DNA from: Crocinitomicaceae bacterium
GTDB taxonomy: Bacteria; Bacteroidota; Bacteroidia; Flavobacteriales_D; Parvicellaceae
Length of the DNA: 64,000 bases
Direction of reading: 5' to 3'
NCBI GenBank assembly: GCA_002723085.1
Contig: PBNK01000002.1
Location: 62,001 to 126,000 of the forward strand
Shown here: piece after piece, positions 1-64,000 of the stretch
How positions within the stretch are numbered: position 1 is the first letter of the stretch
How the letters are laid out: each line of letters begins with the position of its first letter
Notes under the pieces: generated by a model
Databases searched by the model: none
Seen by the model: the letters and a program-made list of their open reading frames with translations, nothing else
Told to the model about the DNA's origin: nothing
Translations under genes and position numbers: made by a program

Positions 1-2776
1 TTTTTTCAATCTGATGTTTTTCTATTATTTTATCAAATTCCCTAAATAAATTATCCAAGCTTTTAACCAATTTACTTGGGTCCATTGTTTCAGCAACTTT
101 ACTGAAGTCTTTAATGTCAGTAAACATGACTGTTGCCTTTCTATATTGTCTAGTTGTTGCAACGCCTTTATTTTTTAATTCATCGGCAGTTTCTGAAGGT
201 AAAATGTTCAAAAGCAATTTATCTGCTTTTTCTTTCTCTTTCTCAATATTTTTATTCTGAATTTCTATTTGATCTTTTTGCTTAGTGATGGTTTTTGTTC
301 TTCTTTCAACAAGAAATGCCAATCTTCTTTGCTGTCTTTTGATTGTTCTTACTCTTAATAAATACACTCCCCAAATGATTAAAAAAACCAAAATAGAAGA
401 AGAGACAATAAATTCCCAAGTTTTCCAATAGGGGGAGGAAATGTAAATTTTAATTTTTTCAGGTTCAGACCATACGCCATCATTATTTGATGCCCAAATT
501 TTAAATGTATAATCTCCTGGTGGGATGTTGGAATAATTTATAGGCTGAAGTTTTTTAATTTCTATGGGCTTATCATATAGGCCTTCTAAATGAATTTTAT
601 ACTTATTGCTTGCAGGATCAGTAAAATGAAGCCCCGTAAAATTAATGGAGAGGTTATTTTCAGAACTTTTCAATGAAACCGAATCAAGATAATATGGATT
701 ATCGTCTTTAATGTAATTTTGGAATTTGTTGGATTTTAAAACCATAAAATCGGTTAAAATGATTTTTGGCGGCACTCTATTAATCTCTATTTCATTGGGA
801 TTAAAAACATTAAACCCATTAATTCCTCCAAAATATATTTTCCCAGTATTGCTTTTACAGTATGCATTATTGTTAAACTCATTACTCTGCAAACCATTTG
901 CCTCATTAAAGTTTTTAAATTTTTCAATTTGTGGGTCAAATCTTGATATTCCAACATTTGTACTCATCCAAATCATTCCTTTATTATCTATTACCGTTCC
1001 ATAAATAGTATTATTTGACAACCCATCTTCTTCAGTAAAAAACCTAAATTTTTTAGTTTTAGGATTAAATTTATTTAACCCGCCACCCATTGTTCCTAAC
1101 CATAAATTATTTTCTTCATCCTCACTAATGGTTAATACGGTATTGCTGCTGATTGTGGCTTCTTCATCTTGTTTATACAAATAAGTTTTTGCTTCATAGC
1201 TATATTCCTCTTCTTTTTCAAAAAAGTTTAATTCACAAAATCCACCTCCATCAAAACCTAACCAACATTTACCATTAGATGAAAAAAAGATGCGCCTACA
1301 GTCAGCATCTGGAATTGAAGATGGATTGTTTGGATCGTGTGCTATTAGGTTATATGATAAAGTATTTAAATCTAAAATTCCAATGCCCTCCTTTAAAGCT
1401 ATCCACAACCTATTTTTTGAGTCTATGTTCAAATCATATACAGGTTGATTAAACACTGTATCGTTAGGCTTGAGTTTTTGAAAAACACCTTTTTCATAGT
1501 TTTCAGATAAATTTAACAGATATACTCCTGAATTTGTCGCTGTCCATATTCTATTTTGATCATCTACAATAATATCCCACACATCATTACTTCCTTCTTT
1601 TAGAATGTTTTCAGATTTAAATTCGTAATTAAAAATGGTATTGCTGGAAAAATCAATTCTTGACACCCCTTTTCTTGTACCAACCAAAGCAGATTGGGTT
1701 GTTTCTTCAAATATTGACCAAATATTATTATCAGAAATTACTGTTTGCCCATCTAGACTATTTGAAATTAGCTCAAAGTTTTGTTTTAGTGGGTCAAAAT
1801 AGGAAACTCCATATTGTGTCCCAACCCAAATATTACCAGAAAAATCTTTATAAATTTGATTAATAATATCACTAGACATTGAACTCAAATCATAATCACT
1901 ATTTACATAATTTTTAATAAAATACTTTCCTTTAATTTTATTTAATGAATAAAGTCCACTCCCTTTTGTCCCTACCCAAATTGAATTCTCGGATTCACAA
2001 AAAACAGATGATATAACTTTATTTTTTAATTCATTGTGTAAATTAATAACTCTTGATTCAGTTACTATATTAACCCCCTTATTAGTAGCTATATACAAAA
2101 GCGAATCTTTACATAAAAAAAGATCATTAATTGATTGATTAATGAGGTAATTATTATAAGATGGGGTACTAATTTTTAAATTATCTATAACTATTGTATT
2201 TATTCCTGCATCTGCGGTTCCAATAATTAGCAACGAATCATTTTGAATAATTAAATCTTTTATTCTATTAGACGATAGTCCATTCTCAGTTGTAAAATGA
2301 ATTAAAGAATCATCTTTCAATCTATATTTAACTATTCCTTTTTCTTCTAAAGCTATCCATAAAAATCCTAACTTATCTTCAACTATTTTTTTTACTTTAA
2401 CCCCGCTATTTAAAAATTTATTTTCTGTTCTTTTAAACTCATTGGTTAATGGAGGTTTATAGTTTAAACCAGCATTGGTTCCAGCCCAAAGAACTCCTTT
2501 AGAATCTTCAAAAGTGGATAAAATAAAAGAATTTGAAAGTGTATTTTTTTTCTTGATTTGATGTTTGAAATGTAAAACTTCATATCCGTCAAATCTATTT
2601 AATCCTTCTTGAGTTCCAAACCACATAAATCCAAATTGATCTTGAATTATAGAGTTTATCGTACTTTGACTTAACCCTTCTTTAATAGTAAGTTTTTTAA
2701 ACCTAATATTTGGATTTTGAGCAATAAAATTTAATGAGGAAATTAAAAGTATACAAAAGAGAATTTTTTTTAACAT
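1..2776 (-). CDS. Two-component-type beta-propeller sensor with C-terminal class III nucleotide cyclase (partial, runs off left edge)
   Basis: Translated from the ATG at 2774-2776, the frame stays open to the window edge (925 codons seen). It begins with a signal peptide (MLKKILFCILLISS, then a Gln near residue 20). About 650 residues of repeats follow with motifs such as FMWFGTQEG and NLWLGTMGGG, typical of two-component-regulator propellers. Next come a Y_Y_Y-type beta-sandwich (about 700-780), one membrane helix (about 783-805), a coiled coil and the start of a class III adenylate/guanylate cyclase domain (TVMFTDIKDFS near residue 886, which carries the first metal-binding Asp). The rest of the catalytic domain lies outside the window. 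Propeller-cyclases are thought to sense an extracytoplasmic ligand and make a cyclic nucleotide inside. The gene lies 22 bases downstream of the HAMP-PP2C gene, so it is probably the last visible member of that operon. Substrate (ATP or GTP) cannot be told from the part seen. Confidence 0.88.
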   Translation of the reverse strand, partial: MLKKILFCILLISSLNFIAQNPNIRFKKLTIKEGLSQSTINSIIQDQFGFMWFGTQEGLNRFDGYEVLHFKHQIKKKNTLSNSFILSTFEDSKGVLWAGTNAGLNYKPPLTNEFKRTENKFLNSGVKVKKIVEDKLGFLWIALEEKGIVKYRLKDDSLIHFTTENGLSSNRIKDLIIQNDSLLIIGTADAGINTIVIDNLKISTPSYNNYLINQSINDLFLCKDSLLYIATNKGVNIVTESRVINLHNELKNKVISSVFCESENSIWVGTKGSGLYSLNKIKGKYFIKNYVNSDYDLSSMSSDIINQIYKDFSGNIWVGTQYGVSYFDPLKQNFELISNSLDGQTVISDNNIWSIFEETTQSALVGTRKGVSRIDFSSNTIFNYEFKSENILKEGSNDVWDIIVDDQNRIWTATNSGVYLLNLSENYEKGVFQKLKPNDTVFNQPVYDLNIDSKNRLWIALKEGIGILDLNTLSYNLIAHDPNNPSSIPDADCRRIFFSSNGKCWLGFDGGGFCELNFFEKEEEYSYEAKTYLYKQDEEATISSNTVLTISEDEENNLWLGTMGGGLNKFNPKTKKFRFFTEEDGLSNNTIYGTVIDNKGMIWMSTNVGISRFDPQIEKFKNFNEANGLQSNEFNNNAYCKSNTGKIYFGGINGFNVFNPNEIEINRVPPKIILTDFMVLKSNKFQNYIKDDNPYYLDSVSLKSSENNLSINFTGLHFTDPASNKYKIHLEGLYDKPIEIKKLQPINYSNIPPGDYTFKIWASNNDGVWSEPEKIKIYISSPYWKTWEFIVSSSILVFLIIWGVYLLRVRTIKRQQRRLAFLVERRTKTITKQKDQIEIQNKNIEKEKEKADKLLLNILPSETADELKNKGVATTRQYRKATVMFTDIKDFSKVAETMDPSKLVKSLDNLFREFDKIIEKHQIEK

Positions 2777-2798
2777 TTCGAAACGAAATCATTATTAT

Positions 2799-4619
2799 TT
2801 ATACTTTAACTCCCATAACTAAAATATCATCAATTTGGTCTAACGAACCTCTCCATGCTTCTATTTTTTGATCTAAAAGCTCTTTTTGTTTTTCCATTGG
2901 TTCGCTACTAATTTTAATTAAAGTTTCCTTAAACTGTCTATACATGAATTTTTTACCCTTTAGACCTCCAAATTGATCAGCATATCCATCTGAAAAAAGA
3001 TAAATAATATCCCCTTTTTTAACATCAAGAGTAAAAGTCTCATAGTTTTTGGTGCCAGGTTCAAAAGAGCCAATAGCAAATTTATCAGTTTTAAAAACTT
3101 GAAGTTCATTGTCCCTAATTAAATAAAGAGGGTTATATGCACCTGAATATTGTATTTTATTTGTTTTCCTATTTAAAGAACAAATAGATATATCCATGCC
3201 ATCTCTAACTGCATTTTCATCTCCCGTTTTATTAAGCGATTCACTTGCATATTTATTTAAGGCGTCAAGAATAGGTCCTGTTTTATCTATACTTTTATCG
3301 TTTAAAACTGCATTTAATCCGTTAGCTCCTACTAAACTCATAAAAGCACCTGGAACACCATGACCAGTACAATCAACTGAAGCAAAAAGCATTTCGTCTT
3401 TAATTTGATTAACCCAATAAAAATCTCCTGAAACAATATCCTTTGGCTTAAACAAAACAAAAGAAGAAGGAAATAGCTTTTTAATAAATCTATCTGGAGG
3501 TAAAATTGAATCTTGCAACCTTTTAGCATATCTGATACTGTCAGTAACATCATTGTATAATTCCTCTAATTTTGATTTTTGATTATCAATTTCATCTTTT
3601 TGTCTTACGACCTCCTCTGTTCTTTCTTTTACTTTTTGTTCAAGAATTCTTTCAGTCTCAGCTAGTTCGTCCTTCATCTTAAGCAATGCATGACCAAGAA
3701 CATCGTCCTCACTTAAAGGTTGATATGGGTATTTAAAATTACTTTGTCCTACCTCATGAGCAAATTGAGTGGTTTCTTTAAGCCCTTTTACTAAAGAGTT
3801 CATCGCAACTGACATTTCCCCAATTTCATCATTGCTTGGTTCTATTTCATGAGATGGGAAAACACCATTTCCTAAATTGAGTAGAATTCTTTTTAATCTT
3901 TGAACTGGTTTCGTTATACTGAGAGTGGTAAAGAAAGCGATAATAAATGTACCTATTAAGAGGATAATTCCCACAAAAAATATGGTTTGTGATAAACTTG
4001 AAAACTTTTTATTGGTATCTTTAAAAGATTCATTATTTTCTTGTTGTTTCTCTTTTGCAATATCAGATCTTATTCTAATTAAACCATCTAATTGAGTTGA
4101 AATATTCTGATATATTGGAAGAATCTCCTCATCCAAAAGTCCTTGGGCTAGTAATTGTTGATCTTCATAACTTTCAAAATCTGGCAATAGATCTCTTATT
4201 GAAAAATTATACATATCAATTAATTCTTTAATCTGTAAATTTATATTATCATATGTTGCTTTTCCAATTTGGATAGTATCCCAATTATCAGATAAATAGT
4301 CTAATGATTTTAAATCAGCATAAAGTGAAGAATCTAATAAAAGAGCGGCTTCTAGTTTAAAAACTTCTGTAGCCCTAGTCTGCTCATTTGTCCAATTTTG
4401 CATATGGTTATGCGTCTTGGATAAATTATCTTTAAGATGGTTTAACCCATCAAAAGAAGGTTGGTCAATTTGTAAAAACTTATCATTTTTTTTAATGCTG
4501 TCTTCTAGAGTTTGCTTACCATCAGAAACCACAGAAAATGTGACACTAAAAACTATTAAAAGCAGCAAAACAACTATACCAAAACCAAAACCTATTTTTT
4601 TCCCAACAGTAAATCTCAA
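2799..4619 (-). CDS. HAMP-domain membrane sensor with C-terminal PP2C/SpoIIE-type phosphatase
   Basis: 606 residues. Membrane helix 1 is at about 9-31, a largely helical extracytoplasmic domain at 32-208, helix 2 at about 212-235, HAMP at about 236-285 (NDEIGEMSVAMNSL), a coiled coil at about 315-358, and a PP2C SpoIIE domain from about 361 to the end. Metal-binding motifs are present: SGDFYW (D399) and VDCTGHGVPGA (D416), plus SDGYADQFGG near the C-terminus. In known systems such phosphatases act on phosphorylated anti-sigma-antagonist (STAS) proteins or other Ser/Thr-phosphoproteins; no such partner is encoded in the window. The gene starts 7 bases after the TPR gene and belongs to the YfiR-TPR-PP2C-cyclase operon. 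The extracytoplasmic domain is a candidate docking site for the YfiR-like protein two genes upstream (inference). Confidence 0.93.
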   Translation of the reverse strand: MRFTVGKKIGFGFGIVVLLLLIVFSVTFSVVSDGKQTLEDSIKKNDKFLQIDQPSFDGLNHLKDNLSKTHNHMQNWTNEQTRATEVFKLEAALLLDSSLYADLKSLDYLSDNWDTIQIGKATYDNINLQIKELIDMYNFSIRDLLPDFESYEDQQLLAQGLLDEEILPIYQNISTQLDGLIRIRSDIAKEKQQENNESFKDTNKKFSSLSQTIFFVGIILLIGTFIIAFFTTLSITKPVQRLKRILLNLGNGVFPSHEIEPSNDEIGEMSVAMNSLVKGLKETTQFAHEVGQSNFKYPYQPLSEDDVLGHALLKMKDELAETERILEQKVKERTEEVVRQKDEIDNQKSKLEELYNDVTDSIRYAKRLQDSILPPDRFIKKLFPSSFVLFKPKDIVSGDFYWVNQIKDEMLFASVDCTGHGVPGAFMSLVGANGLNAVLNDKSIDKTGPILDALNKYASESLNKTGDENAVRDGMDISICSLNRKTNKIQYSGAYNPLYLIRDNELQVFKTDKFAIGSFEPGTKNYETFTLDVKKGDIIYLFSDGYADQFGGLKGKKFMYRQFKETLIKISSEPMEKQKELLDQKIEAWRGSLDQIDDILVMGVKV

Positions 4620-4626
4620 TGTTAAA

Positions 4627-5547
4627 TTAATTTTTTTGTGATTCGGATTCTGAATTTAGCTTCTTTAAAATATTTGCATATTTAACATAGTTTTCCATTT
4701 CATTTAAACTATAATAAACTGCAATAATTCCTTGAATAATTGATTTATCATTTGGCTTAGAATTATAGGCTCTTTTTAAATAAGGCAACGACTTAGAAAA
4801 ATTTTCAAGGGCTTGTTCTTCCATCATAATCACCTTTTCTAATTCTGCATCATCAGCAAGTTCTTCTAAAATTAAATCAACTCCAAGATTGTGATAAAGT
4901 ATTCCAGTGTTATAGTTAGCACTGTAATTTGTTGAATCTATAGATAAAGTATTTTTATAACATAAAATTGCCTTATCTAAAAATTCTCTTCTTTCTTTTT
5001 TCTTGTTTAGGTATTTAATTCTGTACTGAGTTGCTAAAGCTAAATTAAACTCAATGTCTTTGTTTTTAAAATCTTTATTAGGATCAATAAATCTTTCTAA
5101 ATTTTTATATTCATTATAAAAACGTTGTGCATCATCATAATGAACCGTATCTAAATAAAAAACAGCATGATTATAATAGCTTCTAGCTAAAGAACTTAAA
5201 GCTGATTTATTATTGTCTACAAATTCTTTCTTTTTATCTAACTCTAAAGACTTTTTAAACGACTCTATAGCTATATCTCTTGCTTTAGATATTGGTGATT
5301 TATTATCTACTTGCTTAAACACAAAGTAATTTACAAATCCGCTTAAATGCCAATAATAAGGATTATCCTTTTGATTTGGACAAGCTGATAAAACACTATC
5401 TAACATAACCTTTGCTTTATCGAATTTTTTTTCCTGATAATATTTTAATAATAGCACTTTTTCAGGACAGTTTTCATACTGTCCATATACTCCTAAAGAA
5501 GGAATGAAGAAAATAATGAGAAACGCTATTTTAATTAATTTAATCAT
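4627..5547 (-). CDS. Secreted TPR-repeat protein of the YfiR-PP2C operon
   Basis: 306 residues with a signal peptide (LIKIAFLIIFFIPSLGVYGQ). The mature part is helical and rich in Tyr, Lys and Asp, with TPR-like spacing: a first repeat at about 27-60, then units near 95-125, 165-215 (NYSANYNTGILYHNLG) and 240-290. Its ATG overlaps the stop of the YfiR-like gene by 4 bases (ATGA), and its stop is 7 bases before the HAMP-PP2C start, so the three are almost surely cotranslated. TPR proteins are scaffolds, so an envelope adaptor between the YfiR-like protein and the sensor domain is a reasonable guess, but no specific function is visible. Confidence 0.85.
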   Translation of the reverse strand: MIKLIKIAFLIIFFIPSLGVYGQYENCPEKVLLLKYYQEKKFDKAKVMLDSVLSACPNQKDNPYYWHLSGFVNYFVFKQVDNKSPISKARDIAIESFKKSLELDKKKEFVDNNKSALSSLARSYYNHAVFYLDTVHYDDAQRFYNEYKNLERFIDPNKDFKNKDIEFNLALATQYRIKYLNKKKERREFLDKAILCYKNTLSIDSTNYSANYNTGILYHNLGVDLILEELADDAELEKVIMMEEQALENFSKSLPYLKRAYNSKPNDKSIIQGIIAVYYSLNEMENYVKYANILKKLNSESESQKN

Positions 5548-6068
5548 ATAATATTGTAAGCCAATTTAATTATATTCTGACCTACTTTTAAATCATGTTT
5601 TTCAGCTTTTGTTTTGTTTAATTCAAACTTGAGTTTGCTGTCTTTAAATATAAAGTTAATGATTGCACCTGATGAAGCCAAATTTGTACTTTCAGAAACC
5701 ACCAATGTTTGATAATCAACATTTTTATTTATTTGATTTATAGCATCATTTTTTGATGAAGTAACAAATAAAATATGACAATTTTTTAATTCTTCTATAC
5801 TAGAACAATATTTAATCTTAATAGTTTGATTTCCAATTAGCTTATTTGTATACGAAACATTAAATTGTTTATATACATCTTCATCACCATATACCCCAAT
5901 AATAAAATTGCCTTTTGAATATTCTTCAGGCCATAAAATTTTTTTGGCAAATTGGTACATATAAATTCCTTTAAGCTTTGTTTTAGCAGCTGCAGCATCT
6001 CCGATTTGTGAAATTCCGGGTACATATGCTAATACTAAAAATAATGCTATTAAAAATTTAATTTTCAA
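5544..6068 (-). CDS. YfiR/DUF4154-family periplasmic protein
   Basis: 174 residues. The start is a TTG at 6066-6068 directly before a good signal peptide (KIKFLIALFLVLAYVPGISQ); there is no in-frame ATG near it. The mature part matches the DUF4154/YfiR pattern: KGIYMYQFAKKILWPEE near the N-terminus, FIIGVYGDEDVYKQF, a middle segment CHILFVTSSK and an end segment with INFIFKDSKLKFELN. In Pseudomonas, YfiR is a periplasmic repressor that binds the sensor domain of the diguanylate cyclase YfiN (TpbB). Here no GGDEF protein is nearby. Instead the operon encodes a TPR protein, a HAMP-PP2C sensor and a nucleotide cyclase, which suggests that the YfiR module controls a different output. First gene of the operon. 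Confidence 0.87.
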   Translation of the reverse strand: MKIKFLIALFLVLAYVPGISQIGDAAAAKTKLKGIYMYQFAKKILWPEEYSKGNFIIGVYGDEDVYKQFNVSYTNKLIGNQTIKIKYCSSIEELKNCHILFVTSSKNDAINQINKNVDYQTLVVSESTNLASSGAIINFIFKDSKLKFELNKTKAEKHDLKVGQNIIKLAYNII

Positions 6069-6132
6069 TTCTACTTAAAATTAGATGAATAGTTACGAAA
6101 ATAGGAAACTAATTACAATAACCATGCCTGTT

Positions 6133-6555
6133 TTAACCATATTTAATTTTATACTTATAATGTTGCTCTCTGCTTTTTTGAGCTGCTTTCTTTACTTTTT
6201 CTTTATCATACTTATCTCTAATTGCTCTTTTTCTTTGCTGATAACTAAATGAATCTTTGTCTACACCTGAAGGCCTGTAACTAGATTTATTGCTATATCG
6301 AAAAGGATCATCGCTAATTCCAATTGTTCCCTTTGGGATTTTCATAAAATCAAATGGATTTTTCTTTTTAATAACATAGTTATTGGTTTTATTCCCATTA
6401 AAAAAAAGTCCTTTATTATTATTTTTCTTTATTTTAACAGGTCTTTTTTTTGACACAAAAGGGTCTCTATATTGAGCATTGATATTAGAAGAGTTTAAAC
6501 CAATCAATAACAAAACAATCAAAACATTTATAATGTATTTGTGCTTGAAACCCAT
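6133..6555 (-). CDS. Small basic secreted protein, function unknown
   Basis: 140 residues, not recognised. A hydrophobic N-terminal segment (about 9-26, ending NINAQ) looks like a cleaved signal peptide. The rest is strongly basic and low in complexity: Lys/Asn-rich stretches at 38-66, then DPFRYSNKSSYRP, and a Lys/Arg-rich C-terminal third (QQRKRAIRDKYDKEKVKKAAQK) that is likely helical. It has no Cys and no catalytic motif. It lies 64 bases upstream of the YfiR operon and 11 bases downstream of ferritin on the same strand, so it may be transcribed with ferritin. The ATG at 6553-6555 is the natural start. Confidence 0.65.
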   Translation of the reverse strand: MGFKHKYIINVLIVLLLIGLNSSNINAQYRDPFVSKKRPVKIKKNNNKGLFFNGNKTNNYVIKKKNPFDFMKIPKGTIGISDDPFRYSNKSSYRPSGVDKDSFSYQQRKRAIRDKYDKEKVKKAAQKSREQHYKYKIKYG

Positions 6556-6566
6556 ATTCTTTTTAC

Positions 6567-7067
6567 TTATTCCGGATTAGAAGAAGCTACTTTTAAATCT
6601 CTGTCAAATAAATAAAGCCCCCCTTTATCTTCACCAATCATGTTTAATTTATCAATAGTTGTTCTTGCTAAAGCTTCTTCTTCTAGTTGTTCTGCAACAT
6701 ACCATTGCATAAAATTATGAGTGGTGAAATCTTTTTCTTCTAAGCAAAGACCAACAATATTATTAATGCTTTCAGTTACATTAATCTCATGTTCTAATAA
6801 ACATTCAAAAACATGAGTTATCGATTTAAAAGTTGTCGGAGGTTTAATTAGGGCAGGTATAACAGCAGTACCTCCTCTTTCGTTAATAAATTTAACCAAT
6901 TTAAGCATGTGCATACGCTCTTCATCACTATGTTGGTATAAAAAGGAAGATGTTCCGTTTAAACCTTGTGATTCTGTCCATGAAGCCATTGACAAATAAA
7001 ACTGTGAAGAGGAAGCTTCTAACTCTATTTGCTTGTTTAAAGCTTTTTCAATAATTGATTTTAACAT
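6567..7067 (-). CDS. ftnA: Ferritin (iron storage)
   Basis: 166 residues from the ATG at 7065-7067 (MLKSIIEKALN). A TTG 15 bases further up would add KKKV-type residues, but it overlaps a promoter element and is not typical of the family. The protein is a four-helix ferritin: helix A holds the iron ligand Glu in NKQIELEASSSQFYLSMASW, helix B carries SDEERMHMLK (the E..H ferroxidase ligands), and helix D carries WYVAEQLEEEALA. It would oxidise Fe(II) and store Fe(III) in a 24-subunit cytoplasmic shell. It has no membrane or targeting segment. The length is normal for bacterial FtnA. Confidence 0.95.
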   Translation of the reverse strand: MLKSIIEKALNKQIELEASSSQFYLSMASWTESQGLNGTSSFLYQHSDEERMHMLKLVKFINERGGTAVIPALIKPPTTFKSITHVFECLLEHEINVTESINNIVGLCLEEKDFTTHNFMQWYVAEQLEEEALARTTIDKLNMIGEDKGGLYLFDRDLKVASSNPE

Positions 7068-7079
7068 TACTTTTTTTTT

Positions 7080-7087
7080 CAAATGTA
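7080..7087 (-). promoter_or_regulatory. Putative Bacteroidetes -7 promoter element for ferritin
   Basis: On the minus strand this reads TACATTTG, an exact match to the Bacteroidetes -7 consensus TAnnTTTG, ending 12 bases upstream of the ferritin ATG. It overlaps the alternative TTG codon, which favours the ATG as start. No convincing -33 TTG at normal spacing was seen. Confidence 0.45.
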
Positions 7088-7140
7088 ATTCTTTTCTGTA
7101 AGTTTATGAAAAATGTTATTCAAATTAAATATCTTAAATC

Positions 7141-8973
7141 TTGAGTAAATATATACTTGAAATAAAAAAATTCAAGATTCAAATTAAAGGTCAAAAATCT
7201 TCTATTGTAAAAAACCTTTCTCTAAATGTTGGTCACGGTGAGATAGTGGGATTAGTGGGAGAGTCGGGAGCTGGTAAATCAATTTCTGTTTTAAGCGTCC
7301 TAAACCTTTTAAATAAAAGCAATAAATTCATTAAAGAGGGTGAAATTAATTTTTACAAAAACTCCAATTACATAAACTTAATTCACGCTGAAAAACAAAT
7401 ACTTCAGAAAATAAGAAGTGAAAATATTGGTATGATTTTTCAAGAGCCAATGACAGCACTCAATCCTATTGTGACTTGTGGGGAACAGGTTCTAGAATCT
7501 ATAATTAATCAAAAAATTAATAGCCAAGCAAAAACAAACTCATTCTTATTAGTGAGTGTTGTTAATCAATTAATAAGAACTATTAAAATTATTTCATTTT
7601 CTCTTTTTAAAATCCCCTACATAAAAACTTCTCTATACAAAGACGCTAAAAAAGAAACCATTTTTTGGTTCGATAAATTAAAAATTAAAAACTCTAAAAA
7701 AATATTTAAAAGCTATCCACACGAAATTTCTGGGGGACAAAAACAACGAGTATTAATTGCAATGGCCTTATCTAAAAACCCTGATTTATTGTTAGCTGAT
7801 GAGCCCACCACAGCGCTAGATTCATTTACACAAAATGCCATAATTCAAGATTTGAAATTTCTTCAAAAAGAACAAAACTTGAGTATTCTTTTTGTTTCAC
7901 ATGATTTAGAATTGATGGCAAAATTTACTGATCGAATATATGTAATGCAAAATGGAAGCATTGTTGAAAAAGGGGATACAAATCTTGTTTTTAAAAACCC
8001 TAATCATCCATATACTAGGGAGTTAATTGCAAGTAAGCCTCCTATTAATTATAAATTAAAAGAGTTACCTACACGTAAACATTTTATGGGCTTTGATGAA
8101 GAAGGTTTTTTAGGTGATATTAACCTTTCTATTGATGAACTAAATAAAAAGTTAATTTATCCAGCTGATGAATCGATAAAAAAAGCAAATGATTTAGGAA
8201 ACAAAAAACCTGTTCTTAAAGTTCAAAACGTATCTAAAGAATATAAATTAAAAGGGACTAAAAAAAATTTTAAAGCATTAAACAATGTTAGTTTTAACCT
8301 ATTCCTAAATGAAACTTTAGGAATCATTGGGGAGTCTGGGTGTGGAAAAACAACTATTGGTAAATTAATTTTAAAATTAATCCCTATAAGTAGTGGAAGC
8401 ATCATCTATAATGGAAATGATATTTTTAAACTTAAAAGAAAGGCTTTAAATTCCATTAGAAAAGATATTCAAATTGTTTTTCAAGACCCCTACAGTTCCT
8501 TAAATCCCAAACAAAAAATTTTTGCTGCACTAATGGAACCTTTAAAAGTTCATGGTAAATTGAGCCGTTGGGAACAACGAGAAAAAATATTAACCCTAAT
8601 TGACGAAGTTGGATTAAGGCCTAATGTTCTTGAAAAATTTCCTCATGAATTATCAGGAGGTCAAAGACAACGAATTTGTATCGCCAGAGCTTTAGTCGTT
8701 AATCCAAAAATTATCGTCTTTGATGAATCTGTTTCAGCTCTTGATGTTTCAATTCAGGCAGATGTGTTAAATCTTCTCAATAAAATCAAAAAGCAAAAAA
8801 AACTAACTTATATTTTTATTTCTCATGACTTATCAGTTATAAGGTTTATGTGCGATAGGATTATGATTATGAAGTCTGGAGAAATTATTGAAATTGGCCC
8901 CTCTGAAGAAATATTCAATAGGCCAAAATCAACTTATACAAATGAATTGTTTTCTTTAGTATTAGATTCATAA
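7141..8973 (+). CDS. ABC transporter with two fused ATPase domains (Opp/Dpp/Yej peptide-importer type)
   Basis: 610 residues starting at a TTG; no ATG lies between it and the first Walker A, so TTG is accepted. NBD1 has Walker A GESGAGKS (40-47), Q-loop QEPMTALNP, signature ISGGQKQR near 196-203 and Walker B LLLADEP. NBD2 has GESGCGKT, QDPYSSLNP, LSGGQRQR and IVFDES. This order matches DppD-DppF/YejF-type fused ATPases that drive peptide uptake. Each NBD is followed by the oligopeptide-type C-terminal tail (NHPYTRELIAS in the first). NBD1 has a segment of roughly 25-45 extra residues (about 125-170, Ile/Ser/Phe-rich) between the Q-loop region and the signature. No permease or binding-protein gene is nearby, so the partner subunits must be elsewhere. 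Confidence 0.93.
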   Translation: MSKYILEIKKFKIQIKGQKSSIVKNLSLNVGHGEIVGLVGESGAGKSISVLSVLNLLNKSNKFIKEGEINFYKNSNYINLIHAEKQILQKIRSENIGMIFQEPMTALNPIVTCGEQVLESIINQKINSQAKTNSFLLVSVVNQLIRTIKIISFSLFKIPYIKTSLYKDAKKETIFWFDKLKIKNSKKIFKSYPHEISGGQKQRVLIAMALSKNPDLLLADEPTTALDSFTQNAIIQDLKFLQKEQNLSILFVSHDLELMAKFTDRIYVMQNGSIVEKGDTNLVFKNPNHPYTRELIASKPPINYKLKELPTRKHFMGFDEEGFLGDINLSIDELNKKLIYPADESIKKANDLGNKKPVLKVQNVSKEYKLKGTKKNFKALNNVSFNLFLNETLGIIGESGCGKTTIGKLILKLIPISSGSIIYNGNDIFKLKRKALNSIRKDIQIVFQDPYSSLNPKQKIFAALMEPLKVHGKLSRWEQREKILTLIDEVGLRPNVLEKFPHELSGGQRQRICIARALVVNPKIIVFDESVSALDVSIQADVLNLLNKIKKQKKLTYIFISHDLSVIRFMCDRIMIMKSGEIIEIGPSEEIFNRPKSTYTNELFSLVLDS

Positions 8974-8994
8974 AAAATTAATTATTTTAGAGAA

Positions 8995-11847
8995 ATGTTG
9001 ATTACATATTTTAATAATCGTAAATGTTTACTTTTTAATAAAACGTCACTTTTATTTGTTTTGACTTTTTGTTTGTCAACAATTTATAGTCAAGTAAACA
9101 TTAAGGGAAGCATTATTGACAATTCTTCTAGTGAGGAATTAATCGGGGCAACAGTAAAAATTGTCGGAACTCAATATGGATGTGTCACAGATTTTAATGG
9201 CGACTTTAATATTAAAACAAATACTAATATTCCTTTTGTAATTGAAGTCTCATATGTTGGTTATAAAACTATTGAATTAACCGTTAAAGATACTAAACCA
9301 ATCAAAATCAGGTTAAAAAGCGATGAAATGCAGCTTGAGGCTGTTGAAGTAATTAGTGGAATAAGTGAAAAATTAAAAGAATCGCCATTGAGCATTGAGT
9401 CCATGAGTATAAACGGCATTAAAGAAACTTCTGCTACAAATTTTTATGAAGGATTAAGCCATATGAAAGGCGTTGATCTTACATCTGCTAGCTTAGGGTT
9501 TAAGGTGATTAATACTAGGGGGTTTAATAGTACATCGCCTGTTAGATCGTTGCAAATAATTGATGGGGTAGACAATGCTTCCCCTGGTTTAAATTTTGCT
9601 CTAGGTAATTTTTTGGGAGCTTCGGAACTAGACTTAATGAAAGTAGAGATTGTTTCGGGTGCTAGTTCTGCTTTTTTTGGACCCAATGCCTTCAATGGTG
9701 TAATCAGCATGCACACTAAAAGCCCTTTTCTTTTTCCAGGTTTTTCTGCAAGTGCAAAATTAGGGGAAAGAAATTTAAATGAATATGCTGTTAGATATGC
9801 AAAAGTGTTTAAAAATGATGCTGGGGAAGATAAATTCGCTTACAAGCTTAACCTTTATTACATGAGTGCTGACGATTGGGTTGCAAATAATAGTAATTCT
9901 GTTGCTGGCTTAGATACTGACGAGTCAAATTTAGGTGGATATGATGCTGTAAACAGGTATGGTGATGAAAATTTAAGTCCATATATTAACAATGCAATTT
10001 ATGGCCTTAATGGAGAACCTGACGTAGCTTTAATTTCTCAATACCCTGGTCTTGGAAGATACCATAGAACTGGATATTGGGAACAAGACTTGGTAGATTA
10101 CGACACGGAAAACTTTAAAGCTGCCTTGGGGTTACATTATATGATTAATAAAGACGTTGAACTCATTGCCTCATCTAATTTTGGAACCGGAACTACTGTT
10201 TACCAAGGAGACAATAGGTTTAGCCTGAAGGATATCCTATTTTTTCAAAATAAGATAGAAATAAAAAAAGAAAACAACTTCTTCTTCAGAGCTTACGCTA
10301 CTCATGAAGATGCTGGAAATAGTTATGATGCTGTTTTAACAGCATTTCAAATGCAAAATGCTGCAACTTCAGACGTTGATTTTGACCAACTTTACGAACA
10401 ATATTGGTCTAATAATATCACTGATAAAGTTCAGGCATTAGACCCAAATGTACAGTGGGAACCTTGGTTTGACAATGCTACTCAAACCCCATACCCGGCT
10501 GATACGGCAGCTATAAATATTGTTTTAAACAACAATCAAGATTCTTTAATTTCATGGCACAACCAAGCTGAAAATTTTGCAAATAGTGCTTACACTCCTC
10601 ATGGATCTGTAGATTTTTTCGAACCAGGAACTGCTCGATTTGATTCCATGATGAACATTATTACTTCAACTGCATCTGTATTGGATGGGGGTTCTAAAAT
10701 TGTTGACAAATCGGCCTTATATCATATTCATGGTGAAAAAATATGGGATACTGATTTTGCAAAATTAACTTTAGGAGTTAACTCTAGAATTTACACTCCA
10801 AGATCTGAAGGATCACTTTTTAGTGACACAGGTAATGTCACCATAATCAATAAAGAAATAGGAGGCTACTTAGGCTTTGAAAAAAAGGTTTTAAATGACC
10901 AACTTATTATAAAATCATCTTTGCGTTTGGATAAAAACCAAAATTTTAATCTTCTTCCATCGCCTGCGGCATCCTTAATTTATAATCTTAATGAAAATCA
11001 CAACATCAGAGGAACTTTCACTTCTGCCATCAGAAATCCCACACTTCTTAATCAATACATGTATTACAATGTGGGTAGAGCAAAATTAGTAGGTAATATT
11101 AGCGGGTACGATTCTTTAGTTACAATTGAATCATTAAGGTCTTATTATTTTAGCAGTTATAATCCTGATTCTTTAGTATACTTTAATGTGGATCCTATTC
11201 GTCCAGAAAAAGTTAAATCAATTGAACTTGGATACAGAGGAACATTTGGAGGTAAATTTTATGTAGATGCTGGTTATTATTACAATTGGTATAGAGATTT
11301 TATAGGGTTTCTAAACGGCTTAGATATTTTCATCACTGATCTCACAGGAGAAGCCTTTATTAGAAATGCCTATAGAATTGCCACAAACTCTGAGGAAAGA
11401 ATCACCACTCAGGGCTTCTCAGTTGGTTTCAATTATTATTTTAACGAAAATTATATGATAAATGGGAATTATTCTTGGAACAAATTAAACAAATTAGCAG
11501 ATGATCCAATTATTCCATCATACAATACCCCCGAACACAAATTTAATATTGGCATAACAGGTAGAGAAATAACTATTGATGCTCTTAATCTAAATCAAAT
11601 TGGGTTTAACTTAAATTTTAAATGGATTGAAGGCTTTATTTTTGAAGGCTCACCTCAATTTACAGGGAATGTTCCTACCTATGGTCTTTTAGATTTTCAA
11701 ATAACAAAAGCATTTTCTAAGCAAAACTTATCAGCAAAATTTGGGGCCTCTAATGTGCTCAACAATAAAGTTTTGCAAGTTTATGGCGGGCCTTATGTAG
11801 GAAGAATGATCTACATGTCTCTTCTGTTTGATTGGAAAGATAAATAG
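8995..11847 (+). CDS. TonB-dependent outer-membrane receptor with N-terminal carboxypeptidase-like domain
   Basis: 950 residues. An N-terminal extension leads into a signal peptide ending near residue 32 (FCLSTIYSQ). Then come a CarboxypepD_reg-like beta-sandwich (34-110; GATVKIVGTQYG, DFNGDFNI, SYVGYKTIEL), a TonB plug (about 125-245; VNTRGFN-like INTRGFNSTSP, LQIIDGVDNA, EIVSGASSAFFGPNAFNG) and a long 22-strand-type barrel ending in an aromatic residue-rich strand (MIYMSLLFDWKDK). It would import an unknown ligand using TonB energy. There is no SusD partner next to it, so it is not a classical SusC pair. It starts 21 bases after the ABC gene and is followed 69 bases later by the hydrolase-fold gene; the three may share transcription. 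Confidence 0.95.
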   Translation: MLITYFNNRKCLLFNKTSLLFVLTFCLSTIYSQVNIKGSIIDNSSSEELIGATVKIVGTQYGCVTDFNGDFNIKTNTNIPFVIEVSYVGYKTIELTVKDTKPIKIRLKSDEMQLEAVEVISGISEKLKESPLSIESMSINGIKETSATNFYEGLSHMKGVDLTSASLGFKVINTRGFNSTSPVRSLQIIDGVDNASPGLNFALGNFLGASELDLMKVEIVSGASSAFFGPNAFNGVISMHTKSPFLFPGFSASAKLGERNLNEYAVRYAKVFKNDAGEDKFAYKLNLYYMSADDWVANNSNSVAGLDTDESNLGGYDAVNRYGDENLSPYINNAIYGLNGEPDVALISQYPGLGRYHRTGYWEQDLVDYDTENFKAALGLHYMINKDVELIASSNFGTGTTVYQGDNRFSLKDILFFQNKIEIKKENNFFFRAYATHEDAGNSYDAVLTAFQMQNAATSDVDFDQLYEQYWSNNITDKVQALDPNVQWEPWFDNATQTPYPADTAAINIVLNNNQDSLISWHNQAENFANSAYTPHGSVDFFEPGTARFDSMMNIITSTASVLDGGSKIVDKSALYHIHGEKIWDTDFAKLTLGVNSRIYTPRSEGSLFSDTGNVTIINKEIGGYLGFEKKVLNDQLIIKSSLRLDKNQNFNLLPSPAASLIYNLNENHNIRGTFTSAIRNPTLLNQYMYYNVGRAKLVGNISGYDSLVTIESLRSYYFSSYNPDSLVYFNVDPIRPEKVKSIELGYRGTFGGKFYVDAGYYYNWYRDFIGFLNGLDIFITDLTGEAFIRNAYRIATNSEERITTQGFSVGFNYYFNENYMINGNYSWNKLNKLADDPIIPSYNTPEHKFNIGITGREITIDALNLNQIGFNLNFKWIEGFIFEGSPQFTGNVPTYGLLDFQITKAFSKQNLSAKFGASNVLNNKVLQVYGGPYVGRMIYMSLLFDWKDK

Positions 11848-11916
11848 CTTCAATTATTAATTGTTTGAATATTTGTGTAAATTAGAGATTCAATTTATTC
11901 AACTAAATCTACATTT

Positions 11917-13488
11917 ATGAAAAAAATTATTACAAGTTTTATTTTAGGAATTGCCATTATAACAAGTGGTTTTTCTCAAACAAGATACGTTGACGAAGTC
12001 TTCGGATCTGTTGATGTAACAACAGATGTTGTCTACGGTCAAAATTTTTCTGTTCTAGCTGGAACACCTATTCCAACTGGTATGGCTGGGACGCCTATTC
12101 CTGCACTTGCATTTGACTTTTACGAACCTACTGGAGATACTGAAACTGAACGCCCTTTAATTATTCATTTACATACGGGAACTTTTGCCCCTATTGTTCA
12201 TAATGGTAACCCAACTGGGTTACGTCAAGATTTTGCAACAAATGCCTTTTGTGAAGGATATGCTAAAAGAGGTTATGTTGTGGCTAATCTTGAGTACAGA
12301 TTAGGGTGGAACCCAAATTTACCTACAGAGCCTGAAAGAGCTGCTGAACTAATGAAAGCAGTATACAGAGCAATTCAGGATACAAAAGCTGCAGTTAGAT
12401 TTTTCAGAAAAGATTATGAAACTAATGGCAATACTTTTGGAATTGACACTTCAAGAATTATTCTATCAGGACAAGGTTCTGGAGGTTGGGTTGCCTTAGG
12501 ATATGCTACAGTTGATAAACTGTCTGAAATACAATTGCCTAAATTTCTTGATGGAAGTGGTGTACCATTAATTGACACTGCAGTACTTGGAGACTGGAAT
12601 GGTGTTGGAGGTAGCCCCACATTAAACATGCCAAATAGCCCAGGCTATTCAAATGATATTCATATGGTTTGTAGTATGGGTGGTGGAATAGGTGACCTAA
12701 GTTGGTTAGAAGCGGGAGATGTTCCTATTGCAGCTGTACACGGGCCATTAGATGCAGTAGCTATTTACACAACTGGAAATGTTTCTGCCGGAGGTGTTAA
12801 TGTAACTACTGATATTAGTGGTGCTCATGATGTAGTTAAAAAAGCAAATATGTTAGGAAATAACGATGCCATTTTAGATCATTATGACCCATATACTGTA
12901 GCTGCAAAAACAGCTTCTAATGCCCTTGTTGCAGCAAATGCAACAGACTGGGGAGGTACAGCAATTACTGAATCTGTTAATAATGTATTTCCATTTATTA
13001 CTGGAAACCCAGGCGAAGGATCTCCTTGGGATTTTTGGGACTCTACTTTTCTAGTATCTTCAGTAGCTCCTGCAGTTGGACTAACTGCTACAGAAGGACA
13101 AGCGGCTCATGCAAGTGGATTACAAACTAATCCGGATATGAGTCTTGGAAAATCGATGGCTTACATAGACTCTACTCTTAGTTATTTCTGCCCAAGAATT
13201 GTTAATGCAACAATGCTTCCAGGAAATACTGCTGAAATAACTGAATTTAACAAAGTTAACAAAGTAGCCGTTTACCCTAATCCATCAAATGGAAATTTAG
13301 TTTTTACATCAAAATCTGGAACTATTGAATCCATTAAATTTCACAATGCTTTAGGTCAATTGACTAAGTCATACTCTCCTAATACAGCATTATTTAATGT
13401 TGATAATGTGAATTTACCTGATGGTATTTATTTAGTTGAAATAATTTGTGAGGGAAATATAAGTGTTCAAAAAATTATTCTGGAATAA
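11917..13488 (+). CDS. Secreted alpha/beta-hydrolase-fold protein with T9SS sorting domain, nucleophile apparently lost
   Basis: 523 residues: signal peptide (1-20, ending GFSQ), carboxylesterase-like fold, then a T9SS type A C-terminal domain (about 445-523; VAVYPNPSNGNLVF ... GIYLVEI ... VQKIILE). The fold resembles the 405-residue esterase at 34031-35248: both have LEYRL/ANYRL, KAAVRFFRKD/KSAIRYLRKD and a strand before the nucleophile turn. The usual GxSxG turn here reads GQGSGG (185-190), so the nucleophile position is Gly with Ser one residue later. The oxyanion HGG is replaced by HTG (LIIHLHTGTF). The catalytic His is hard to place (a QAAHAS segment late in the domain). It could be a pseudoenzyme or binding protein, or use the shifted Ser. 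It is exported by Sec, then T9SS. Confidence 0.88.
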   Translation: MKKIITSFILGIAIITSGFSQTRYVDEVFGSVDVTTDVVYGQNFSVLAGTPIPTGMAGTPIPALAFDFYEPTGDTETERPLIIHLHTGTFAPIVHNGNPTGLRQDFATNAFCEGYAKRGYVVANLEYRLGWNPNLPTEPERAAELMKAVYRAIQDTKAAVRFFRKDYETNGNTFGIDTSRIILSGQGSGGWVALGYATVDKLSEIQLPKFLDGSGVPLIDTAVLGDWNGVGGSPTLNMPNSPGYSNDIHMVCSMGGGIGDLSWLEAGDVPIAAVHGPLDAVAIYTTGNVSAGGVNVTTDISGAHDVVKKANMLGNNDAILDHYDPYTVAAKTASNALVAANATDWGGTAITESVNNVFPFITGNPGEGSPWDFWDSTFLVSSVAPAVGLTATEGQAAHASGLQTNPDMSLGKSMAYIDSTLSYFCPRIVNATMLPGNTAEITEFNKVNKVAVYPNPSNGNLVFTSKSGTIESIKFHNALGQLTKSYSPNTALFNVDNVNLPDGIYLVEIICEGNISVQKIILE

Positions 13489-13512
13489 TTTTAAAACCCT
13501 TTATAAAAAAAT

Positions 13513-13538
13513 AAAAGGCCTCAATAGAGGCCTTTTTT
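13513..13538 (+). terminator. Rho-independent terminator after the T9SS hydrolase gene
   Basis: A perfect 10-base stem (AAAAGGCCTC, loop AATA, GAGGCCTTTT) is followed by a T run. It sits 25 bases after the stop of the 523-residue protein and separates it from rseP. Confidence 0.9.
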
Positions 13539-13583
13539 ATTTATCATTAACTTTTCTTAACCTCTTTATTTAAGATATTAATC

Positions 13584-13591
13584 TATATTTG
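13584..13591 (+). promoter_or_regulatory. Putative -7 promoter element for rseP
   Basis: TATATTTG matches the Bacteroidetes consensus TAnnTTTG, 17 bases before the rseP ATG and downstream of a strong terminator, as expected for an independent promoter. Confidence 0.5.
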
Positions 13592-13608
13592 CGCCTTAGA
13601 AAAAAAAC

Positions 13609-14937
13609 ATGGAATTTTTAACACAAGCTGCACAATTTATACTTAGTCTTTCAATTTTAATTGTTTTACATGAGCTTGGCCATATGCTTCCAGCAAGGTG
13701 GTTTAAAACAAGAGTGGAAAAATTTTATCTCTTTTTTGATGCCGGGTTTTCACTTTTTAAATTCAAAAAAGGGGATACTGAATATGGAATTGGATGGATT
13801 CCTTTGGGTGGATATGTTAAAATATCAGGAATGATAGATGAAAGTATGGATAAAGAACAAATGAAAGAACCTGCTAAACCTTGGGAATTTCGTTCTAAAC
13901 CTGCTTGGCAAAGGCTTATTATAATGATTGGGGGGGTAACCGTAAATCTTGTTTTAGGTTACTTGATTTATATAATGATGCTTTTTGTTTGGGGAGCCGA
14001 TTATTTACCAAATGAAAATGTAAAATATGGAGCCCATCTAAGCCACGAAGTTTTTGAAGATTATGGGTTTAAAGAAGGTGATTTAATTACTGCTGTTGAC
14101 GGAAAAGAAGTAGTAGAATTTGGAGAAGCCTCAAAGCAAATTTTAATTGATGGGGCTAAAGAAGTTACAGTGCTTAGAGATGGAAGAGAACAATTTATTG
14201 CTATACCCGATAAGATTGTTGAAGATATACTTCGTTTAAATGTAAAAGGTATTTTTTCTGAATGGAGAACTCCGAATATTGTTGACAGTACTTTAAAAAA
14301 TGATTATGCAGAAATTGCTGGATTAAAAAAGGGGGATAGCATTGTTGGAATTAATGGCATCGAAACTCCTTTTTATGTTGATTTTAAAAATGAAATTAAA
14401 AATCATAAATCAACAACTGTAAACATTAAGTTTTTTAGAAAATCTAAATTAGATTCTTTAAATATACAAGTAAATGAAGAGGGACTAATTGGATACATTG
14501 CTAAAAACCCGAGTGAAATTTTAAAATTTGAACATAAAGAATATGGGTTTTTAGAATCGATCCCAGCAGGAATTGTTGAAGGAACAAATACATTAACTAA
14601 TTATGTTAAATCTATTAGTTTATTGTTTAGTAAAGAAGGAGCTAAACAAATTGGAGGTTTTGGAACAATCGGAAGTCTATATGGCAAAGTATGGGACTGG
14701 CAAAGGTTTTGGGGGATGACTGCTTTATTGTCTATTATTCTGGCCTTTATGAATATACTGCCTATACCCGCTTTAGATGGTGGACATGTTATGTTTTTGA
14801 TTTACGAAATTATTTCAGGCAAACCACCTAGCGATAAATTTTTAACTAAGGCGCAAGTAGTAGGAATGGTCATTTTACTTTCTTTATTGGTTTATGCCAA
14901 TGGTATGGATATAGTAAGGTGGCTTAGCGGAAGTTAA
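13609..14937 (+). CDS. rseP: RIP metalloprotease RseP (site-2 protease)
   Basis: 442 residues. The zinc motif HELGH is at 21-25 inside the first membrane helix, preceded by LSLSILIVL. Two PDZ-like regions lie in the middle (about 150-215 and 225-290; EIAGLKKGDSIVGING). The conserved NILPIPALDGGHVMF near residue 385 gives the third zinc ligand (Asp). The protein cleaves transmembrane helices within the inner membrane, typically anti-sigma factors or signal-peptide remnants. Length and topology are normal for the family. It has its own likely promoter and a terminator upstream. What it cleaves here cannot be told, as no anti-sigma factor gene is in the window. Confidence 0.96.
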   Translation: MEFLTQAAQFILSLSILIVLHELGHMLPARWFKTRVEKFYLFFDAGFSLFKFKKGDTEYGIGWIPLGGYVKISGMIDESMDKEQMKEPAKPWEFRSKPAWQRLIIMIGGVTVNLVLGYLIYIMMLFVWGADYLPNENVKYGAHLSHEVFEDYGFKEGDLITAVDGKEVVEFGEASKQILIDGAKEVTVLRDGREQFIAIPDKIVEDILRLNVKGIFSEWRTPNIVDSTLKNDYAEIAGLKKGDSIVGINGIETPFYVDFKNEIKNHKSTTVNIKFFRKSKLDSLNIQVNEEGLIGYIAKNPSEILKFEHKEYGFLESIPAGIVEGTNTLTNYVKSISLLFSKEGAKQIGGFGTIGSLYGKVWDWQRFWGMTALLSIILAFMNILPIPALDGGHVMFLIYEIISGKPPSDKFLTKAQVVGMVILLSLLVYANGMDIVRWLSGS

Positions 14938-15031
14938 ATTTCTACTTTTAAACATATGAGTGAGAATAATTGTCCACTCAATTTTTAAAACCTCATCATT
15001 CGAGTTGTACTTTTATAAATAATATTTATAG

Positions 15032-15952
15032 ATGACTCGTTATTCTCTTTTTACTTTATTTATCTTCTGTTTCTCATTTACAATGTTTTCACAGGAAACA
15101 GAAGTTAATCCTTTTGAAATATACACGCAAGATAAAAATCATAAGGTAATGATTATACCTTTTGAAAGTAAAATGTATATCTCCAGTTTAGATGCTGAAA
15201 TAGCAAAAAAAACTGGAATGAATTATTTTGAAATAAGGGAAAAACTAAGAATTGGACTGTCTAATCAAATTTTACTGGCTATTAATAAAAAAATTCCAGC
15301 GGTTTCTATGATTCATCATGATGACTCTGTAACTAGTGAATTAAATTACATCTATAATAGCATTGGTTATAAATACACCTTAATGCCAGTTGAAGAAAAA
15401 GAAGTAGTGGAAGAAGAAAGTTTAAGTAATCAAGTAAAATCAAAAATAAATTCATTTATAAATAAAGTTGAAAATGCTCCAAAGGAGAAAAAAGAATATG
15501 AAAGAGGGAAGATATACAATGGAGAAGTGTATACTACTAATCATTATGCTGAACGTTTTATGAACACCAGCATTCATAACACTAATTTATTATACTACCT
15601 TAATAAAAAATACAAGAGTGACTTATATATCTTCATTAATGAATTAAACATTGGGAAACCTGTTTCAAACCCTGAAATTCCCAATATATATTTCAGAAGA
15701 ATTAAAGTTCATTACACTGTAATTAATCAAAAAGGCAAAGAAATGAAAGCTGGTGCTTCAACTATTCAAATGCCTCACTATGTTACAGACGTAGATAAAG
15801 TAATAAGAAATTATTTTTCACTTTTATCAAGGGATTTATGCAGTTTTATGCCTGAACCTAAATTAGAAAAAGCTACTGTTATTAAGGAAAAGGAAGACAG
15901 TAAAAAAGCAAAAGAACAAAGAAAAATAATTCAAGAAATGCTTCAGGAATAA
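15032..15952 (+). CDS. Secreted conserved protein of unknown function
   Basis: 306 residues, not recognised as a named family. A signal peptide (YSLFTLFIFCFSFTMFSQ) is followed by a segment VMIIPFESKMYISSLD that resembles the first strand of envelope proteins that assemble around lipoprotein-like CsgG/LpoB folds. A charged middle linker (EEKEVVEEES) and a second folded part follow (DLYIFINELNIG, NIYFRRIKVHYTVINQKGKEM). The C-terminal 40 residues are Lys/Glu-rich and helical. Its stop is one base away from the stop of the convergent subtilase gene. The role is unknown; an envelope location is inferred from the signal peptide. Confidence 0.75.
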   Translation: MTRYSLFTLFIFCFSFTMFSQETEVNPFEIYTQDKNHKVMIIPFESKMYISSLDAEIAKKTGMNYFEIREKLRIGLSNQILLAINKKIPAVSMIHHDDSVTSELNYIYNSIGYKYTLMPVEEKEVVEEESLSNQVKSKINSFINKVENAPKEKKEYERGKIYNGEVYTTNHYAERFMNTSIHNTNLLYYLNKKYKSDLYIFINELNIGKPVSNPEIPNIYFRRIKVHYTVINQKGKEMKAGASTIQMPHYVTDVDKVIRNYFSLLSRDLCSFMPEPKLEKATVIKEKEDSKKAKEQRKIIQEMLQE

Positions 15953-15953
15953 A

Positions 15954-18467
15954 TTATATTCCTGAAATAATAAACTTCTTTGTAATCATCTGTTGATCTA
16001 ATTTAATGTTTAGGTAATATACCCCATTACTCATGCCATTTGTTTCAATTAAAACGCTCTCGGCCTGAGTATAAAATGTTTCTTTTTGGAGTATTTGTCC
16101 TAATTGATTTATAATGTGCCATTCACCAGCAGAACCCTTTGGAACTCTTATAATAAAATTACCCTGATTTGGATTTGGGAATAAATTGATTTCATTTAAT
16201 CCCGCAACACCTATACAGTTATCTAAATAAATTTTGACTTCTTTCCTTTGGCTTTCGCATAAATCATCACAAACCTTCCAATTAAAAAAATAATAATATT
16301 GAAAAACTGAAGATATTGTTTGTGAAACCATAGAACTGTTAATGCTTATTACATCATCAATTACATAAGGAAAATTAATATTAGAGCTTGCTCGGTATAA
16401 GTTAATGTCAGATCCAGGAGAAAGGCCAATTTTATAATTATTTCCTGGATATAAATGTGCGTTTAAATTAAGTGTAATTATTCCGTCAGTATCAAATGAA
16501 AATGTTTTAGAAAATAATATATTTTCATTGCTGTCTAAAATAATTATATCTCTATTTGCTGTTCCAACTGCTTTTACATCAACTGATTTAAGAATTACCT
16601 TCTCATACACATCAAATCTTAAAAAGGAATATGAATTACTATTTAACCCTGTGCTTGGAAAACTTCTTGGACCTAGTTGCATACAAGAAGTATCGTTATA
16701 ATAAGTTACATATAAAGATGTATCAGAATCAATTGGTCCTATAGCTAAGTCTCCGCCAACATGAGAACTTTCTAATGAGTTTTCTTCAGCATACCACTGC
16801 AAATTAGCTGCATTATTATTTAGTTCTAAAACTGTAGAATCTCCATCACACAAATAAAAATCATCAACATTAGGTGGGGGCATTAACTCAATGTTAAATG
16901 CGCTATTAATTGTTTTAGAGTCTGATCCAAAAGGGTTAGATACCGTCAAAGTTGTATTGTAGATTCCTAATTGATTTAAAACAGTTTGGCCTTGTTGAAT
17001 TGTATCGTCAATTATTCCGTCACCATTAAAGTCCCATTCCCAATGAGTTGGAAAATTTAAAGACCTATCGGCATAATAAACTCTTCCATTACAATTAGAA
17101 GAAGAAAGAATCTCAAAATCAGCAACAGGTGGAGATAAACAGGTCAATGCATTATATGCATTTATTCTTCCAGCGCCTAATAAACCAGCATAGTTTGAAT
17201 TGACGGCATCTATGTTATCCGCTGAGTTTTTCATACAATTGATAAGTTGTTCATTTGTTGCATTTGGAGCATATGACTTCATTAATCCTAAAAGTCCAGC
17301 TACCATAGGTGCTGACATAGATGTTCCTGTTTTTGTGTCGTATCCTGAATATGGGATAGTGCTAAGAATAGAACTTCCTGGTGCTGAAATGTCTATCCTA
17401 TTGCCGTAATTTGAAGAAGATGCTTTTACATCGGCACTATTAGTGTTGGCTACACATATAACTCCTTCATAACAAGCTGGGTATTTTGGACTGGTTGTTA
17501 AATTAGCATTGTTATTTCCAGAAGCTGCAACAATAATAGATCCGTTATTTAACCCAAACTGAATTATATTATAGTTAGTTTGAGAAAATGATCCGCTTGA
17601 CCAAGAACAACTTATGACATCGGCACCAGAAACTATAGAATAATATACTCCATCCCAGGTTTGATTAACTAACCCGTTATCATCCGCTGTTTTTACTGCC
17701 ATTAAAGAAATCCCATAACCAATAGCAGAAATACCTACACCATTATTTGTTGTTGCACCAGCTATCCCAGCACAATGTGTTCCATGTGCCCAAGCACTAG
17801 TATTGTCATGTGGGCTTGGATCATTGTCATTTGAATAAGTATCCCATCCGTTTATATCGTCTATATAGCCATTATTATCATCGTCAATTCCATTATTAGG
17901 TATTTCATTTGGATTCATCCAAATGACGTCTTGTAAATCAGGGTGATTAATAGTAATGGCATCATCAACAATAGAAACAACAATATCGCTATTTCCAGTG
18001 CTTATATCCCATGCTAAATCAGCTTGAATTTTATCTAAATGCCAACAACTGCTATAATTTGGGTCATTAGGAGTGAAATCTTCTTCATCAATATAAACAG
18101 GTTCTGCATATTCAATTTCAGGCAATTCATTTAATCTTTTAATTATTAATTCTAATTCTTGATCTGTTGCTTTAGTTTTGAATAAAAACGTAGTATATAA
18201 GTCAATTGCTTCTTTTTTTTTGCCAAATGGTTGTTCAATTTGTGTTACAACAATTGAGTCAAAAAAACTTGAAAATGGAAAATAACTTAATGGGATATCG
18301 CTAGCATTTTTCTCAATATAATTCCAATTATACTCAGAAATAATTTCATAATTACTGAGTTTTAAATAAAGTTCTCCCTGAAAGAATTTACCATTTGATT
18401 GAGTGTAGAAAATTACACTTAAAAAATTAAAACCAAGAAAAATAAATAGTCTTAAAATAAAACTCAT
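15954..18467 (-). CDS. Secreted S8 subtilisin-family protease with PKD domain and T9SS tail
   Basis: 837 residues. A signal peptide (about 1-23) and a propeptide region (to about 140) precede the S8 domain, where the triad is visible: D168 in VSIVDDAI, H228 in AHGTHCAG and S383 in GTSMSAPMVAG; the oxyanion Asn lies in AASGNN. The doubled Asp at 168-169 recalls kexin-type proteases. A Ca-binding-like DDDNNGYIDD loop lies just before the His. A PKD domain follows (about 450-525; WEWDFNGDGIIDD), then an Ig-like region and the T9SS type A tail (NLFPNPNQGNFII ... GVYYLNI ... KKFIISGI). It is a cell-surface or secreted endopeptidase exported by T9SS. The gene is monocistronic and convergent with its neighbour on the left. 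Confidence 0.95.
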   Translation of the reverse strand: MSFILRLFIFLGFNFLSVIFYTQSNGKFFQGELYLKLSNYEIISEYNWNYIEKNASDIPLSYFPFSSFFDSIVVTQIEQPFGKKKEAIDLYTTFLFKTKATDQELELIIKRLNELPEIEYAEPVYIDEEDFTPNDPNYSSCWHLDKIQADLAWDISTGNSDIVVSIVDDAITINHPDLQDVIWMNPNEIPNNGIDDDNNGYIDDINGWDTYSNDNDPSPHDNTSAWAHGTHCAGIAGATTNNGVGISAIGYGISLMAVKTADDNGLVNQTWDGVYYSIVSGADVISCSWSSGSFSQTNYNIIQFGLNNGSIIVAASGNNNANLTTSPKYPACYEGVICVANTNSADVKASSSNYGNRIDISAPGSSILSTIPYSGYDTKTGTSMSAPMVAGLLGLMKSYAPNATNEQLINCMKNSADNIDAVNSNYAGLLGAGRINAYNALTCLSPPVADFEILSSSNCNGRVYYADRSLNFPTHWEWDFNGDGIIDDTIQQGQTVLNQLGIYNTTLTVSNPFGSDSKTINSAFNIELMPPPNVDDFYLCDGDSTVLELNNNAANLQWYAEENSLESSHVGGDLAIGPIDSDTSLYVTYYNDTSCMQLGPRSFPSTGLNSNSYSFLRFDVYEKVILKSVDVKAVGTANRDIIILDSNENILFSKTFSFDTDGIITLNLNAHLYPGNNYKIGLSPGSDINLYRASSNINFPYVIDDVISINSSMVSQTISSVFQYYYFFNWKVCDDLCESQRKEVKIYLDNCIGVAGLNEINLFPNPNQGNFIIRVPKGSAGEWHIINQLGQILQKETFYTQAESVLIETNGMSNGVYYLNIKLDQQMITKKFIISGI

Positions 18468-18616
18468 TTTCTAAAAATAGAAAAAAGAAGCTTTTAGAAT
18501 TATTTTGATGGGCCTTTATATTATTTTAAAGTCTTATTGATTAAGAGAATAAAGCTAATTTAATAGTTTAATTATTCAAAAAATGTAAAATGAAAATATG
18601 ATTCATAAAAAACTAT

Positions 18617-20410
18617 TTATTTACCAGCCCTTTTTCTATCAACCTCTTTAAGGAAAATTTTTCTAAGTCTAATTTTTTCAGGTGTTAACTCAACATATTC
18701 ATCTGCTTGAATGTATTCTAAAGCTTCTTCAAGAGAGAAAATAGTTGGAGGAGCAATCTTGATTTTATCGTCTGCTCCAGAAGATCGAACATTAGATTGT
18801 TTCTTTTCTTTTGTAACATTAACAACTAAATCACCGGGTCTTGAGTTTTCACCTATTACCTGCCCACCATAAATTTCTGAATTTGGTTCAATAAAAAACT
18901 TCCCTCTATCTTGTAATTTATTTAACGAGAATGGAATGGCTTTCCCTTTTTCCATAGAGATTAAAGATCCATTTTGTCTTCCTGCTATCTCACCTTTATA
19001 AGGTTGGTAATCTTTAAAACGATGAGAAATAATAGCTTCACCGGCAGTTACTGTAATTAAATAGTTTCTCAGGCCTATAATCCCTCTTGAAGGAATTTCA
19101 AACTCAATAACCGTTCTTTCACCTTTATTTTCCATATTCACCATATTGCCCTTACGGTTAGTCACAGACTCTATAGCTTTACCACTTAAATCGGTGGGTA
19201 AATCAATAGTCAATTCTTCAATTGGTTCACATTTTACACCTTCAATATCCTTAATTATAACTTGAGGTTGACCTACTTGAAGTTCATACCCTTCTCTTCT
19301 CATTGTCTCAATCAAAACTGATAAATGTAAAACCCCTCTTCCAAACACATTAAATGAATCAGCAGAACCAGTTTCTTCGACCTTAAGTGCTAAATTTCTT
19401 TCAAGCTCTTTATCCAACCTATCTTTTATATGTCTAGAAGTAACATATTTTCCTTCCTTTCCAAAAAACGGAGAATCATTAATTGTAAACAACATGCTCA
19501 TTGTTGGTTCATCAATTCTAATAGTAGGCAAAGATTCTGGAGTTTCTGGGTCAGCAACAGTATCTCCAATTTCAAAACCTTCTAAACCAACTAAGGCGCA
19601 TATATCGCCTGGATGAACTACATCGACCTTTGCTTTTCCTAAACCCTCAAAAACATACAATTCTTTTAACCTATGTTTAGATTTAGTTCCATCTCGATTT
19701 ATAAGGGAAAGTTGTTGTCCAGATTTTAAGCCACCCCTTTGAAGTCTACCAATCGCAATTCTTCCAATAAATGAAGAAAAATCTAATGAAGTAATCAATA
19801 ACTGAGTACTACCCTCATTTACTTTTGGAGCTGGAATATGCTCAACAATAGAGTCTAATAATGGAATAATATTATCAGTTGGTTTCGTATGATCTAAACT
19901 CATCCAACCATTTTTAGCTGAACCAAAAACGGTAGGAAAATCCAATTGCTCTTCTGAAGCATCTAAATTAAACATCAAATCAAATACCTTATCTTGAACC
20001 TCATCAGGAGTGCAGTTTTCTTTATCTACTTTATTTATTACAACAATGGGTTTTAATCCCAAACCTAAAGCCTTTTGAAGAACAAATCTTGTTTGAGGCA
20101 TAGGGCCTTCAAAAGCATCAACTAAAAGCAAAACTCCATCAGCCATATTTAACACTCTTTCAACCTCTCCTCCAAAATCAGCGTGACCAGGCGTATCAAT
20201 AATATTAATCTTGTGATTTCTATAATTAACCGAGACATTCTTAGAAAGAATAGTTATTCCTCTTTCTTTTTCAAGATCGTTATTATCAAGTATTAGCTCT
20301 TTTTTTTCAACTCTTTTATCTATAGCTTCACAAGCATAAATCATTTTATCAACCAATGTTGTTTTACCATGATCTACATGGGCAATAATTGCAATGTTTC
20401 GAATATCCAT
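18617..20410 (-). CDS. typA: Translational GTPase TypA/BipA
   Basis: 597 residues. G-domain motifs are complete: AHVDHGKTTL (G1, near 10-19), RGITI (G2), DTPGHADFGGE (G3), NKVD (G4) and the SA box GSAKNG. EF-G-like domains II, III and V and the BipA-specific C-terminal domain (GQVIGENSRPGDLVVNVTK, LTPEKIRLRK) follow. It binds ribosomes and helps 50S assembly and stress or cold growth. Length and order are normal. It is divergent from the SusC gene and has its own likely promoter at 20428-20435. Confidence 0.97.
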   Translation of the reverse strand: MDIRNIAIIAHVDHGKTTLVDKMIYACEAIDKRVEKKELILDNNDLEKERGITILSKNVSVNYRNHKINIIDTPGHADFGGEVERVLNMADGVLLLVDAFEGPMPQTRFVLQKALGLGLKPIVVINKVDKENCTPDEVQDKVFDLMFNLDASEEQLDFPTVFGSAKNGWMSLDHTKPTDNIIPLLDSIVEHIPAPKVNEGSTQLLITSLDFSSFIGRIAIGRLQRGGLKSGQQLSLINRDGTKSKHRLKELYVFEGLGKAKVDVVHPGDICALVGLEGFEIGDTVADPETPESLPTIRIDEPTMSMLFTINDSPFFGKEGKYVTSRHIKDRLDKELERNLALKVEETGSADSFNVFGRGVLHLSVLIETMRREGYELQVGQPQVIIKDIEGVKCEPIEELTIDLPTDLSGKAIESVTNRKGNMVNMENKGERTVIEFEIPSRGIIGLRNYLITVTAGEAIISHRFKDYQPYKGEIAGRQNGSLISMEKGKAIPFSLNKLQDRGKFFIEPNSEIYGGQVIGENSRPGDLVVNVTKEKKQSNVRSSGADDKIKIAPPTIFSLEEALEYIQADEYVELTPEKIRLRKIFLKEVDRKRAGK

Positions 20411-20427
20411 TCTTTATAATTAGTTTG

Positions 20428-20435
20428 CAAAAGTA
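20428..20435 (-). promoter_or_regulatory. Putative -7 promoter element for typA
   Basis: The minus strand reads TACTTTTG, a match to TAnnTTTG, 17 bases upstream of the typA ATG. A TTG lies about 15 bases further up, which is shorter than usual spacing. Confidence 0.45.
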
Positions 20436-20572
20436 AGATTCTTTCAACAACAAATAGGTTTTATTTTTTTTACCTCTATTTTTAATAGGTAAAAATTAAC
20501 AAATTATTATAATTTTCTATACCTTAGTGTTATTGAAACACTATTAATTATTAAACTTTTAATTTTCAATAA

Positions 20573-23500
20573 ATGAAAAAATATTTTTCCTTTCTCTTAT
20601 TATTACTATCTGTTTCATTTTTATCTGCCCAAGAGATAACCATCACAGGAACTATTACTGATAAAGAAGGAAATGAAATGCCTGGTGTAAATGTGGTAAT
20701 TATTGGAAGTTCTTTTGGTGTAATTAGTGATGTAAATGGAGATTATTCAATAACTACAGAAAATAAAGAATCTTTACAATTAGGGTTTTCTTTTATTGGA
20801 TATGAAAAGAAAAAAATTCTTGTTGCTGGAAGAAAAAAAATTAATGTTTCTTTAAAAGAAATAGCTAAAGAGTTAGATCAATATGTTGTTGTAGGGTACG
20901 GGAAAACTACAGTTAAGGAGCTAACCGGTGCAACTTCAAAAGTTAAAGGCGAAAATGTTGAGAAATTAAATATTGCCAGAATGGATCAGGCTTTACAAGG
21001 GCAAGTTTCTGGGGTTGCAATTAACACTAACTCTGGATCACCTGGTGGATCTTCTAGTATACGAATCAGAGGTTTATCAACTTTTGGAGACAATGATCCA
21101 TTAATTTTAGTCGATGGTGTAGTTTACGATTCTGAAGGACTTAATGCTTTAAATCCCTCAGATATTGAGTCAATAAATGTTTTGAAAGATGCCACTGCTG
21201 GAATTTATGGGGTTAGGGCTGCTAATGGTGTAATCATTGTTGAAACAAAAAAAGGGACTAGAAATAGCAAGCCAAAATTTGAAGCGAGCACTTTTTATGG
21301 AGTTCAGCAAACTACAAAAAAACTAAATCTGCTTAGTGCGAGTCAATATGCTGTAATTAAAAATCAAATGCATTTAAATGGAGGAGACCCAAGGCCATTT
21401 CAGAATGAAGCATTAGGGATTGGTACTAATTGGCAGGATACCATTTTTCAAAGTGCTCCAATGGCAAGTTACAACTTAAGCATTAATGGGGGGACTGAAA
21501 ATTCAAGCTATTCTATTGGTGGTTCTTATTATTCTCAAGATGGAATTATTGGAGGTTCAAAAGCAAATTTTGATCGTTATAATGGACGTGTTAATGTATC
21601 TACTGACTTATCAAAAAAATTAAAATTAAGCAGTGTATTTCTATTTACAAATGAGAGTCGTAGTGCATTGCCAGAAAATGGAATTGGATCGGTATTATAC
21701 AATACTATAAATGCTTTTCCTACCGACCCTGTAATTGAAAACGGACACTACAGTTATTTAGAAGAAGTTAGCGATATCATTAACCCTGTTGCTCAAATTA
21801 TCAATACTCACAATCAAGCTCTCGTAAAAAAGCTTGTAGGTAAACAAGAGTTTGAATATAAATTCAATAAAGATTTCACCTTTACAAATAGATTTAGCTA
21901 CAACTACGCTTTGGTAGATAATAAATCATTTAGTCCTTTGGCTTGGTATGGTCCTGGCAAATATGCTAATAATGCTGCAAACGAAAACCTAGATCCAGTA
22001 TTAGTTGAAATTGCTGATTCAGTTTTTATTGAAAGGGGTGCAAGCGTCTTTGAACAAAGAGCCACTTATTTAGATTTAAATTACGAAGGGTTTATAAATT
22101 ATAATCACACTTTTAACGAAAATCACAATGTTAGGGCAACCTTGGGAACTTCAATATTTAAAAGAAGAGGTGAAGTATTGAATGGAACAGCTTATAATAT
22201 TCCAAACAATTCTATAGATTTTGCTGACATTTCAGCAAATTTAGCTCCGGGAGGATTTTTAAATAATGTTGGTTCTTATGAGTTTGAAGAAAGACTACTC
22301 TCCACTTTTTTAAGAGCTGAATATGGATTTAAGTATAAGTACCTTATTTCTGCTATTTTGAGACGTGATGGCTCTACAAAATTCGGAGCAAATAACCGTT
22401 ATGGATTTTTCCCAACTATTTCGGGAGGATGGATAATCTCTGATGAAGATTTTTACAATTCCAAATCAATAAGCTTTTTAAAGTTAAGAACAAGCTATGG
22501 AATTTCTGGAAATGATCAAATTGATAATTTTGCATACAGAGCATTACTTAATGGCGAAGGTGTTTATGTTTTTAATGATATCATAACATCTGGTGTTGCA
22601 TTAGGAAGAGCTGCTAATCCAGACTTAAAATGGGAAACTACTCGTCAGCTTAATATTGGTTTAGACATGGAAGTATTTAGTTCTTTTGACGTTACGCTAA
22701 ATTACTTTATTAAAAACACCTATAACCTGTTGTTTCAGCCTGATGTTTCTGGTGTTTTAGGTTCTTACGGCCCAGGAGGTTACCCTCCAATAATTAATGC
22801 TGGAGATGTCTCTAATAAAGGTTTAGAACTCGAAATAAATTACCAATCTGACCAAAAAAGAGAATTTAAATATAACGTAAGTGCAAATCTTGCCTCAATA
22901 AAAAATAAGGTTTTAAAAGTGCCTGAAGGCGTTGATTTTATCCCTGGAGCATCCTTTGGGGTTGGTGGAAATGTAGCAACTAGATTTGAAGAAGGGTTTG
23001 CAATTGGATACTTTCATGGCTACGAAACTAATGGGATTTTTCAAAATCAAGAACAAATTGACAATTCACCAGTATATCAAGAAGGTGCACAACCTGGAGA
23101 TTTAATATTTGTTGATCAAAATCAAGATGGAATAATTAGTTTTAATGACAATAATGACAAAACTAATATTGGTTCTCCAATTCCAAAATTAAATCTCGGA
23201 TTTGCATTGTCTTTAAATTATAAAGGATTTGATTTATCTACAAACTTATATGCTGCAACAGGGCAACAAATCATTAGAAATTTTGAACGTCAACAACCAT
23301 ATGCAAATCAATTAAGTTACGTGTGGAACAGATGGACTGGTGAAAATACTAGTAATGAACACCCTAGAGTTACTACTGGTTCAACTAGAAATACTGTTTT
23401 TTCTGATTATTATGTTGAAGATGGTTCCTTTCTTCGTTTTAGAAATATTCAGTTAGGTTACACACTTCCCAAAAAGCTTACACAAAAGTTCAAAACTGAG

Positions 23501-23665
23501 TCCGTTCGTTTTTATGTTTCTGCAAATAATTTATTCACACTAACAAATTATCAAGGCTACGATCCCGACATTGGAGCTTCTGCAGGAACACTATCAGCAG
23601 GAGTGGACTACGGATTCTATCCTCAAGCAAAAACAATTATGGGTGGGCTAATGATTAAATTTTAA
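20573..23665 (+). CDS. susC: SusC-like TonB-linked outer-membrane transporter (glucan locus)
   Basis: 1030 residues. It has a signal peptide (1-19, FLSAQ), a CarboxypepD_reg-like domain (22-100; MPGVNVVIIGSSFG, DVNGDYSI, FIGYEKK), a TonB-box-like VVVGYG, then the SusC/RagA plug with the family signature LKDATAGIYGVRAANGVIIV at about 200-220 and RIRGLSTFGDNDPLILVDG before it. A long barrel ends in PQAKTIMGGLMIKF. SusC forms the outer-membrane pore of a SusCD importer for oligosaccharides. The SusD gene starts immediately at the next base after this stop. The downstream GH16 and GH3 enzymes suggest beta-1,3-glucan (laminarin) oligosaccharides as substrate (inference). Confidence 0.96.
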   Translation: MKKYFSFLLLLLSVSFLSAQEITITGTITDKEGNEMPGVNVVIIGSSFGVISDVNGDYSITTENKESLQLGFSFIGYEKKKILVAGRKKINVSLKEIAKELDQYVVVGYGKTTVKELTGATSKVKGENVEKLNIARMDQALQGQVSGVAINTNSGSPGGSSSIRIRGLSTFGDNDPLILVDGVVYDSEGLNALNPSDIESINVLKDATAGIYGVRAANGVIIVETKKGTRNSKPKFEASTFYGVQQTTKKLNLLSASQYAVIKNQMHLNGGDPRPFQNEALGIGTNWQDTIFQSAPMASYNLSINGGTENSSYSIGGSYYSQDGIIGGSKANFDRYNGRVNVSTDLSKKLKLSSVFLFTNESRSALPENGIGSVLYNTINAFPTDPVIENGHYSYLEEVSDIINPVAQIINTHNQALVKKLVGKQEFEYKFNKDFTFTNRFSYNYALVDNKSFSPLAWYGPGKYANNAANENLDPVLVEIADSVFIERGASVFEQRATYLDLNYEGFINYNHTFNENHNVRATLGTSIFKRRGEVLNGTAYNIPNNSIDFADISANLAPGGFLNNVGSYEFEERLLSTFLRAEYGFKYKYLISAILRRDGSTKFGANNRYGFFPTISGGWIISDEDFYNSKSISFLKLRTSYGISGNDQIDNFAYRALLNGEGVYVFNDIITSGVALGRAANPDLKWETTRQLNIGLDMEVFSSFDVTLNYFIKNTYNLLFQPDVSGVLGSYGPGGYPPIINAGDVSNKGLELEINYQSDQKREFKYNVSANLASIKNKVLKVPEGVDFIPGASFGVGGNVATRFEEGFAIGYFHGYETNGIFQNQEQIDNSPVYQEGAQPGDLIFVDQNQDGIISFNDNNDKTNIGSPIPKLNLGFALSLNYKGFDLSTNLYAATGQQIIRNFERQQPYANQLSYVWNRWTGENTSNEHPRVTTGSTRNTVFSDYYVEDGSFLRFRNIQLGYTLPKKLTQKFKTESVRFYVSANNLFTLTNYQGYDPDIGASAGTLSAGVDYGFYPQAKTIMGGLMIKF

Positions 23666-25138
23666 ATGATGAAAAGAAATAAATTATCAACTATAGTAAT
23701 TGCATTTGTTTGCGTTTTTTTAGTCCTTTCTGGCTGTAAAAAGTTTTTAGATATTGACCCTCCATACACTCAAGATGCTGAAAACTTTTTTACTAATAAA
23801 AGTGATTACGAAAGAGCTTTAATTGGAGCATATGATCTATTACAAGGCACCTTTATGTCTGTATGGATAAGCGAAATCGCTTCTGACAACACCATTGCTG
23901 GTGGCGAAAGTTATTCTGATACTGAAGGGCTACATCAAATTGATTCAATGTCTCATGGCGCTGTAAATAATGAACTAAGAAATATATTTCGTTGGAATTA
24001 TGCTGGAGTTACCAGATGTAATTTTATAATGGAAAATAAAAATAAAATAGACTTTGAGGGGAAAGAAATTATTCTTGGAGAAACAAGATTTCTTAGAGCA
24101 TACTATTATTTTGAATTGGTTAAATTTTTTGGTGATGTTCCTTTAGTTATTGATGAACGTCTTGGAGTTGACCAGGTCACAGAACTTCCAAGATCATCTA
24201 AGGAATTGGTTTATGGTCAAATAGAAGAAGATTTACAATATGCAGCATCTGTTTTAAATATAAATTCAACTGTGAAAGGAAAAGCAACCAAAGGAGCTGC
24301 TCAATCTCTTCTTGGAAAAGTATATTTATACCAAGAAAAGTGGGCCGAAGCTGCTAGTGTATTTGAAGAAGTAATTTCATCTGGTAAATATGGTTTATTT
24401 AATGACTATTCTACTCTTTTCTTAGTTGATAATGAGGGATGTAATGAAACCATTTTTGATGTTGAATACTCAGGGCTTGAAGGTGGTGGGTATGGGTGCC
24501 TAATTTGCCTTGAAGGAAATGCTGGTCCTGGATTTCAAGGAATAAGACAATATAACGGGCCTGTTTATGGAGACGGGAACAGTTATAATTTGCCAACTCA
24601 AAATTTGTATGATGCATTTGACCCTAATGACATTAGAAGAGATGCGACTTGCCTAGATATAGATGCATTTATTGCTGCTCAACCAAATTCTTCCTCAATT
24701 ACATACGCAATTGGAGGTGGTGGTCATACTGGCTATTACAACAACAAATACATCAAAAGATTAGCTGAAATGGGATTACCAGATAATGATTTAACTAGCC
24801 CAGTAAATTACAGAGCCATAAGATATGCTGATGTTCTCTTAATGGCTGCTGAAGCATATTTTGAAGAAGGGAACATTCCATTGGCTGCTCAATATGTTAA
24901 TGAGGTAAGAGCAAGAGTGAATATGCCAGCAATAAATGGAATAACAATAAACGATATATACAACGAAAGAAGATTAGAATTATCTTGTGAGGGTCATAGA
25001 TTTTTTGATTTAGTAAGGACCGGTCAAGCTGAATCATCTATCGTTGGGTTTACTGCTAATAAAAACGAACTATTCCCCATACCATTAGTTGAAATTGATT
25101 TGGCTGGAGGAAATTGGAATCAAAATATAGGTTACTAA
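23666..25138 (+). CDS. susD: SusD/RagB-family nutrient-binding lipoprotein
   Basis: 490 residues. A lipoprotein signal with lipobox LSGC near residue 24 is followed by KKFLDIDPPYT, the standard SusD start. The SusD TPR-like helices (FLRAYYYFELVKFFGDVPLV, GAAQSLLGKVYLYQEKW) and the C-terminal family motif YNERRLELSCEGHRFFDLVRTGQ are present. It ends with FPIPLVEIDLA-type sequence and NQNIGY. It is the lid and binding partner of the SusC protein encoded with zero spacing upstream. It binds glycan at the cell surface. Confidence 0.96.
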   Translation: MMKRNKLSTIVIAFVCVFLVLSGCKKFLDIDPPYTQDAENFFTNKSDYERALIGAYDLLQGTFMSVWISEIASDNTIAGGESYSDTEGLHQIDSMSHGAVNNELRNIFRWNYAGVTRCNFIMENKNKIDFEGKEIILGETRFLRAYYYFELVKFFGDVPLVIDERLGVDQVTELPRSSKELVYGQIEEDLQYAASVLNINSTVKGKATKGAAQSLLGKVYLYQEKWAEAASVFEEVISSGKYGLFNDYSTLFLVDNEGCNETIFDVEYSGLEGGGYGCLICLEGNAGPGFQGIRQYNGPVYGDGNSYNLPTQNLYDAFDPNDIRRDATCLDIDAFIAAQPNSSSITYAIGGGGHTGYYNNKYIKRLAEMGLPDNDLTSPVNYRAIRYADVLLMAAEAYFEEGNIPLAAQYVNEVRARVNMPAINGITINDIYNERRLELSCEGHRFFDLVRTGQAESSIVGFTANKNELFPIPLVEIDLAGGNWNQNIGY

Positions 25139-25154
25139 TCATAAATTAATAAAA

Positions 25155-26567
25155 ATGAAAAATTACATCAAATTTCTATTTCTAATTACAATTATTTTTT
25201 CTATCGTAAGTTGCGGTAAAAAAGGCTGTACAGATCCTAATGCAACTAATTATGATCCTGATGCAACAAAAGATGATGGTTCTTGTGAACTTGTTTCTAT
25301 ACCAACTGCTGCAGACGCTGCTTTTACTTATTCTCCATCTGCTGCTAATACAAATATTATTGAATTTACAGCTTCAAATCCAGACATGACCGCATATTGG
25401 GATTTTGGAAATGGGACTACCGGAACTGGTACATCTGTTTCTTCAACCTACCCTAATGCTGGAACATATACCGTTGAATTAATTGTATCAAATAGTGCTG
25501 GGAGTGCTAGCAGCACACAAAATATTGTAATTGATCAAACTGATCCTAGTTTATTAAACAACCCTATATATACCTTCTTAACTGGGGGTGTAAATGGTCC
25601 AGGGTCAAAAACGTGGGTAATAGACTCCGCTTCAGCAACTCATTTTGGAGTTGGCCCTGACCCAATTGGAGCTGCGGGAGATTTTCCTGAATGGTGGGCT
25701 GCTCAAGCAAATGACAAACCTGGTTGTGGATTATATAATGATCGATATGTATTTCATTTAAATAATTTTCAATTTGACATGATTGTAAATGGAGATGTTT
25801 ATGTAAATAATGAGTTAGCTGCAGATTTCCCGGGTTCTTATGAAAACTTGACAGATTATACAGCGCCATACACAGACCAAATGAATGAAACTTGGACCTT
25901 AACTGAAAATACTGATACAACATTAAGTGTTTCTGGAGATTCGTTTATTGGTTTTTGGACAGGAGTTCGAGATTACAGAATAATTAATGTTTCAGATACG
26001 TCATTATGGTTACAATATACACATCATTCTGGTGGCCTAATGTGGTATTTAAGATTAATCCCTGAGGGCTTTGTAAGTTCTGGTGGAACTGGTGGTGGTG
26101 GCGGACCAAGCACCCCAAATGTTCCAGACACAGTTAGAGTTAAACTAGAAAACTCCTCAGACCCTAATCAATTTGAAGAATTAGATGCTACAGTTACTGT
26201 ATTTAATGGGTGGGAAGAGATATCAGTTGATTTTGCTGGTGCAAGTTCAAACACATACGATAGAATTGTTTTATTTCCCGGATGGAACACAACTGACTCT
26301 GCAACATTTTACATGGATGATATAAAACATGGAAATACAATTTTGAAAGATTTTGAAACAGGGTCAGATTCGTCTTGGACAGTTTTTGGGAATAGCTCTT
26401 ACAACATAATAACGAACCCTGATGCATCAGGAATAAACACAAGTTCATATGTTTTAGAAACTAAACATGGAAATGAAACATGGGCCGGATTATTCTTTGA
26501 TTTATCAGCTCCTCTAAATTTAAGTTCTGAAACTACAATAAGCTTAAAAGTTTGGACCCCTCAATAA
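25155..26567 (+). CDS. PKD-domain surface lipoprotein, probable glycan-binding protein of the locus
   Basis: 470 residues. A lipoprotein signal (FSIVSC, Cys near 20) is followed directly by a short Cys module (GCTDPNATNYDPDATKDDGSC). One PKD domain lies at about 55-125 (AYWDFGNGTTGTGTS, YPNAGTYTVELIVSN). A middle beta-rich domain of about 180 residues with many Trp (PEWWAAQ, WTLTENTD, GLMWYLRLIPEGF) and a Gly-rich linker (GGTGGGGGP) come next. The C-terminal part resembles a carbohydrate-binding jelly-roll (VDFAGASSNTYDRIVLFPGW). No catalytic motif was seen. Position between SusD and GH16 is the usual place of a surface glycan-binding protein in laminarin loci; binding is inferred, not shown. 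Confidence 0.85.
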   Translation: MKNYIKFLFLITIIFSIVSCGKKGCTDPNATNYDPDATKDDGSCELVSIPTAADAAFTYSPSAANTNIIEFTASNPDMTAYWDFGNGTTGTGTSVSSTYPNAGTYTVELIVSNSAGSASSTQNIVIDQTDPSLLNNPIYTFLTGGVNGPGSKTWVIDSASATHFGVGPDPIGAAGDFPEWWAAQANDKPGCGLYNDRYVFHLNNFQFDMIVNGDVYVNNELAADFPGSYENLTDYTAPYTDQMNETWTLTENTDTTLSVSGDSFIGFWTGVRDYRIINVSDTSLWLQYTHHSGGLMWYLRLIPEGFVSSGGTGGGGGPSTPNVPDTVRVKLENSSDPNQFEELDATVTVFNGWEEISVDFAGASSNTYDRIVLFPGWNTTDSATFYMDDIKHGNTILKDFETGSDSSWTVFGNSSYNIITNPDASGINTSSYVLETKHGNETWAGLFFDLSAPLNLSSETTISLKVWTPQ

Positions 26568-26572
26568 AAAAA

Positions 26573-27745
26573 ATGAATCGATATATATTTATTTTCCTTT
26601 TTTTATGCTCATCATTTGTTGTTTCAAATTGTGGGAAGAAAGGATGCACAGATCCTCTTGCTTCAAATTATGATTCACAAGCTGAAAGAGATGATAATTC
26701 ATGTGAATACAACAATGTAGTTCTCCCTAAAAATTTATTAACTAGTGTTTCAATAAACGAAGGGTTAGTTGAAATTACGGCTACTGCACAGGGTGCTAAT
26801 TTTTTTACTTTCACTTTTTATGAGGGTCAGAGTTATGAAGTGGTTCAATCATCTGATGGGGAGGCTAATTACACCTTCTCTACAAGTGGAACTTATCAAA
26901 TAACCACTAAAGCACATAGTACCTATAATGATTTTATTTCTACTACTGAATCTGTAACAATAGTAATTAATGTTAGCGGTGGAAACTCAGGTAACGGAAT
27001 ACCAGGTTCTGGATATTCTACACCTTTAAGCTATCCCAACTACACTTTGGTTTGGAGCGATGAATTTAATGGCTCATCTCTTTCAAGTGATTGGGGATAT
27101 GATATCGGTACTGGAAGTTGGGGATGGGGAAATAATGAATTAGAGTATTATCGCACAGAAAATGCCGTTGTTGACAGTGGTGTTTTAACAATAACCGCCA
27201 AACAAGAAAATTTTGGAGGACAAGCCTACACATCGTCACGAATAAAAACACAAGGGTTGCAATCGTTTCAATATGGGAGAATAGATATAAGAGCAGCCTT
27301 ACCATATGGTCAAGGCATTTGGCCTGCTTTATGGATGCTAGGAGACAATTTCACCAGTGCAGGATGGCCCAATTGCGGAGAAATTGACATTATGGAATTA
27401 ATTGGTGGAGGGGCATACAACAACCGTACGGTATATGGAACAATTCATTGGGATGACAATGGAAATTATGCTTCTTATGGAGGTAATAATTCTCTAAGTT
27501 CAGGAATTTTCGCTGAAGAATTTCATGTTTTTTCAATTATATGGGATAATAATTCCATAAAATGGCTTAGAGACGACATTCAATACCATGAAGCTGATAT
27601 AACCCCTGCTGAGCTAAGCGAGTTCCATCAAAATTTCTTCCTTATTTTTAATGTCGCGGTTGGAGGAAATTGGCCTGGTAGTCCTGATGCTACTACAATT
27701 TTTCCACAAAAAATGTATGTTGACTATGTTCGCGTTTTTCAATAA
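26573..27745 (+). CDS. GH16 family beta-glucanase lipoprotein (laminarinase-like)
   Basis: 390 residues from the ATG at 26573; a TTG 21 bases earlier overlaps the preceding gene and would spoil the signal peptide. A lipobox (VVSNC, near 20) is followed by the same Cys module as the preceding lipoprotein (GCTDPLASNYDSQAERDDNSC), a small beta-sandwich linker (about 45-135) and a GH16 domain (about 150-390). The catalytic motif is EIDIME at 270-275 (nucleophile E270, assisting D272, acid/base E275), with WPALWMLG before it and a late NVAVGGNWPG. GH16 enzymes with this ExDxxE pattern cleave beta-1,3 or mixed beta-1,3/1,4-glucans. Anchored outside the cell, it would cut polysaccharide for SusCD uptake. 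Confidence 0.95.
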   Translation: MNRYIFIFLFLCSSFVVSNCGKKGCTDPLASNYDSQAERDDNSCEYNNVVLPKNLLTSVSINEGLVEITATAQGANFFTFTFYEGQSYEVVQSSDGEANYTFSTSGTYQITTKAHSTYNDFISTTESVTIVINVSGGNSGNGIPGSGYSTPLSYPNYTLVWSDEFNGSSLSSDWGYDIGTGSWGWGNNELEYYRTENAVVDSGVLTITAKQENFGGQAYTSSRIKTQGLQSFQYGRIDIRAALPYGQGIWPALWMLGDNFTSAGWPNCGEIDIMELIGGGAYNNRTVYGTIHWDDNGNYASYGGNNSLSSGIFAEEFHVFSIIWDNNSIKWLRDDIQYHEADITPAELSEFHQNFFLIFNVAVGGNWPGSPDATTIFPQKMYVDYVRVFQ

Positions 27746-27758
27746 ATTAAATTATGAT

Positions 27759-30053
27759 ATGTTAACTAATAAATCTCTTTCTTCAATTACTATTTTAATC
27801 TTGATTCTGGCCATTTCTTGTGAAAATCCGACTTTAAATTCAAATGATAAAAATATTAAGTCTGGTCTTGAATTAAAGGTAGATTCTGTTTTATCATTAA
27901 TGACTCTACAAGAAAAAATTGGACAATTAAATCAATATTCTGTGGGTGAAGAGATGACTGGTCCAAATCAAGACAATGAATATTCAAAAAAAAGATATCA
28001 GCATCTGATAAATGGTGATGTTGGATCAGTTCTTAATTTAATAGGCGCGAAAAACACTAGACTTTTACAAGAGCAAATAATGGAAAATACAAGATTGAAA
28101 ATCCCATTAATTTTTGCTTATGATGTTATTCATGGGTTTAAAACTATTTTCCCTATTCCTTTAGCTGAAAGTTGTTCCTGGGATTTAGACATCATGGAAC
28201 AAACTGCCAATGTTGCTGCAAAAGAAGCGGCTGCTTCAGGTTTGCAATGGACTTTTGCTCCAATGGTAGACATTTCAAGAGATGCTAGATGGGGAAGAGT
28301 TATGGAAGGAGCTGGAGAAGATCCTTTTTTAGGAAGCAAAATAGCTGAAGCAAGAATCAAAGGTTTTCAGGGAAATTCTTTAAAAGATTCGTTTTCTATT
28401 GCTGCGTGTGCTAAACATTTTGCTGGATATGGTTTTGTTGAAAGTGGGAAAGATTACAACATTGTTAATGTTGGTAAAAACACATTATCAAATGTTATAC
28501 TTCCACCTTTTAAAAAAGCAGCTGAAAGTAATGTTGCCACTTTCATGAATGCTTTTAACGATATCGATGGAACTCCATCAACAGCAAATACTTTTCTTTT
28601 GAGAAAATTACTAAAAGGGGATTGGAAATTTGATGGAGTAGTGGTTTCAGATTGGAATTCTATTGGAGAAATGGTTAATCACAGAACGGCTAAAGATTTA
28701 AATTCTGCAGCCGAATTGGCATTAATTGCTGGGTGTGATATTGATATGGAAGCTACAGCATATATAAATCATCTAGAGTCCTTAATTAAAAAGAATCCAA
28801 AATTAATTGAGCAAATTGACGATGCAGTTAAACGAGTTTTGAAATTAAAATTTGAACTTGGTCTGTTTGAAGATCCATATAAATATTGCAATGAAGAGAG
28901 AGAAAAAGAAACAGTCGGAGCGAAAGAACATTTTGAATTAGCAGAAAAAGCAGCATTAAACTCTATTGTCTTATTAAAAAACAACAACCACTTATTGCCA
29001 TTAAATGAAAATAAAAAAATTGCCGTAATTGGCCCACTAGCAAACGATAGCGATAGTCCACTAGGGAATTGGAGAGGAAAAGGAGAGCAAGGCTCAGCTA
29101 TATCATTGCTTGATGGAATGAAAAAGGTTTTTTCAAGTAATTCAATACAATTTGCTAAAGGCTGTGAACTTTCAATTGGTAATAATAATTTCTTTGAAGA
29201 GTTGAAAATTAACCAAACAGACAGAAGCGGATTTGGCGAAGCAATAAAGCTTGCTAAATCAAGTGACATTGTAGTAATGGCTTTAGGTGAGCCAGCATAC
29301 ATGACAGGTGAAGGAAGAAGTAGAGCTGATATTGGTTTACCAGGGTTACAATTAGAACTTTTACAAGAAATTTATTCGGTGAATAAGAATATAGTATTAG
29401 TGCTAATGAACGGCAGGCCTTTAACTCTTAGCTGGGAAAATGAGCACATTCCAGCGATTATTGAAGCTTGGCATTTAGGATCTAATGCTGGAAACGCCAT
29501 TGCTAAAGTACTGAAAGGTGATCATAATCCATCTGGAAAACTAACTATGTCTTTTCCTAAACATGTTGGTCAATTACCAATATACTATAATTACAAAACT
29601 ACTGGAAGACCAAATAGCGGTCCTAATCAAGTTTTTTACACACACCATACCGATATAGACAACTTTCCATTGTATCCATTCGGATACGGATTAAGTTACA
29701 CATCATTCGATTATTCGGAAATAACCTTATCTAGTGATTCTCTTAATTCTAAAAACAGCATTAAAGCCAGTGTTAAAATCACAAATTCTGGAAATTATGA
29801 TGGTGATGAAGTCATTCAAATGTATATTACTGACGATTACTCAAGTGTTACCCTTCCAAATAAAGAGCTCAAAGGCTTTAAAAAAATAAATCTAAAAAAG
29901 GGTGAAACTAAAATCGTTACATTTGAAATTAACAGCAATTTACTTAGTTTTTATAATAATGATGAAGTTTTAATAAATGAACCTGGGACATTTACTATTA
30001 AAATTGGTCCAAATTCAAAAACAGAAAATAGTGCGAAATTTGAATTGCAATAA
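27759..30053 (+). CDS. GH3 family beta-glucosidase (lipoprotein)
   Basis: 764 residues from the ATG at 27759 (MLTNKSLSSITILILILAISC), which gives a clean lipoprotein signal 13 bases after the GH16 stop. Earlier in-frame starts lie inside the GH16 gene and are rejected. The GH3 N-terminal barrel contains EKIGQLNQYS, GEDPFLGSKIAEARIKGFQG, CAKHFAGYG and the nucleophile Asp in VVVSDWNSIGEM (D298). The C-terminal alpha/beta-sandwich has ALNSIVLLKNNNHLLPL and the fibronectin-III-like end (FPLYPFGYGLSYTSFDYS). Such enzymes release glucose from beta-1,3/1,4 gluco-oligosaccharides. It probably acts in the periplasm as the last step of the locus. Confidence 0.95.
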   Translation: MLTNKSLSSITILILILAISCENPTLNSNDKNIKSGLELKVDSVLSLMTLQEKIGQLNQYSVGEEMTGPNQDNEYSKKRYQHLINGDVGSVLNLIGAKNTRLLQEQIMENTRLKIPLIFAYDVIHGFKTIFPIPLAESCSWDLDIMEQTANVAAKEAAASGLQWTFAPMVDISRDARWGRVMEGAGEDPFLGSKIAEARIKGFQGNSLKDSFSIAACAKHFAGYGFVESGKDYNIVNVGKNTLSNVILPPFKKAAESNVATFMNAFNDIDGTPSTANTFLLRKLLKGDWKFDGVVVSDWNSIGEMVNHRTAKDLNSAAELALIAGCDIDMEATAYINHLESLIKKNPKLIEQIDDAVKRVLKLKFELGLFEDPYKYCNEEREKETVGAKEHFELAEKAALNSIVLLKNNNHLLPLNENKKIAVIGPLANDSDSPLGNWRGKGEQGSAISLLDGMKKVFSSNSIQFAKGCELSIGNNNFFEELKINQTDRSGFGEAIKLAKSSDIVVMALGEPAYMTGEGRSRADIGLPGLQLELLQEIYSVNKNIVLVLMNGRPLTLSWENEHIPAIIEAWHLGSNAGNAIAKVLKGDHNPSGKLTMSFPKHVGQLPIYYNYKTTGRPNSGPNQVFYTHHTDIDNFPLYPFGYGLSYTSFDYSEITLSSDSLNSKNSIKASVKITNSGNYDGDEVIQMYITDDYSSVTLPNKELKGFKKINLKKGETKIVTFEINSNLLSFYNNDEVLINEPGTFTIKIGPNSKTENSAKFELQ

Positions 30054-30115
30054 TTATAGGAGCAATAAGTAAATTTTAATTTATATTTACCTAAAATATG
30101 ATTAATAATTAAACT

Positions 30116-30571
30116 ATGAAATTAAATAACCTAATTAAAATTTTTACATTGTCCTTTTTAATTGTAACAATATTTTCTTGTGGGAAATATGAAGAAGGAC
30201 CATCTATTTCACTGCTTCCCAAAAACAGCAGATTACAACAAAAGTGGAGACCCATTGAAAATGTTGATGGCAGTAATGGAACTGTAACAAACATTGATAA
30301 TGACGGGAGTTACATTGAATTTAAAAAGGGGGGGACAACACAATATTACTACCATGATGTAATGTCTTTTATTGGCGTTGATGCGGCAACTGGGACTTGG
30401 GCTTTTTCTGATGACAAAACTCAGGTTATTCATACCACAGATGATATTCAGTTAGCTGGTATTACTGTTTGGCCATCAAGTACTACTACTTATACAATTA
30501 CAAAATTGAAAATTAACAGTTTAGGCCTTGAAAGCGAAAACGGAGACAAAACATATTATGAGTATTACTAA
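30116..30571 (+). CDS. Small lipoprotein, lipocalin-like, last gene of the glucan locus
   Basis: 151 residues. The lipoprotein signal ends IFSC near residue 22, then GKYEEGP. The mature part has the pattern of Bacteroidetes lipocalin-like lipoproteins: LQQKWRPIENVDG, a strand YIEFKKGGTTQYYYHD, GTWAFSDDKTQVIHT and a final strand YTITKLKINSLGLESENGDKTYYEYY. It is 62 bases after the GH3 gene and ends just before a strong terminator. A ligand-binding role is possible, but nothing in the sequence says which. The similar N-terminal tripeptide after Cys (GK) matches the two upstream lipoproteins. Confidence 0.75.
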   Translation: MKLNNLIKIFTLSFLIVTIFSCGKYEEGPSISLLPKNSRLQQKWRPIENVDGSNGTVTNIDNDGSYIEFKKGGTTQYYYHDVMSFIGVDAATGTWAFSDDKTQVIHTTDDIQLAGITVWPSSTTTYTITKLKINSLGLESENGDKTYYEYY

Positions 30572-30593
30572 GAATTAAAATTCTATTTTTTTC

Positions 30594-30628
30594 AAAAAAG
30601 CTTCATTTTTCGATGAGGCTTTTTTTTT
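30594..30628. terminator. Bidirectional terminator between the glucan locus and the convergent gene
   Basis: A 13-base stem (AAAAAAGCTTCAT / ATGAGGCTTTTTT with one G-T pair, loop at 30607-30612) is followed by a T run on the plus strand and bounded by A runs, so it can work on both strands. It lies between the lipocalin-like gene and the stop of the minus-strand gene at 30630. Confidence 0.85.
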
Positions 30629-30629
30629 A

Positions 30630-32123
30630 TTATATATTTTTAAACTCATCCATCAAGACAGTGTAAGCCTCTTTTTTTATAAATTTAGATTTTAACCAAG
30701 AGTAAAAAAGAATTAACCTTGGATCTCTAAATACTTTTTCTTTTTGAAGGTTTATCTTTGTTTCAATCTCATTCAAAACAACCTTATTAACTTCATGCGG
30801 GTGATTCAAATAAGTTTTTAAAGCGTTTATAAAAGGAGCAACCATGCTATATTGTTCATTAATAAACATATCCTTGTGCTTGTCTTCTATTGATTTCATT
30901 ATTTTCAAACTGTTGTCAACATTACCTAATGAAGCTTGAGCTATAGCCATTATCATATCTTTTCGAACCAACCACTCTCTTCCCATTTGTTTTTGATAAA
31001 ACGTATCCGGTTCATGCATAAAATTTAAAATTTTAACTGCTTTAGAATTAGAGCCTTCAGTAATTAAAAATGCTGACAAATTCAATGATAAATTAAGTTT
31101 TTCTTGAATTGAAATTGCATTTTTTTTATTTGATAAAAAAGTTTCTATTCCTTCAATGGCTTCTTTAATATTATAATCAAAGACTTTAATAAAGCTATCA
31201 ATAGCTATATACTTAGCCTGATAATTAGATTTAACTATCTCATGTTCAGTAATTAATTTTAATAATTTTTGTAAATGCTGTTTAGCTTTTTGAAAATTTC
31301 TTGTATTAAGAAACGTATAAGCCATTATGTATTCAATTTGAGCAAAAGTATTTACATGTAATAAATCATTAAAGCTTTCATCAGAAATTTCATTGTAATA
31401 TTTCTGGACAACTTTTGCAAAAACGTTAAACTTTCTATTAATAATGTACTCTGATCTTATGATTTCAATAACCTTTAAATGAATAGATGGATTATTGTAA
31501 TCCCCTTTAATATTTTTATATTGCTTTATGGCTTCCTTTATGGTTTCTGATGGAGAATCTACCTCTCCTTGTGAGATTTTAAGTTTTAATTCGTTTTTAA
31601 TTTGAATAAAATACAGTTGAAACTCATCTATTTTAGCCTGTTGAACTTGAAGCTCCATCATTTTATGTTTAATGTTGGGGAAATATTCTTGGTTATAATA
31701 TGGTAAAATAGAAAGCTTTAAACGTTGAATCTTTAGATTTAAATCAATGTTATTACCTCTGTCTGCATTTTTTTCTTCTTTCTCTAATAAATCCCATGCT
31801 ACTTGATACTTTTTTCTTTCAATAAAATATAATATCATTAAAATTAAGCCTTCTCTTTTATTTAATTTTTGCTCTGAAATCGATTTTTTTAGAATTAAAA
31901 AATTAGTTAAAGCCTTTGTGATTCTTTTTCTTAAAGCATGATAATTTTGATTTCCACTTAAATTGTTTTTTGACTTTTTAGGGTTATTGTAAAAAGAAAA
32001 TAAATGCCTAAATACCTCAACATCTTTTCTTGTTTTACTTGGTCTTTTTCTAGTTAAAAACTGCTCAAATTCTTTTTTATCAACTTCTGATAATGTTATT
32101 ACTATTTCTTTAATTAAATCCAT
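30630..32123 (-). CDS. Cytoplasmic helical-repeat protein of unknown function
   Basis: 497 residues with no signal peptide or membrane segment. It starts MDLIKEIVITLSEVDKKEFEQFL and continues FRHLFSFYNN, a pattern also seen in other Bacteroidetes proteins with an N-terminal helical domain and degenerate TPR units. Helical pairs recur along its length (YQVAWDLLEKEEKN, YIMAYTFLNTRNFQKAKQHLQKLLKLI, KAVKILNFMHEPD). It is Lys/Glu-rich and has no catalytic motif. It is monocistronic, with a bidirectional terminator after it. Function is not known; a scaffold or regulatory role fits TPR folds in general. Confidence 0.75.
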   Translation of the reverse strand: MDLIKEIVITLSEVDKKEFEQFLTRKRPSKTRKDVEVFRHLFSFYNNPKKSKNNLSGNQNYHALRKRITKALTNFLILKKSISEQKLNKREGLILMILYFIERKKYQVAWDLLEKEEKNADRGNNIDLNLKIQRLKLSILPYYNQEYFPNIKHKMMELQVQQAKIDEFQLYFIQIKNELKLKISQGEVDSPSETIKEAIKQYKNIKGDYNNPSIHLKVIEIIRSEYIINRKFNVFAKVVQKYYNEISDESFNDLLHVNTFAQIEYIMAYTFLNTRNFQKAKQHLQKLLKLITEHEIVKSNYQAKYIAIDSFIKVFDYNIKEAIEGIETFLSNKKNAISIQEKLNLSLNLSAFLITEGSNSKAVKILNFMHEPDTFYQKQMGREWLVRKDMIMAIAQASLGNVDNSLKIMKSIEDKHKDMFINEQYSMVAPFINALKTYLNHPHEVNKVVLNEIETKINLQKEKVFRDPRLILFYSWLKSKFIKKEAYTVLMDEFKNI

Positions 32124-32312
32124 TTTTTTTAATTTAATGCTTTATTTATAACATATAAAACATATCCTTTTATTTTTTCATAAAAAATTGATTTTAAGAT
32201 AATTAACATTAAAAAAAACATATATATTAAGCCTTTTTATGGTTAATCTAAGTTCTAAATTAATCATTTTTATTTTTTCTTTGAACCTCAATATTTATAA
32301 AATTAAAAAGCC

Positions 32313-33509
32313 ATGAAAAAAATTATTTACATATTGTTTATTGTTTCTTTTTACTTCAAAACAACCACTGCTCAAAACCCAACCGCAGCAGTTATTAGTG
32401 TTTATACTCAGGGGGTTGACATCAGCCATGAAATGGCAGAGAGTTTACTTAGAATTGAATTAACTAAATCCGAAAAATTTAATGTCTTTGACAAATTAGA
32501 CATGCTAGAGATATTAAATGAGCAACAAATTGATATTTCTAACTGTTTTGGAAAAAACTGTTTGCTTGAAATAGGAAAAATAGCTGATGTAGACAAAATG
32601 ATTTCAGGCTCAATAGAGAACCTTGGAAAAAAAATAGTTATGACTGTTAAAATTTTAGATGTAAAAAATGGAAAATACGACAAAATTGCAGTTGAAGAGT
32701 TTATAAATCTTGATACTGAGCTTCAAATAATGATGCAGATCACCCTTAACAAGGGTCTTGGAATTGAAAACGATCCTGATATGGTAAATAACTTTGTTTA
32801 TTACAGTGTCCCTCCAGAAGCTCCAATAACTTATACAAAAAATAATGGCCCAAGAATGGGTGTTGCACTAGTTACAGGTGATATGAGTGAAATTCTTCAA
32901 GCAGACCTTGCTGATGGCGGATGGGGTTTACCATTCCCAGTTTTGACTCAATTGGGTTATCAACTTGAAGGAGCATATTTAAGTGCAGGGAATTTTCAAG
33001 CATTAATTGAAGGGATGGTTTTATTAACTGGAGTTGAACAGGGCATGTTTAATCCATCTTTTACTTTTATTAATGGGTTTAGAAACTCAAAAACAGGTTG
33101 GGAATTTGGTTTTGGGCCAACATTTAGGTTTTCAAAAAAAGCATGGGGTTACTTTGATGCAGCTCAAAATTGGAATGCAATAAAAAACCAACAAGGTAGA
33201 TATTATGAAAATGATCCTGAGTTTTTAAATACTCAAAATAACGGTGGGTTTGAGACTATTACAAGCCCTAATGGAAATACGTATACTCAGGAAGTTGGGG
33301 TGTTTGATGATAATGGGAACCCTTTCAATATTGAAAGAAGAATGGACAGCAGAGGACCAGTTGCTTTTAGTCCCGCATTTGTTTTTGCTGTAGGCAAAAC
33401 TTTTAAATCTGGATATTTAAACATCCCCGTAAATTTATTTCTTTCTTCGAGTAAAAGTGGTCAATTTATTGGGTTATCAATGGGGTTCAATATTGCTAAA
33501 AAAGAATAG
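32313..33509 (+). CDS. Secreted protein with CsgG/LpoB-like N-terminal domain and beta-strand-rich C-terminal half
   Basis: 398 residues. A signal peptide (YILFIVSFYFKTTTAQ) is followed by a domain of about 130 residues: VISVYTQGVDISHEMAESLLRIELTKSEKFNVFD, two Cys in NCFGKNCLLEIGK, and VDKMISGSIENLGKKIVMTVKILDV. That pattern is typical of CsgG/LpoB/DUF2380-like folds in the Bacteroidetes envelope. The second half (about 170-398) is rich in alternating aromatic/hydrophobic strands (WEFGFGPTFRFSKKAWGYFD, FVFAVGKTF, IGLSMGFNIA), suggesting an outer-membrane barrel or barrel-like fold. The precise function is unknown. No operon partner; preceded by 189 bases without a gene. Confidence 0.75.
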   Translation: MKKIIYILFIVSFYFKTTTAQNPTAAVISVYTQGVDISHEMAESLLRIELTKSEKFNVFDKLDMLEILNEQQIDISNCFGKNCLLEIGKIADVDKMISGSIENLGKKIVMTVKILDVKNGKYDKIAVEEFINLDTELQIMMQITLNKGLGIENDPDMVNNFVYYSVPPEAPITYTKNNGPRMGVALVTGDMSEILQADLADGGWGLPFPVLTQLGYQLEGAYLSAGNFQALIEGMVLLTGVEQGMFNPSFTFINGFRNSKTGWEFGFGPTFRFSKKAWGYFDAAQNWNAIKNQQGRYYENDPEFLNTQNNGGFETITSPNGNTYTQEVGVFDDNGNPFNIERRMDSRGPVAFSPAFVFAVGKTFKSGYLNIPVNLFLSSSKSGQFIGLSMGFNIAKKE

Positions 33510-33520
33510 GTTAATATTTT

Positions 33521-34003
33521 CTATTTTGGAAATTCTTGAACAACTCCATTTCCATCTATCTGAGCAAAACCAATGTAGCCATTAAATTTTGAGTCATTGC
33601 AAGAATATGTAGAAAAATTAACTTTTCCATTTTTTTTAGACTCATGAACCATGATTTTTACTTGCAGGCATTGCTCAATTATATCTGAAACAATTGCATC
33701 GTAATAACAAGTTCCATTTTTTTCTTTTTTTCTAGCATTTACAAGATCTCCTTGTTCAAAATAAAACTCTCCATTAGAAAGGGTGTATTCTGCCCAATCT
33801 GTTGCTAATGTTTTATCTTTTGACATTCCTTTTCCATAATAAATTTTATCTTTTGTAGAATTGCCTTCAGAATAGCCATTTTCAATTACTTCTTTTAAAA
33901 AGGAGTCTTTATCATGAATATTTAAAATATTTTTCAATGACAGAGTTTCTTGGCCCTTTATAAAAAAAGGCACTAAAAAGAATAGAAATATATATTTTTT
34001 CAT
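33521..34003 (-). CDS. Small secreted protein of unknown function
   Basis: 160 residues with a signal peptide (YIFLFFLVPFFIKGQ). The mature part has Lys/Asp-rich segments and three Cys (GTCYYDA, IEQCLQVKIM, YSCNDSKFNG), which could form a disulphide. No family was recognised. It lies 27 bases downstream of the T9SS esterase on the same strand, so cotranscription is likely, and it is convergent with the preceding plus-strand gene (11 bases between stops). Confidence 0.68.
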   Translation of the reverse strand: MKKYIFLFFLVPFFIKGQETLSLKNILNIHDKDSFLKEVIENGYSEGNSTKDKIYYGKGMSKDKTLATDWAEYTLSNGEFYFEQGDLVNARKKEKNGTCYYDAIVSDIIEQCLQVKIMVHESKKNGKVNFSTYSCNDSKFNGYIGFAQIDGNGVVQEFPK

Positions 34004-34030
34004 ATTGTTTGATTAATGAGATTAGAAAAA

Positions 34031-35248
34031 TTACTTCATTACAGTAAGTTTTTTAAGTGTTGAATTGTTGTTAAATAATATTTTTACGTAGTAAACACCT
34101 TTGTTGTAAGAAGATAAAGAAAGATTATAATTTTTATCATTTACAAAAAAAGTCTGAACAATTTGACCCATTTGATTGTATATAATTATTCTGTTTATTA
34201 CTTCATTCGAAGAATAATTAACTTCATTTATTGCTGGATTAGGAAATTGCTTTACCTCTTGTTTTTTATTGACTGTAATTCCAAGGTTTGGATTATTACA
34301 AGGCAATAATGGATATATGAAGTTTGATGCAAATTCAACAGCTTGAGTAAATAATGGATTAGCATGGCCAGAGCCAGCCCACCCGTGACCCTCACCAGTG
34401 TATACCAAAGTATCATTCAAAACTCCAGCACTATCAACAAAAGGTTTCATTGCATTCATCCCACATAAATTTAATACTGTTGGCTGATTTGTGCCAGGGC
34501 CACAATTATAATTTACTGTTAAGTCAGCGGTTCCATGAATAAAAACTACAGGTTCATCATTAGCATCAATCCAAGCTAAATCGTTGATACCTCCTGCAAA
34601 ACTAATTATACCGCTTATTTCAGAAGAATATCCATCATTTCCCGCATCTCCCTCAAGAGTCCCCCCAATACTAGAAACGAGGCCTTGGACATTTGTTGGT
34701 GAAGTTGGGAGGTCGCTAATTTGATCTATATATGCTAGGTGAATAGATAATACAGCTCCCGCAGAATATCCACCAATAAAAATTCCTTGGGGATGAATCC
34801 CTAATGCATTTCCATTCGCATGATCTTTTCTTAGGTATCTAATAGCTGATTTAATGTCCGCTACAGCTTTTAAAACTGTTCTATACTGTTCTTCTGAACT
34901 TAGTGCGAAGATTATAGGGTTTGATGATAACCTATAATTGGCTGAAATAGCAACATATCCCCTTTTAGCATATGATGTACAAAAATCAACACAATCAGTT
35001 AAATTTTTATCTCCTGCATAAAATGACCCACCATGCATATATAAAACAACCGGTCTATTAGTAGCTGTATCGCCATCAGGTGTATAAATATCCATTTCAT
35101 GGTATTGGTCAGTATAAACATCTGAGTAATTGACTGTTGAAACAGAAACAGTACTAAAAATTTCTGTTTGATATCTTCCATCACATTGGCCAAAACTTGC
35201 GCTAGTAGCAATGAGTATTAAAATAAGTAGTGTACTGATTTTTTTCAT
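34031..35248 (-). CDS. Secreted carboxylesterase-type alpha/beta hydrolase with T9SS sorting domain
   Basis: 405 residues: signal peptide (1-20, SASFG), esterase domain and a T9SS type A tail (about 330-405; VKQFPNPAINEVNYS ... GVYYVKI ... LKKLTVMK). Catalytic parts are intact: oxyanion motif MHGGSF (HGG at 72-74), nucleophile S162 in GGYSAGA, an Asp in IHGTADLTV and His in GEGHGWAG. It resembles bacterial hormone-sensitive-lipase or feruloyl/acetyl-esterase-like enzymes; the substrate is unknown, but secreted esterases often deacetylate or de-esterify plant or algal polymers. It is paralogous to the 523-residue protein at 11917-13488, which lacks these residues. Likely cotranscribed with the small gene downstream. 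Confidence 0.92.
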   Translation of the reverse strand: MKKISTLLILILIATSASFGQCDGRYQTEIFSTVSVSTVNYSDVYTDQYHEMDIYTPDGDTATNRPVVLYMHGGSFYAGDKNLTDCVDFCTSYAKRGYVAISANYRLSSNPIIFALSSEEQYRTVLKAVADIKSAIRYLRKDHANGNALGIHPQGIFIGGYSAGAVLSIHLAYIDQISDLPTSPTNVQGLVSSIGGTLEGDAGNDGYSSEISGIISFAGGINDLAWIDANDEPVVFIHGTADLTVNYNCGPGTNQPTVLNLCGMNAMKPFVDSAGVLNDTLVYTGEGHGWAGSGHANPLFTQAVEFASNFIYPLLPCNNPNLGITVNKKQEVKQFPNPAINEVNYSSNEVINRIIIYNQMGQIVQTFFVNDKNYNLSLSSYNKGVYYVKILFNNNSTLKKLTVMK

Positions 35249-35292
35249 AATAATTAATAAAATGAGTTTCTATAAAATTAGCTATTATTTTG

Positions 35293-35330
35293 ATAAAAAA
35301 AAAGAGGAACTTTTAGCTCCCCTTTTTTTT
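35293..35330 (-). terminator. Terminator after repeat-protein copy A
   Basis: On the minus strand GGGGAGC (loop TAAAA) pairs with GTTCCTC using two G-T pairs, inside flanking A and T runs, followed by nine T. It lies 18 bases after the stop of the 229-residue protein. Confidence 0.75.
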
Positions 35331-35347
35331 AAAATAAATTATGTAAT

Positions 35348-36037
35348 CTATCTTACTCTTGCGTCAATCTTACCTTGTTGCATTCCAGTAGAATATCCAC
35401 ATTTGTAATCTTCACATCCCAAAGGAGCTTTTTCAGGACAAGATGGTATTTCTTGTGGTTTTGAAATTTCATCTTTAGCCTCAGACCACCCTTTCACATA
35501 TCCGTCTTTCCAACCTCTACAAAAACTACTTACTGAAGTGTTTGGAGATGAGTCTGTAGCTCTTGAATCTGATGCAGCATTTCCAGAGGTTGAAGTTGGT
35601 GCATTAGGAGTATATTTCTTATCTGTTTTTCCCGGTGTGCTTTTGCTTGTTTTATCTTGAAGCTTGTCGCCTTTTGAAGATGTTGGTGCACTAGTAGGCT
35701 TAGTTGGGGATTTCACCATTGTATTTGCTGGCGAAGTCACTCTTTTCTCTTCGTTTGAAACGCCTGGCTTAGTTGGGTATTTGTTCTTTGACTCAACTGA
35801 TGTTGACGGCTTCTCTTTAACCATTGTATTTGCTGGCGATGTCGCTCTTTTGTTAACATCTTGATTATTAGGAGCTGGTTTAGTCGGATACTTAGAACTT
35901 GTAGGTTTAATTTTTTCTTCTGATGAAGCTTTTTCCTTTACCATGTCATTCTTTGAAGGAGCCTTTCTCGGTGAAGTTTGGGCGAAACCTACAGAACATA
36001 GTAAAGCAAAGCAAAGGGTGAAAGTTAAATTTTTCAT
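35348..36037 (-). CDS. Repeat-rich secreted protein, copy A (paralogue of 51711-52382)
   Basis: 229 residues. A signal peptide (LTFTLCFALLCSVGFAQ) is followed by a low-complexity, Lys/Pro/Ser/Thr-rich part (about 20-160) with a 35-residue repeat built of KYPTKP, a linker ending in KRATSPANTMVKEKPS and KSK/ESKN segments. The repeats correspond to a 105-base DNA period. The C-terminal 60 residues form a Cys-containing module: FCRGWKDGYVKGW, then CPEK, GCEDYKCGYSTGMQQGKID. The first part is likely disordered and cell-wall- or surface-exposed; the end is folded. Function unknown. The gene is divergent from the DUF3078 gene and shares its upstream region with copy B. Confidence 0.8.
   Translation of the reverse strand: MKNLTFTLCFALLCSVGFAQTSPRKAPSKNDMVKEKASSEEKIKPTSSKYPTKPAPNNQDVNKRATSPANTMVKEKPSTSVESKNKYPTKPGVSNEEKRVTSPANTMVKSPTKPTSAPTSSKGDKLQDKTSKSTPGKTDKKYTPNAPTSTSGNAASDSRATDSSPNTSVSSFCRGWKDGYVKGWSEAKDEISKPQEIPSCPEKAPLGCEDYKCGYSTGMQQGKIDARVR
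35715..35900 (-). repeat. 105-base tandem repeat inside copy A
   Basis: The segment beginning ACCATTGTATTTGCTGGCGA at 35715 recurs at 35820, a spacing of 105 bases (35 codons). The second unit is partial and more diverged towards its end. Confidence 0.75.
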
Positions 36038-36246
36038 ATTATTTAGTTTTCGTTTGTTTTTTAAAATTGTCCTCTAATTTAGGAAAAATAAAAATTTTAC
36101 TACTATAAAACTGATAAAGCAATAAAAATCATGGACAAAATATATAAAAGATTAGACCATTGTTAAATTTTGTCGTTTTATTCAAAGTTAACTTATCTTA
36201 AAATCACGAATTTTTTAATGTCTTTAAAATTATAATAACAAAAGAT

Positions 36247-36254
36247 TAAATTTG
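36247..36254 (+). promoter_or_regulatory. Putative -7 promoter element upstream of the DUF3078 gene
   Basis: TAAATTTG fits TAnnTTTG and lies 48 bases before the ATG at 36303, inside the duplicated upstream region. An identical element is at 52592-52599 in copy B. Confidence 0.4.
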
Positions 36255-36302
36255 CATTATTGTTTAATCCTAAACTGCCAATAGATTTAGCAACTTTGAA
36301 TT

Positions 36303-37388
36303 ATGAATAAGTATAAAATCAACACATTATCTATATTTTTTATTTTAAATATCATTCTGTATTGTCAAAACACCTATGCTCAAAATCACCATTCAAAAGA
36401 AAATGAAGAATACATTCATGATAAAGAAATAGAACTTACCAATGATTCAAGCTACTGGGAAAACGCTGCAGTATTTTATTTAGGGTTTAATAAAACAGGC
36501 TTATATAATTGGTCGGCTGGTGGAATGAACTTTATGGAAGTCCATGGACTTGCTGACATTTGGCTAGATTATAGGCACAATAAATTTCATTGGAATAACT
36601 TTATAACAGCCTCCTTTGGGATGTTTAAATCAGGATATGGGAACTTAAGCGATGATGCTTGGTGGAAAAATGACGACTTATTAGAAGTTACCTCCAAATT
36701 CTCATTAAGAACCAAGCACCTTTGGGATTACTCTTTTTTGATAAACTTTAGATCTCAATTTTATAAAGGTTTTTATAGTGACGCTGATAGGCTAAATGAT
36801 AAATACATGGATAAATTTCTCTCCCCAGTTTATCCAATTGCTGGACTTGGGCTAGACTACCATGCTAACAACCGTTTGACTTGCTACGTTTCTCCTCTAA
36901 CAATGAAATCCACTATTGTTTTAGACAGCTCGCTTTCTAGCCAAGGTGTTTTTGGATTAAATCCTGGACAAAAATTAAGAAGTGAAATAGGTTTTTACAC
37001 TAATATTATTTACACTCATGATAGTATATTCAACACTAAAGGGCTTTCTTTCTTTACTGATATTACTGCTTTTGGGAATTATATTGAAAATCCTGGAAAT
37101 ATTGATATTACATGGGAAGCTTTGCTTTCATATCAAATAAAAGAGTTTTTCAGCATCACATTTTCAAGTTACTTGATTTATGATCATGATATTTTAATCC
37201 CATTGTATGATGAAAATGGTTTCCCTGACTATTATTACAAACCTAATGGATTAGATGTATACAATGTATATTATGACAATCTTAATGCTAATGATTACTA
37301 TTATGACTATGAAGGTTTTGTTATAAAAACAGGTCCTCGCTTACAATTTATGGAGTATTGGTTGCTAGGACTTTCATTTACCTTTTAA
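36303..37388 (+). CDS. DUF3078-family outer-membrane protein
   Basis: 361 residues with a signal peptide (about 1-26, ending NTYAQ). The body is strand-rich and aromatic, with a motif characteristic of DUF3078 proteins: FNKTGLYNWSAGGMNFMEVHGLADIWLDYRHNKF, then DDLLEVTSKFSLRTK and RSQFYKGFY. It ends with an aromatic outer-membrane strand (LLGLSFTF). Such proteins are predicted outer-membrane barrels of unknown role, common in Bacteroidetes. The duplicated upstream region ends just before the start codon, so this gene was not carried into copy B. Confidence 0.88.
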   Translation: MNKYKINTLSIFFILNIILYCQNTYAQNHHSKENEEYIHDKEIELTNDSSYWENAAVFYLGFNKTGLYNWSAGGMNFMEVHGLADIWLDYRHNKFHWNNFITASFGMFKSGYGNLSDDAWWKNDDLLEVTSKFSLRTKHLWDYSFLINFRSQFYKGFYSDADRLNDKYMDKFLSPVYPIAGLGLDYHANNRLTCYVSPLTMKSTIVLDSSLSSQGVFGLNPGQKLRSEIGFYTNIIYTHDSIFNTKGLSFFTDITAFGNYIENPGNIDITWEALLSYQIKEFFSITFSSYLIYDHDILIPLYDENGFPDYYYKPNGLDVYNVYYDNLNANDYYYDYEGFVIKTGPRLQFMEYWLLGLSFTF

Positions 37389-37433
37389 ACTTTTTTGTTG
37401 TTAAACGTAAATTTTAGAAAGCTTAAAAAAATT

Positions 37434-37441
37434 TATCTTTG
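37434..37441 (+). promoter_or_regulatory. Putative -7 element upstream of crtZ
   Basis: TATCTTTG fits TAnnTTTG, 26 bases before the crtZ ATG. No TTG at good spacing was found, so support is modest. Confidence 0.35.
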
Positions 37442-37467
37442 ATGATGTTCTGTTTTTTTACTAAAAA

Positions 37468-37929
37468 ATGATTTGGCTTAACATATCTATTTGCCTTGCT
37501 ACATTCTTTTTTATGGAATGTGTTGCTTGGTTTACACACAAATATATAATGCATGGGTTTATGTGGAAAGTTCATAAAGACCACCATGTTAGAAATCCAA
37601 ATGCTATATTTGAACTAAATGATTTATTCTTTTTAATTTTTGCTACACCTGGTTCTATTTTCATAATTTATGGCTCTCAATTGGGTTTTAATTATCCAAT
37701 GTTTTGGATAGGGCTTGGAATCACCATTTATGGAGCTGCTTATTTTTTTGTTCACGATTTGTTTATTCACCAAAGAATTAAAGTGCTTCGAAGAACAAAA
37801 AATCCATATCTGATGGGCATTAGAAGGGGGCACAAAACACACCATAAACACCTTGGAAAGGAAAAGGGGGAATGCTTTGGAATGCTTTTAGTACCACTAA
37901 AATATTTTCGGTTTTCTAATAAGAAGTAA
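37468..37929 (+). CDS. crtZ: Beta-carotene 3-hydroxylase (CrtZ family)
   Basis: 153 residues, mostly membrane helices. The histidine clusters of the non-haem di-iron hydroxylases are all present: HKYIMH (H24, H29), HKDHH (36-40), HDLFIHQR near 92-99, and HKTHHKHL near 128. CrtZ adds hydroxyls at C3 and C3' of beta-carotene to give zeaxanthin in the inner membrane. Length is normal. Another carotenoid enzyme (41 kb) lies 2.5 kb downstream, but crtB, crtI and crtY are not in the window. Confidence 0.94.
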   Translation: MIWLNISICLATFFFMECVAWFTHKYIMHGFMWKVHKDHHVRNPNAIFELNDLFFLIFATPGSIFIIYGSQLGFNYPMFWIGLGITIYGAAYFFVHDLFIHQRIKVLRRTKNPYLMGIRRGHKTHHKHLGKEKGECFGMLLVPLKYFRFSNKK

Positions 37930-38009
37930 TTAGTAAAATCAATATTGGAAAGTCTCTTTTTTCGAACTAAATTCTTATATATTTACTCAAAATCAATCTT
38001 TTAAATTCA

Positions 38010-38819
38010 ATGAAGAAGTTTATATGGTGGGTTCTTTCTTTTTGTTTTTTTTGTTGTAATAACGAAAAACCTATTGAAAATATAGAGCATAAAGAAAACA
38101 CTATATCGTTAAATAATATACCAGATTCAGCATTTAGTAACTCACTTCATTTTCAAGAAGTTGATAAAAACATATTGTTAGGGAAATTTGATTATAAAGA
38201 AGATACTAATTTCAGTATTGTAAACCCTAAATATTCTTCAAAAACAATATATCTTAGAAAAGAAGTATTGATTAAATTTGATGAAATGTATAATGCTGCT
38301 CATAAAGACGGCATAAAACTTACTGTAATTTCAGGTACGAGAAGCTTTTATCACCAAAAATCCATTTGGGAAAGAAAATGGGATAAAAACATTAAAAATA
38401 TGGACAGCTTAAGTACCGTAAAAGAAATTCTAAAATACAGCTCCATGCCCTCAACCTCAAGACATCACTGGGGAACTGACATTGATTTAAACGACTTAGA
38501 AAACAGTTATTTTGAAAGCGGTGAGGGGAAGAAAGTTTTTGAATGGTTAATTGAACATGCACATAAGTATGGATTTCATATGACCTACGACAACCAAGAT
38601 GAGTCTAAAAGAACTGGGTATAAAATGGAAAAATGGCATTGGTCATACATGCCAATTGCTGAGCAATATTTGAAACAATACAAAGAAACAATTAAATGCG
38701 AAGACATTTCTTCATTCAAGGGTTCTCAATTTGCCTGTCATGAAGAAATTAATGTGATCAAAAACTTTGTGATGGGAATTAATAATGACTATAAAAAAAT
38801 AATAAATGCTACTAAATAG
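38010..38819 (+). CDS. M15 family D,D-carboxypeptidase (VanY-like)
   Basis: 269 residues. The N-terminus (WWVLSFCFFCCN) looks like a lipoprotein signal with Cys near 17. The catalytic domain has the M15B pattern: SGTRSFYHQKSIWERKW, then the zinc-binding SRHHWGTDIDLN (His and Asp), and the late KMEKWHWSYMP supplying the general base and third zinc ligand. It would remove D-Ala from peptidoglycan stem peptides in the periplasm. The following gene starts 14 bases inside its 3' end, so the two are translationally coupled. Confidence 0.9.
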   Translation: MKKFIWWVLSFCFFCCNNEKPIENIEHKENTISLNNIPDSAFSNSLHFQEVDKNILLGKFDYKEDTNFSIVNPKYSSKTIYLRKEVLIKFDEMYNAAHKDGIKLTVISGTRSFYHQKSIWERKWDKNIKNMDSLSTVKEILKYSSMPSTSRHHWGTDIDLNDLENSYFESGEGKKVFEWLIEHAHKYGFHMTYDNQDESKRTGYKMEKWHWSYMPIAEQYLKQYKETIKCEDISSFKGSQFACHEEINVIKNFVMGINNDYKKIINATK

Positions 38820-40041
38820 GATTTGGGTTGCTTTAATTGCTATCGCCATGTTTATGGCCTGTGGTAAGGCATTTATTTTTCATGACTATGACATTTTCAA
38901 ACATATGGTTGAAAACCTTTTTGAAAGCGTAAAAGACGGTTTTGAAATGGTGATATATCTTACTGGCGCTTTGTGTCTTTGGATGGGGGTAATGAATATT
39001 GGTGAACAAGCAGGAATTGTTTCTTCTTTATCAAGGCTTGTGTCTCCTCTTTTTTCTAGATTATTTCCAGAAATACCAAAAGGGCACCCAGCTTCTGGAG
39101 CTATAATGTTGAATTATAGTGCTAATATGTTAGGGTTAGATAATGCTGCAACTCCAATAGGGTTAAAAGCTATAAAACTTTTGCAAGACTTAAACCCTTC
39201 AAAAGATACTGCCAGTAATGCACAAATTATGTTTTTAGTCTTAAACACTTCTGGCTTAACCATTATTCCGGTTAGCATTATTGGTTATCGTGCAATGGCT
39301 GATGGTGCCACAGATCCTACTATTGTGTTTTTACCTATTTTATTTGCTACATTCTGTGCAACTTTAACCGGTTTGATTTTAGTATCAATAAAACAAAAAA
39401 TAAATTTGTTTGATAGAGTAATTTTTGCTTATGTAGGGGGTTTAAGTCTTCTTATTTTCGGCTTACTTGCCTGGTGTATTCACTCTCCAGGTTCTGTTAA
39501 TTTCATCTCCTCATTTGTAGGTAATTTCATTTTACTTATTACAATAACTGGCTTTGTAATTTATGGCTTTAGAAAAAAAATTAATGTCTATGAAAGCTTT
39601 GTTGAAGGGGCAAAAAGCGGTTTTGACATTGCGCTCAGTATTCTCCCTTACGTAATTGCAATTCTTGCCGCTGTATCGCTTTTTAGAACATCTGGAGCAA
39701 TGCAATCCTTATTTAATGGAATTGAATATGTTTTAGTTTTTATTGGTGTTTCCTCATTAGAGTTTATTGATTCACTTCCAGTAGCATTCATGAAGCCGTT
39801 TAGCGGCCCTGCTGCAAGAGCATTAATGCTAGAAATTTTCCAAACTAACGGTGTTGAATCTTTTGTTGGAAGGCTTGCTTCTACTTTTCAAGGTTGTTCT
39901 GATACAACTTTTTATATTTTAGCGGTTTACTTTGGTTCAGTAAAAATTAAAAAAATTCGCTATGCTGCTTCTGTGGGATTAATTGCAGATTTTGTAGGAA
40001 TTGTTGCTTCTATTTTCCTAGCTTACCTTTTCTATACTTAG
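38806..40041 (+). CDS. Spore maturation protein A/B fusion (nucleoside-recognition Gate domain membrane protein)
   Basis: 411 residues with about nine membrane helices. The N-terminal half is SpmA-like (GVMNIGEQAGIVSSLSRLVSPLFSRLFPEIPKGHPASGAIMLNYSANMLGLDNAATPIG region) and the C-terminal half SpmB-like (FVEGAKSGFDIALSILPYVIAIL, PVAFMKPFSGPAARALM, ASTFQGCSDTTFYILAVYFGS). In Bacillus, SpmA and SpmB are separate and affect spore core dehydration; non-sporing Bacteroidetes often carry this fused form, whose substrate is not known. The 14-base overlap with the M15 peptidase gene is suggestive of a shared envelope role. Confidence 0.9.
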   Translation: MLLNRIWVALIAIAMFMACGKAFIFHDYDIFKHMVENLFESVKDGFEMVIYLTGALCLWMGVMNIGEQAGIVSSLSRLVSPLFSRLFPEIPKGHPASGAIMLNYSANMLGLDNAATPIGLKAIKLLQDLNPSKDTASNAQIMFLVLNTSGLTIIPVSIIGYRAMADGATDPTIVFLPILFATFCATLTGLILVSIKQKINLFDRVIFAYVGGLSLLIFGLLAWCIHSPGSVNFISSFVGNFILLITITGFVIYGFRKKINVYESFVEGAKSGFDIALSILPYVIAILAAVSLFRTSGAMQSLFNGIEYVLVFIGVSSLEFIDSLPVAFMKPFSGPAARALMLEIFQTNGVESFVGRLASTFQGCSDTTFYILAVYFGSVKIKKIRYAASVGLIADFVGIVASIFLAYLFYT

Positions 40042-40114
40042 CATTAGTAAATACTTAAATAATATATTCGTTTATAATTTAAATAAAGAAAACTATATTT
40101 GACCAAAACATATT

Positions 40115-40360
40115 TTGAGTACAAAAAGAGAAAAATACTTTGAACAAAAATTAGAGCTTTTATCTAAGTTAACTAATGATCTTCTTTTTATTGTTTTTAT
40201 TCCAATACTAATTTTTTTAATTGGTGGAAGTATGTTTGCTGTTGAAAACAATATGCTTCTTTTAGCTAGTCTAGGTTTTTGTGTTTATATGGCTACAAAA
40301 CTTAATAAAAGCTTTAAATCCTATCGAAATTTTATGAAAAACAATTCTATACCTGAATAA
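40115..40360 (+). CDS. Small two-helix membrane protein, function unknown
   Basis: 81 residues from a TTG at 40115 (MSTKREKYFEQKLELLSKL); no ATG lies near the start, and the basic N-terminus fits. Two hydrophobic helices are seen (LLFIVFIPILIFLIGGSMF and LLLASLGFCVYMA) joined by a short loop, with a basic C-terminal tail. No family was recognised. It lies alone between the SpmA/B fusion and the carotenoid desaturase. Confidence 0.6.
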   Translation: MSTKREKYFEQKLELLSKLTNDLLFIVFIPILIFLIGGSMFAVENNMLLLASLGFCVYMATKLNKSFKSYRNFMKNNSIPE

Positions 40361-40433
40361 AAAAATCTAATTTTTTACTTTAACTAGCTTTATTCCTTAC
40401 TATAAATAAACTAAATTTCATTAAAAATAGTCC

Positions 40434-41876
40434 ATGGAAATTGTTGTAATTGGTGCTGGCATTGGAGGAATGTCTTGTGCTGCTGTTTTAGCATATAATG
40501 GATTTGATGTTAAAATTTTAGAGCAAAATTCATCATATGGTGGTAAAGCGGGTCAAATCACTAAAAACGGATATATTTTTGACAAAGGCCCAAGCTTACT
40601 TACAATTCCCAATTGGATTGACGATTTATTTTTTTCATGTGGGAAAAACCCTAAAGATTATTTCAATTATTTCAAGCTAAATCATGTAACAAGATATTTT
40701 TTTGAAGATGATAAATTCACTGATGTAATGGCTGATTTAAATGAAACAGCTGAAAATTTTGAGCTTTCATTAAACTTAAAAAAGGAAGTTTTTTTAAATT
40801 ATTTCAAGCTTTGGACTGAAATTTATGGTATTTCGGAGAAAACATTTTTAGAGGGCGATATAAAATTCAATTATAATTTTTTAAAAAGCGCTTTTATTTG
40901 GTTCAAACATACTGGCCTTTCTAGTATTGTTCATTCCATGGCGAAATACAATTCATCTAAACTTGATAATCAAAATGTTGAAAAAATAATGAATCGTTTT
41001 GCTACTTACACAGGGTCTTCTCCTTATAAAACTCCTGCTTTTATGAATCAATTAGCCGTTGTAGAAATGATAAAAGGAGCGTATTTTCCAAATGGAGGTA
41101 TTTTCAGTGTTTCAACTGCTTTATATAATTTATGTTTAGACTTGGGGGTTAAATTCACCTTTAACGAAAAAGTTATTGCTTTAGAAGAAAATATTAAAGG
41201 CATAAAAGTGCGTTCAAATAAATCAGAATACAATGCTGAAAAATTGGTTTCAAACATAGATTATTATATTACTCAAAAACTATTAGGAAGAAAAATTAAA
41301 ATTAAAACTAAAGGATTGTCCACTTCTGCAATTGTTTTTTACTGGGGTATAAAAGGAAAATTTACTAAATTAAAATTGCATAATATCTTTTTTTCTGAAA
41401 ATTATAAAAAAGAATTTGCCGAAATTTTTAATGACGCTAAGATCCCAAGTGAACCAACTATTTACATAAACATTTCATCTAAATTAGAAACCTCTCATGC
41501 TCCTAAAGGTTGTGAAAACTGGTTTGTTATGATAAACATACCTCCCAGACCCAACCTTGTGACAGAAAACGAAATAACAAAAGTTCGAAATTTTATTATT
41601 TCTAACTTATCTAAAAAGCTTAAAGTTGAGCTTAAAAACTTAATCAACTTTGAGGAAGTTCTTACACCAGAAACCCTTTATGAAAATACAGGCGCGTATA
41701 AGGGAGCTTTATATGGTGAAAATCAAAACTCATTACGTCAAATAATGAAACGAAAAAGCAATTTTGATAAAAAAAGCAAAAATTTATTTTATGTTGGCGG
41801 ATCTGTTCATCCTGGCGGAGGTATTCCTCTTGCATTAAAATCAGGAATAAACACAGCAAAGAAAATAATTAATTAG
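40434..41876 (+). CDS. crtD: CrtI/CrtD-family carotenoid desaturase (FAD-dependent)
   Basis: 480 residues. The FAD-binding Rossmann motif GAGIGGMSCA is at 7-16, followed by E30-like LEQNSSYGGKAG. The family C-terminal FAD motif is FYVGGSVHPGGGIPLALKSG near 455-475. This is a phytoene-desaturase-fold enzyme. Its sequence (VIGAGIGG, NYGGKAG, TIPNWIDDLFF) and the nearby crtZ fit a late-pathway desaturase of the CrtD type, as in the myxol/saproxanthin branch of flavobacteria, but ordinary CrtI cannot be excluded. The stop overlaps the stop of the convergent YHYH gene by 3 bases, with no terminator between. Confidence 0.85.
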   Translation: MEIVVIGAGIGGMSCAAVLAYNGFDVKILEQNSSYGGKAGQITKNGYIFDKGPSLLTIPNWIDDLFFSCGKNPKDYFNYFKLNHVTRYFFEDDKFTDVMADLNETAENFELSLNLKKEVFLNYFKLWTEIYGISEKTFLEGDIKFNYNFLKSAFIWFKHTGLSSIVHSMAKYNSSKLDNQNVEKIMNRFATYTGSSPYKTPAFMNQLAVVEMIKGAYFPNGGIFSVSTALYNLCLDLGVKFTFNEKVIALEENIKGIKVRSNKSEYNAEKLVSNIDYYITQKLLGRKIKIKTKGLSTSAIVFYWGIKGKFTKLKLHNIFFSENYKKEFAEIFNDAKIPSEPTIYINISSKLETSHAPKGCENWFVMINIPPRPNLVTENEITKVRNFIISNLSKKLKVELKNLINFEEVLTPETLYENTGAYKGALYGENQNSLRQIMKRKSNFDKKSKNLFYVGGSVHPGGGIPLALKSGINTAKKIIN

Positions 41877-42805
41877 GGCCCTATTTTAAAGTCATTGGAT
41901 GGCGTTCCGCTTATACATCTTGAAATTACAGGAAAAGCTTCAGTAATCACATAATAATAGCTAAAACTTTCTCCATTAATTGAAATATTAGCAGAGATTC
42001 CATTACACTCATCCAAGTCACCTGAACCTGAAACAAACTCATAATCGTTTGTATATTTTCCATTATACTCTCCACAAGGCTCTGAAAGACCATCTCCCGA
42101 TCTATTTCCGCTTTTTAATTGCCAGCTTGGGGATAAAGCAACTAAATCACCCGAAGAATTAGGCCCAAACTTATAAATGATTGGGAAACCATCAGCTGCC
42201 CAACCTATTTGAACTGCAGCATTAGGAATCTGTGACCCTGTTCCTATATTTGGTTCTAATTGATTTGCATAAATACCCATATCTCCATGATAATGGTATT
42301 CTCCATTGGGTTGAACATGAGCAACAGCACAGTCTAAACCAACAGCTTCCATGTTGTTATTTGGCTCCATCACCCAATCCCAATTATAGGTTCCTGTTTC
42401 ATCTTCAAAAATAAAAGGCTCGCCTGGAGCAGGATCTATTTTAACCCCATTTAGTGCCACGCCAAAAGCGTAATTTGGAGATCCATCAGGTTTTACAATA
42501 CTAGTAGAGTTACTTGAAAGAGAAGGAACTTTATCAATAATATAAGTTTTATTTGATGCATTTAAATTCGACACAATGTTTGGAATTTGATTTCTATAAT
42601 CATGAGAAGGAATTCCATTTGTTGAAATCACCCTATTATTGCCATTAATACTTTCAGAATATAAACTGGAAACATTTGGGGTTGTGGTGCATTGATGACT
42701 ATTTTGATCCATGGAGTTGTCATTTTGACATGAATCATCTTCCTTGTTTTTATTACAAGAAAGAGACAAAACAATTAAACCAGAAAGAAATATGGTGTAT
42801 TTCAT
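41873..42805 (-). CDS. YHYH-domain lipoprotein
   Basis: 310 residues. The lipoprotein signal ends VLSLSC near residue 17. After an Asp/Asn/Ser-rich linker comes a folded domain with the family motif EYHYHGDMG, preceded by AVAHVQPNG and followed by GWAADGFPIIYKFG. Several Cys residues are present (LDCAVAH, EPCGEYNG, DECNGIS, SRCISG). YHYH proteins are secreted or surface proteins of uncertain function, sometimes suggested to bind metals through the His pair. It is convergent with the desaturase. Confidence 0.88.
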   Translation of the reverse strand: MKYTIFLSGLIVLSLSCNKNKEDDSCQNDNSMDQNSHQCTTTPNVSSLYSESINGNNRVISTNGIPSHDYRNQIPNIVSNLNASNKTYIIDKVPSLSSNSTSIVKPDGSPNYAFGVALNGVKIDPAPGEPFIFEDETGTYNWDWVMEPNNNMEAVGLDCAVAHVQPNGEYHYHGDMGIYANQLEPNIGTGSQIPNAAVQIGWAADGFPIIYKFGPNSSGDLVALSPSWQLKSGNRSGDGLSEPCGEYNGKYTNDYEFVSGSGDLDECNGISANISINGESFSYYYVITEAFPVISRCISGTPSNDFKIGP

Positions 42806-42956
42806 AACATTAAATTTTGTCTTAATATAACTAAAAAATTACCAATAAAAATGAGTAAGGGTACTTAATTACTATTAAATTATTATTTAGTCATCTAGTC
42901 TCGATTTCCTTATATATTTCACTATATTGTTTTAGGATTGCCCCAATTAATGCCTA

Positions 42957-45200
42957 TTGTATTTTTTTAAAAAAATATTTCTTTTAATCATTGATATTAA
43001 TCGTTGGTTAACATTTGCAATATTATTATCCTTATGTATTTCAGGTGTCTCTCAAAATTATTTGCCAAAAAATTACGATTGTAACTCAGATTCTTGTGTT
43101 GTAAACAAGTTACTTGATAATTACAGATCTTTAGCACAATATAATCCAGACTCTGCTATAAAAACATTAAAATATTGCTTAAGTTTTTCACGTAAAAATG
43201 AAAACATTATTGGAGAAATAAATTCACTCCGACTTTTTGCTGATGCCTATTCCTTACTATCAAAATACGATACTGCTCTTTTTGTTTTAGAAGAAGCTAC
43301 CCGATTAGCATTAAAGGCTAATGACCTTAAAGGGATGGCTATGATTTACAATTTAAGAGGAAATATATTTCTTGATAAAGGTAGTTTTAATTCATCAATT
43401 AGGTGCTACCAAAAAGCACTTGAAATTTCAGATAAAATTAAGTACGAAGATGGGATTGTAAAAGCATATGCAAATCTAGGTGTAACCAATTATTTGGTGG
43501 GAAATTACGATAAAGCCATTGACTTTTACAACTTAGCTATTCCAAGGTTAGAATTTCGGAAAGATTCAAATACTTTGGCTATAGTTCATTCGAACTTAGC
43601 TACATTTTATCAATTAGTTGGGGATTATGATATGGCTATTTATGTTTGTAAGAAATCCCTATCCTATCTAAAAGAAACTAACAACCTTGGCAAAGCGACT
43701 ACATATGTGAATTTAGGGAGAAATTATAGTGAGCTTTTTAAACATGAAAAAGCTATTGAGTACTATAAAACAGCCTTAAAACTTTCCATGGAAAGTGGCA
43801 ACATAAGAAATATGATTACTTGTTATAACAACATAGGGACCGCATATGTTGGAATGAATCAATTTAATAAAGGAATTGAGAGTTTACAAAAAGGGTTAGA
43901 TATGGCTATTGAGCACAAAATGAGTAGCGATGTTGCTCAACTTAAGTTTTTTCTTGCAAAAGCCTATTTAGATAATGGACTTATTACAGAAGCTACAATA
44001 TTAGCTGAAGAAAGCAGTAGAATTGCCGATAGTTTAAAAATAACAGAACTAATGTTCAATAATTATTCATTATTAGCTAACCTATATGAGCGAATAAATG
44101 ATTATAAATTATGTAACGATGTTTTAAAAAAACATATTGAGATAAATCAAGAGGTTCAGGATGAATATTATCACCACGAACTTTCTGTTATGGAAGCTAA
44201 ATATAAAGTAAACATCAAAGAACAACATATAAAGATGTTGCGCCAAGATAGTTTGCACAAACAACAATTAGTCCTGAATCAAAACAAAGAATTAAAGTGG
44301 AAAAAATCAGAAACAAATTATTTAATTATTGGGGGGCTTTTATTGTTTTTAGGCCTTTTATTAATTGCTTATTTTTTACTTCAGTACAAAAAAGTAAATA
44401 AATACATAATTGCTCAAAAAGACAGGGTGGAATTACAAAATAAAATTATTGAAACTAAAAATCGAGACATAACTGATAGCATAAAATATGCTGAGCGAAT
44501 CCAAAAAACTATTCTACCTGCCAAGTATAAACTAAGAGAATATCTTCCAAACTCTTTCGTATTTTACCGCCCAAAAGATTTTGTTGCTGGGGATTTTTAT
44601 TGGTTAGAGAAAAACGAAAGTTCTGTACTATTTGCCGTTGCTGATTGCACAGGGCATGGGGTTCCTGGAGCAATTGTTAGTGTGGTTTGTCATAATGCAC
44701 TTAATCGATCTGTACGACAATATGGCTTAACTGCACCCAATCAAATACTTGATATGACAAAATCTATAGTAGTGGATGAGTTTAGTAAAAATGAGGATGT
44801 AAGAGATGGTATGGATATTGCCCTTTGTTCCATCTCTGGCAATAAACTACATTTTTCTGGAGCTAATAATCCATTATGGATAGTTAGAAAAGGAGCTTTA
44901 ATGTCCTATAAACCTGACAAACAGCCTGTTGGTAAATACGAATTAAATAATCCTTTTACCAATCATGAAATAGAATTACAAAAGAACGATATGATTTATA
45001 TATTTTCAGATGGTTTTGCCGATCAATTTGGAGGAGAAAAAGGAAAGAAATATATGGCTGGAAAGTTCAAAAAGTTTTTAATTTCTATTTATAAATTATC
45101 ACCGCAAAAACAAAAAGAAGCTCTTGAAAAAGAATTTAAAAAATGGAAAGGAAATGAAGAACAAATTGATGATGTTTGCATAATTGGTCTAAGAAGATGA
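42957..45200 (+). CDS. TPR-repeat membrane protein with C-terminal PP2C/SpoIIE phosphatase
   Basis: 747 residues from a TTG at 42957; the nearest ATG (42950) is out of frame, so the start is not certain. A hydrophobic segment (about 17-32) is a signal peptide. A TPR array lies at about 60-400 (KGMAMIYNLRGNIFLDKGSFNSSI, ATYVNLGRNYSELFKHEKAIEYYKTAL), then a coiled coil, one membrane helix (about 460-480; LIIGGLLLFLGLLLIAYFLLQY), and a PP2C domain from about 505 with AGDFYWLEK, ADCTGHGVPGA and SDGFADQFGGEKG. The linker DSIKYAERIQKTILP matches DSIRYAKRLQDSILP of the HAMP-PP2C protein at 2799-4619, so the catalytic modules are close paralogues with different sensors. It is followed 10 bases later by the DUF45 gene. 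Confidence 0.9.
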   Translation: MYFFKKIFLLIIDINRWLTFAILLSLCISGVSQNYLPKNYDCNSDSCVVNKLLDNYRSLAQYNPDSAIKTLKYCLSFSRKNENIIGEINSLRLFADAYSLLSKYDTALFVLEEATRLALKANDLKGMAMIYNLRGNIFLDKGSFNSSIRCYQKALEISDKIKYEDGIVKAYANLGVTNYLVGNYDKAIDFYNLAIPRLEFRKDSNTLAIVHSNLATFYQLVGDYDMAIYVCKKSLSYLKETNNLGKATTYVNLGRNYSELFKHEKAIEYYKTALKLSMESGNIRNMITCYNNIGTAYVGMNQFNKGIESLQKGLDMAIEHKMSSDVAQLKFFLAKAYLDNGLITEATILAEESSRIADSLKITELMFNNYSLLANLYERINDYKLCNDVLKKHIEINQEVQDEYYHHELSVMEAKYKVNIKEQHIKMLRQDSLHKQQLVLNQNKELKWKKSETNYLIIGGLLLFLGLLLIAYFLLQYKKVNKYIIAQKDRVELQNKIIETKNRDITDSIKYAERIQKTILPAKYKLREYLPNSFVFYRPKDFVAGDFYWLEKNESSVLFAVADCTGHGVPGAIVSVVCHNALNRSVRQYGLTAPNQILDMTKSIVVDEFSKNEDVRDGMDIALCSISGNKLHFSGANNPLWIVRKGALMSYKPDKQPVGKYELNNPFTNHEIELQKNDMIYIFSDGFADQFGGEKGKKYMAGKFKKFLISIYKLSPQKQKEALEKEFKKWKGNEEQIDDVCIIGLRR

Positions 45201-45210
45201 AATTATATTC

Positions 45211-45927
45211 ATGAAAGGAAGGGTTTATACAATTGATGGGATAGATGTTTTATTTGTAAAAAGCAAAAGAGCTAAAGGAGTTAACATTAGTATTCGTCCT
45301 TTTAAAGGGGTAAAAGTTTCAGTGCCCTATTTTGTCACTTTTAAATATGCCTTAAAAATTACTAATCAACGAATAGACTGGATTACTAAAAATTTAAAAA
45401 AAATTAAATCTTCAGAAAATGGCCTTACAAAATTTAATTTGAATACAACTTTTAAGACTAGAAATCATTTCTTAAAAATTATTCAGATAGAATCTAAAGA
45501 AATTAAATACAGCATCTGTAAAAATGAAACCATCGTTTATATTCCAATAAACTATGATATTAATTCCGAATTGGCACAAAATGAAATCAGAAAAGCAATT
45601 GAAGAAACTTGGAGAAAAGAAGCAAAAGAAATTTTGCCAAATAGAATAAATTACTTAGCTAAAAAGCATGGATTGAATTATCAAAATATAAGGATAAAAA
45701 ACACCAAATCTAGATGGGGAAGCTGTTCTTATAAAAACAACATTAATCTTAGTCTACACTTAATGAGGTTGCCAGACTATTTGATTGATTATGTAATCTT
45801 ACATGAACTGGTTCACACAAAAATCAAAAACCATAGTAAAGATTTTTGGGCTATGCTTGAAGAAGTATCTTTTCAATCGAAAAAGCATGATAAAGAATTA
45901 AAAAACTATAGAATCGGAATTTATTAA
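45211..45927 (+). CDS. DUF45/YgjP-type zinc metallopeptidase
   Basis: 238 residues. The zinc motif is HELVHTKIKNHSKDFW (HExxH plus a third His eight residues on) near residue 195, and the preceding RWGSCSYKNNINLS is the family signature. There is no signal peptide, so the location is the cytoplasm. YgjP-like proteins resemble the SprT/wss1 minigluzincin group and may act on DNA-protein crosslinks or other substrates; the target here is unknown. The start is 10 bases after the PP2C gene, so they may be cotranscribed. The stop directly abuts the stop of the convergent beta-mannosidase gene. Confidence 0.88.
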   Translation: MKGRVYTIDGIDVLFVKSKRAKGVNISIRPFKGVKVSVPYFVTFKYALKITNQRIDWITKNLKKIKSSENGLTKFNLNTTFKTRNHFLKIIQIESKEIKYSICKNETIVYIPINYDINSELAQNEIRKAIEETWRKEAKEILPNRINYLAKKHGLNYQNIRIKNTKSRWGSCSYKNNINLSLHLMRLPDYLIDYVILHELVHTKIKNHSKDFWAMLEEVSFQSKKHDKELKNYRIGIY

Positions 45928-48492
45928 TTATCTATTTATTGTATCCCATAAACTTTTTAATTCTATTGAAGAAATTAACAAACTAACATCATCATTTTGT
46001 AAAAAGGGGATAGTAATAAGTTTTGTACCATTTATAGGAAGGTCAAAAAAGTTATCAGAAAAGTTTTCTATACTGTTTGATGTAATATGAATTCCTTTTG
46101 CAAAATTTTGACTGTTAATTTCGACTATAACTTTTTTTGATTCATAATCCACTTCTGTTTTATAAGTTAATTTTGGATTAGGAATATTTAAGTCTTTAAA
46201 AGGAAGAAAATAAACATTTTTTGATGATATAATTTGATTATTCTCTTTAAGGATTAGCCTTAAAAAAGTATTTTTTTTATCGTTATCTTTTGGTAATTGA
46301 GATTTATCAATTTTTAATACTAGAATTGCTTCATTAGGCTTGATTTGTACTTTTTTTGTCCATTTTTTTATTGTTGACTGCCCTTCAAATTTTGATAATT
46401 CAAGCTCTATTTTCCCTGAAAAAACCTCTTTCTTGTCTGAAACAACTGTAATTTGCAAACTACTGTCCTTAAATTCGTGGCTGATAATTATAGGCTTAAA
46501 TGCTTCTTTAACCTTATAATGAAGCGCCTTCCATTTTCCATAATAATCTATACTTGACCAAGACGCTCCAGGCCAACAATCATTTAATTGCCAATATATT
46601 GAACCCATACACTTATTCTTATTTCGTCTATGAGCTTCTATGCCTAAACGGATACCATCAGCTTGAAGAATTTGACTAAGGTAGAGTAATGAACTAAACG
46701 ATTTTGGTGAATCAAACTCCCTTTTCATATACTCCTCAATTGTTGCATTTCCAATACTAGATCTCTGATGATGCTTCATTACGTCTGAATATATTCCCTC
46801 ATCTTTAATTGTAGCAAATTTTTTAAAGCTTGAATATTCCGGAAATGATTGAAATCCATATTCACTCATAAAACAAGAAATTTTAGTATTAAAGTTTTCA
46901 AAAGGTTCTTTTCCCCACCAAACCCCCCAATAATGGGTGTCTCCAGAGTTATAAGATTCTGCGACACCTTCTGAAGAACTTGGTGATGATGCCCAATAGT
47001 TTGTGTAAGGGTCTAAAACTTTAGGGAGAATATAATGAAATAATGTATCATAAGACTTCCAAATTCGCTTTGCTATATTTGAGTTTTGTTCTTTAATTGC
47101 TGTCTCTTCCCAACCCCATCTTTTCCACGCTGATAAATTTTCATTGTTCCCACACCACAAGGCTATACATGGGTGTTTTTTTAAACGGTTATAATTGTCT
47201 TCTGCTTCTTTCCTAACATTTTCTAAAAAATCATCATCGCCAGGGTACATAGAACACGCAAACATAAAGTCTTGCCATACCATTAAACCTAAAGAATCGC
47301 ATAATTCATAAAACCTATTATTTTCATAAACGCCTCCTCCCCATACTCTAACCATGTTCATATTTGCGTCTGCTGCTGCTGAAAGAATTCTTTTATAATC
47401 TAATGCGTCAACTCTTGATAAAAAAATATCTTGTGGAATATAATTAACCCCTTTTATAAAGATAGATTGATTATTTACTTTAAAATGAAAATTAGAATCT
47501 GGCACAAAGTCAATTGACCTTATTCCTAAAACTTGGCTTCTAGAATCATTTAATTCATCTAAAATGATTTCCGCTTTTATGTTGTATAAGTTTTGTTTAC
47601 CCATTCCATTAGGCCACCATAGATTAGGGTTTTTCAAACTAAATTTTAATTCGTAGTTATTAACTCCTTCTACTAATTTTAATTTAGATATTGTGGATAC
47701 TAATGAGTCATTTAACTTAATTTCTAAAGTTGGAAATATATTAGTTTTTGAAGATTCAACGGTTACATAAGTTTGAAAAAAAACTGTACTGTCAAATGAA
47801 TATTTTACCTGTAAATCCTTTATTCTAAATGCTTCCCAAGAAACCAATTTAACTGGTCGCCAAATACCGGAAGTTACAATCCTTGGCCCCCAATCCCATC
47901 CATAATGGTAGCCTGCTTTTCTTGTATAAGCGCTAACTCTTTTACCTTCAGGAACATTACCCTTTTCAGCCTGATCATTTGCTGAAACAGGAATTTTATA
48001 ATCCAAAGCATCGTAAAGCTTTATTCCTTCATTAATTGGTGAAAATAAAACCACTTTCAAAAAATTATCTCCCCTCTTCAAATGTTTTTTAACATCGACA
48101 ACATAGTTTCGATGCATGTTGTTGCTTTTCAATACAAGAATATCGTTCAAAAAAACTGATGCGTAGGTATCTAAGCCTTCAAAATGCAATTCATGATGTT
48201 CTTTTTGAAGTTCCTTTTCAGTAATTTCAAATTGATTTAAATACACCCAATCTTTTTTATCTATCCACTGAACTTTACTCTCATTAAGCCTATAAAATGG
48301 ATCGTCTATAATTCCATTATTAATTAAATCCGTATGAATACAACCAGGGACATTAGCTGGATACCAATTGTTTTTACCTTTTTCTGAAAATTTCCAATTA
48401 TTATTTAATTGGCGTTCTGAAACGGTGATTTGCGAAGTAATACATGTTGAAAAAAAAGCTATTAAAAAAAAGGAAATAAACTTTTTAAGCAT
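45928..48492 (-). CDS. GH2 family beta-mannosidase
   Basis: 854 residues with a signal peptide (1-20, ending CITSQ). The GH2 jelly-roll N-terminus (NWKFSEKGKNNWYPANVPGCIHTDLINNG) is typical of beta-mannosidases. The catalytic barrel has the acid/base E451 in WCGNNEN and the nucleophile E544 in MSEYGFQSFPE. Other family marks are GWDWGPRIV, MVRVWGGGVYE and SIYWQLNDCWPGASW. It removes non-reducing terminal beta-mannose from oligosaccharides. It stands alone, not next to SusCD or other mannan genes, so its substrate source is unclear. No gap to the convergent gene. Confidence 0.94.
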   Translation of the reverse strand: MLKKFISFFLIAFFSTCITSQITVSERQLNNNWKFSEKGKNNWYPANVPGCIHTDLINNGIIDDPFYRLNESKVQWIDKKDWVYLNQFEITEKELQKEHHELHFEGLDTYASVFLNDILVLKSNNMHRNYVVDVKKHLKRGDNFLKVVLFSPINEGIKLYDALDYKIPVSANDQAEKGNVPEGKRVSAYTRKAGYHYGWDWGPRIVTSGIWRPVKLVSWEAFRIKDLQVKYSFDSTVFFQTYVTVESSKTNIFPTLEIKLNDSLVSTISKLKLVEGVNNYELKFSLKNPNLWWPNGMGKQNLYNIKAEIILDELNDSRSQVLGIRSIDFVPDSNFHFKVNNQSIFIKGVNYIPQDIFLSRVDALDYKRILSAAADANMNMVRVWGGGVYENNRFYELCDSLGLMVWQDFMFACSMYPGDDDFLENVRKEAEDNYNRLKKHPCIALWCGNNENLSAWKRWGWEETAIKEQNSNIAKRIWKSYDTLFHYILPKVLDPYTNYWASSPSSSEGVAESYNSGDTHYWGVWWGKEPFENFNTKISCFMSEYGFQSFPEYSSFKKFATIKDEGIYSDVMKHHQRSSIGNATIEEYMKREFDSPKSFSSLLYLSQILQADGIRLGIEAHRRNKNKCMGSIYWQLNDCWPGASWSSIDYYGKWKALHYKVKEAFKPIIISHEFKDSSLQITVVSDKKEVFSGKIELELSKFEGQSTIKKWTKKVQIKPNEAILVLKIDKSQLPKDNDKKNTFLRLILKENNQIISSKNVYFLPFKDLNIPNPKLTYKTEVDYESKKVIVEINSQNFAKGIHITSNSIENFSDNFFDLPINGTKLITIPFLQNDDVSLLISSIELKSLWDTINR

Positions 48493-48528
48493 GCTTAAAG
48501 ATACATATCCTAATTTTAATTACGAAAA

Positions 48529-49278
48529 CTAAAAGTTTGTTTTTCTAGATGTTTTTTTGGAATCTTTTAATAATAAATTAATTCTACTCAACTCTTTTTT
48601 TGTAAAATATCTCCACTCACCAGGATTAGTATCTAATTTTATATTCATAATTCTAACTCTCTTTAACTGTTTAACTTCATAAGAAAGGTGCTCACACATC
48701 CGTCTTATTTGACGATTAAGACCTTGAGTAAGAATTATTCTAAATCTTCTGGAGTCTATTTTTTCAACAAAACACTTTTTGGTTATGGTATCTAAAATAG
48801 GGACGCCATTACCCATTTTACTAATAAAATCTAAGGATATGGTTCTATTGACAGTTACAATATATTCTTTTTCATGATGGTTACTTGCTCTTAATATTTT
48901 ATTAACAATATCGCCATCTGAAGTTAAAAATATTAATCCCTCACTAGGTTTATCTAGTCTGCCAATAGGAAAAATTCTTTCAGGAAAATTAATATAATCA
49001 ATAATATTATTCTTTTCTCTTTTTGTATCTGTAGTGCAAACAATTCCTCTTGGCTTATTAAATGCTATATATATCTTTTCTTTTTTACCAATAACAATAA
49101 CTTTATCGTCTACCCTAACTTCATCATTTGGGTTAACTTTTGTTCCTATTTGGGGGATAACACCATTTATTTTGACCCTTTTTGCTTCAATCAGCTTGTC
49201 TGCTTGCCTTCTGGAACAATAGCCTGCTTCACTTAAAAATTTATTAATTCTTATACTCACCAAACTCATTGGATACAT
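48529..49278 (-). CDS. rluF: 23S rRNA pseudouridine synthase, RluF-like
   Basis: 249 residues: an N-terminal S4 RNA-binding domain (RINKFLSEAGYCSRRQADKLI, about 8-60) and a catalytic RsuA/RluB/E/F-type domain. The catalytic Asp lies in GRLDKPSEGLIFLTSDG near 120-135. QGLNRQIRRMCEHLSYEVKQLKRVRIMNI closes the active site. The KPSEGL variant is characteristic of RluF, which modifies U2604 of 23S rRNA in E. coli. The sequence has a second possible ATG three codons in (49269). Confidence 0.93.
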   Translation of the reverse strand: MYPMSLVSIRINKFLSEAGYCSRRQADKLIEAKRVKINGVIPQIGTKVNPNDEVRVDDKVIVIGKKEKIYIAFNKPRGIVCTTDTKREKNNIIDYINFPERIFPIGRLDKPSEGLIFLTSDGDIVNKILRASNHHEKEYIVTVNRTISLDFISKMGNGVPILDTITKKCFVEKIDSRRFRIILTQGLNRQIRRMCEHLSYEVKQLKRVRIMNIKLDTNPGEWRYFTKKELSRINLLLKDSKKTSRKTNF

Positions 49279-49316
49279 TGAGGAATTTCTATAATTAATA
49301 GAAAATATAATATTAG

Positions 49317-49952
49317 TTAATATGCGTTCATTGCGCTAGCTAACATTTTTTTGACTGTTATTTTTCTGAAATCCTTTTGCTCATGATTTTTAAAAACCAA
49401 ATGATAATTTTTTATGTCTCTAGAGCAATAAAAATGATAATTAGGGAGGCTTGACATTTTATTTGAATCAAGGGTTGTATTTTCAGACTTTAAAAATCTG
49501 CTGAATATCATTTGTTGCTCAGTAACTTCTTCATAATTGTATGTAAAAAAAGCAATAGAAGAGTGTTTTTCCATCTCATCAGAAATAGAAGAAGAATCCT
49601 TTCCTATTTCTTCAATTACCATGTGCCACCTTCTGTCACCAGGAACAGTTATTTCCCAGCGTGCTTCTCCTTCGTTATGTTTTACATCTGGCTTAACATG
49701 TCTAGGTAAATCCTCTTCATCATTATAAAACTTTTCTGGAATGAAAATATTTATATCAAGTTCATGAGGGTTCATGTTGTATTCTCTCATTCCTTTTAAA
49801 TTATGAGATTTTAACTCTTTTTCAGAATCTTCTTTAGCTTCATTTGAAGAAACATTTTCTTCTTGGTCATTAACATTTGATTTTTCTGTATCACAAGCAA
49901 CAAACAAAATAGACATGAAAAAAATAACTGTTAAGCAATAGGAATGTTTCAT
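49317..49952 (-). CDS. Lipoprotein of unknown function
   Basis: 211 residues. The lipoprotein signal ends ILFVAC near residue 20. An acidic, low-complexity linker (about 22-50; Glu/Asn/Ser/Asp-rich) is followed by a domain of about 150 residues with HELDINIFIPEKFYNDEEDLP, RWEITVPGDRRWHMVIEEIG and a final YHFYCSRDIKNYHLVFKNHEQKDF. No known family was recognised. Monocistronic between rluF and aspartate kinase. Confidence 0.72.
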   Translation of the reverse strand: MKHSYCLTVIFFMSILFVACDTEKSNVNDQEENVSSNEAKEDSEKELKSHNLKGMREYNMNPHELDINIFIPEKFYNDEEDLPRHVKPDVKHNEGEARWEITVPGDRRWHMVIEEIGKDSSSISDEMEKHSSIAFFTYNYEEVTEQQMIFSRFLKSENTTLDSNKMSSLPNYHFYCSRDIKNYHLVFKNHEQKDFRKITVKKMLASAMNAY

Positions 49953-49997
49953 AATTCAAGGTTTAATGTATAAATATATAAATCCTGTAAGAAAATC

Positions 49998-51254
49998 CTA
50001 CTTCTTTAAAACATATCTTATAGTTGAACGACTGCGTTGTTCAAGAAGGATTTCTTTTTCAGCTAAAAATTCAGGGAGATTAAAATTTTGATAATGTCTG
50101 ATGGTTAATAAGTCAACCTGTTCATTATATTTAACCAAATATTTTTCAGAAAGACGATCTATTAGGTTTGAAATTAAAGGGGTCTTTATGTAGGCACATA
50201 CTGAAAAACTTAAAGCGGAGTTTTGCATAAGGTGAACTTTTAAACCAGCTTTAGAAAAAATCCCAAACAATTCACTCATGTGGTCTTCTAAAATAAAAGA
50301 AAAATCTTTTGGGCTTATTGAAATTAAAACTTGATTAGGCTTGTAAATAAAGGAAGTTACGGCATCATCTTTACCTCCCATATTGTTGATTTCACTTCCT
50401 TTACTAGTAAAATCAATAAAAGATCTAATAGTAAGCGGAATGCCTTTGTTTTGAAGTGGTTTTATGGTTTTTGGATGAATAACGGAAGCCCCATAATAGC
50501 TCAATTCAATGGCTTCTTTATAAGAAATGTGGTCAATTTTTTGAGTTTCTTTAAAAACTTTTGGATCAGCATTTAGTAGTCCGGGAACATCTTTCCAAAT
50601 AACCAATTCTTTAGCCTCCAATGCCCAGGCAAAAATAGCAGCAGAATAATCACTTCCTTCTCTCCCTAATGTCGTGGTGTTTTTATTTTGATCACTACCA
50701 ATAAATCCCTGAGTGATAAAAATGGTGTTTTGATTCTTAGTTTTTGATAAAATTTGTTGTTTGGATTTCTCCCAACTTACTCTTCCTTCTTGATGATGAC
50801 TGGAGGTATGAATTAACTCACGAGCATCCAGCCACTTGTTTTTAATTCCATTAGCATTTAAATAAGTTGATATTATTAAAGTGGAAAACAATTCTCCATA
50901 AGAAACTATTTGATCGTAACAGTAAGCATGATTTTTTGAATTTGGAGCACATAAAAAGGCTTTTATTTCTTTAACTAGGGCATTAAAATTACTTATAAAT
51001 ACAGCGTTAGATTTAAGGTTTAGTTTGGTATATATTTCTTCATGAAAGACAATGGTTTTATCTAGTTCTTTCATTGAACCTGTTGTGTAGTTGTTTATAT
51101 ATAATTCCCAAACTTTTTCTAAGTTGTTGGTTGTTTTATCCATAGCCGAAATTAAAATTACAAGATTAGTTTCTGGGGATTTAATAATCTCTTTTATGTT
51201 AATTACGGCATCAGCATTTTTTACTGAAGCGCCACCAAATTTATATACACGCAT
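49998..51254 (-). CDS. Aspartate kinase (monofunctional)
   Basis: 418 residues. N-terminal VYKFGGASVKNAD (KFGGASV), the ATP/aspartate region TTLGREGSDYSAAIFAW near 195-212, and DPKVFKETQKIDHISYKEAIELSYYGASVIHPKT near 240-275 are all conserved. A C-terminal region with ACT-like features (SISPKDFSF, IFSKAGLKVHLMQNSALSFSVC) would carry feedback control by lysine or threonine. It catalyses phosphorylation of aspartate, the first step to lysine, threonine, methionine and diaminopimelate. In many flavobacteria this gene lies near fbp; here the interval to fbp holds the duplicated repeat gene. Confidence 0.94.
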   Translation of the reverse strand: MRVYKFGGASVKNADAVINIKEIIKSPETNLVILISAMDKTTNNLEKVWELYINNYTTGSMKELDKTIVFHEEIYTKLNLKSNAVFISNFNALVKEIKAFLCAPNSKNHAYCYDQIVSYGELFSTLIISTYLNANGIKNKWLDARELIHTSSHHQEGRVSWEKSKQQILSKTKNQNTIFITQGFIGSDQNKNTTTLGREGSDYSAAIFAWALEAKELVIWKDVPGLLNADPKVFKETQKIDHISYKEAIELSYYGASVIHPKTIKPLQNKGIPLTIRSFIDFTSKGSEINNMGGKDDAVTSFIYKPNQVLISISPKDFSFILEDHMSELFGIFSKAGLKVHLMQNSALSFSVCAYIKTPLISNLIDRLSEKYLVKYNEQVDLLTIRHYQNFNLPEFLAEKEILLEQRSRSTIRYVLKK

Positions 51255-51661
51255 AATTACCTAGCTATTTATTGTAAATCTAATAATCTTATTTATAAAA
51301 CGATTAACTTAATATTGATCAACTCCTTTTGCTTTCTTAAAGCGTAATTAAATTATTAAACTCAGAATAGAAATATTTTTAAACATAATTTGTCATTACA
51401 AATAATATGAAAAAATATACAATTATAATAGGGCTATTTTCCTTTGGTTTTTAGTAATTGAGTCAAAAAAGTTGTACAACGGAAACAAAAAATAATTCAA
51501 TTTAAGGAACTTTATAAATGGATAAACAACAATCCAAACTTTCGAAAAAATCAGATCTTATTGATTCAGTTTAAGTACTTACTAAAACAATTAAATGACA
51601 ATAGTTTTGTATTGATGGTTTTTTGAATGCCCCTAAGTTATTAAATGAGAGCAATTTTAAT
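51255..51661. other. Non-coding stretch with a possible decayed gene
   Basis: No intact gene of useful length lies between aspartate kinase and the terminator at 51662. A candidate remnant begins at ATG 51407 (see separate entry). The rest is AT-rich sequence with no recognised promoter or RNA. Confidence 0.55.
51407..51650 (+). pseudogene. Possible decayed gene for a small secreted protein
   Basis: From ATG 51407 the frame reads MKKYTIIIGLFSFGF, a signal-peptide-like start, then TAG TAA. Reading on in the same frame gives SQKSCTTETKNN and CIDGFLNAPKLLNESNFN, interrupted by further stops. The stop density is no lower than chance for AT-rich DNA, so only the signal-like start supports this call. 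Confidence 0.25.
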
Positions 51662-51690
51662 AAAAAAAGGGGAGCAATTGCTCCCCTTTT
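51662..51690 (-). terminator. Terminator after repeat-protein copy B
   Basis: A perfect palindromic hairpin, AAAAGGGGAGC / GCTCCCCTTTT with loop AATT, has a run of T on the minus strand after the stem. It lies 21 bases beyond the stop of the 223-residue protein. Confidence 0.9.
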
Positions 51691-51710
51691 ATGAATTTAA
51701 ACTATATGTA

Positions 51711-52382
51711 TTATCGTTGTTTTTTTGCGTCAATTTGTCCCGCTTTGGTTCCTATATCATATCCACACTTGTAGTCCTCACAACCACTAGAAGGACTAGG
51801 GCATTGTGGAACTTCTTCTGGCTTATGACCTTCTGGATGTACTTTTGTAAAACCTTTAGAATATCCAGCTTCCCAACCAGTACAAAAACTGTTACCTGAT
51901 GGAGCACCGCCTGATCTTGTCTCAGAATCTACATTTCCAGTAGTTGAAGTTGGTGCATTAGGTGTATATTTCTTATCTGTTTTCCCCGGTGTGCTTTTAC
52001 TTGTTTTATCTTGAAGCTTATCGCCTTTAGAAGATGTTGGTGCACTAGGCTTAGCTGGGGATTTCACCATTGTATTTGCTGGCGATGTCACTCTTTTCTC
52101 TTCGTTTGAAACGCCAGGCTTAGTTGGGTATTTGTTCTTTGACTCAACTGATGATGACGGCTTCTCTTTCACCATTGTATTTGCTGGTGATGTCGCTCTT
52201 TTCTCTTCGTTTGAAACGCCAGGCTTAGTTGGGTATTTTGAACTTGTCGGTTTAATTTTTTCTTCAGATGAAGCTTTTTCCTTTACCATGTTATTTTTTG
52301 AAGGAGCCTTTCTCGATGGAGTTTGGGCAACCCCTACAGAACATAGTAAAGCAAAGCATAAGGTAATAGTTAAATTTTTCAT
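51711..52382 (-). CDS. Repeat-rich secreted protein, copy B (paralogue of 35348-36037)
   Basis: 223 residues with the same plan as copy A: signal peptide (LTITLCFALLCSVGVAQ), the opening RKAPSKNNMVKEKASSEEKIKPTSSKYPTKPG, two clear 35-residue units (GVSNEEKRATSPANTMVKEK, then GVSNEEKRVTSPANTMVK), a Lys/Ser/Thr/Pro stretch ending KKYTPNAPTS, and a C-terminal Cys module (FCTGWEAGYSKGF, CPSPSSGCEDYKCGYDIGTKAGQID). The repeats here are more uniform than in copy A, suggesting recent amplification. The C-terminal part has diverged most. Function unknown; surface-exposed, partly disordered protein is the best description. Confidence 0.8.
   Translation of the reverse strand: MKNLTITLCFALLCSVGVAQTPSRKAPSKNNMVKEKASSEEKIKPTSSKYPTKPGVSNEEKRATSPANTMVKEKPSSSVESKNKYPTKPGVSNEEKRVTSPANTMVKSPAKPSAPTSSKGDKLQDKTSKSTPGKTDKKYTPNAPTSTTGNVDSETRSGGAPSGNSFCTGWEAGYSKGFTKVHPEGHKPEEVPQCPSPSSGCEDYKCGYDIGTKAGQIDAKKQR
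52066..52245 (-). repeat. 105-base tandem repeat inside copy B
   Basis: The segment starting ACCATTGTATTTGCTGG at 52066 recurs at 52171. Both units include TTCTCTTCGTTTGAAACGCC and TTAGTTGGGTAT, so the repeat is longer and cleaner than in copy A. Confidence 0.8.
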
Positions 52383-52591
52383 AATTATATATTTTCGTTA
52401 ATTTTAAAATTCTTATCTAATTTAACAAAAATAAAAGATTTATACTACTATAAATCTGATAAAGCAATCAAAATCATGGACAAAATATATAAAAGATTAG
52501 ACCATTGTTAAATTTTATCGTTTCATTCAAAGTTAACTTTTCATAAAATCACGAACTATTTTATGGCATTATAATTATTATAACAAAAAAT

Positions 52592-52599
52592 TAAATTTG
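52592..52599 (+). promoter_or_regulatory. -7-like element in duplicated upstream region, copy B
   Basis: TAAATTTG, identical to the element upstream of the DUF3078 gene in copy A. Here it faces no intact gene except a short remnant and, further on, fbp. Confidence 0.3.
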
Positions 52600-52643
52600 C
52601 ATTATTATTATTTAGTCAAACTACCAATAAATTTAGCAACTTT

Positions 52644-52724
52644 GGAGATCATTCTCCTGATGAAAGAAAAACAAATGCTCCAATTTCAGTGAAAGAATGG
52701 GATATAAATGGCAATTTAAAATAA
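52644..52724 (+). pseudogene. Possible 3' remnant of a lost gene
   Basis: Directly after the duplication boundary one frame reads GDHSPDERKTNAPISVKEW followed by DINGNLK and a TAA. Its composition looks like real coding sequence, but no start exists in the duplicated DNA to its left. It may be the tail of a gene whose 5' part was replaced when copy B arrived. The parent gene is not recognised. Confidence 0.35.
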
Positions 52725-52788
52725 GTTTTTTTATAAAAACAACTTCTAATTAATATTATAAAGTTGATATTTGTTTAAATTTTATGAG

Positions 52789-53799
52789 ATGAAAAATATT
52801 ACGGTTGGTGAATTTATAGTTGATACTCAAAATAATTTTCCAGGATCTTCAGGAGAGCTTTCAAAAATATTAAGCGCTATTAAATTAGCATCCAAAATTG
52901 TCAGTCATGAGATAAATAAAGCTGGATTAGCTGCTGATATTATTGGCTCTGTTGGTAATGAAAATGTGCAGGGCGAAGAGCAACAAAAACTAGATTTATA
53001 TGCCAACGATAAATTTATAAATGCTCTTTCTGCAAGAGGGGTTATATGTGGAGTTGCTTCAGAAGAAAATGAATCTTACATAGAGTTTAATAATGAAGTT
53101 AACAGTGCAGCAAAATATGTAGTTTTAATAGACCCTTTAGACGGCTCATCTAATATTGATGTTAATGTTTCTGTTGGAACAATTTTTAGTGTTTTTAAAA
53201 GGAAAACAAATGAATCGGAACCTGTAAATATTTCAGACTTTTTACAAAAGGGAGATGAGCAGGTTGCTGCAGGATATATTATTTACGGGTCGTCCACTAT
53301 GTTGGTTTATAGCACAGGAAATGGGGTAAACGGATTTACTTTTGATCCTGGAATTGGTGTGTTCTTTTTATCTCATCCAAACATGAAAATCCCAGCATCT
53401 GGAAGATTATATTCCGTGAATGAAGGAAATATAAATGAATTTAAAGACGGGATTAAAAAATACATAAGTTATTGTCAGTCAGAAAGCGAAAAAGACAATA
53501 AAAAACCATATTCGTCCAGATATATAGGCTCTTTAGTAGCTGATTTCCATAGAAATCTAATTAAGGGAGGAATTTACATGTATCCCTCAACAAAAAGCGC
53601 ACCAAATGGAAAATTGCGTTTATTGTATGAATGTGCTCCTTTAGCTTTTATAATTGAACAAGCTGGTGGAAAAGCAATTTCAGAATCAGGTAGAATTATG
53701 GATATTATACCAAAAGAATTACACGAAAGAACACCTATTTTTATTGGATCAAGTAATATGGTAGATACTCTTGAGCAATTGATGAATAGTGAAGGTTGA
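52789..53799 (+). CDS. fbp: Fructose-1,6-bisphosphatase, class I
   Basis: 336 residues from the ATG at 52789 ([14 protein letters not shown]); an upstream TTG would add six residues not typical of the family. The metal-binding motif [22 protein letters not shown] region is intact, as are the family start region [26 protein letters not shown] and the late substrate-binding [21 protein letters not shown]. It hydrolyses fructose-1,6-bisphosphate in gluconeogenesis. The last 11 bases overlap mfd. Confidence 0.96.
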
Positions 53800-56700
53800 T
53801 CATTTTAGAAAAAATTATCAAAACGCTTCTTTTGTAAATGAATTTCAAGAGTTAGCATCAAAAAATAAGAACATCTTATTAAAGGGCCTTGTTGGTTCAG
53901 CAACATCATTCGTTTCAGATGCCATTATTCAGACATTAAACGGCAATCATCTTTTTATTTTACCAGATAAAGAAGCTGCGATTTATTTTTTTAACGATTT
54001 AGAAAACATCATTTCATCAGAAAGAGGAACAACTTTATTGTTTTACCCAGCATCATATAGAAGACCTTATCAGATTGAAGAAATTGACCATTCAAGTGTA
54101 TTGCAGCGATCCGAAGTGATTTCCTTAGTTACAAAAAAAAGAAAAAAGCTTTTGATTGTTACCTATCCAGAAGCAATTATAGAAAAAGTCATTACTAGAA
54201 AAAAACTAGAAAAAAACACCATTATAATTAATACTGGAGAAGAAGTAGACTTAAACTTAGTTAATGAGCTACTTATTGAGTTAGAGTTTGAAAAAGTAGA
54301 CTTTGTATATCAGCCTGGTCAATTTGCTGTCAGAGGAGGAATTTTAGACGTATATTCTTTTAGTAATGAAAACCCTTACAGGATAGAATTTTTTGGAGAT
54401 GAAGTGGAATCAATTAGAGAGTTTAATGCAAGCGATCAACTTTCAATCCAAACCTTACAAAGAATAAAAGTAATACCTAACATTAATCATAAAAATATAC
54501 AAACAGAAAGGTGTTCTTTCTTAGACCATTTGCCAGCAGATTTATTTCTTTGGATTAAAGAAATAAAACGATCTGAGAAAAATATGGAAAAAGGCTTTGA
54601 ACAAGCCATTGAAATATTTAATAGACAACCTGATGGTTTTGAACACATTTCTCCTATTGAACTTTACTTAGCTCCTGTTGATTTTTTTACTCAACTTAAT
54701 AAGTTTAAAATTATTGAAATTGCTCAATCAGACAGTTTTGGGAATGCTTCAATTTTATCTTTTGAACAAGCCCCTCAACCAGCGGTTAATAAAAATTTTG
54801 AACTTTTATTACAAAAATTACTTCGATTTAAAAAAGATGATTATGCTGTACACGTTTTCGCACAACAAGACTCACAAATTCAGCGGCTTAGAACAATTTT
54901 CAAGGATTTAGGACACGAAGAAATTTGCTCCTTTGTTAACATTGGTTTAAAAGAAGGTTACGTTGATCATCAAAATAAAATCATTGCTTTTTCTGATCAT
55001 CAAATTTTTGATAGATACCATAAATTTAGAATAAAGGAAAAGTTTAATAAAAGTCAAGAGACGTTTACTTTAAAGGAAATTTATAACCTTCAGAAAGGAG
55101 ATTTTGTTGTACACATTGATCATGGTGTTGGCGAATTTTCAGGCCTCCAAAAAATAGATGTTCAAGGAAAAGAACAAGAAGCAATACGACTTATTTATAA
55201 AGGAGGAGACATTCTTTACATAAGTATTCATTCGTTGCACAACATAAGTAAGTTTACAGGAAAAGATGGCAAAGCACCAACGCTTAATAAATTAGGATCT
55301 CCATCTTGGAATTTAGCAAAGGAAAAGGCTAAAAAGAAAATAAAGGAAGTAGCATTTGATTTAATAAAACTTTACGCTAAACGTAAGATGAAAAAAGGTT
55401 TTGCATTTAACCCCGACACATACATGCAAAGTGAGTTAGAAGCCTCTTTTATTTATGAAGATACTCCAGATCAACTTGCTTCTACTACAGCAGTTAAAGA
55501 GGACATGGAGAAGCCTTTTCCAATGGACAGATTAATTTGTGGAGATGTTGGCTTTGGTAAAACAGAAATAGCAATAAGAGCGGCATTTAAAGCTGTAGCA
55601 GACAACAAACAGGTGGCTATTTTAGTTCCTACAACCGTTTTAGCCTTCCAACATTTTAAAACATTTTCAGAAAGACTTAAAAATTTTCCTTGTAATATCG
55701 ATTATATAAACAGGTTTAAAACCACAAAAAATATTAAATCAACAATTCAAGCTTTATATGAAGGAAAAGTTGATATTTTAATAGGAACACATAGATTAAT
55801 TAGTAAAGATGTTGTCTTTAAAGACTTGGGATTATTAATTGTTGATGAAGAGCAAAAATTTGGTGTATCTGTTAAAGAACAATTAAAAAACCTTAAGGTT
55901 AATGTTGACACTCTAACTCTAACGGCTACACCAATACCAAGAACTTTACAGTTCAGCTTAATGAACGCTAGAGATTTATCAATAATAAATACTGCCCCAC
56001 CTAATAGGTTTCCTGTAGACACCCTCATTCAAACTTTTTCTGAAGAAACCATAAAAGAAGCCATTAACTATGAAATAGGTAGAGGAGGTCAAGTATACTT
56101 TATTCACAATAGAGTTCAAAATATTAATGAAGTGGCTCAATTAATTAAAAGGCTTTGTCCTGATGCAAAAATTGCAATAGGTCACGGAAAATTAGAAGGG
56201 AAAAAATTAGAAGCCATCATATTAGATTTTATGAGTGGCATGTATGATGTTTTGGTAGCAACAACTATTGTCGAGTCTGGAATTGACATTCCAAATGCAA
56301 ATACAATAATTATTAATAATGCCAATCATTTTGGGTTAAGTGATTTACATCAATTAAGAGGTAGGGTTGGGAGATCTAATAAAAAAGCTTTTGCTTATTT
56401 ATTTACACCTCCTAAGCATCACTTATCAGATGACGCTAGAAAAAGACTTCTAGCTATTGAACAATTTTCAGAACTTGGTAGTGGATTTAACATTGCTATG
56501 AGAGATCTTGACATAAGAGGAGCGGGAGATTTACTAGGGGCCAATCAAAGTGGGTTTATTAGTGAAATAGGCTTTGATACTTATCAAAAAATCTTAGATG
56601 AAGCCATTCAAGAGCTTAAAGAAAATGAATTTAAGGAGGTTTTTGAAGAAGAAATAAAGAATAAAGACTTCTTAAATGAATGTGTGTTAGAAACGGATTT

Positions 56701-57118
56701 ATCCTTGATTATTCCGGATGATTATGTAAATGAAATTAACGAAAGAATAGACCTTTATAAAGGCTTAGACAAGTTGAAAAATCAAGAAGAGGTAGAGAAA
56801 TACAAACAAGAAATGACAGATAGGTTTGGTTCTATTCCTACAAAAACAGAGGAGTTAATATTAACAGTAAAACTTAGACAAATCGCAAGAGGCTTAGGAT
56901 TTGAAAAATTAATACTTAGAAATAATTTATTAATAGCAACGTTTATAGTTAACAACAACTCTTCGTATTATCAAAGTGAAATATTTTCTTCCATTTTAAA
57001 ATTTACTCAAAATTCTAAAAAAGGAATTCAGTTAAAAGAAAAAAATAATCAGCTTTTGCTTCGAATAGAAAAGGTAAATTCAGTTAGTGCAGCAATAAAA
57101 ATATTAAATGAAATTTAA
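53789..57118 (+). CDS. mfd: Transcription-repair coupling factor Mfd
   Basis: 1109 residues from a GTG at 53789 that lies inside the 3' end of fbp. The UvrB-like N-terminal domain ([21 protein letters not shown] region near 170-190), the RNA-polymerase-interacting domain ([21 protein letters not shown] near 430-455) and the RecG-type translocase follow. The last has Walker A GDVGFGKT (585-592), DEEQ (686-689), [13 protein letters not shown] and [11 protein letters not shown], and ends with the TRCF C-terminal domain. It removes stalled RNA polymerase and recruits UvrA/B. Size matches the family (about 1100-1150). Confidence 0.96.
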
Positions 57119-57128
57119 TATGAATAAA

Positions 57129-58466
57129 CTATTTTAATTCAAAATCATCCATGAATTTTGTAGTAAAATCACCCTCTAAAAATTTCTCATTTTCCATTAG
57201 TTGTTGATGAAACGGAATTGTGGTTTTTATGCCTCCAACTATATATTCTCCCAAAGCTCTTTTCATTTTTGTTATGGCTTCATCTCTGGTTTGAGCTACA
57301 GTAATTAACTTTGAAATCATTGAATCATAATAAGGGGGAATAAGATATCCAGCATATACATGGGTATCAATTCTTATTCCATGTCCACCTGGCTCATGAT
57401 AATCCGTGATTTTCCCTGGAGAAGGTCTGAAATCTTTTTCAGGATCTTCAGCGTTAATTCTACATTGAATCGCATGCATTTTAGGAATATATTCTTTACC
57501 GCTTATTTTTTCTCCATAAGCAAGCTTTATTTGCTCTTTAATTAAATCATAATTAATGACTTCTTCAGTAATAGTATGCTCAACTTGAATTCTAGTATTC
57601 ATTTCCATAAAATAGAAGTCTCTATTCTTATCAACTAAAAATTCAACAGTACCAACTCCTTCGTATTTTACAGCTTTTGCAGCTTTAACCGCTGCTCTTC
57701 CCATTAATTTGCGAAGTTTAGTAGTCATAAAGGGTGATGGAACCTCTTCAACTAATTTTTGGTGTCTTCTTTGAATAGAACAATCTCTTTCAGACATATG
57801 ACAAGCATTTCCAAATCTATCGCCAGCAATCTGAATTTCAATATGACGTGGTTCTTCAATGAATTTTTCCATATACATACCATCATTACCAAAAGCAGCT
57901 TTTGACTCTTGTCTTGCAGAATTCCAATGTTCTTCCATTTCATCCTCATTCCAAACAATTCTCATTCCTTTTCCCCCGCCTCCTGCAGTCGCCTTAATCA
58001 TTACAGGGTATACTACTTTTTTTGCTGTAGCCTTAGCATGATCTAAATCTTTTAAAAGTCCAGGTGAACCAGGTACGCAAGGAACACCAGCTTTAAGCAT
58101 AGTAGCTTTGGCTGATGCTTTATCACCCATCTGACCTATCATTTCAGGTGAAGCTCCAATAAATTTGATTTCATTTTCTTTACAAATTCTTGAAAAATCT
58201 GCATTTTCAGAAAGAAAACCATATCCAGGATGAATGGCATCAGCATTAGTAATTTCTGCAGCAGAAATAATATTTGGTATTTTTAAATAAGAATCTGTAC
58301 TTGATGGTGGTCCAACACAAACTGCTTCATCAGCAAATTTTACATGAAGGCTATCTTTATCTGCAGTTGAATAAACAGCAACAGTTTTAATTCCCATTTC
58401 TTTACAGGTTCTAATAACTCTAAGAGCAATTTCACCCCTATTTGCAATTAATATTTTTTTAAACAT
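57129..58466 (-). CDS. accC: Biotin carboxylase subunit of acetyl-CoA carboxylase
   Basis: 445 residues. N-terminal [25 protein letters not shown]-grasp [10 protein letters not shown] near 160-170, and the biotin-carboxylase active site [20 protein letters not shown] near 280-300 are intact. It carboxylates the biotin on AccB using ATP and bicarbonate. The gene begins 22 bases after accB, at the end of the fatty-acid operon. The carboxyltransferase subunits are not in the window. Confidence 0.97.
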
Positions 58467-58488
58467 GTTGTTTTGTTTTTAACCTTAC

Positions 58489-59010
58489 CTACGAAGGGTC
58501 GACTAAGAATAATGGCTGATCAAACTCAATTGGAGTTGCGTCATCAACTAATACTTTGACAATTTTTCCAGAAATTTCTGCTTCGATTTCATTAAACAGC
58601 TTCATAGCCTCAATAATGCACAATTTATCTCCTGATTTAAAAGTAGAGCCAACTTCAACAAACGCTGGTTTATCTGGGCTTGATGAACGATAAAACGTAC
58701 CTAACATTTGTGCTTTAATCGTAACAAAATTACTATTTTCATCAGTCGAAGGAGTTTCCTCTTTTGTCCCTTCTGCTGCTGGTGCTGATTCAACAAGTGG
58801 TTGAGCTGCTACAGGGGGAGGAACAGCGCCCATTTGAGCAACAGGAACTGTTTGTTGAACTATGGTTGTTTCTTCTTTAAAATTTGTTTTCTTTTTAGCT
58901 AAATAATCGGACTTAATAACAATTTTGAAATCTTTTTTTTCAATTTCAACTTCATTTACTCCTGCCTTAGCCACAAACTTGATTAAATCTTGTATTTCAG
59001 TTTTGTTCAT
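58489..59010 (-). CDS. accB: Biotin carboxyl carrier protein of acetyl-CoA carboxylase
   Basis: 173 residues. An N-terminal helical part, a Pro/Ala-rich linker (about 52-85) and a biotinyl domain with the modification motif EAMKLFNEIE, where K137 is the biotin site. Typical of BCCP. It carries CO2 between AccC and carboxyltransferase. It lies 66 bases after fabH and 22 bases before accC. Confidence 0.97.
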   Translation of the reverse strand: MNKTEIQDLIKFVAKAGVNEVEIEKKDFKIVIKSDYLAKKKTNFKEETTIVQQTVPVAQMGAVPPPVAAQPLVESAPAAEGTKEETPSTDENSNFVTIKAQMLGTFYRSSSPDKPAFVEVGSTFKSGDKLCIIEAMKLFNEIEAEISGKIVKVLVDDATPIEFDQPLFLVDPS

Positions 59011-59076
59011 AATTACAATATTATATAATTTGAGAAATCTAAGTTAATAATAATTCGATTTAGAGCTTAAAAAAAA

Positions 59077-60063
59077 TTAATAGGCCCATTTTAAATAAAC
59101 ACTTCCCCAAGTAAATCCTCCTCCAAAAGCAGCCAAGACTACATTATCTCCTTTTTTAAGTTGATTTTCCCATTCCCATAAACAAAGTGGAATAGTACCA
59201 GATGTAGTGTTTCCATATTTTTCAATATTAATCATTACTTTGTCTTTAGTTAATCCCATTCGATTAGCTGTTGCATCAATTATTCTTAAGTTTGCTTGAT
59301 GAGGAACTAGCCAGTCTACATCTTCTCCAGTAAGATTATTTTTTTCCATTATTTCTGCTGATACATCTGCCATATTAGTAACGGCAAATTTAAAAACAGA
59401 TCTTCCTTCTTGATATACAAAAGTATCAGGTGTTCCAACATTTTCTTTAGTTACAGGAAAAGCAGAACCTCCAGCTTTTTGAATTAAAAATTCTTTGCCC
59501 GATCCGTCAGCTTTTAAAATTGAATCAACAATGCCATTTCCTTCATCATTAGGCTCTAAAAGAACCCCTCCAGCACCATCACCAAAAATCACACAAGTAT
59601 TTCTATCTTCATAACTAACAATAGAAGACATAATATCACCACCAATAACAATAACTTTTTTACATTGACCCGAAGCAATAAACTGTTGCCCTGTTATTAA
59701 AGTGTAAATAAATCCCGAACAAGCAGCACTGACATCAAATCCCCAAGCATTTGTTGCACCACTTTTATGGCATATTAAATTGGACGTACTAGGAAATCTG
59801 TGGTCACCTGTTACAGTACCAACTATAATCATATCAATTTCCAAAGGAGAAATACCTCTTTTTTCACATATTCCTTTTACTACTTTAGACCCTAAATCAG
59901 AAAGAGTTACGCCATCACTTACAATTCTTCTTTCTTTTATTCCAGTTCGTGTAACAATCCACTCATCATTGGTGTCAACCATTTTTTCTAAATCTGAATT
60001 GCTTAATACCTTTTCAGGCACTATACCATGAACTGCTGTAATTGCGGCTTGAATATTTTTCAT
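59077..60063 (-). CDS. fabH: 3-oxoacyl-ACP synthase III (FabH)
   Basis: 328 residues. The catalytic Cys115 lies in DVSAACSGFIYTL; His and Asn are in VPHQANLRIID near 245-255 and KYGNTTSGTIP near 275-285. It condenses acetyl-CoA (or branched starters) with malonyl-ACP to begin fatty-acid synthesis. Its ATG overlaps the plsX stop (ATGA), so translation is coupled. Confidence 0.97.
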   Translation of the reverse strand: MKNIQAAITAVHGIVPEKVLSNSDLEKMVDTNDEWIVTRTGIKERRIVSDGVTLSDLGSKVVKGICEKRGISPLEIDMIIVGTVTGDHRFPSTSNLICHKSGATNAWGFDVSAACSGFIYTLITGQQFIASGQCKKVIVIGGDIMSSIVSYEDRNTCVIFGDGAGGVLLEPNDEGNGIVDSILKADGSGKEFLIQKAGGSAFPVTKENVGTPDTFVYQEGRSVFKFAVTNMADVSAEIMEKNNLTGEDVDWLVPHQANLRIIDATANRMGLTKDKVMINIEKYGNTTSGTIPLCLWEWENQLKKGDNVVLAAFGGGFTWGSVYLKWAY

Positions 60064-60998
60064 TTAAATGCTTTTTTAATTTTATCAGTAAGCTTAGCCT
60101 CTACTAAATCTCTTCCTAATAATATCATGTTTTTTATGGCTTCTGGACTGCTTATTCCGTGACCAATTAATACATTGCCATTTACTCCTAAAACTGGAGT
60201 GCCACCATAGTTTTCATAGTTAAATCTACTAAAATAATCATCTAAATAGCCACGCTTTGCAATTAGTTCATAAAAAGATTCTGCTTGTTTTAATACCACA
60301 TTACCTGTAAATCCATCACATATTATGACATCTGCCTTATCATTAAATAAATCTCTTCCTTCAACGTTTCCAATAAAATTAACCTCATCAGCACCATCTA
60401 ATAAAGTATGAGTTGCCTGTGTTAATAAATTTCCTTTTTCTTTTTCTTCACCAATATTTAATAGTCCTACTTTTGGAGACTTTATTTGATAAACCAATTC
60501 TGCAAAAAGAGAACCCAAAATAGCAAATTGATAAAGGACATCTGGTTTACAATCAGCATTTACACCCACATCTAAAATCACCCCTACTCCACCATTTTCT
60601 TTAGGTAAAACTGAAGTTATACAGGGTCTAATCACACCAGGAACAGGACCTACTGAAAACATTGAACCCACAAGCATAGCACCAGAGTTCCCCGCACTAG
60701 CTAGCACATCAATGTCTCCTAGTTTTAAAGCTTTAAAACCAACCGAAATGCTATTATCAGGTTTCTTTTTTAAAGCTCTTGTTGCGTGTTCGCTCATCTC
60801 AACAACTTGAGAGGCATTTATATAAATGAATTTTTCAGGATCAAAATTGAGTTGAATCAGCAATTCTCTTGCAATGCTTTCATTGCCAATTAATACAATA
60901 TCAACTTCAGAGTTTAGAGCTTTTTTTGCTTCTATAGCTCCTTTCAAAGTTGCTTGTGGTGCAAAATCACCACCCATTATGTCTAACCCAATTTTCAC
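60060..60998 (-). CDS. plsX: Phosphate acyltransferase PlsX
   Basis: 312 residues beginning at a GTG (60996-60998), MKIGLDIMGGDFAPQATLKGA. Family marks ASQVVEMSEHATRALKKKPDNSISVGF and ASAGNSGAMLVGSMF are present. It converts acyl-ACP to acyl-phosphate for phospholipid synthesis. It sits between rpmF and fabH. Confidence 0.96.
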   Translation of the reverse strand: MKIGLDIMGGDFAPQATLKGAIEAKKALNSEVDIVLIGNESIARELLIQLNFDPEKFIYINASQVVEMSEHATRALKKKPDNSISVGFKALKLGDIDVLASAGNSGAMLVGSMFSVGPVPGVIRPCITSVLPKENGGVGVILDVGVNADCKPDVLYQFAILGSLFAELVYQIKSPKVGLLNIGEEKEKGNLLTQATHTLLDGADEVNFIGNVEGRDLFNDKADVIICDGFTGNVVLKQAESFYELIAKRGYLDDYFSRFNYENYGGTPVLGVNGNVLIGHGISSPEAIKNMILLGRDLVEAKLTDKIKKAFK

Positions 60999-60999
60999 A

Positions 61000-61015
61000 A
61001 GAACAAAATTGTTCT
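61000..61015. promoter_or_regulatory. Inverted repeat between rpmF and plsX
   Basis: AGAACA, four-base spacer AAAT, TGTTCT; it lies directly before the plsX GTG. It could be an operator or a weak mRNA hairpin that affects plsX translation. No regulator can be named. Confidence 0.35.
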
Positions 61016-61026
61016 AGAAATTTAAA

Positions 61027-61218
61027 TTAAACTGTAGCTTCTTTTTCCATTACAACTTTCCCTTTATAGTAAAGTTTTCCTTCCGACCAATGAGCACGGT
61101 GGTAAAGGTGAGCTTCTCCTGTAGTTGGGCAAGTTGCTATTTGCTGTGTTTCAGCTTTATAATGTGTTCTTCTCTTGTCTCTTCTAGTTTTAGAAGTTTT
61201 TCTTTTAGGATGTGCCAT
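61027..61218 (-). CDS. rpmF: Ribosomal protein bL32
   Basis: 63 residues, basic: [21 protein letters not shown] then [13 protein letters not shown]. It has the bL32 start and length; only one Cys is seen (CPTTG), so the four-Cys zinc form is absent. It sits between DUF177 and plsX, the standard order. Confidence 0.97.
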
Positions 61219-61244
61219 ATCAATCTATTTCTATTGTTAACTTT

Positions 61245-61790
61245 TTATTTGTCTTTGTTTTTTAGCTGTTTTAAAGCGTCCCACCTAGGATCATCTGTTT
61301 TTTTTGTGTTTTTAGTTTCACCAACATGGGGTCCATTTATTAAATATTTATTCATAGTCTTAATTTGCTTATTATCACATAATTTATCTTTATGAATCTT
61401 TCTTTTTGGAAAGATTAAAACAAATTCCTCAAAAAATAGAGGAGCCAAGTTAAATTGATAATCATCATAAGAAATTAAAATAATTTCACCTATTGATTTA
61501 GTCGTATTTTCGTGAGAAAACTTCACTATACGTCTAAAACTTATGTTTGATTGAATAGAAATTAATTCTAAACAATGGTCACATGTCGATTTAAAATCTC
61601 CTGACCATTTAATTCTAATATCAAACAAATGGGATTCTTTTCTAAAGTCTACAACAGCCGTAATTTTACTGTCATTTACTTCTGAAAAATTAAACGCTTC
61701 AAAGAACTCTTTATCCAAATCAAATGATAAATGATTGCTTCCGTTTTTTAAGCTCGAAAATGGAACTATAAAATCTTTTAAATCATTCAT
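61245..61790 (-). CDS. DUF177/YceD-family protein
   Basis: 181 residues. The Cys pair CDHCLELI near 71-78 follows the segment FDIRIKWSGDFKSTCDHC, a hallmark of YceD/DUF177; the second part has FFEEFVLIFPKRKIHKDKLCDN. YceD-type proteins accompany rpmF widely and are linked to 23S rRNA or ribosome assembly in plants and bacteria. First gene of the operon. Confidence 0.92.
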   Translation of the reverse strand: MNDLKDFIVPFSSLKNGSNHLSFDLDKEFFEAFNFSEVNDSKITAVVDFRKESHLFDIRIKWSGDFKSTCDHCLELISIQSNISFRRIVKFSHENTTKSIGEIILISYDDYQFNLAPLFFEEFVLIFPKRKIHKDKLCDNKQIKTMNKYLINGPHVGETKNTKKTDDPRWDALKQLKNKDK

Positions 61791-61806
61791 TAATGAAAAT
61801 GGTTTG

Positions 61807-61814
61807 CAAATTTA
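61807..61814 (-). promoter_or_regulatory. Putative -7 promoter element for the DUF177-rpmF-plsX-fabH-accBC operon
   Basis: The minus strand reads TAAATTTG (TAnnTTTG), 16 bases upstream of the DUF177 ATG. No other good promoter was seen inside the operon. Confidence 0.5.
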
Positions 61815-61839
61815 GTTATAAAGTCACTAAAAAAAAACT

Positions 61840-62742
61840 TTATTTGAAATTGATGAATTTTTCTGGGTCAATTGGGAATCCATTATGCCATAATTCAAAA
61901 TGTAAATGTGGACCTTCTGAAAGTGTTCCGCTATTTCCTACAATTGCAATTGGCTCTCCAGCATCAACACTCTCTCCCGTACTTTTCAATGTCTCAGAAT
62001 TGTGTTTATAAACTGATATTAGATTTTTTTTATGTTGAATATGAATTACGTGACCATGGTCAGGTGACCAACTGTTGTTAATGATAGTTCCTTTTAAAAT
62101 AGCCATTACCGCCTCATTTTTTGGAGCTATAATGTCAATTCCAAAATGTCCATTAGAAACATTGAGTTTATTTGTAATTTCACCTTTTATTGGTGGGTAA
62201 AGAAGAAGTTCAGGCAAAACATCGCTGCTAAGTGCTCCTCCTTGAAAAACATCAATTTCATATTTCTCCCTATTTTGAACTTTTTCTCTAAGAGATTTTT
62301 CTGATTCTGAAACAACATCATTTTTACCTTTTTGCGGCTGAGCAGACTCTTTATTAAAAGAATCTAATTCATTTGTAGGAATTGTCCCTTTTAAAAGCTC
62401 TTTTAAATTTTTTATATATCTCTCATCGTCTTCTTGTTGGTGAATTATTGCTTCTAATTGTTTATCAATGAAAATCTGTTTGTCCAATAAGGCTTGGTTT
62501 TCTAATGGATTAGGGTATCCAGGAATAAATGTTTTTAGGCTGGTTATAGAAATAAATATGAAAAACAATAGAAGTAATGAAATAAAAATAAAGGAAGAGT
62601 AAATAAATAATGCTAATTTTGAAGTTGTAAAAACTCTTTTTTCTTCAAAAGTTATTTGATCTAAAACAATTATTCTTCTCTTGCGTTGAAGCTCCATTAA
62701 AAACTTCTTTAATTTAGACTGCTTTTTGTTTCTTTTAGACAT
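61840..62742 (-). CDS. M23-family peptidoglycan endopeptidase, membrane-anchored
   Basis: 300 residues from the ATG at 62740-62742; an in-frame GTG nine bases upstream overlaps a likely promoter. A basic N-terminus, one membrane helix (about 48-70; FIYSSFIFISLLLLFFIFISI), a coiled-coil region, then an M23 LytM domain: HFGIDIIAPK (first zinc His and Asp), HGHVIHIQHK, and GPHLHFELW with the HLH zinc pair. All catalytic residues are present, so it may be an active D,D-endopeptidase in the periplasm. It is divergent from the SprE-like gene. Confidence 0.93.
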   Translation of the reverse strand: MSKRNKKQSKLKKFLMELQRKRRIIVLDQITFEEKRVFTTSKLALFIYSSFIFISLLLLFFIFISITSLKTFIPGYPNPLENQALLDKQIFIDKQLEAIIHQQEDDERYIKNLKELLKGTIPTNELDSFNKESAQPQKGKNDVVSESEKSLREKVQNREKYEIDVFQGGALSSDVLPELLLYPPIKGEITNKLNVSNGHFGIDIIAPKNEAVMAILKGTIINNSWSPDHGHVIHIQHKKNLISVYKHNSETLKSTGESVDAGEPIAIVGNSGTLSEGPHLHFELWHNGFPIDPEKFINFK

Positions 62743-62750
62743 AACTTTCA

Positions 62751-62758
62751 CAAATATA
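62751..62758 (-). promoter_or_regulatory. Putative -7 promoter element for the M23 peptidase
   Basis: The minus strand reads TATATTTG, an exact TAnnTTTG match, eight bases upstream of the ATG at 62742. It would give a very short leader. Confidence 0.4.
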
Positions 62759-62841
62759 GTTACAAATATGTCAATATATATTTTATGCTAAATACAATAA
62801 GTTTAAAGCTTTGTAGTTAATATTGCAATTTGTCTATTGAA

Positions 62842-64000
62842 ATGCCAATATTGAATCGTACCTATATAATTTTATTTTCAGTTCTGCTATTGATTGTAAG
62901 CTGTTCTACGGAAAAAAATACAATAATGACAAGAACTGTTCACAATATAAGCGCTAAATACAATGGTTATTTCAACGCAAATGAGTTAATTAAAGAAACT
63001 AAATCAACTTTTTTATATGATAGGGTTGAGGATTATTCACAAATCTTACCCTTATATCCTTTGCCATCTTTAGAAGAATCAAAAAATTGGTATGCACCTA
63101 TGGACACTGCAATAAGAAAGTGTGAATTAGTTATTGTTAAAAACAGAATGCCAAATGTTAAAAAAGGTAGAAACAGATATAAAGAGTGGTGCAAATGGAT
63201 AGATGATAACTGGATGACTATTGGAATTGCTCAGTATTATAAAAAAGATTTTTCTGAAGCTTTAAACACATTTAAATATGTAAAAAATCATTACCCATTA
63301 GAAAAAAGTTTTTATGAAAGTCAATTTTGGGAGGCAAAAGTTTTAATTGAAATGAACGCTTTTGAAGAAGCTGAAGAGGCACTTATTAATTTAATCTCTC
63401 TTTATGAAGAGCAAAACAATCTAGAAGAAGAGGAAGAAGAAGAGAAAAAATTAACGCTTAATGAAAAGATAAGATATGCACTAAACTATGATGAAAGAAA
63501 AGAGTATTTAGAAAATAATGGCGTTAAGATTACTGAAAGTCTAGTTTCTCAAATATATCCTACACTTTCTGATTTGTATTTAAAAAGCAACCAAATTGAA
63601 GAAGCTAAAAAAAGTCTTGGTATAGCTATTAACTCAAAACAGAAAAAAGACTTTCAATCTAGAATGGTATTTATTCTAGCTCAATTATATCATAAAGAAG
63701 GCGACATTAAAGCTTCTCAACTATATAATGAAGTAATTGAAATGAACCCAGAGTATGAAATGGCATTTCAAGCAAAAATTAATCGCGCTTTGTCTTTTAG
63801 TGATGGTGATACTAAAGCAATTAGAAATCAACTATTAAAGATGTTAAAAGATGACAAAAACATTGATTTTTATGATCAGATATATTATGCTTTAGCAGAA
63901 ATCGCTTTTAAAGAGAAAAAAGAGGATTTAGCTGTTGAATATTTACACCTTTCAATAAACACTAGCAAATCCAATAAAACTCAAAAAGTAAAATCCCTGA
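62842..64000 (+). CDS. sprE: SprE/PorW-like TPR lipoprotein of the type IX secretion system (partial, runs off right edge)
   Basis: The frame opens at ATG 62842 and stays open to the window end (386 codons seen). A lipoprotein signal ends LLIVSC near residue 21. Then come TRTVHNISAKYNGYFNANELIKE, the start typical of the gliding/T9SS lipoprotein SprE (Flavobacterium) or PorW (Porphyromonas), and TPR units such as IGIAQYYKKDFSEALNTFKYVKNHYP and SDLYLKSNQIEEAKKSLGIAI. A Glu-rich insertion (NLEEEEEEEKK) lies near 195. SprE/PorW links the trans-envelope motor to the outer-membrane part of the T9SS. The T9SS tails on three proteins in this window are consistent with a working system. Confidence 0.85.
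   Translation, partial: MPILNRTYIILFSVLLLIVSCSTEKNTIMTRTVHNISAKYNGYFNANELIKETKSTFLYDRVEDYSQILPLYPLPSLEESKNWYAPMDTAIRKCELVIVKNRMPNVKKGRNRYKEWCKWIDDNWMTIGIAQYYKKDFSEALNTFKYVKNHYPLEKSFYESQFWEAKVLIEMNAFEEAEEALINLISLYEEQNNLEEEEEEEKKLTLNEKIRYALNYDERKEYLENNGVKITESLVSQIYPTLSDLYLKSNQIEEAKKSLGIAINSKQKKDFQSRMVFILAQLYHKEGDIKASQLYNEVIEMNPEYEMAFQAKINRALSFSDGDTKAIRNQLLKMLKDDKNIDFYDQIYYALAEIAFKEKKEDLAVEYLHLSINTSKSNKTQKVKSL

Follow-up and report, generated by a model that had tools for sequence, protein, structure and literature searches.

What does a protein of the YfiR family do when its nearest receptor carries a protein phosphatase? YfiR/HmsC proteins control diguanylate cyclases in Pseudomonas aeruginosa, Escherichia coli and Yersinia pestis (PMC2837407, PMC4992967, PMC5550408). 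Repression of such cyclases is the sole role described for YfiR in the papers that we found, and searches of open-access texts gave nothing relevant tying it to PP2C, to flavobacteria, or to Bacteroidetes in combination with histidine kinases. The window considered here, a whole stretch of 64,000 nucleotides from a Crocinitomicaceae genome, presents a different association. The genome is 2.43 Mb long and 95% complete, so that absences from it are not absolute.

Layout of the gene cluster

Four genes, yfiR, tpr, a sensor-HAMP-PP2C gene and a propeller-cyclase gene, follow one another on the minus strand with gaps of -4, 7 and 22 bases. ORF calls and Pfam domains bear out what the initial annotation had said of these four. 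It had the cluster start at yfiR, and here it needs correction, as genes for a 140-residue secreted protein and a ferritin come first; from the ferritin gene to the cyclase gene the gaps are 11, 64, -4, 7 and 22. The features are the following.

6567..7082, minus strand: ferritin (PF00210; Pfam E 2.7e-39), first gene of the cluster, upstream of yfiR and on the same strand
6133..6555, minus strand: small secreted protein, 140 aa, with homologues at the same place in 14 loci, the window included
5544..6068, minus strand: YfiR-family periplasmic protein (PF13689/DUF4154; Pfam E 1.2e-28), 174 aa, TTG start
4627..5547, minus strand: secreted TPR protein, 306 aa, its start overlapping yfiR by 4 bases (weak TPR matches; TPR matches in the PDB)
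2799..4619, minus strand: membrane receptor with PP2C output, 606 aa, TTG start (HAMP and SpoIIE/PP2C domains; closest solved structure SiaA-PP2C, 6k4e)
4005..4532, minus strand: receptor ectodomain, residues about 30-205, predicted four-helix bundle (model pLDDT 91.3)
3777..3929, minus strand: receptor HAMP domain, residues 231-281 (Pfam PF00672)
2805..3395, minus strand: receptor PP2C/SpoIIE phosphatase domain, residues 409-605 (Pfam E 2.3e-16; motifs)
2..2776, minus strand: propeller-class III cyclase-HD protein, first 925 of 1285 residues (Reg_prop, Y_Y_Y and Guanylate_cyc)

The edge of the window falls within the cyclase gene, which encodes 360 further residues outside (full gene L002:8919-12776, 1285 aa). 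The 140-residue protein has neither a Pfam nor an NCBIfam match, and neither an Rfam scan nor a tRNA scan of the window gave a match.

An invariant core of three genes

Searches for YfiR gave a match in 43 of 60 near relatives and, across the phylum at large, in 39 of 395 sampled genomes; about 80 neighbourhoods were retrieved. Six-frame profile searches placed yfiR and tpr directly upstream of every receptor-PP2C gene that had upstream sequence (51 of 51). Sixteen of these loci came from a separate scan, with the N-terminal part of the receptor as query, of named genomes of Flavobacteriales, Salibacteraceae, Crocinitomicaceae and other Bacteroidota; two of them repeat genomes already covered, which leaves 49 unique loci. 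The median gap is -4 bases between yfiR and tpr and 15 bases between tpr and the phosphatase gene, and all-frame searches located yfiR in both L149 and L151. Within the bacterial order to which the window belongs, yfiR-tpr-phosphatase is the usual pattern, mostly with ferritin upstream; of the 57 tpr-bearing loci listed, 38 have a ferritin gene as their immediate upstream neighbour, in the same orientation. Across the 60 relatives, YfiR and the receptor are both present in 40 and both missing in 14, with six discordant cases (Fisher p = 2e-8, kinship ignored).

The order that the initial annotation suggested seeking across Bacteroidota is thus not confined to one genome. Because it recurs, just as tight, in about 50 genomes although their YfiR proteins are mostly 23-41% identical to that of the window, the arrangement is far beyond chance. 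Comparison of tree distances over 32 loci gave r = 0.78 for YfiR and the sensor (partial 0.54-0.58) and r = 0.84 for the TPR protein and the sensor (partial 0.64-0.69), while the partial value for YfiR and ferritin was 0.18; these correlations between sequence trees lend modest support to a linkage of YfiR, TPR protein and sensor. YfiR, the TPR protein and the sensor-PP2C protein are a real module, the invariant core of the cluster.

A YfiR protein in a genome without detectable GGDEF domain

The family assignment is straightforward. YfiR scores 100.4 bits against PF13689, where the gathering score is 24.9, and its model (pLDDT 90.6) finds its best structural match in P. aeruginosa YfiR (4zhu_B: Z 17.6, rmsd 2.5, 143 residues), so the predicted fold is the YfiR fold. 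Scores against the equivalog models of NCBIfam stay under their cut-offs (21 against 85 bits for NF053586, 92 against 125 for NF053591). The disulfide pairs of P. aeruginosa YfiR (PMC4655355) are not conserved among the aligned homologues, in which Cys97 alone is widely conserved and Cys88 occurs in one or two sequences. Redox control through YfiR disulfides, in the manner of P. aeruginosa or Y. pestis, was rejected as the main input on this ground.

The genome holds a single copy of yfiR, and no GGDEF domain was found in it at its 95% completeness; the same search was positive in 8 of 14 control genomes. A classical system, in which YfiR would control a diguanylate cyclase encoded elsewhere, has the precedent of the three species cited above and is nevertheless very improbable here, for want of any GGDEF match. 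The c-di-GMP pathway was discarded for the same reason, and this group of Bacteroidota appears to be without c-di-GMP cyclase. No YfiR homologue is paired with a GGDEF protein elsewhere in the genome. The original idea that YfiR serves a HAMP-PP2C receptor instead of a GGDEF enzyme is therefore supported by the missing GGDEF match, by the single-copy yfiR and by its travelling together with the TPR and sensor-PP2C genes.

YfiR is also met beside, or within, other proteins. Of twelve homologous sensor-HAMP receptors with GAF or GAF-PAS output, eight have yfiR directly upstream and four have no adjacent yfiR. These receptors are without a tpr gene, the presence of which is confounded with clade and with PP2C output alike. 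A natural YfiR-PP2C fusion of 566 residues occurs in genome G045 (YfiR at 26-162, a hydrophobic segment, PP2C at 369-565). In G332, genes for a CHASE8-HAMP-PP2C protein, a SiaB-like DUF6272 protein and a class III cyclase stand in a row, with yfiR about 5 kb upstream on the same strand. In other Bacteroidota YfiR precedes CHASE8-HAMP histidine kinases or is fused to kinases; these pairs share with the window a yfiR directly upstream of a HAMP receptor, and differ in their CHASE8 ectodomain, their kinase output and a TonB receptor that is often nearby. Because of the GAF receptors, the G045 fusion, the G332 row and the kinase pairs and fusions, YfiR seems to be a periplasmic input module open to reuse; in the window's own order, it is the form with the phosphatase that is fixed.

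One might still ask whether these genes have anything in common beyond a promoter, YfiR being a ligand-binding or iron-related periplasmic protein that makes no contact with the receptor. Ferritin is its usual upstream neighbour, and structural matches relate the YfiR fold to substrate-binding proteins. Yet other groups, in which the neighbouring gene is not ferritin, keep yfiR beside homologous receptors (L132, L161-L177), and YfiR-PP2C and YfiR-kinase fusions exist, which makes a mere sharing of promoter improbable.

The receptor: a helical ectodomain and a SiaA-like phosphatase

The initial annotation had placed a sensor domain at residues 32-208 of the receptor, and the model indeed predicts a four-helix bundle at about 30-205. 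Its structural matches are to ligand-binding domains of chemoreceptors and kinases, with Z up to 17.4; the top ones are receptor domains with 140-158 aligned residues, high Z values being common for helical bundles. We considered that the ectodomain might be a distant CHASE8 domain and rejected this: there is no Pfam match, the hhalign probability is 2.3%, and the model is all-helical. Entries for TorT-TorS, XylFII-LytS and QseG-QseE are among the matches, a likeness of fold only. In these systems, too, a helical-bundle ectodomain is read by a separate extracytoplasmic protein; they differ in that the receptors are histidine kinases and the docking proteins are unrelated. Among receptors of differing outputs, conservation of the ectodomain is highest at P54, Y151, W76, W113, L145 and K88, and tends weakly to rise towards what is presumed to be the membrane-distal tip (Spearman -0.24), a hint that the conserved membrane-distal residues may form a candidate docking surface.

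The output domain is a SiaA-like PP2C phosphatase, as judged from its sequence, with its conserved motifs intact: DxTGHGVPG, FSDGxxDQFGG and QxDD are invariant in 24 relatives. SiaA-PP2C (6k4e) is the closest solved structure (E 5e-59, residues 316-597 of the profile), and SiaA is nearest among NCBIfam models as well. The model for full-length SiaA (NF038263) matches residues 276-605 of the receptor only, at 215.8 bits against a cut-off of 700.

Two known systems invite comparison. With YfiBNR of P. aeruginosa (PMC4655355, PMC2837407, PMC3375315) and HmsCDE of Y. pestis (PMC5550408), the cluster shares a gene for a periplasmic protein of YfiR fold set tightly beside that of a HAMP-type inner-membrane receptor. 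In those systems, however, the receptor has a CHASE8/PAS ectodomain and a GGDEF output, whereas that of the window combines a predicted four-helix bundle with PP2C. YfiBNR further includes the OmpA-like lipoprotein YfiB, while the cluster is without an OmpA domain and has a TPR protein instead; its YfiR group also lacks the disulfide pairs of the YfiBNR protein. With SiaABCD of P. aeruginosa (PMC7647112, PMC7278518), it shares a HAMP-PP2C protein with a catalytic domain of SiaA type and a cyclase gene nearby, and SiaC and SiaB-like proteins are encoded in the genome, outside the cluster. By contrast, siaB and siaC are missing from the operon, genes for YfiR and the TPR protein are added, the cyclase is of class III and not GGDEF, and the ectodomain is unlike that of SiaA at the sequence level, the NCBIfam match being far below cut-off. 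The cluster resembles a YfiR input joined to a SiaA output, and it is a member of neither system.

The cyclase, a frequent but optional neighbour

The C-terminal end of the cyclase protein is a complete class III cyclase domain (Guanylate_cyc, 169 bits) followed by an HD domain. The domain has the metal-binding Asp and the substrate residues, in the motifs FTDIKDF, IKTMGDAYM and YDIWGSTVNIAQR, and its Lys/Asp pattern, read against known class III enzymes, is taken to be of the adenylate type. The enzyme is accordingly predicted to be an adenylate cyclase, its specificity being read from residues.

The gene lies directly after the phosphatase gene in 16 of the 46 unique loci with downstream sequence, and the HD part alone is there in two more. 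Several genomes with the core set have it away from the operon, and genus g2 has a cyclase without YfiR and without receptor. Two further 'cyclase' matches (L126 and L138) arise from the propeller and were set aside, L138 being a propeller-MCP protein. Cyclase is thus a frequent but optional neighbour of the core, and its place as a fixed member of the pathway, as first supposed, does not hold.

This separability is what would be expected if YfiR, the TPR protein and PP2C formed the signalling unit while the cyclase, merely co-transcribed, used its periplasmic propeller to read a signal of its own. Some loci fit this poorly: in genus g4 the cyclase protein no longer has a propeller and is of TM-cyclase-HD form (about 515 residues), and its gene still lies 2 to 6 bases after that of the phosphatase; the row in G332 again joins cyclase, PP2C and a SiaB-like protein. 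Moreover, the genome has one YfiR and one class III cyclase, and therefore both single-copy genes share one cluster. We hold an independent cyclase to be possible and on balance doubtful.

Candidate partners of the phosphatase

In P. aeruginosa, SiaA dephosphorylates SiaC, which in its unphosphorylated form activates the diguanylate cyclase SiaD (PMC7647112, PMC7278518). SiaC has four matches in the window's genome and is present in 56 of the 60 relatives. One of the four genes adjoins those of a SiaB-like protein and of another SpoIIE phosphatase, and its product has the site YFNSSS where P. aeruginosa SiaC has YLNTSS (PMC7647112). The genome also encodes two free STAS proteins; one of these two carries a DSSG motif. 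There is one RsbW-like kinase as well. A partner-switch protein, SiaC or STAS, is a likely substrate of the phosphatase; genes for SiaC, STAS or a kinase are absent from the cluster itself, and nine phosphatase domains of SpoIIE type are encoded in the genome, so that either candidate may be the substrate.

The phosphatase might then act on gene expression through a switch of STAS/RsbW type, with SiaC and cAMP uninvolved. The STAS and RsbW-like proteins just mentioned speak for it, as does the neighbourhood in G055, where a DUF4175 gene comes 73 bases after that of the phosphatase and, another 5 bases on, an RsbW-like kinase gene on the same strand as the phosphatase gene. This neighbourhood is a single case, to be set against the wide distribution of SiaC and against a PP2C domain that is closest to SiaA both in solved structures and in NCBIfam models. 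Such a switch seems to us rather unlikely as the whole explanation.

A proposed phosphatase switch

Putting these elements together, we infer the partner binding, the substrate and the cyclase link, and lean slightly towards a reading in which YfiR would gate a SiaA-type phosphatase acting on a SiaC or STAS phosphoprotein and sometimes feeding an adenylate cyclase. The cluster would be a transmembrane phosphatase switch. In the periplasm YfiR would dock on the four-helix bundle, probably with the TPR protein to hold or present it, much as TorT does on TorS or XylFII on LytS. Release or reloading of YfiR by a signal would shift the helices, and HAMP would relay this to the phosphatase, which would in turn dephosphorylate a partner protein of SiaC or STAS type encoded elsewhere in the genome. 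Where a cyclase gene is attached, as it is here, adenylate cyclase output may be tuned by the dephosphorylated partner or by that same envelope signal, a logic that would be that of SiaABCD with a class III cyclase in place of the c-di-GMP cyclase. That YfiR represses the receptor is a default assumption, made by analogy with YfiN, and envelope stress as the input signal is a guess.

A wider and more speculative view would make of YfiR a general periplasmic adaptor, able to work on unrelated ectodomains such as CHASE8 and the four-helix bundle. In Bacteroidota without detectable GGDEF, it would drive a partner switch of SiaA with SiaC (or STAS) and thereby control a class III adenylate cyclase, a SiaABCD-like circuit built on cAMP instead of c-di-GMP; we put this forward as tentative.

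We have here a clade in which YfiR is fixed to a phosphatase receptor whose ectodomain is of another kind, and the genome studied has no detectable GGDEF. This suggests a route by which envelope signals may reach Ser/Thr phosphoprotein switches, and possibly cAMP, in such Bacteroidota. It also supplies a likely periplasmic input for one of the many orphan PP2C receptors of these organisms.

Upstream neighbours of the module

In the order to which the genome under study belongs, the usual same-strand upstream neighbour of the module (yfiR, the gene of the secreted TPR protein and that of the sensor-HAMP-PP2C receptor, hereafter the phosphatase) is a ferritin gene, which precedes yfiR in about two thirds of the related loci. 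Two features of the window are relevant here:

6133-6555, minus strand: small basic secreted protein, between ferritin and yfiR
6567-7082, minus strand: ferritin gene, upstream of yfiR

The ferritin gene may be part of the module operon, with iron or oxidative stress as a possible connection. The small secreted protein, without known family, is present at 14 loci, all of the window's own family.

Variation around the phosphatase and the cyclase

Directly behind the phosphatase, family f2 carries a stand-alone HD protein (L080:8642-9226 and L072:5935-6525), homologous to the C-terminal domain of the cyclase. The cyclase of genome G007 is encoded in two frames that overlap (L094:5311-9184), the result of a frameshift or a sequencing error. 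Past the cyclase, in the window's own genome, SPOR-like segments seem, when read by eye, to lie at the C-terminal ends of both products of an adjoining gene pair (L002:2255-6254).

In G055, genes for DUF4175, an RsbW-like kinase and ybeY lie directly 3' of the phosphatase gene (L071:4819-9168). Genome G045 has three consecutive SpoIIE-phosphatase genes (L113:731-6626); TPR repeats are encoded in the first two, whereas the last one fuses YfiR to PP2C.

Putative partner-switch components

In genome G332 a single strand carries, in a stretch of less than 10 kb (L145:4614-14161), genes for YfiR, a TonB receptor, a CHASE8-HAMP-PP2C protein, a SiaB-like DUF6272 protein and a class III cyclase. SiaC-family phosphoproteins occur in 56 of the 60 near relatives' genomes, with up to 11 copies per genome; because they are so numerous, they suggest that the window's order has many partner-switch circuits.

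Follow-up and report, generated by a model that had tools for sequence, protein, structure and literature searches.

What does a secreted esterase homolog do when it appears to have lost the residues that would make it an esterase? A gene at positions 11917–13488 raises this question in the window, the stretch of 64,000 nucleotides that we analyzed from a Crocinitomicaceae bacterium (contig PBNK01000002.1, assembly GCA_002723085.1). The initial annotation described its product as a T9SS-exported esterase relative seemingly deprived of its catalytic residues, encoded behind a TonB receptor and possibly involved in ligand capture. The features of the locus, and of a second gene of the window with which it was compared, are these:

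8995–11847, plus strand: TonB-dependent receptor of 950 aa (Pfam: CarboxypepD_reg, plug and barrel), the conserved partner
11848–11916, plus strand: intergenic gap of 69 bp, free of terminator-like sites in a consensus scan only
11917–13488, plus strand: pseudo-esterase P0002, 523 aa, an open frame without a stop, with BD-FAE and Por_Secre_tail domains; the family comprises 81 de-duplicated domains
11917–11979, plus strand: signal peptide, residues 1–21, lacking a lipobox Cys (by eye from the translation)
11980–13227, plus strand: α/β-hydrolase-fold domain, residues 22–437
12172–12180, plus strand: HTG, residues 86–88, where the oxyanion HGG is expected; position 87 is T in 78/81 of the family and G in 55/60 of the esterase-type relatives
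12469–12486, plus strand: GQGSGG, residues 185–190, the nucleophile elbow, with Gly187 for Ser
12751–12753, plus strand: Asp279, the catalytic-acid position, kept
13021–13029, plus strand: S369-P370-W371, the equivalent of the paralog's His loop; P370 in 79/80 and W371 in 80/81
13270–13479, plus strand: T9SS type A C-terminal sorting domain, residues 452–521
13513–13536, plus strand: terminator-like hairpin behind the pair, weak
34031–35248, minus strand: paralog outside the pair, with an apparently complete triad (Pfam, BLASTP)

The pseudo-esterase matches the BD-FAE family (PF20434) at 44.5 bits (cut-off 26.8). This is its closest family, as BD-FAE matches all 23 members of our family profile A1, and the COesterase profile matches 10 of the 23. 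The T9SS tail noted earlier is borne out by two models of the sorting domain, Por_Secre_tail (PF18962; 33.7 bits, cut-off 27) and TIGR04183 (44.2 bits, cut-off 23), and the same genome encodes a T9SS, with a match to the SprA translocon at 2376 bits. Both features of a T9SS type A cargo, a sorting domain and a T9SS in the genome, are present, and the protein would reach the cell surface by this route. The GQGSGG reading is exact at the stated position, HTG does replace HGG, and the gene does follow a TonB receptor, which is encoded on the same strand with its end 69 bp away.

In contrast, the paralog at 34031–35248 has all three catalytic motifs (GGYSAG, HGTAD, and GEGHGW) and no adjacent receptor of this family. 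The GGYSAG and HGG attributed to it are both present, the latter in the stretch MHGGSF. Its Pfam scores are 74.4 bits for BD-FAE (cut-off 26.8) and 37.5 bits for Por_Secre_tail (cut-off 27), and BLASTP aligns it with the pseudo-esterase at 32% identity over 292 aa. Judged by its motifs, the paralog is likely an active exported esterase.

Across 142 de-duplicated domains, the nucleophile column (residue 187) holds Gly in 82 and Ser in 60. When the divergent sequence L171 is set aside, the division is complete, with Gly in 81/81 family domains and Ser in 60/60 esterase-type relatives; Gly likewise occupied this column in all 42 first-round members. The survey of homologs proposed with the initial annotation therefore finds the same loss throughout the family. 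An ungapped alignment places Gly187 on the nucleophile position, and alignment of the A1 profile with the solved esterase 5ao9 lays GQGSGG on GGSAGG, with Gly opposite the Ser. The neighboring residue 188 is Ser in 42 and Thr in 39 of the family domains, versus Ala in all 60 esterase-type relatives, and is thus not a conserved serine nucleophile. C-terminal to residue 280, the column richest in His has it in only 31 of 79 domains. The GEGHGW of the paralog aligns with GEGSPW in the pseudo-esterase, where column 369 is Ser in 40, Ala in 29, and Gly in 11; this assignment of His loss is a sequence alignment within a loop. Asp279 is retained in 80/80 family domains, as in 60/60 esterase-type domains. 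Compared with a BD-FAE esterase, then, the fold, the profile match, and the Asp are present, and the Ser of GxSxG and the late-domain catalytic His are absent. The proposed loss of the catalytic residues holds for the Ser and the His and fails for the Asp.

Structural models agree with this placement at low confidence. AF2 run on 14 aligned sequences gave a mean pLDDT of 40.9 (51.0 for the core alone), the alignments being shallow because they were built from proteins of the window and related loci only, and we used only the strand and helix boundaries and the fold matches of these models. Both low-confidence models have a strand at residues 176–186 and a helix at 188–202, with G187 as the sole turn residue, which sets Ser188 one position past the elbow. 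A search with Foldseek returned esterase-type α/β hydrolases as the top matches of a low-confidence model (E 9.8e-8); with VIA-align, esterases led for the full model (Z 12.4, 184 residues, rmsd 3.5), and the core model gave Z 12.5 over 168 residues (rmsd 3.7), again from low-confidence models. The models thus set Ser188 off the elbow, and the sequence alignments show no conserved His and a retained acid. Given a Gly at 187 and no conserved His, a Ser-His-Asp triad is very unlikely in the pseudo-esterase, and we are confident from these alignments that it has most probably lost catalysis.

The loss does not reflect a decaying gene. The Gly members lie on one side of a single branch in our tree (49 of 106 rows, support 100/94), in a tree from which the two motifs were excised (28 of 75 rows, 100/94), and in a tree with the active-site columns blanked and class-wide rows added (47 of 94 rows, 100/98). 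The dN/dS of the domain is 0.040 against its nearest relative (NG86, Nei-Gojobori; dS near 1) and 0.048 and 0.066 in two closer pairs of relatives (NG86). The family is under purifying selection, and the pseudo-esterases are a maintained family with a stable trait. Several residues that vary in esterase-type relatives are nearly invariant here, namely W131 (81/81), R141 (78/81), N316 (80/80), W371, and R427 (80/80); P92 (81/81) and N96 (79/80) belong to a segment that esterase-type relatives do not have.

The family is widespread in the class. In a class survey, 127 of 295 genomes across many families contained a match at E ≤ 1e-70; in 11 or more of them the match resembles, both in score and in where it ends, a sister type with Ser or Asn at the elbow. 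Full-length domains whose elbow was read in 40 loci of this survey have Gly187 in 33 of 34 cases. The exception, a Tyr, belongs to the second tandem copy in L275, whose elbow reads GEYTGG and whose Asp site reads HVPGN; on these motifs it is a case of apparent further drift once catalysis had gone. Two larger counts are unfit as family counts: an order survey (224 of 399 genomes, E ≤ 1e-50) does not separate the two types of hydrolase, and 59 of 60 relatives includes many matches to C-terminal domains. Viral contigs, when searched, held no relatives of the pseudo-esterase. Of ten full-length members tested, eight matched Por_Secre_tail and two did not, and some members have PKD or carbohydrate-binding-like modules. 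Three loci of family f9 (L116, L148, L149) each encode one protein of ~1300 aa in which two pseudo-esterase domains lie in tandem. An X25/AMPK-CBM-like module occurs twice in L149 and once in L117, neither of which has a Por_Secre_tail match.

The gene neighborhood is conserved chiefly in one element, the receptor. Of the 58 pseudo-esterase rows whose upstream DNA extends for 1500 bp or more, 52 have a receptor of the same family (A4) as the immediately preceding gene in the same orientation; locus L160 contributes two rows, its ORF being split. The remaining neighbors vary between lineages. Family copies with no receptor beside them occur in L114, L115, L128, and L157. In L128 the usual place of the receptor is taken (2200–6900, plus strand) by a lysyl-oxidase-like T9SS protein of 1567 aa that bears MopE copper-binding motifs. 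An ~800-aa gene at position −2 in several loci was considered as a part of the system and dropped as a bystander; it encodes a fused 2-oxoacid dehydrogenase E1. The receptor of the window reaches 104.5 bits against TIGR04056 (cut-off 368) and is not a full SusC. The hairpin behind the pair, one structure seen on both strands, is the only one in 8700–13800; it is weak evidence for a transcript end, as terminator-like sites there (2 found) did not exceed shuffled sequence (mean 3.0), and promoter and terminator counts in general were no higher than in shuffles.

The two genes also occur together at the level of whole genomes. In a phylum sample of 395 genomes, the pseudo-esterase and the receptor are present in the same 7 and both absent from 388 (Fisher p 3.5e-15, ignoring relatedness), with positives being full-length pseudo-esterases and receptors above 1400 bits; the next receptor scores 686 bits. 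Among 60 relatives the receptor is found in 32, the pseudo-esterase in 31, and both in 30. Contig ends interrupt two of the three discordant genomes (G016, G033), and the third (G041) has L171, the divergent partner. Adjacency is looser in a class-wide sample: only 19 of 31 loci have the receptor as the immediate upstream gene. The 12 genomes left over carry it elsewhere, adjacent on the downstream side in two (G811, G919), ~4 kb upstream in G848, and unlinked in nine. The receptor is interrupted in G841. At locus L158 of G012 a broken receptor gene accompanies a broken copy of the pseudo-esterase, as a functional pair would predict; that genome has other partial copies. No receptor of this family stands beside the esterase-type genes of 13 fetched loci or beside the window paralog. 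We consider it likely that the pseudo-esterase is functionally paired with the receptor.

We therefore favor, with some reservation, a model in which the protein is a surface pseudoenzyme that serves as the capture partner of a TonB importer. A BD-FAE-type esterase would have been recruited to this role, its nucleophile Ser exchanged for Gly, its His lost, and new constraint placed on the remainder of the domain. The pseudo-esterase and the receptor would form an operon-like pair, and the T9SS would carry the former to the cell surface. There it may hold a ligand, uncut, at or close to the pocket of the old active site and pass it to the adjacent receptor, or may itself act as the lid of the receptor, which would then take the ligand in with TonB energy. 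Retention of the same receptor with an esterase-like protein across the class makes nutrient capture, rather than digestion, probable, and the conserved pairing with one receptor family strengthens the ligand-capture idea of the initial annotation. Location at the surface, a physical complex with the receptor, the use of the pocket, and the class of ligand are presumed parts of this model.

Three other accounts have to be weighed against capture. The protein might still hydrolyze esters, the residue-188 hydroxyl serving as a displaced nucleophile together with a base that we did not recognize; the invariable hydroxyl at 188, where esterase-type relatives have Ala, and the retained Asp279 are what such an enzyme would show, but the hydroxyl belongs to Thr in half of the family, the elbow residue is 187 in both (low-confidence) models, no His column past residue 280 is conserved, and the oxyanion HGG has become HTG, so that we regard this account as very improbable. 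A plug or regulator, for instance one that keeps the barrel closed and is pushed aside by a signal or ligand, would need no turnover and would have the same receptor pairing; within the domain, strong conservation near the old catalytic motifs suggests instead a pocket in use, no independent support for a stopper emerged, and we find this role quite improbable.

It is also conceivable, though unlikely, that the pseudo-esterase is a structural or adhesive surface protein, or part of some other surface complex, and that its co-transcription with the receptor is regulatory only. Neuroligins are α/β-hydrolase surface proteins in which the elbow Ser is likewise replaced by Gly; a neuroligin structure, 2wqz, is matched weakly by profile A1 (E 2.4e-5), above the large carboxylesterases listed and below the bacterial esterases, and the PKD or carbohydrate-binding-like modules of some members would suit such a role. 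This is a resemblance only, the closest family being BD-FAE, and neuroligins differ in being eukaryotic, in their larger COesterase-type domain and adhesion ligands, and in having no TonB receptor. Moreover, pairing with one receptor family and genome-wide co-occurrence exceed what co-regulation predicts.

A capture partner of this kind would combine features of known systems. With BD-FAE and carboxylesterase-like hydrolases (PF20434; 5ao9, 6nkf) the pseudo-esterase shares the fold, the strand-elbow-helix order, and the Asp, and active-looking BD-FAE paralogs carry a T9SS tail as well; it differs from them in the Gly at the nucleophile position, HTG, the missing catalytic His, and invariant residues of its own. 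With SusCD, BtuB-BtuG, and HmuR-HmuY it shares the pairing of a TonB-dependent receptor gene with one for a dedicated exported partner, and the partner is both encoded and co-occurring with the receptor, as the row, phylum (7/7 positive genomes), and class-locus counts given above attest. Unlike the surface lipoprotein partners of SusCD and BtuBG, the pseudo-esterase has no lipobox and has a T9SS tail instead, and relative to all three systems it is an α/β-hydrolase pseudoenzyme beside a receptor that is not a full SusC. BtuG is described as a ligand-binding lid on its TonB receptor (PMC10404256). We found no published description of the pseudo-esterase/receptor pair in the open-licence PMC literature. 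If the capture model is true, the T9SS supplies dedicated partners to TonB importers, a role so far linked mainly to surface lipoproteins, and many proteins with esterase profiles would be binding proteins.

Relatives outside the main clade bear on the order in which the residues were lost. In the blanked-column tree, L171 and eight rows from families f103, f108, and f121 (L240–L247) are sister to the main Gly clade (99/97), although the long branch of L171 leaves its exact placement unsure. L171 itself, from G041, shows the Ser-to-Gly exchange as well. The eight rows have Ser187 in six and Asn in two, FLP after the oxyanion motif, and no GxGH in the His loop, which reads FEP- or FEF-like. None has an adjacent receptor, and a lower-scoring receptor of the family is present elsewhere in all eight genomes. 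Ser187 in a clade without GxGH suggests, as far as alignment can tell, that the His was lost before the Ser and that the Ser was lost more than once. Living relatives in which the Ser is kept and the His apparently gone make the passage from enzyme to binding protein directly testable.

Distant relatives of the receptor (~570–690 bits) point to another hydrolase fold in the partner position. Among 37 loci fetched in two batches, the second mostly of the same-class families f17 and f19, a GDSL-type lipoprotein is encoded at +1, within 90 bp, in 16, for example:

L183:2988–4469, minus strand: GDSL-type lipoprotein behind a distant receptor, with 15 further loci

The block-I Ser is present in 15 of the 16 and DxxH in all 16; Pfam supports the GDSL identity of some, with one of three in one scan giving no match. 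Like the pseudo-esterase, this GDSL/SGNH-type partner has a hydrolase fold and is encoded immediately after a receptor from the same superfamily; it differs in its unrelated fold, in being a lipoprotein, and in mostly keeping the catalytic Ser and DxxH. Two of 17 aligned GDSL-type lipoproteins (L207:8425–9885, plus strand; L168:7153–8466, minus strand) have GDG at the Ser site, and the unrelated GDSL fold thus also seems, from these motifs, to be losing its nucleophile to Gly. In L168 an esterase-type relative adjoins a FadL-family channel. A search of the genome of the window for a homolog of the GDSL-type lipoprotein, run without a positive control, found none. Identification of the GDSL-type lipoprotein and the FadL neighbor as BamH and BamG was rejected on comparison with PMC12611786 and PMC12578637.

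The GDSL partner and the FadL neighbor suggest a ligand with acyl or ester groups, and together with the fold of the pseudo-esterase they lead us to infer that the ligand is probably an acylated or ester-bearing molecule. As a tentative extension, to which we give somewhat less than even credence, the pair may belong to a class-wide Bacteroidota outer-membrane uptake system whose T9SS-exported capture subunit is an esterase that decayed stepwise and repeatedly, with a GDSL-type lipase in its slot elsewhere in the receptor superfamily. Elsewhere in the window (15954–18467, minus strand), an 837-aa protein with a T9SS-like tail contains HGTHCAG and GTSMSAP, which we take to be subtilisin-like motifs.
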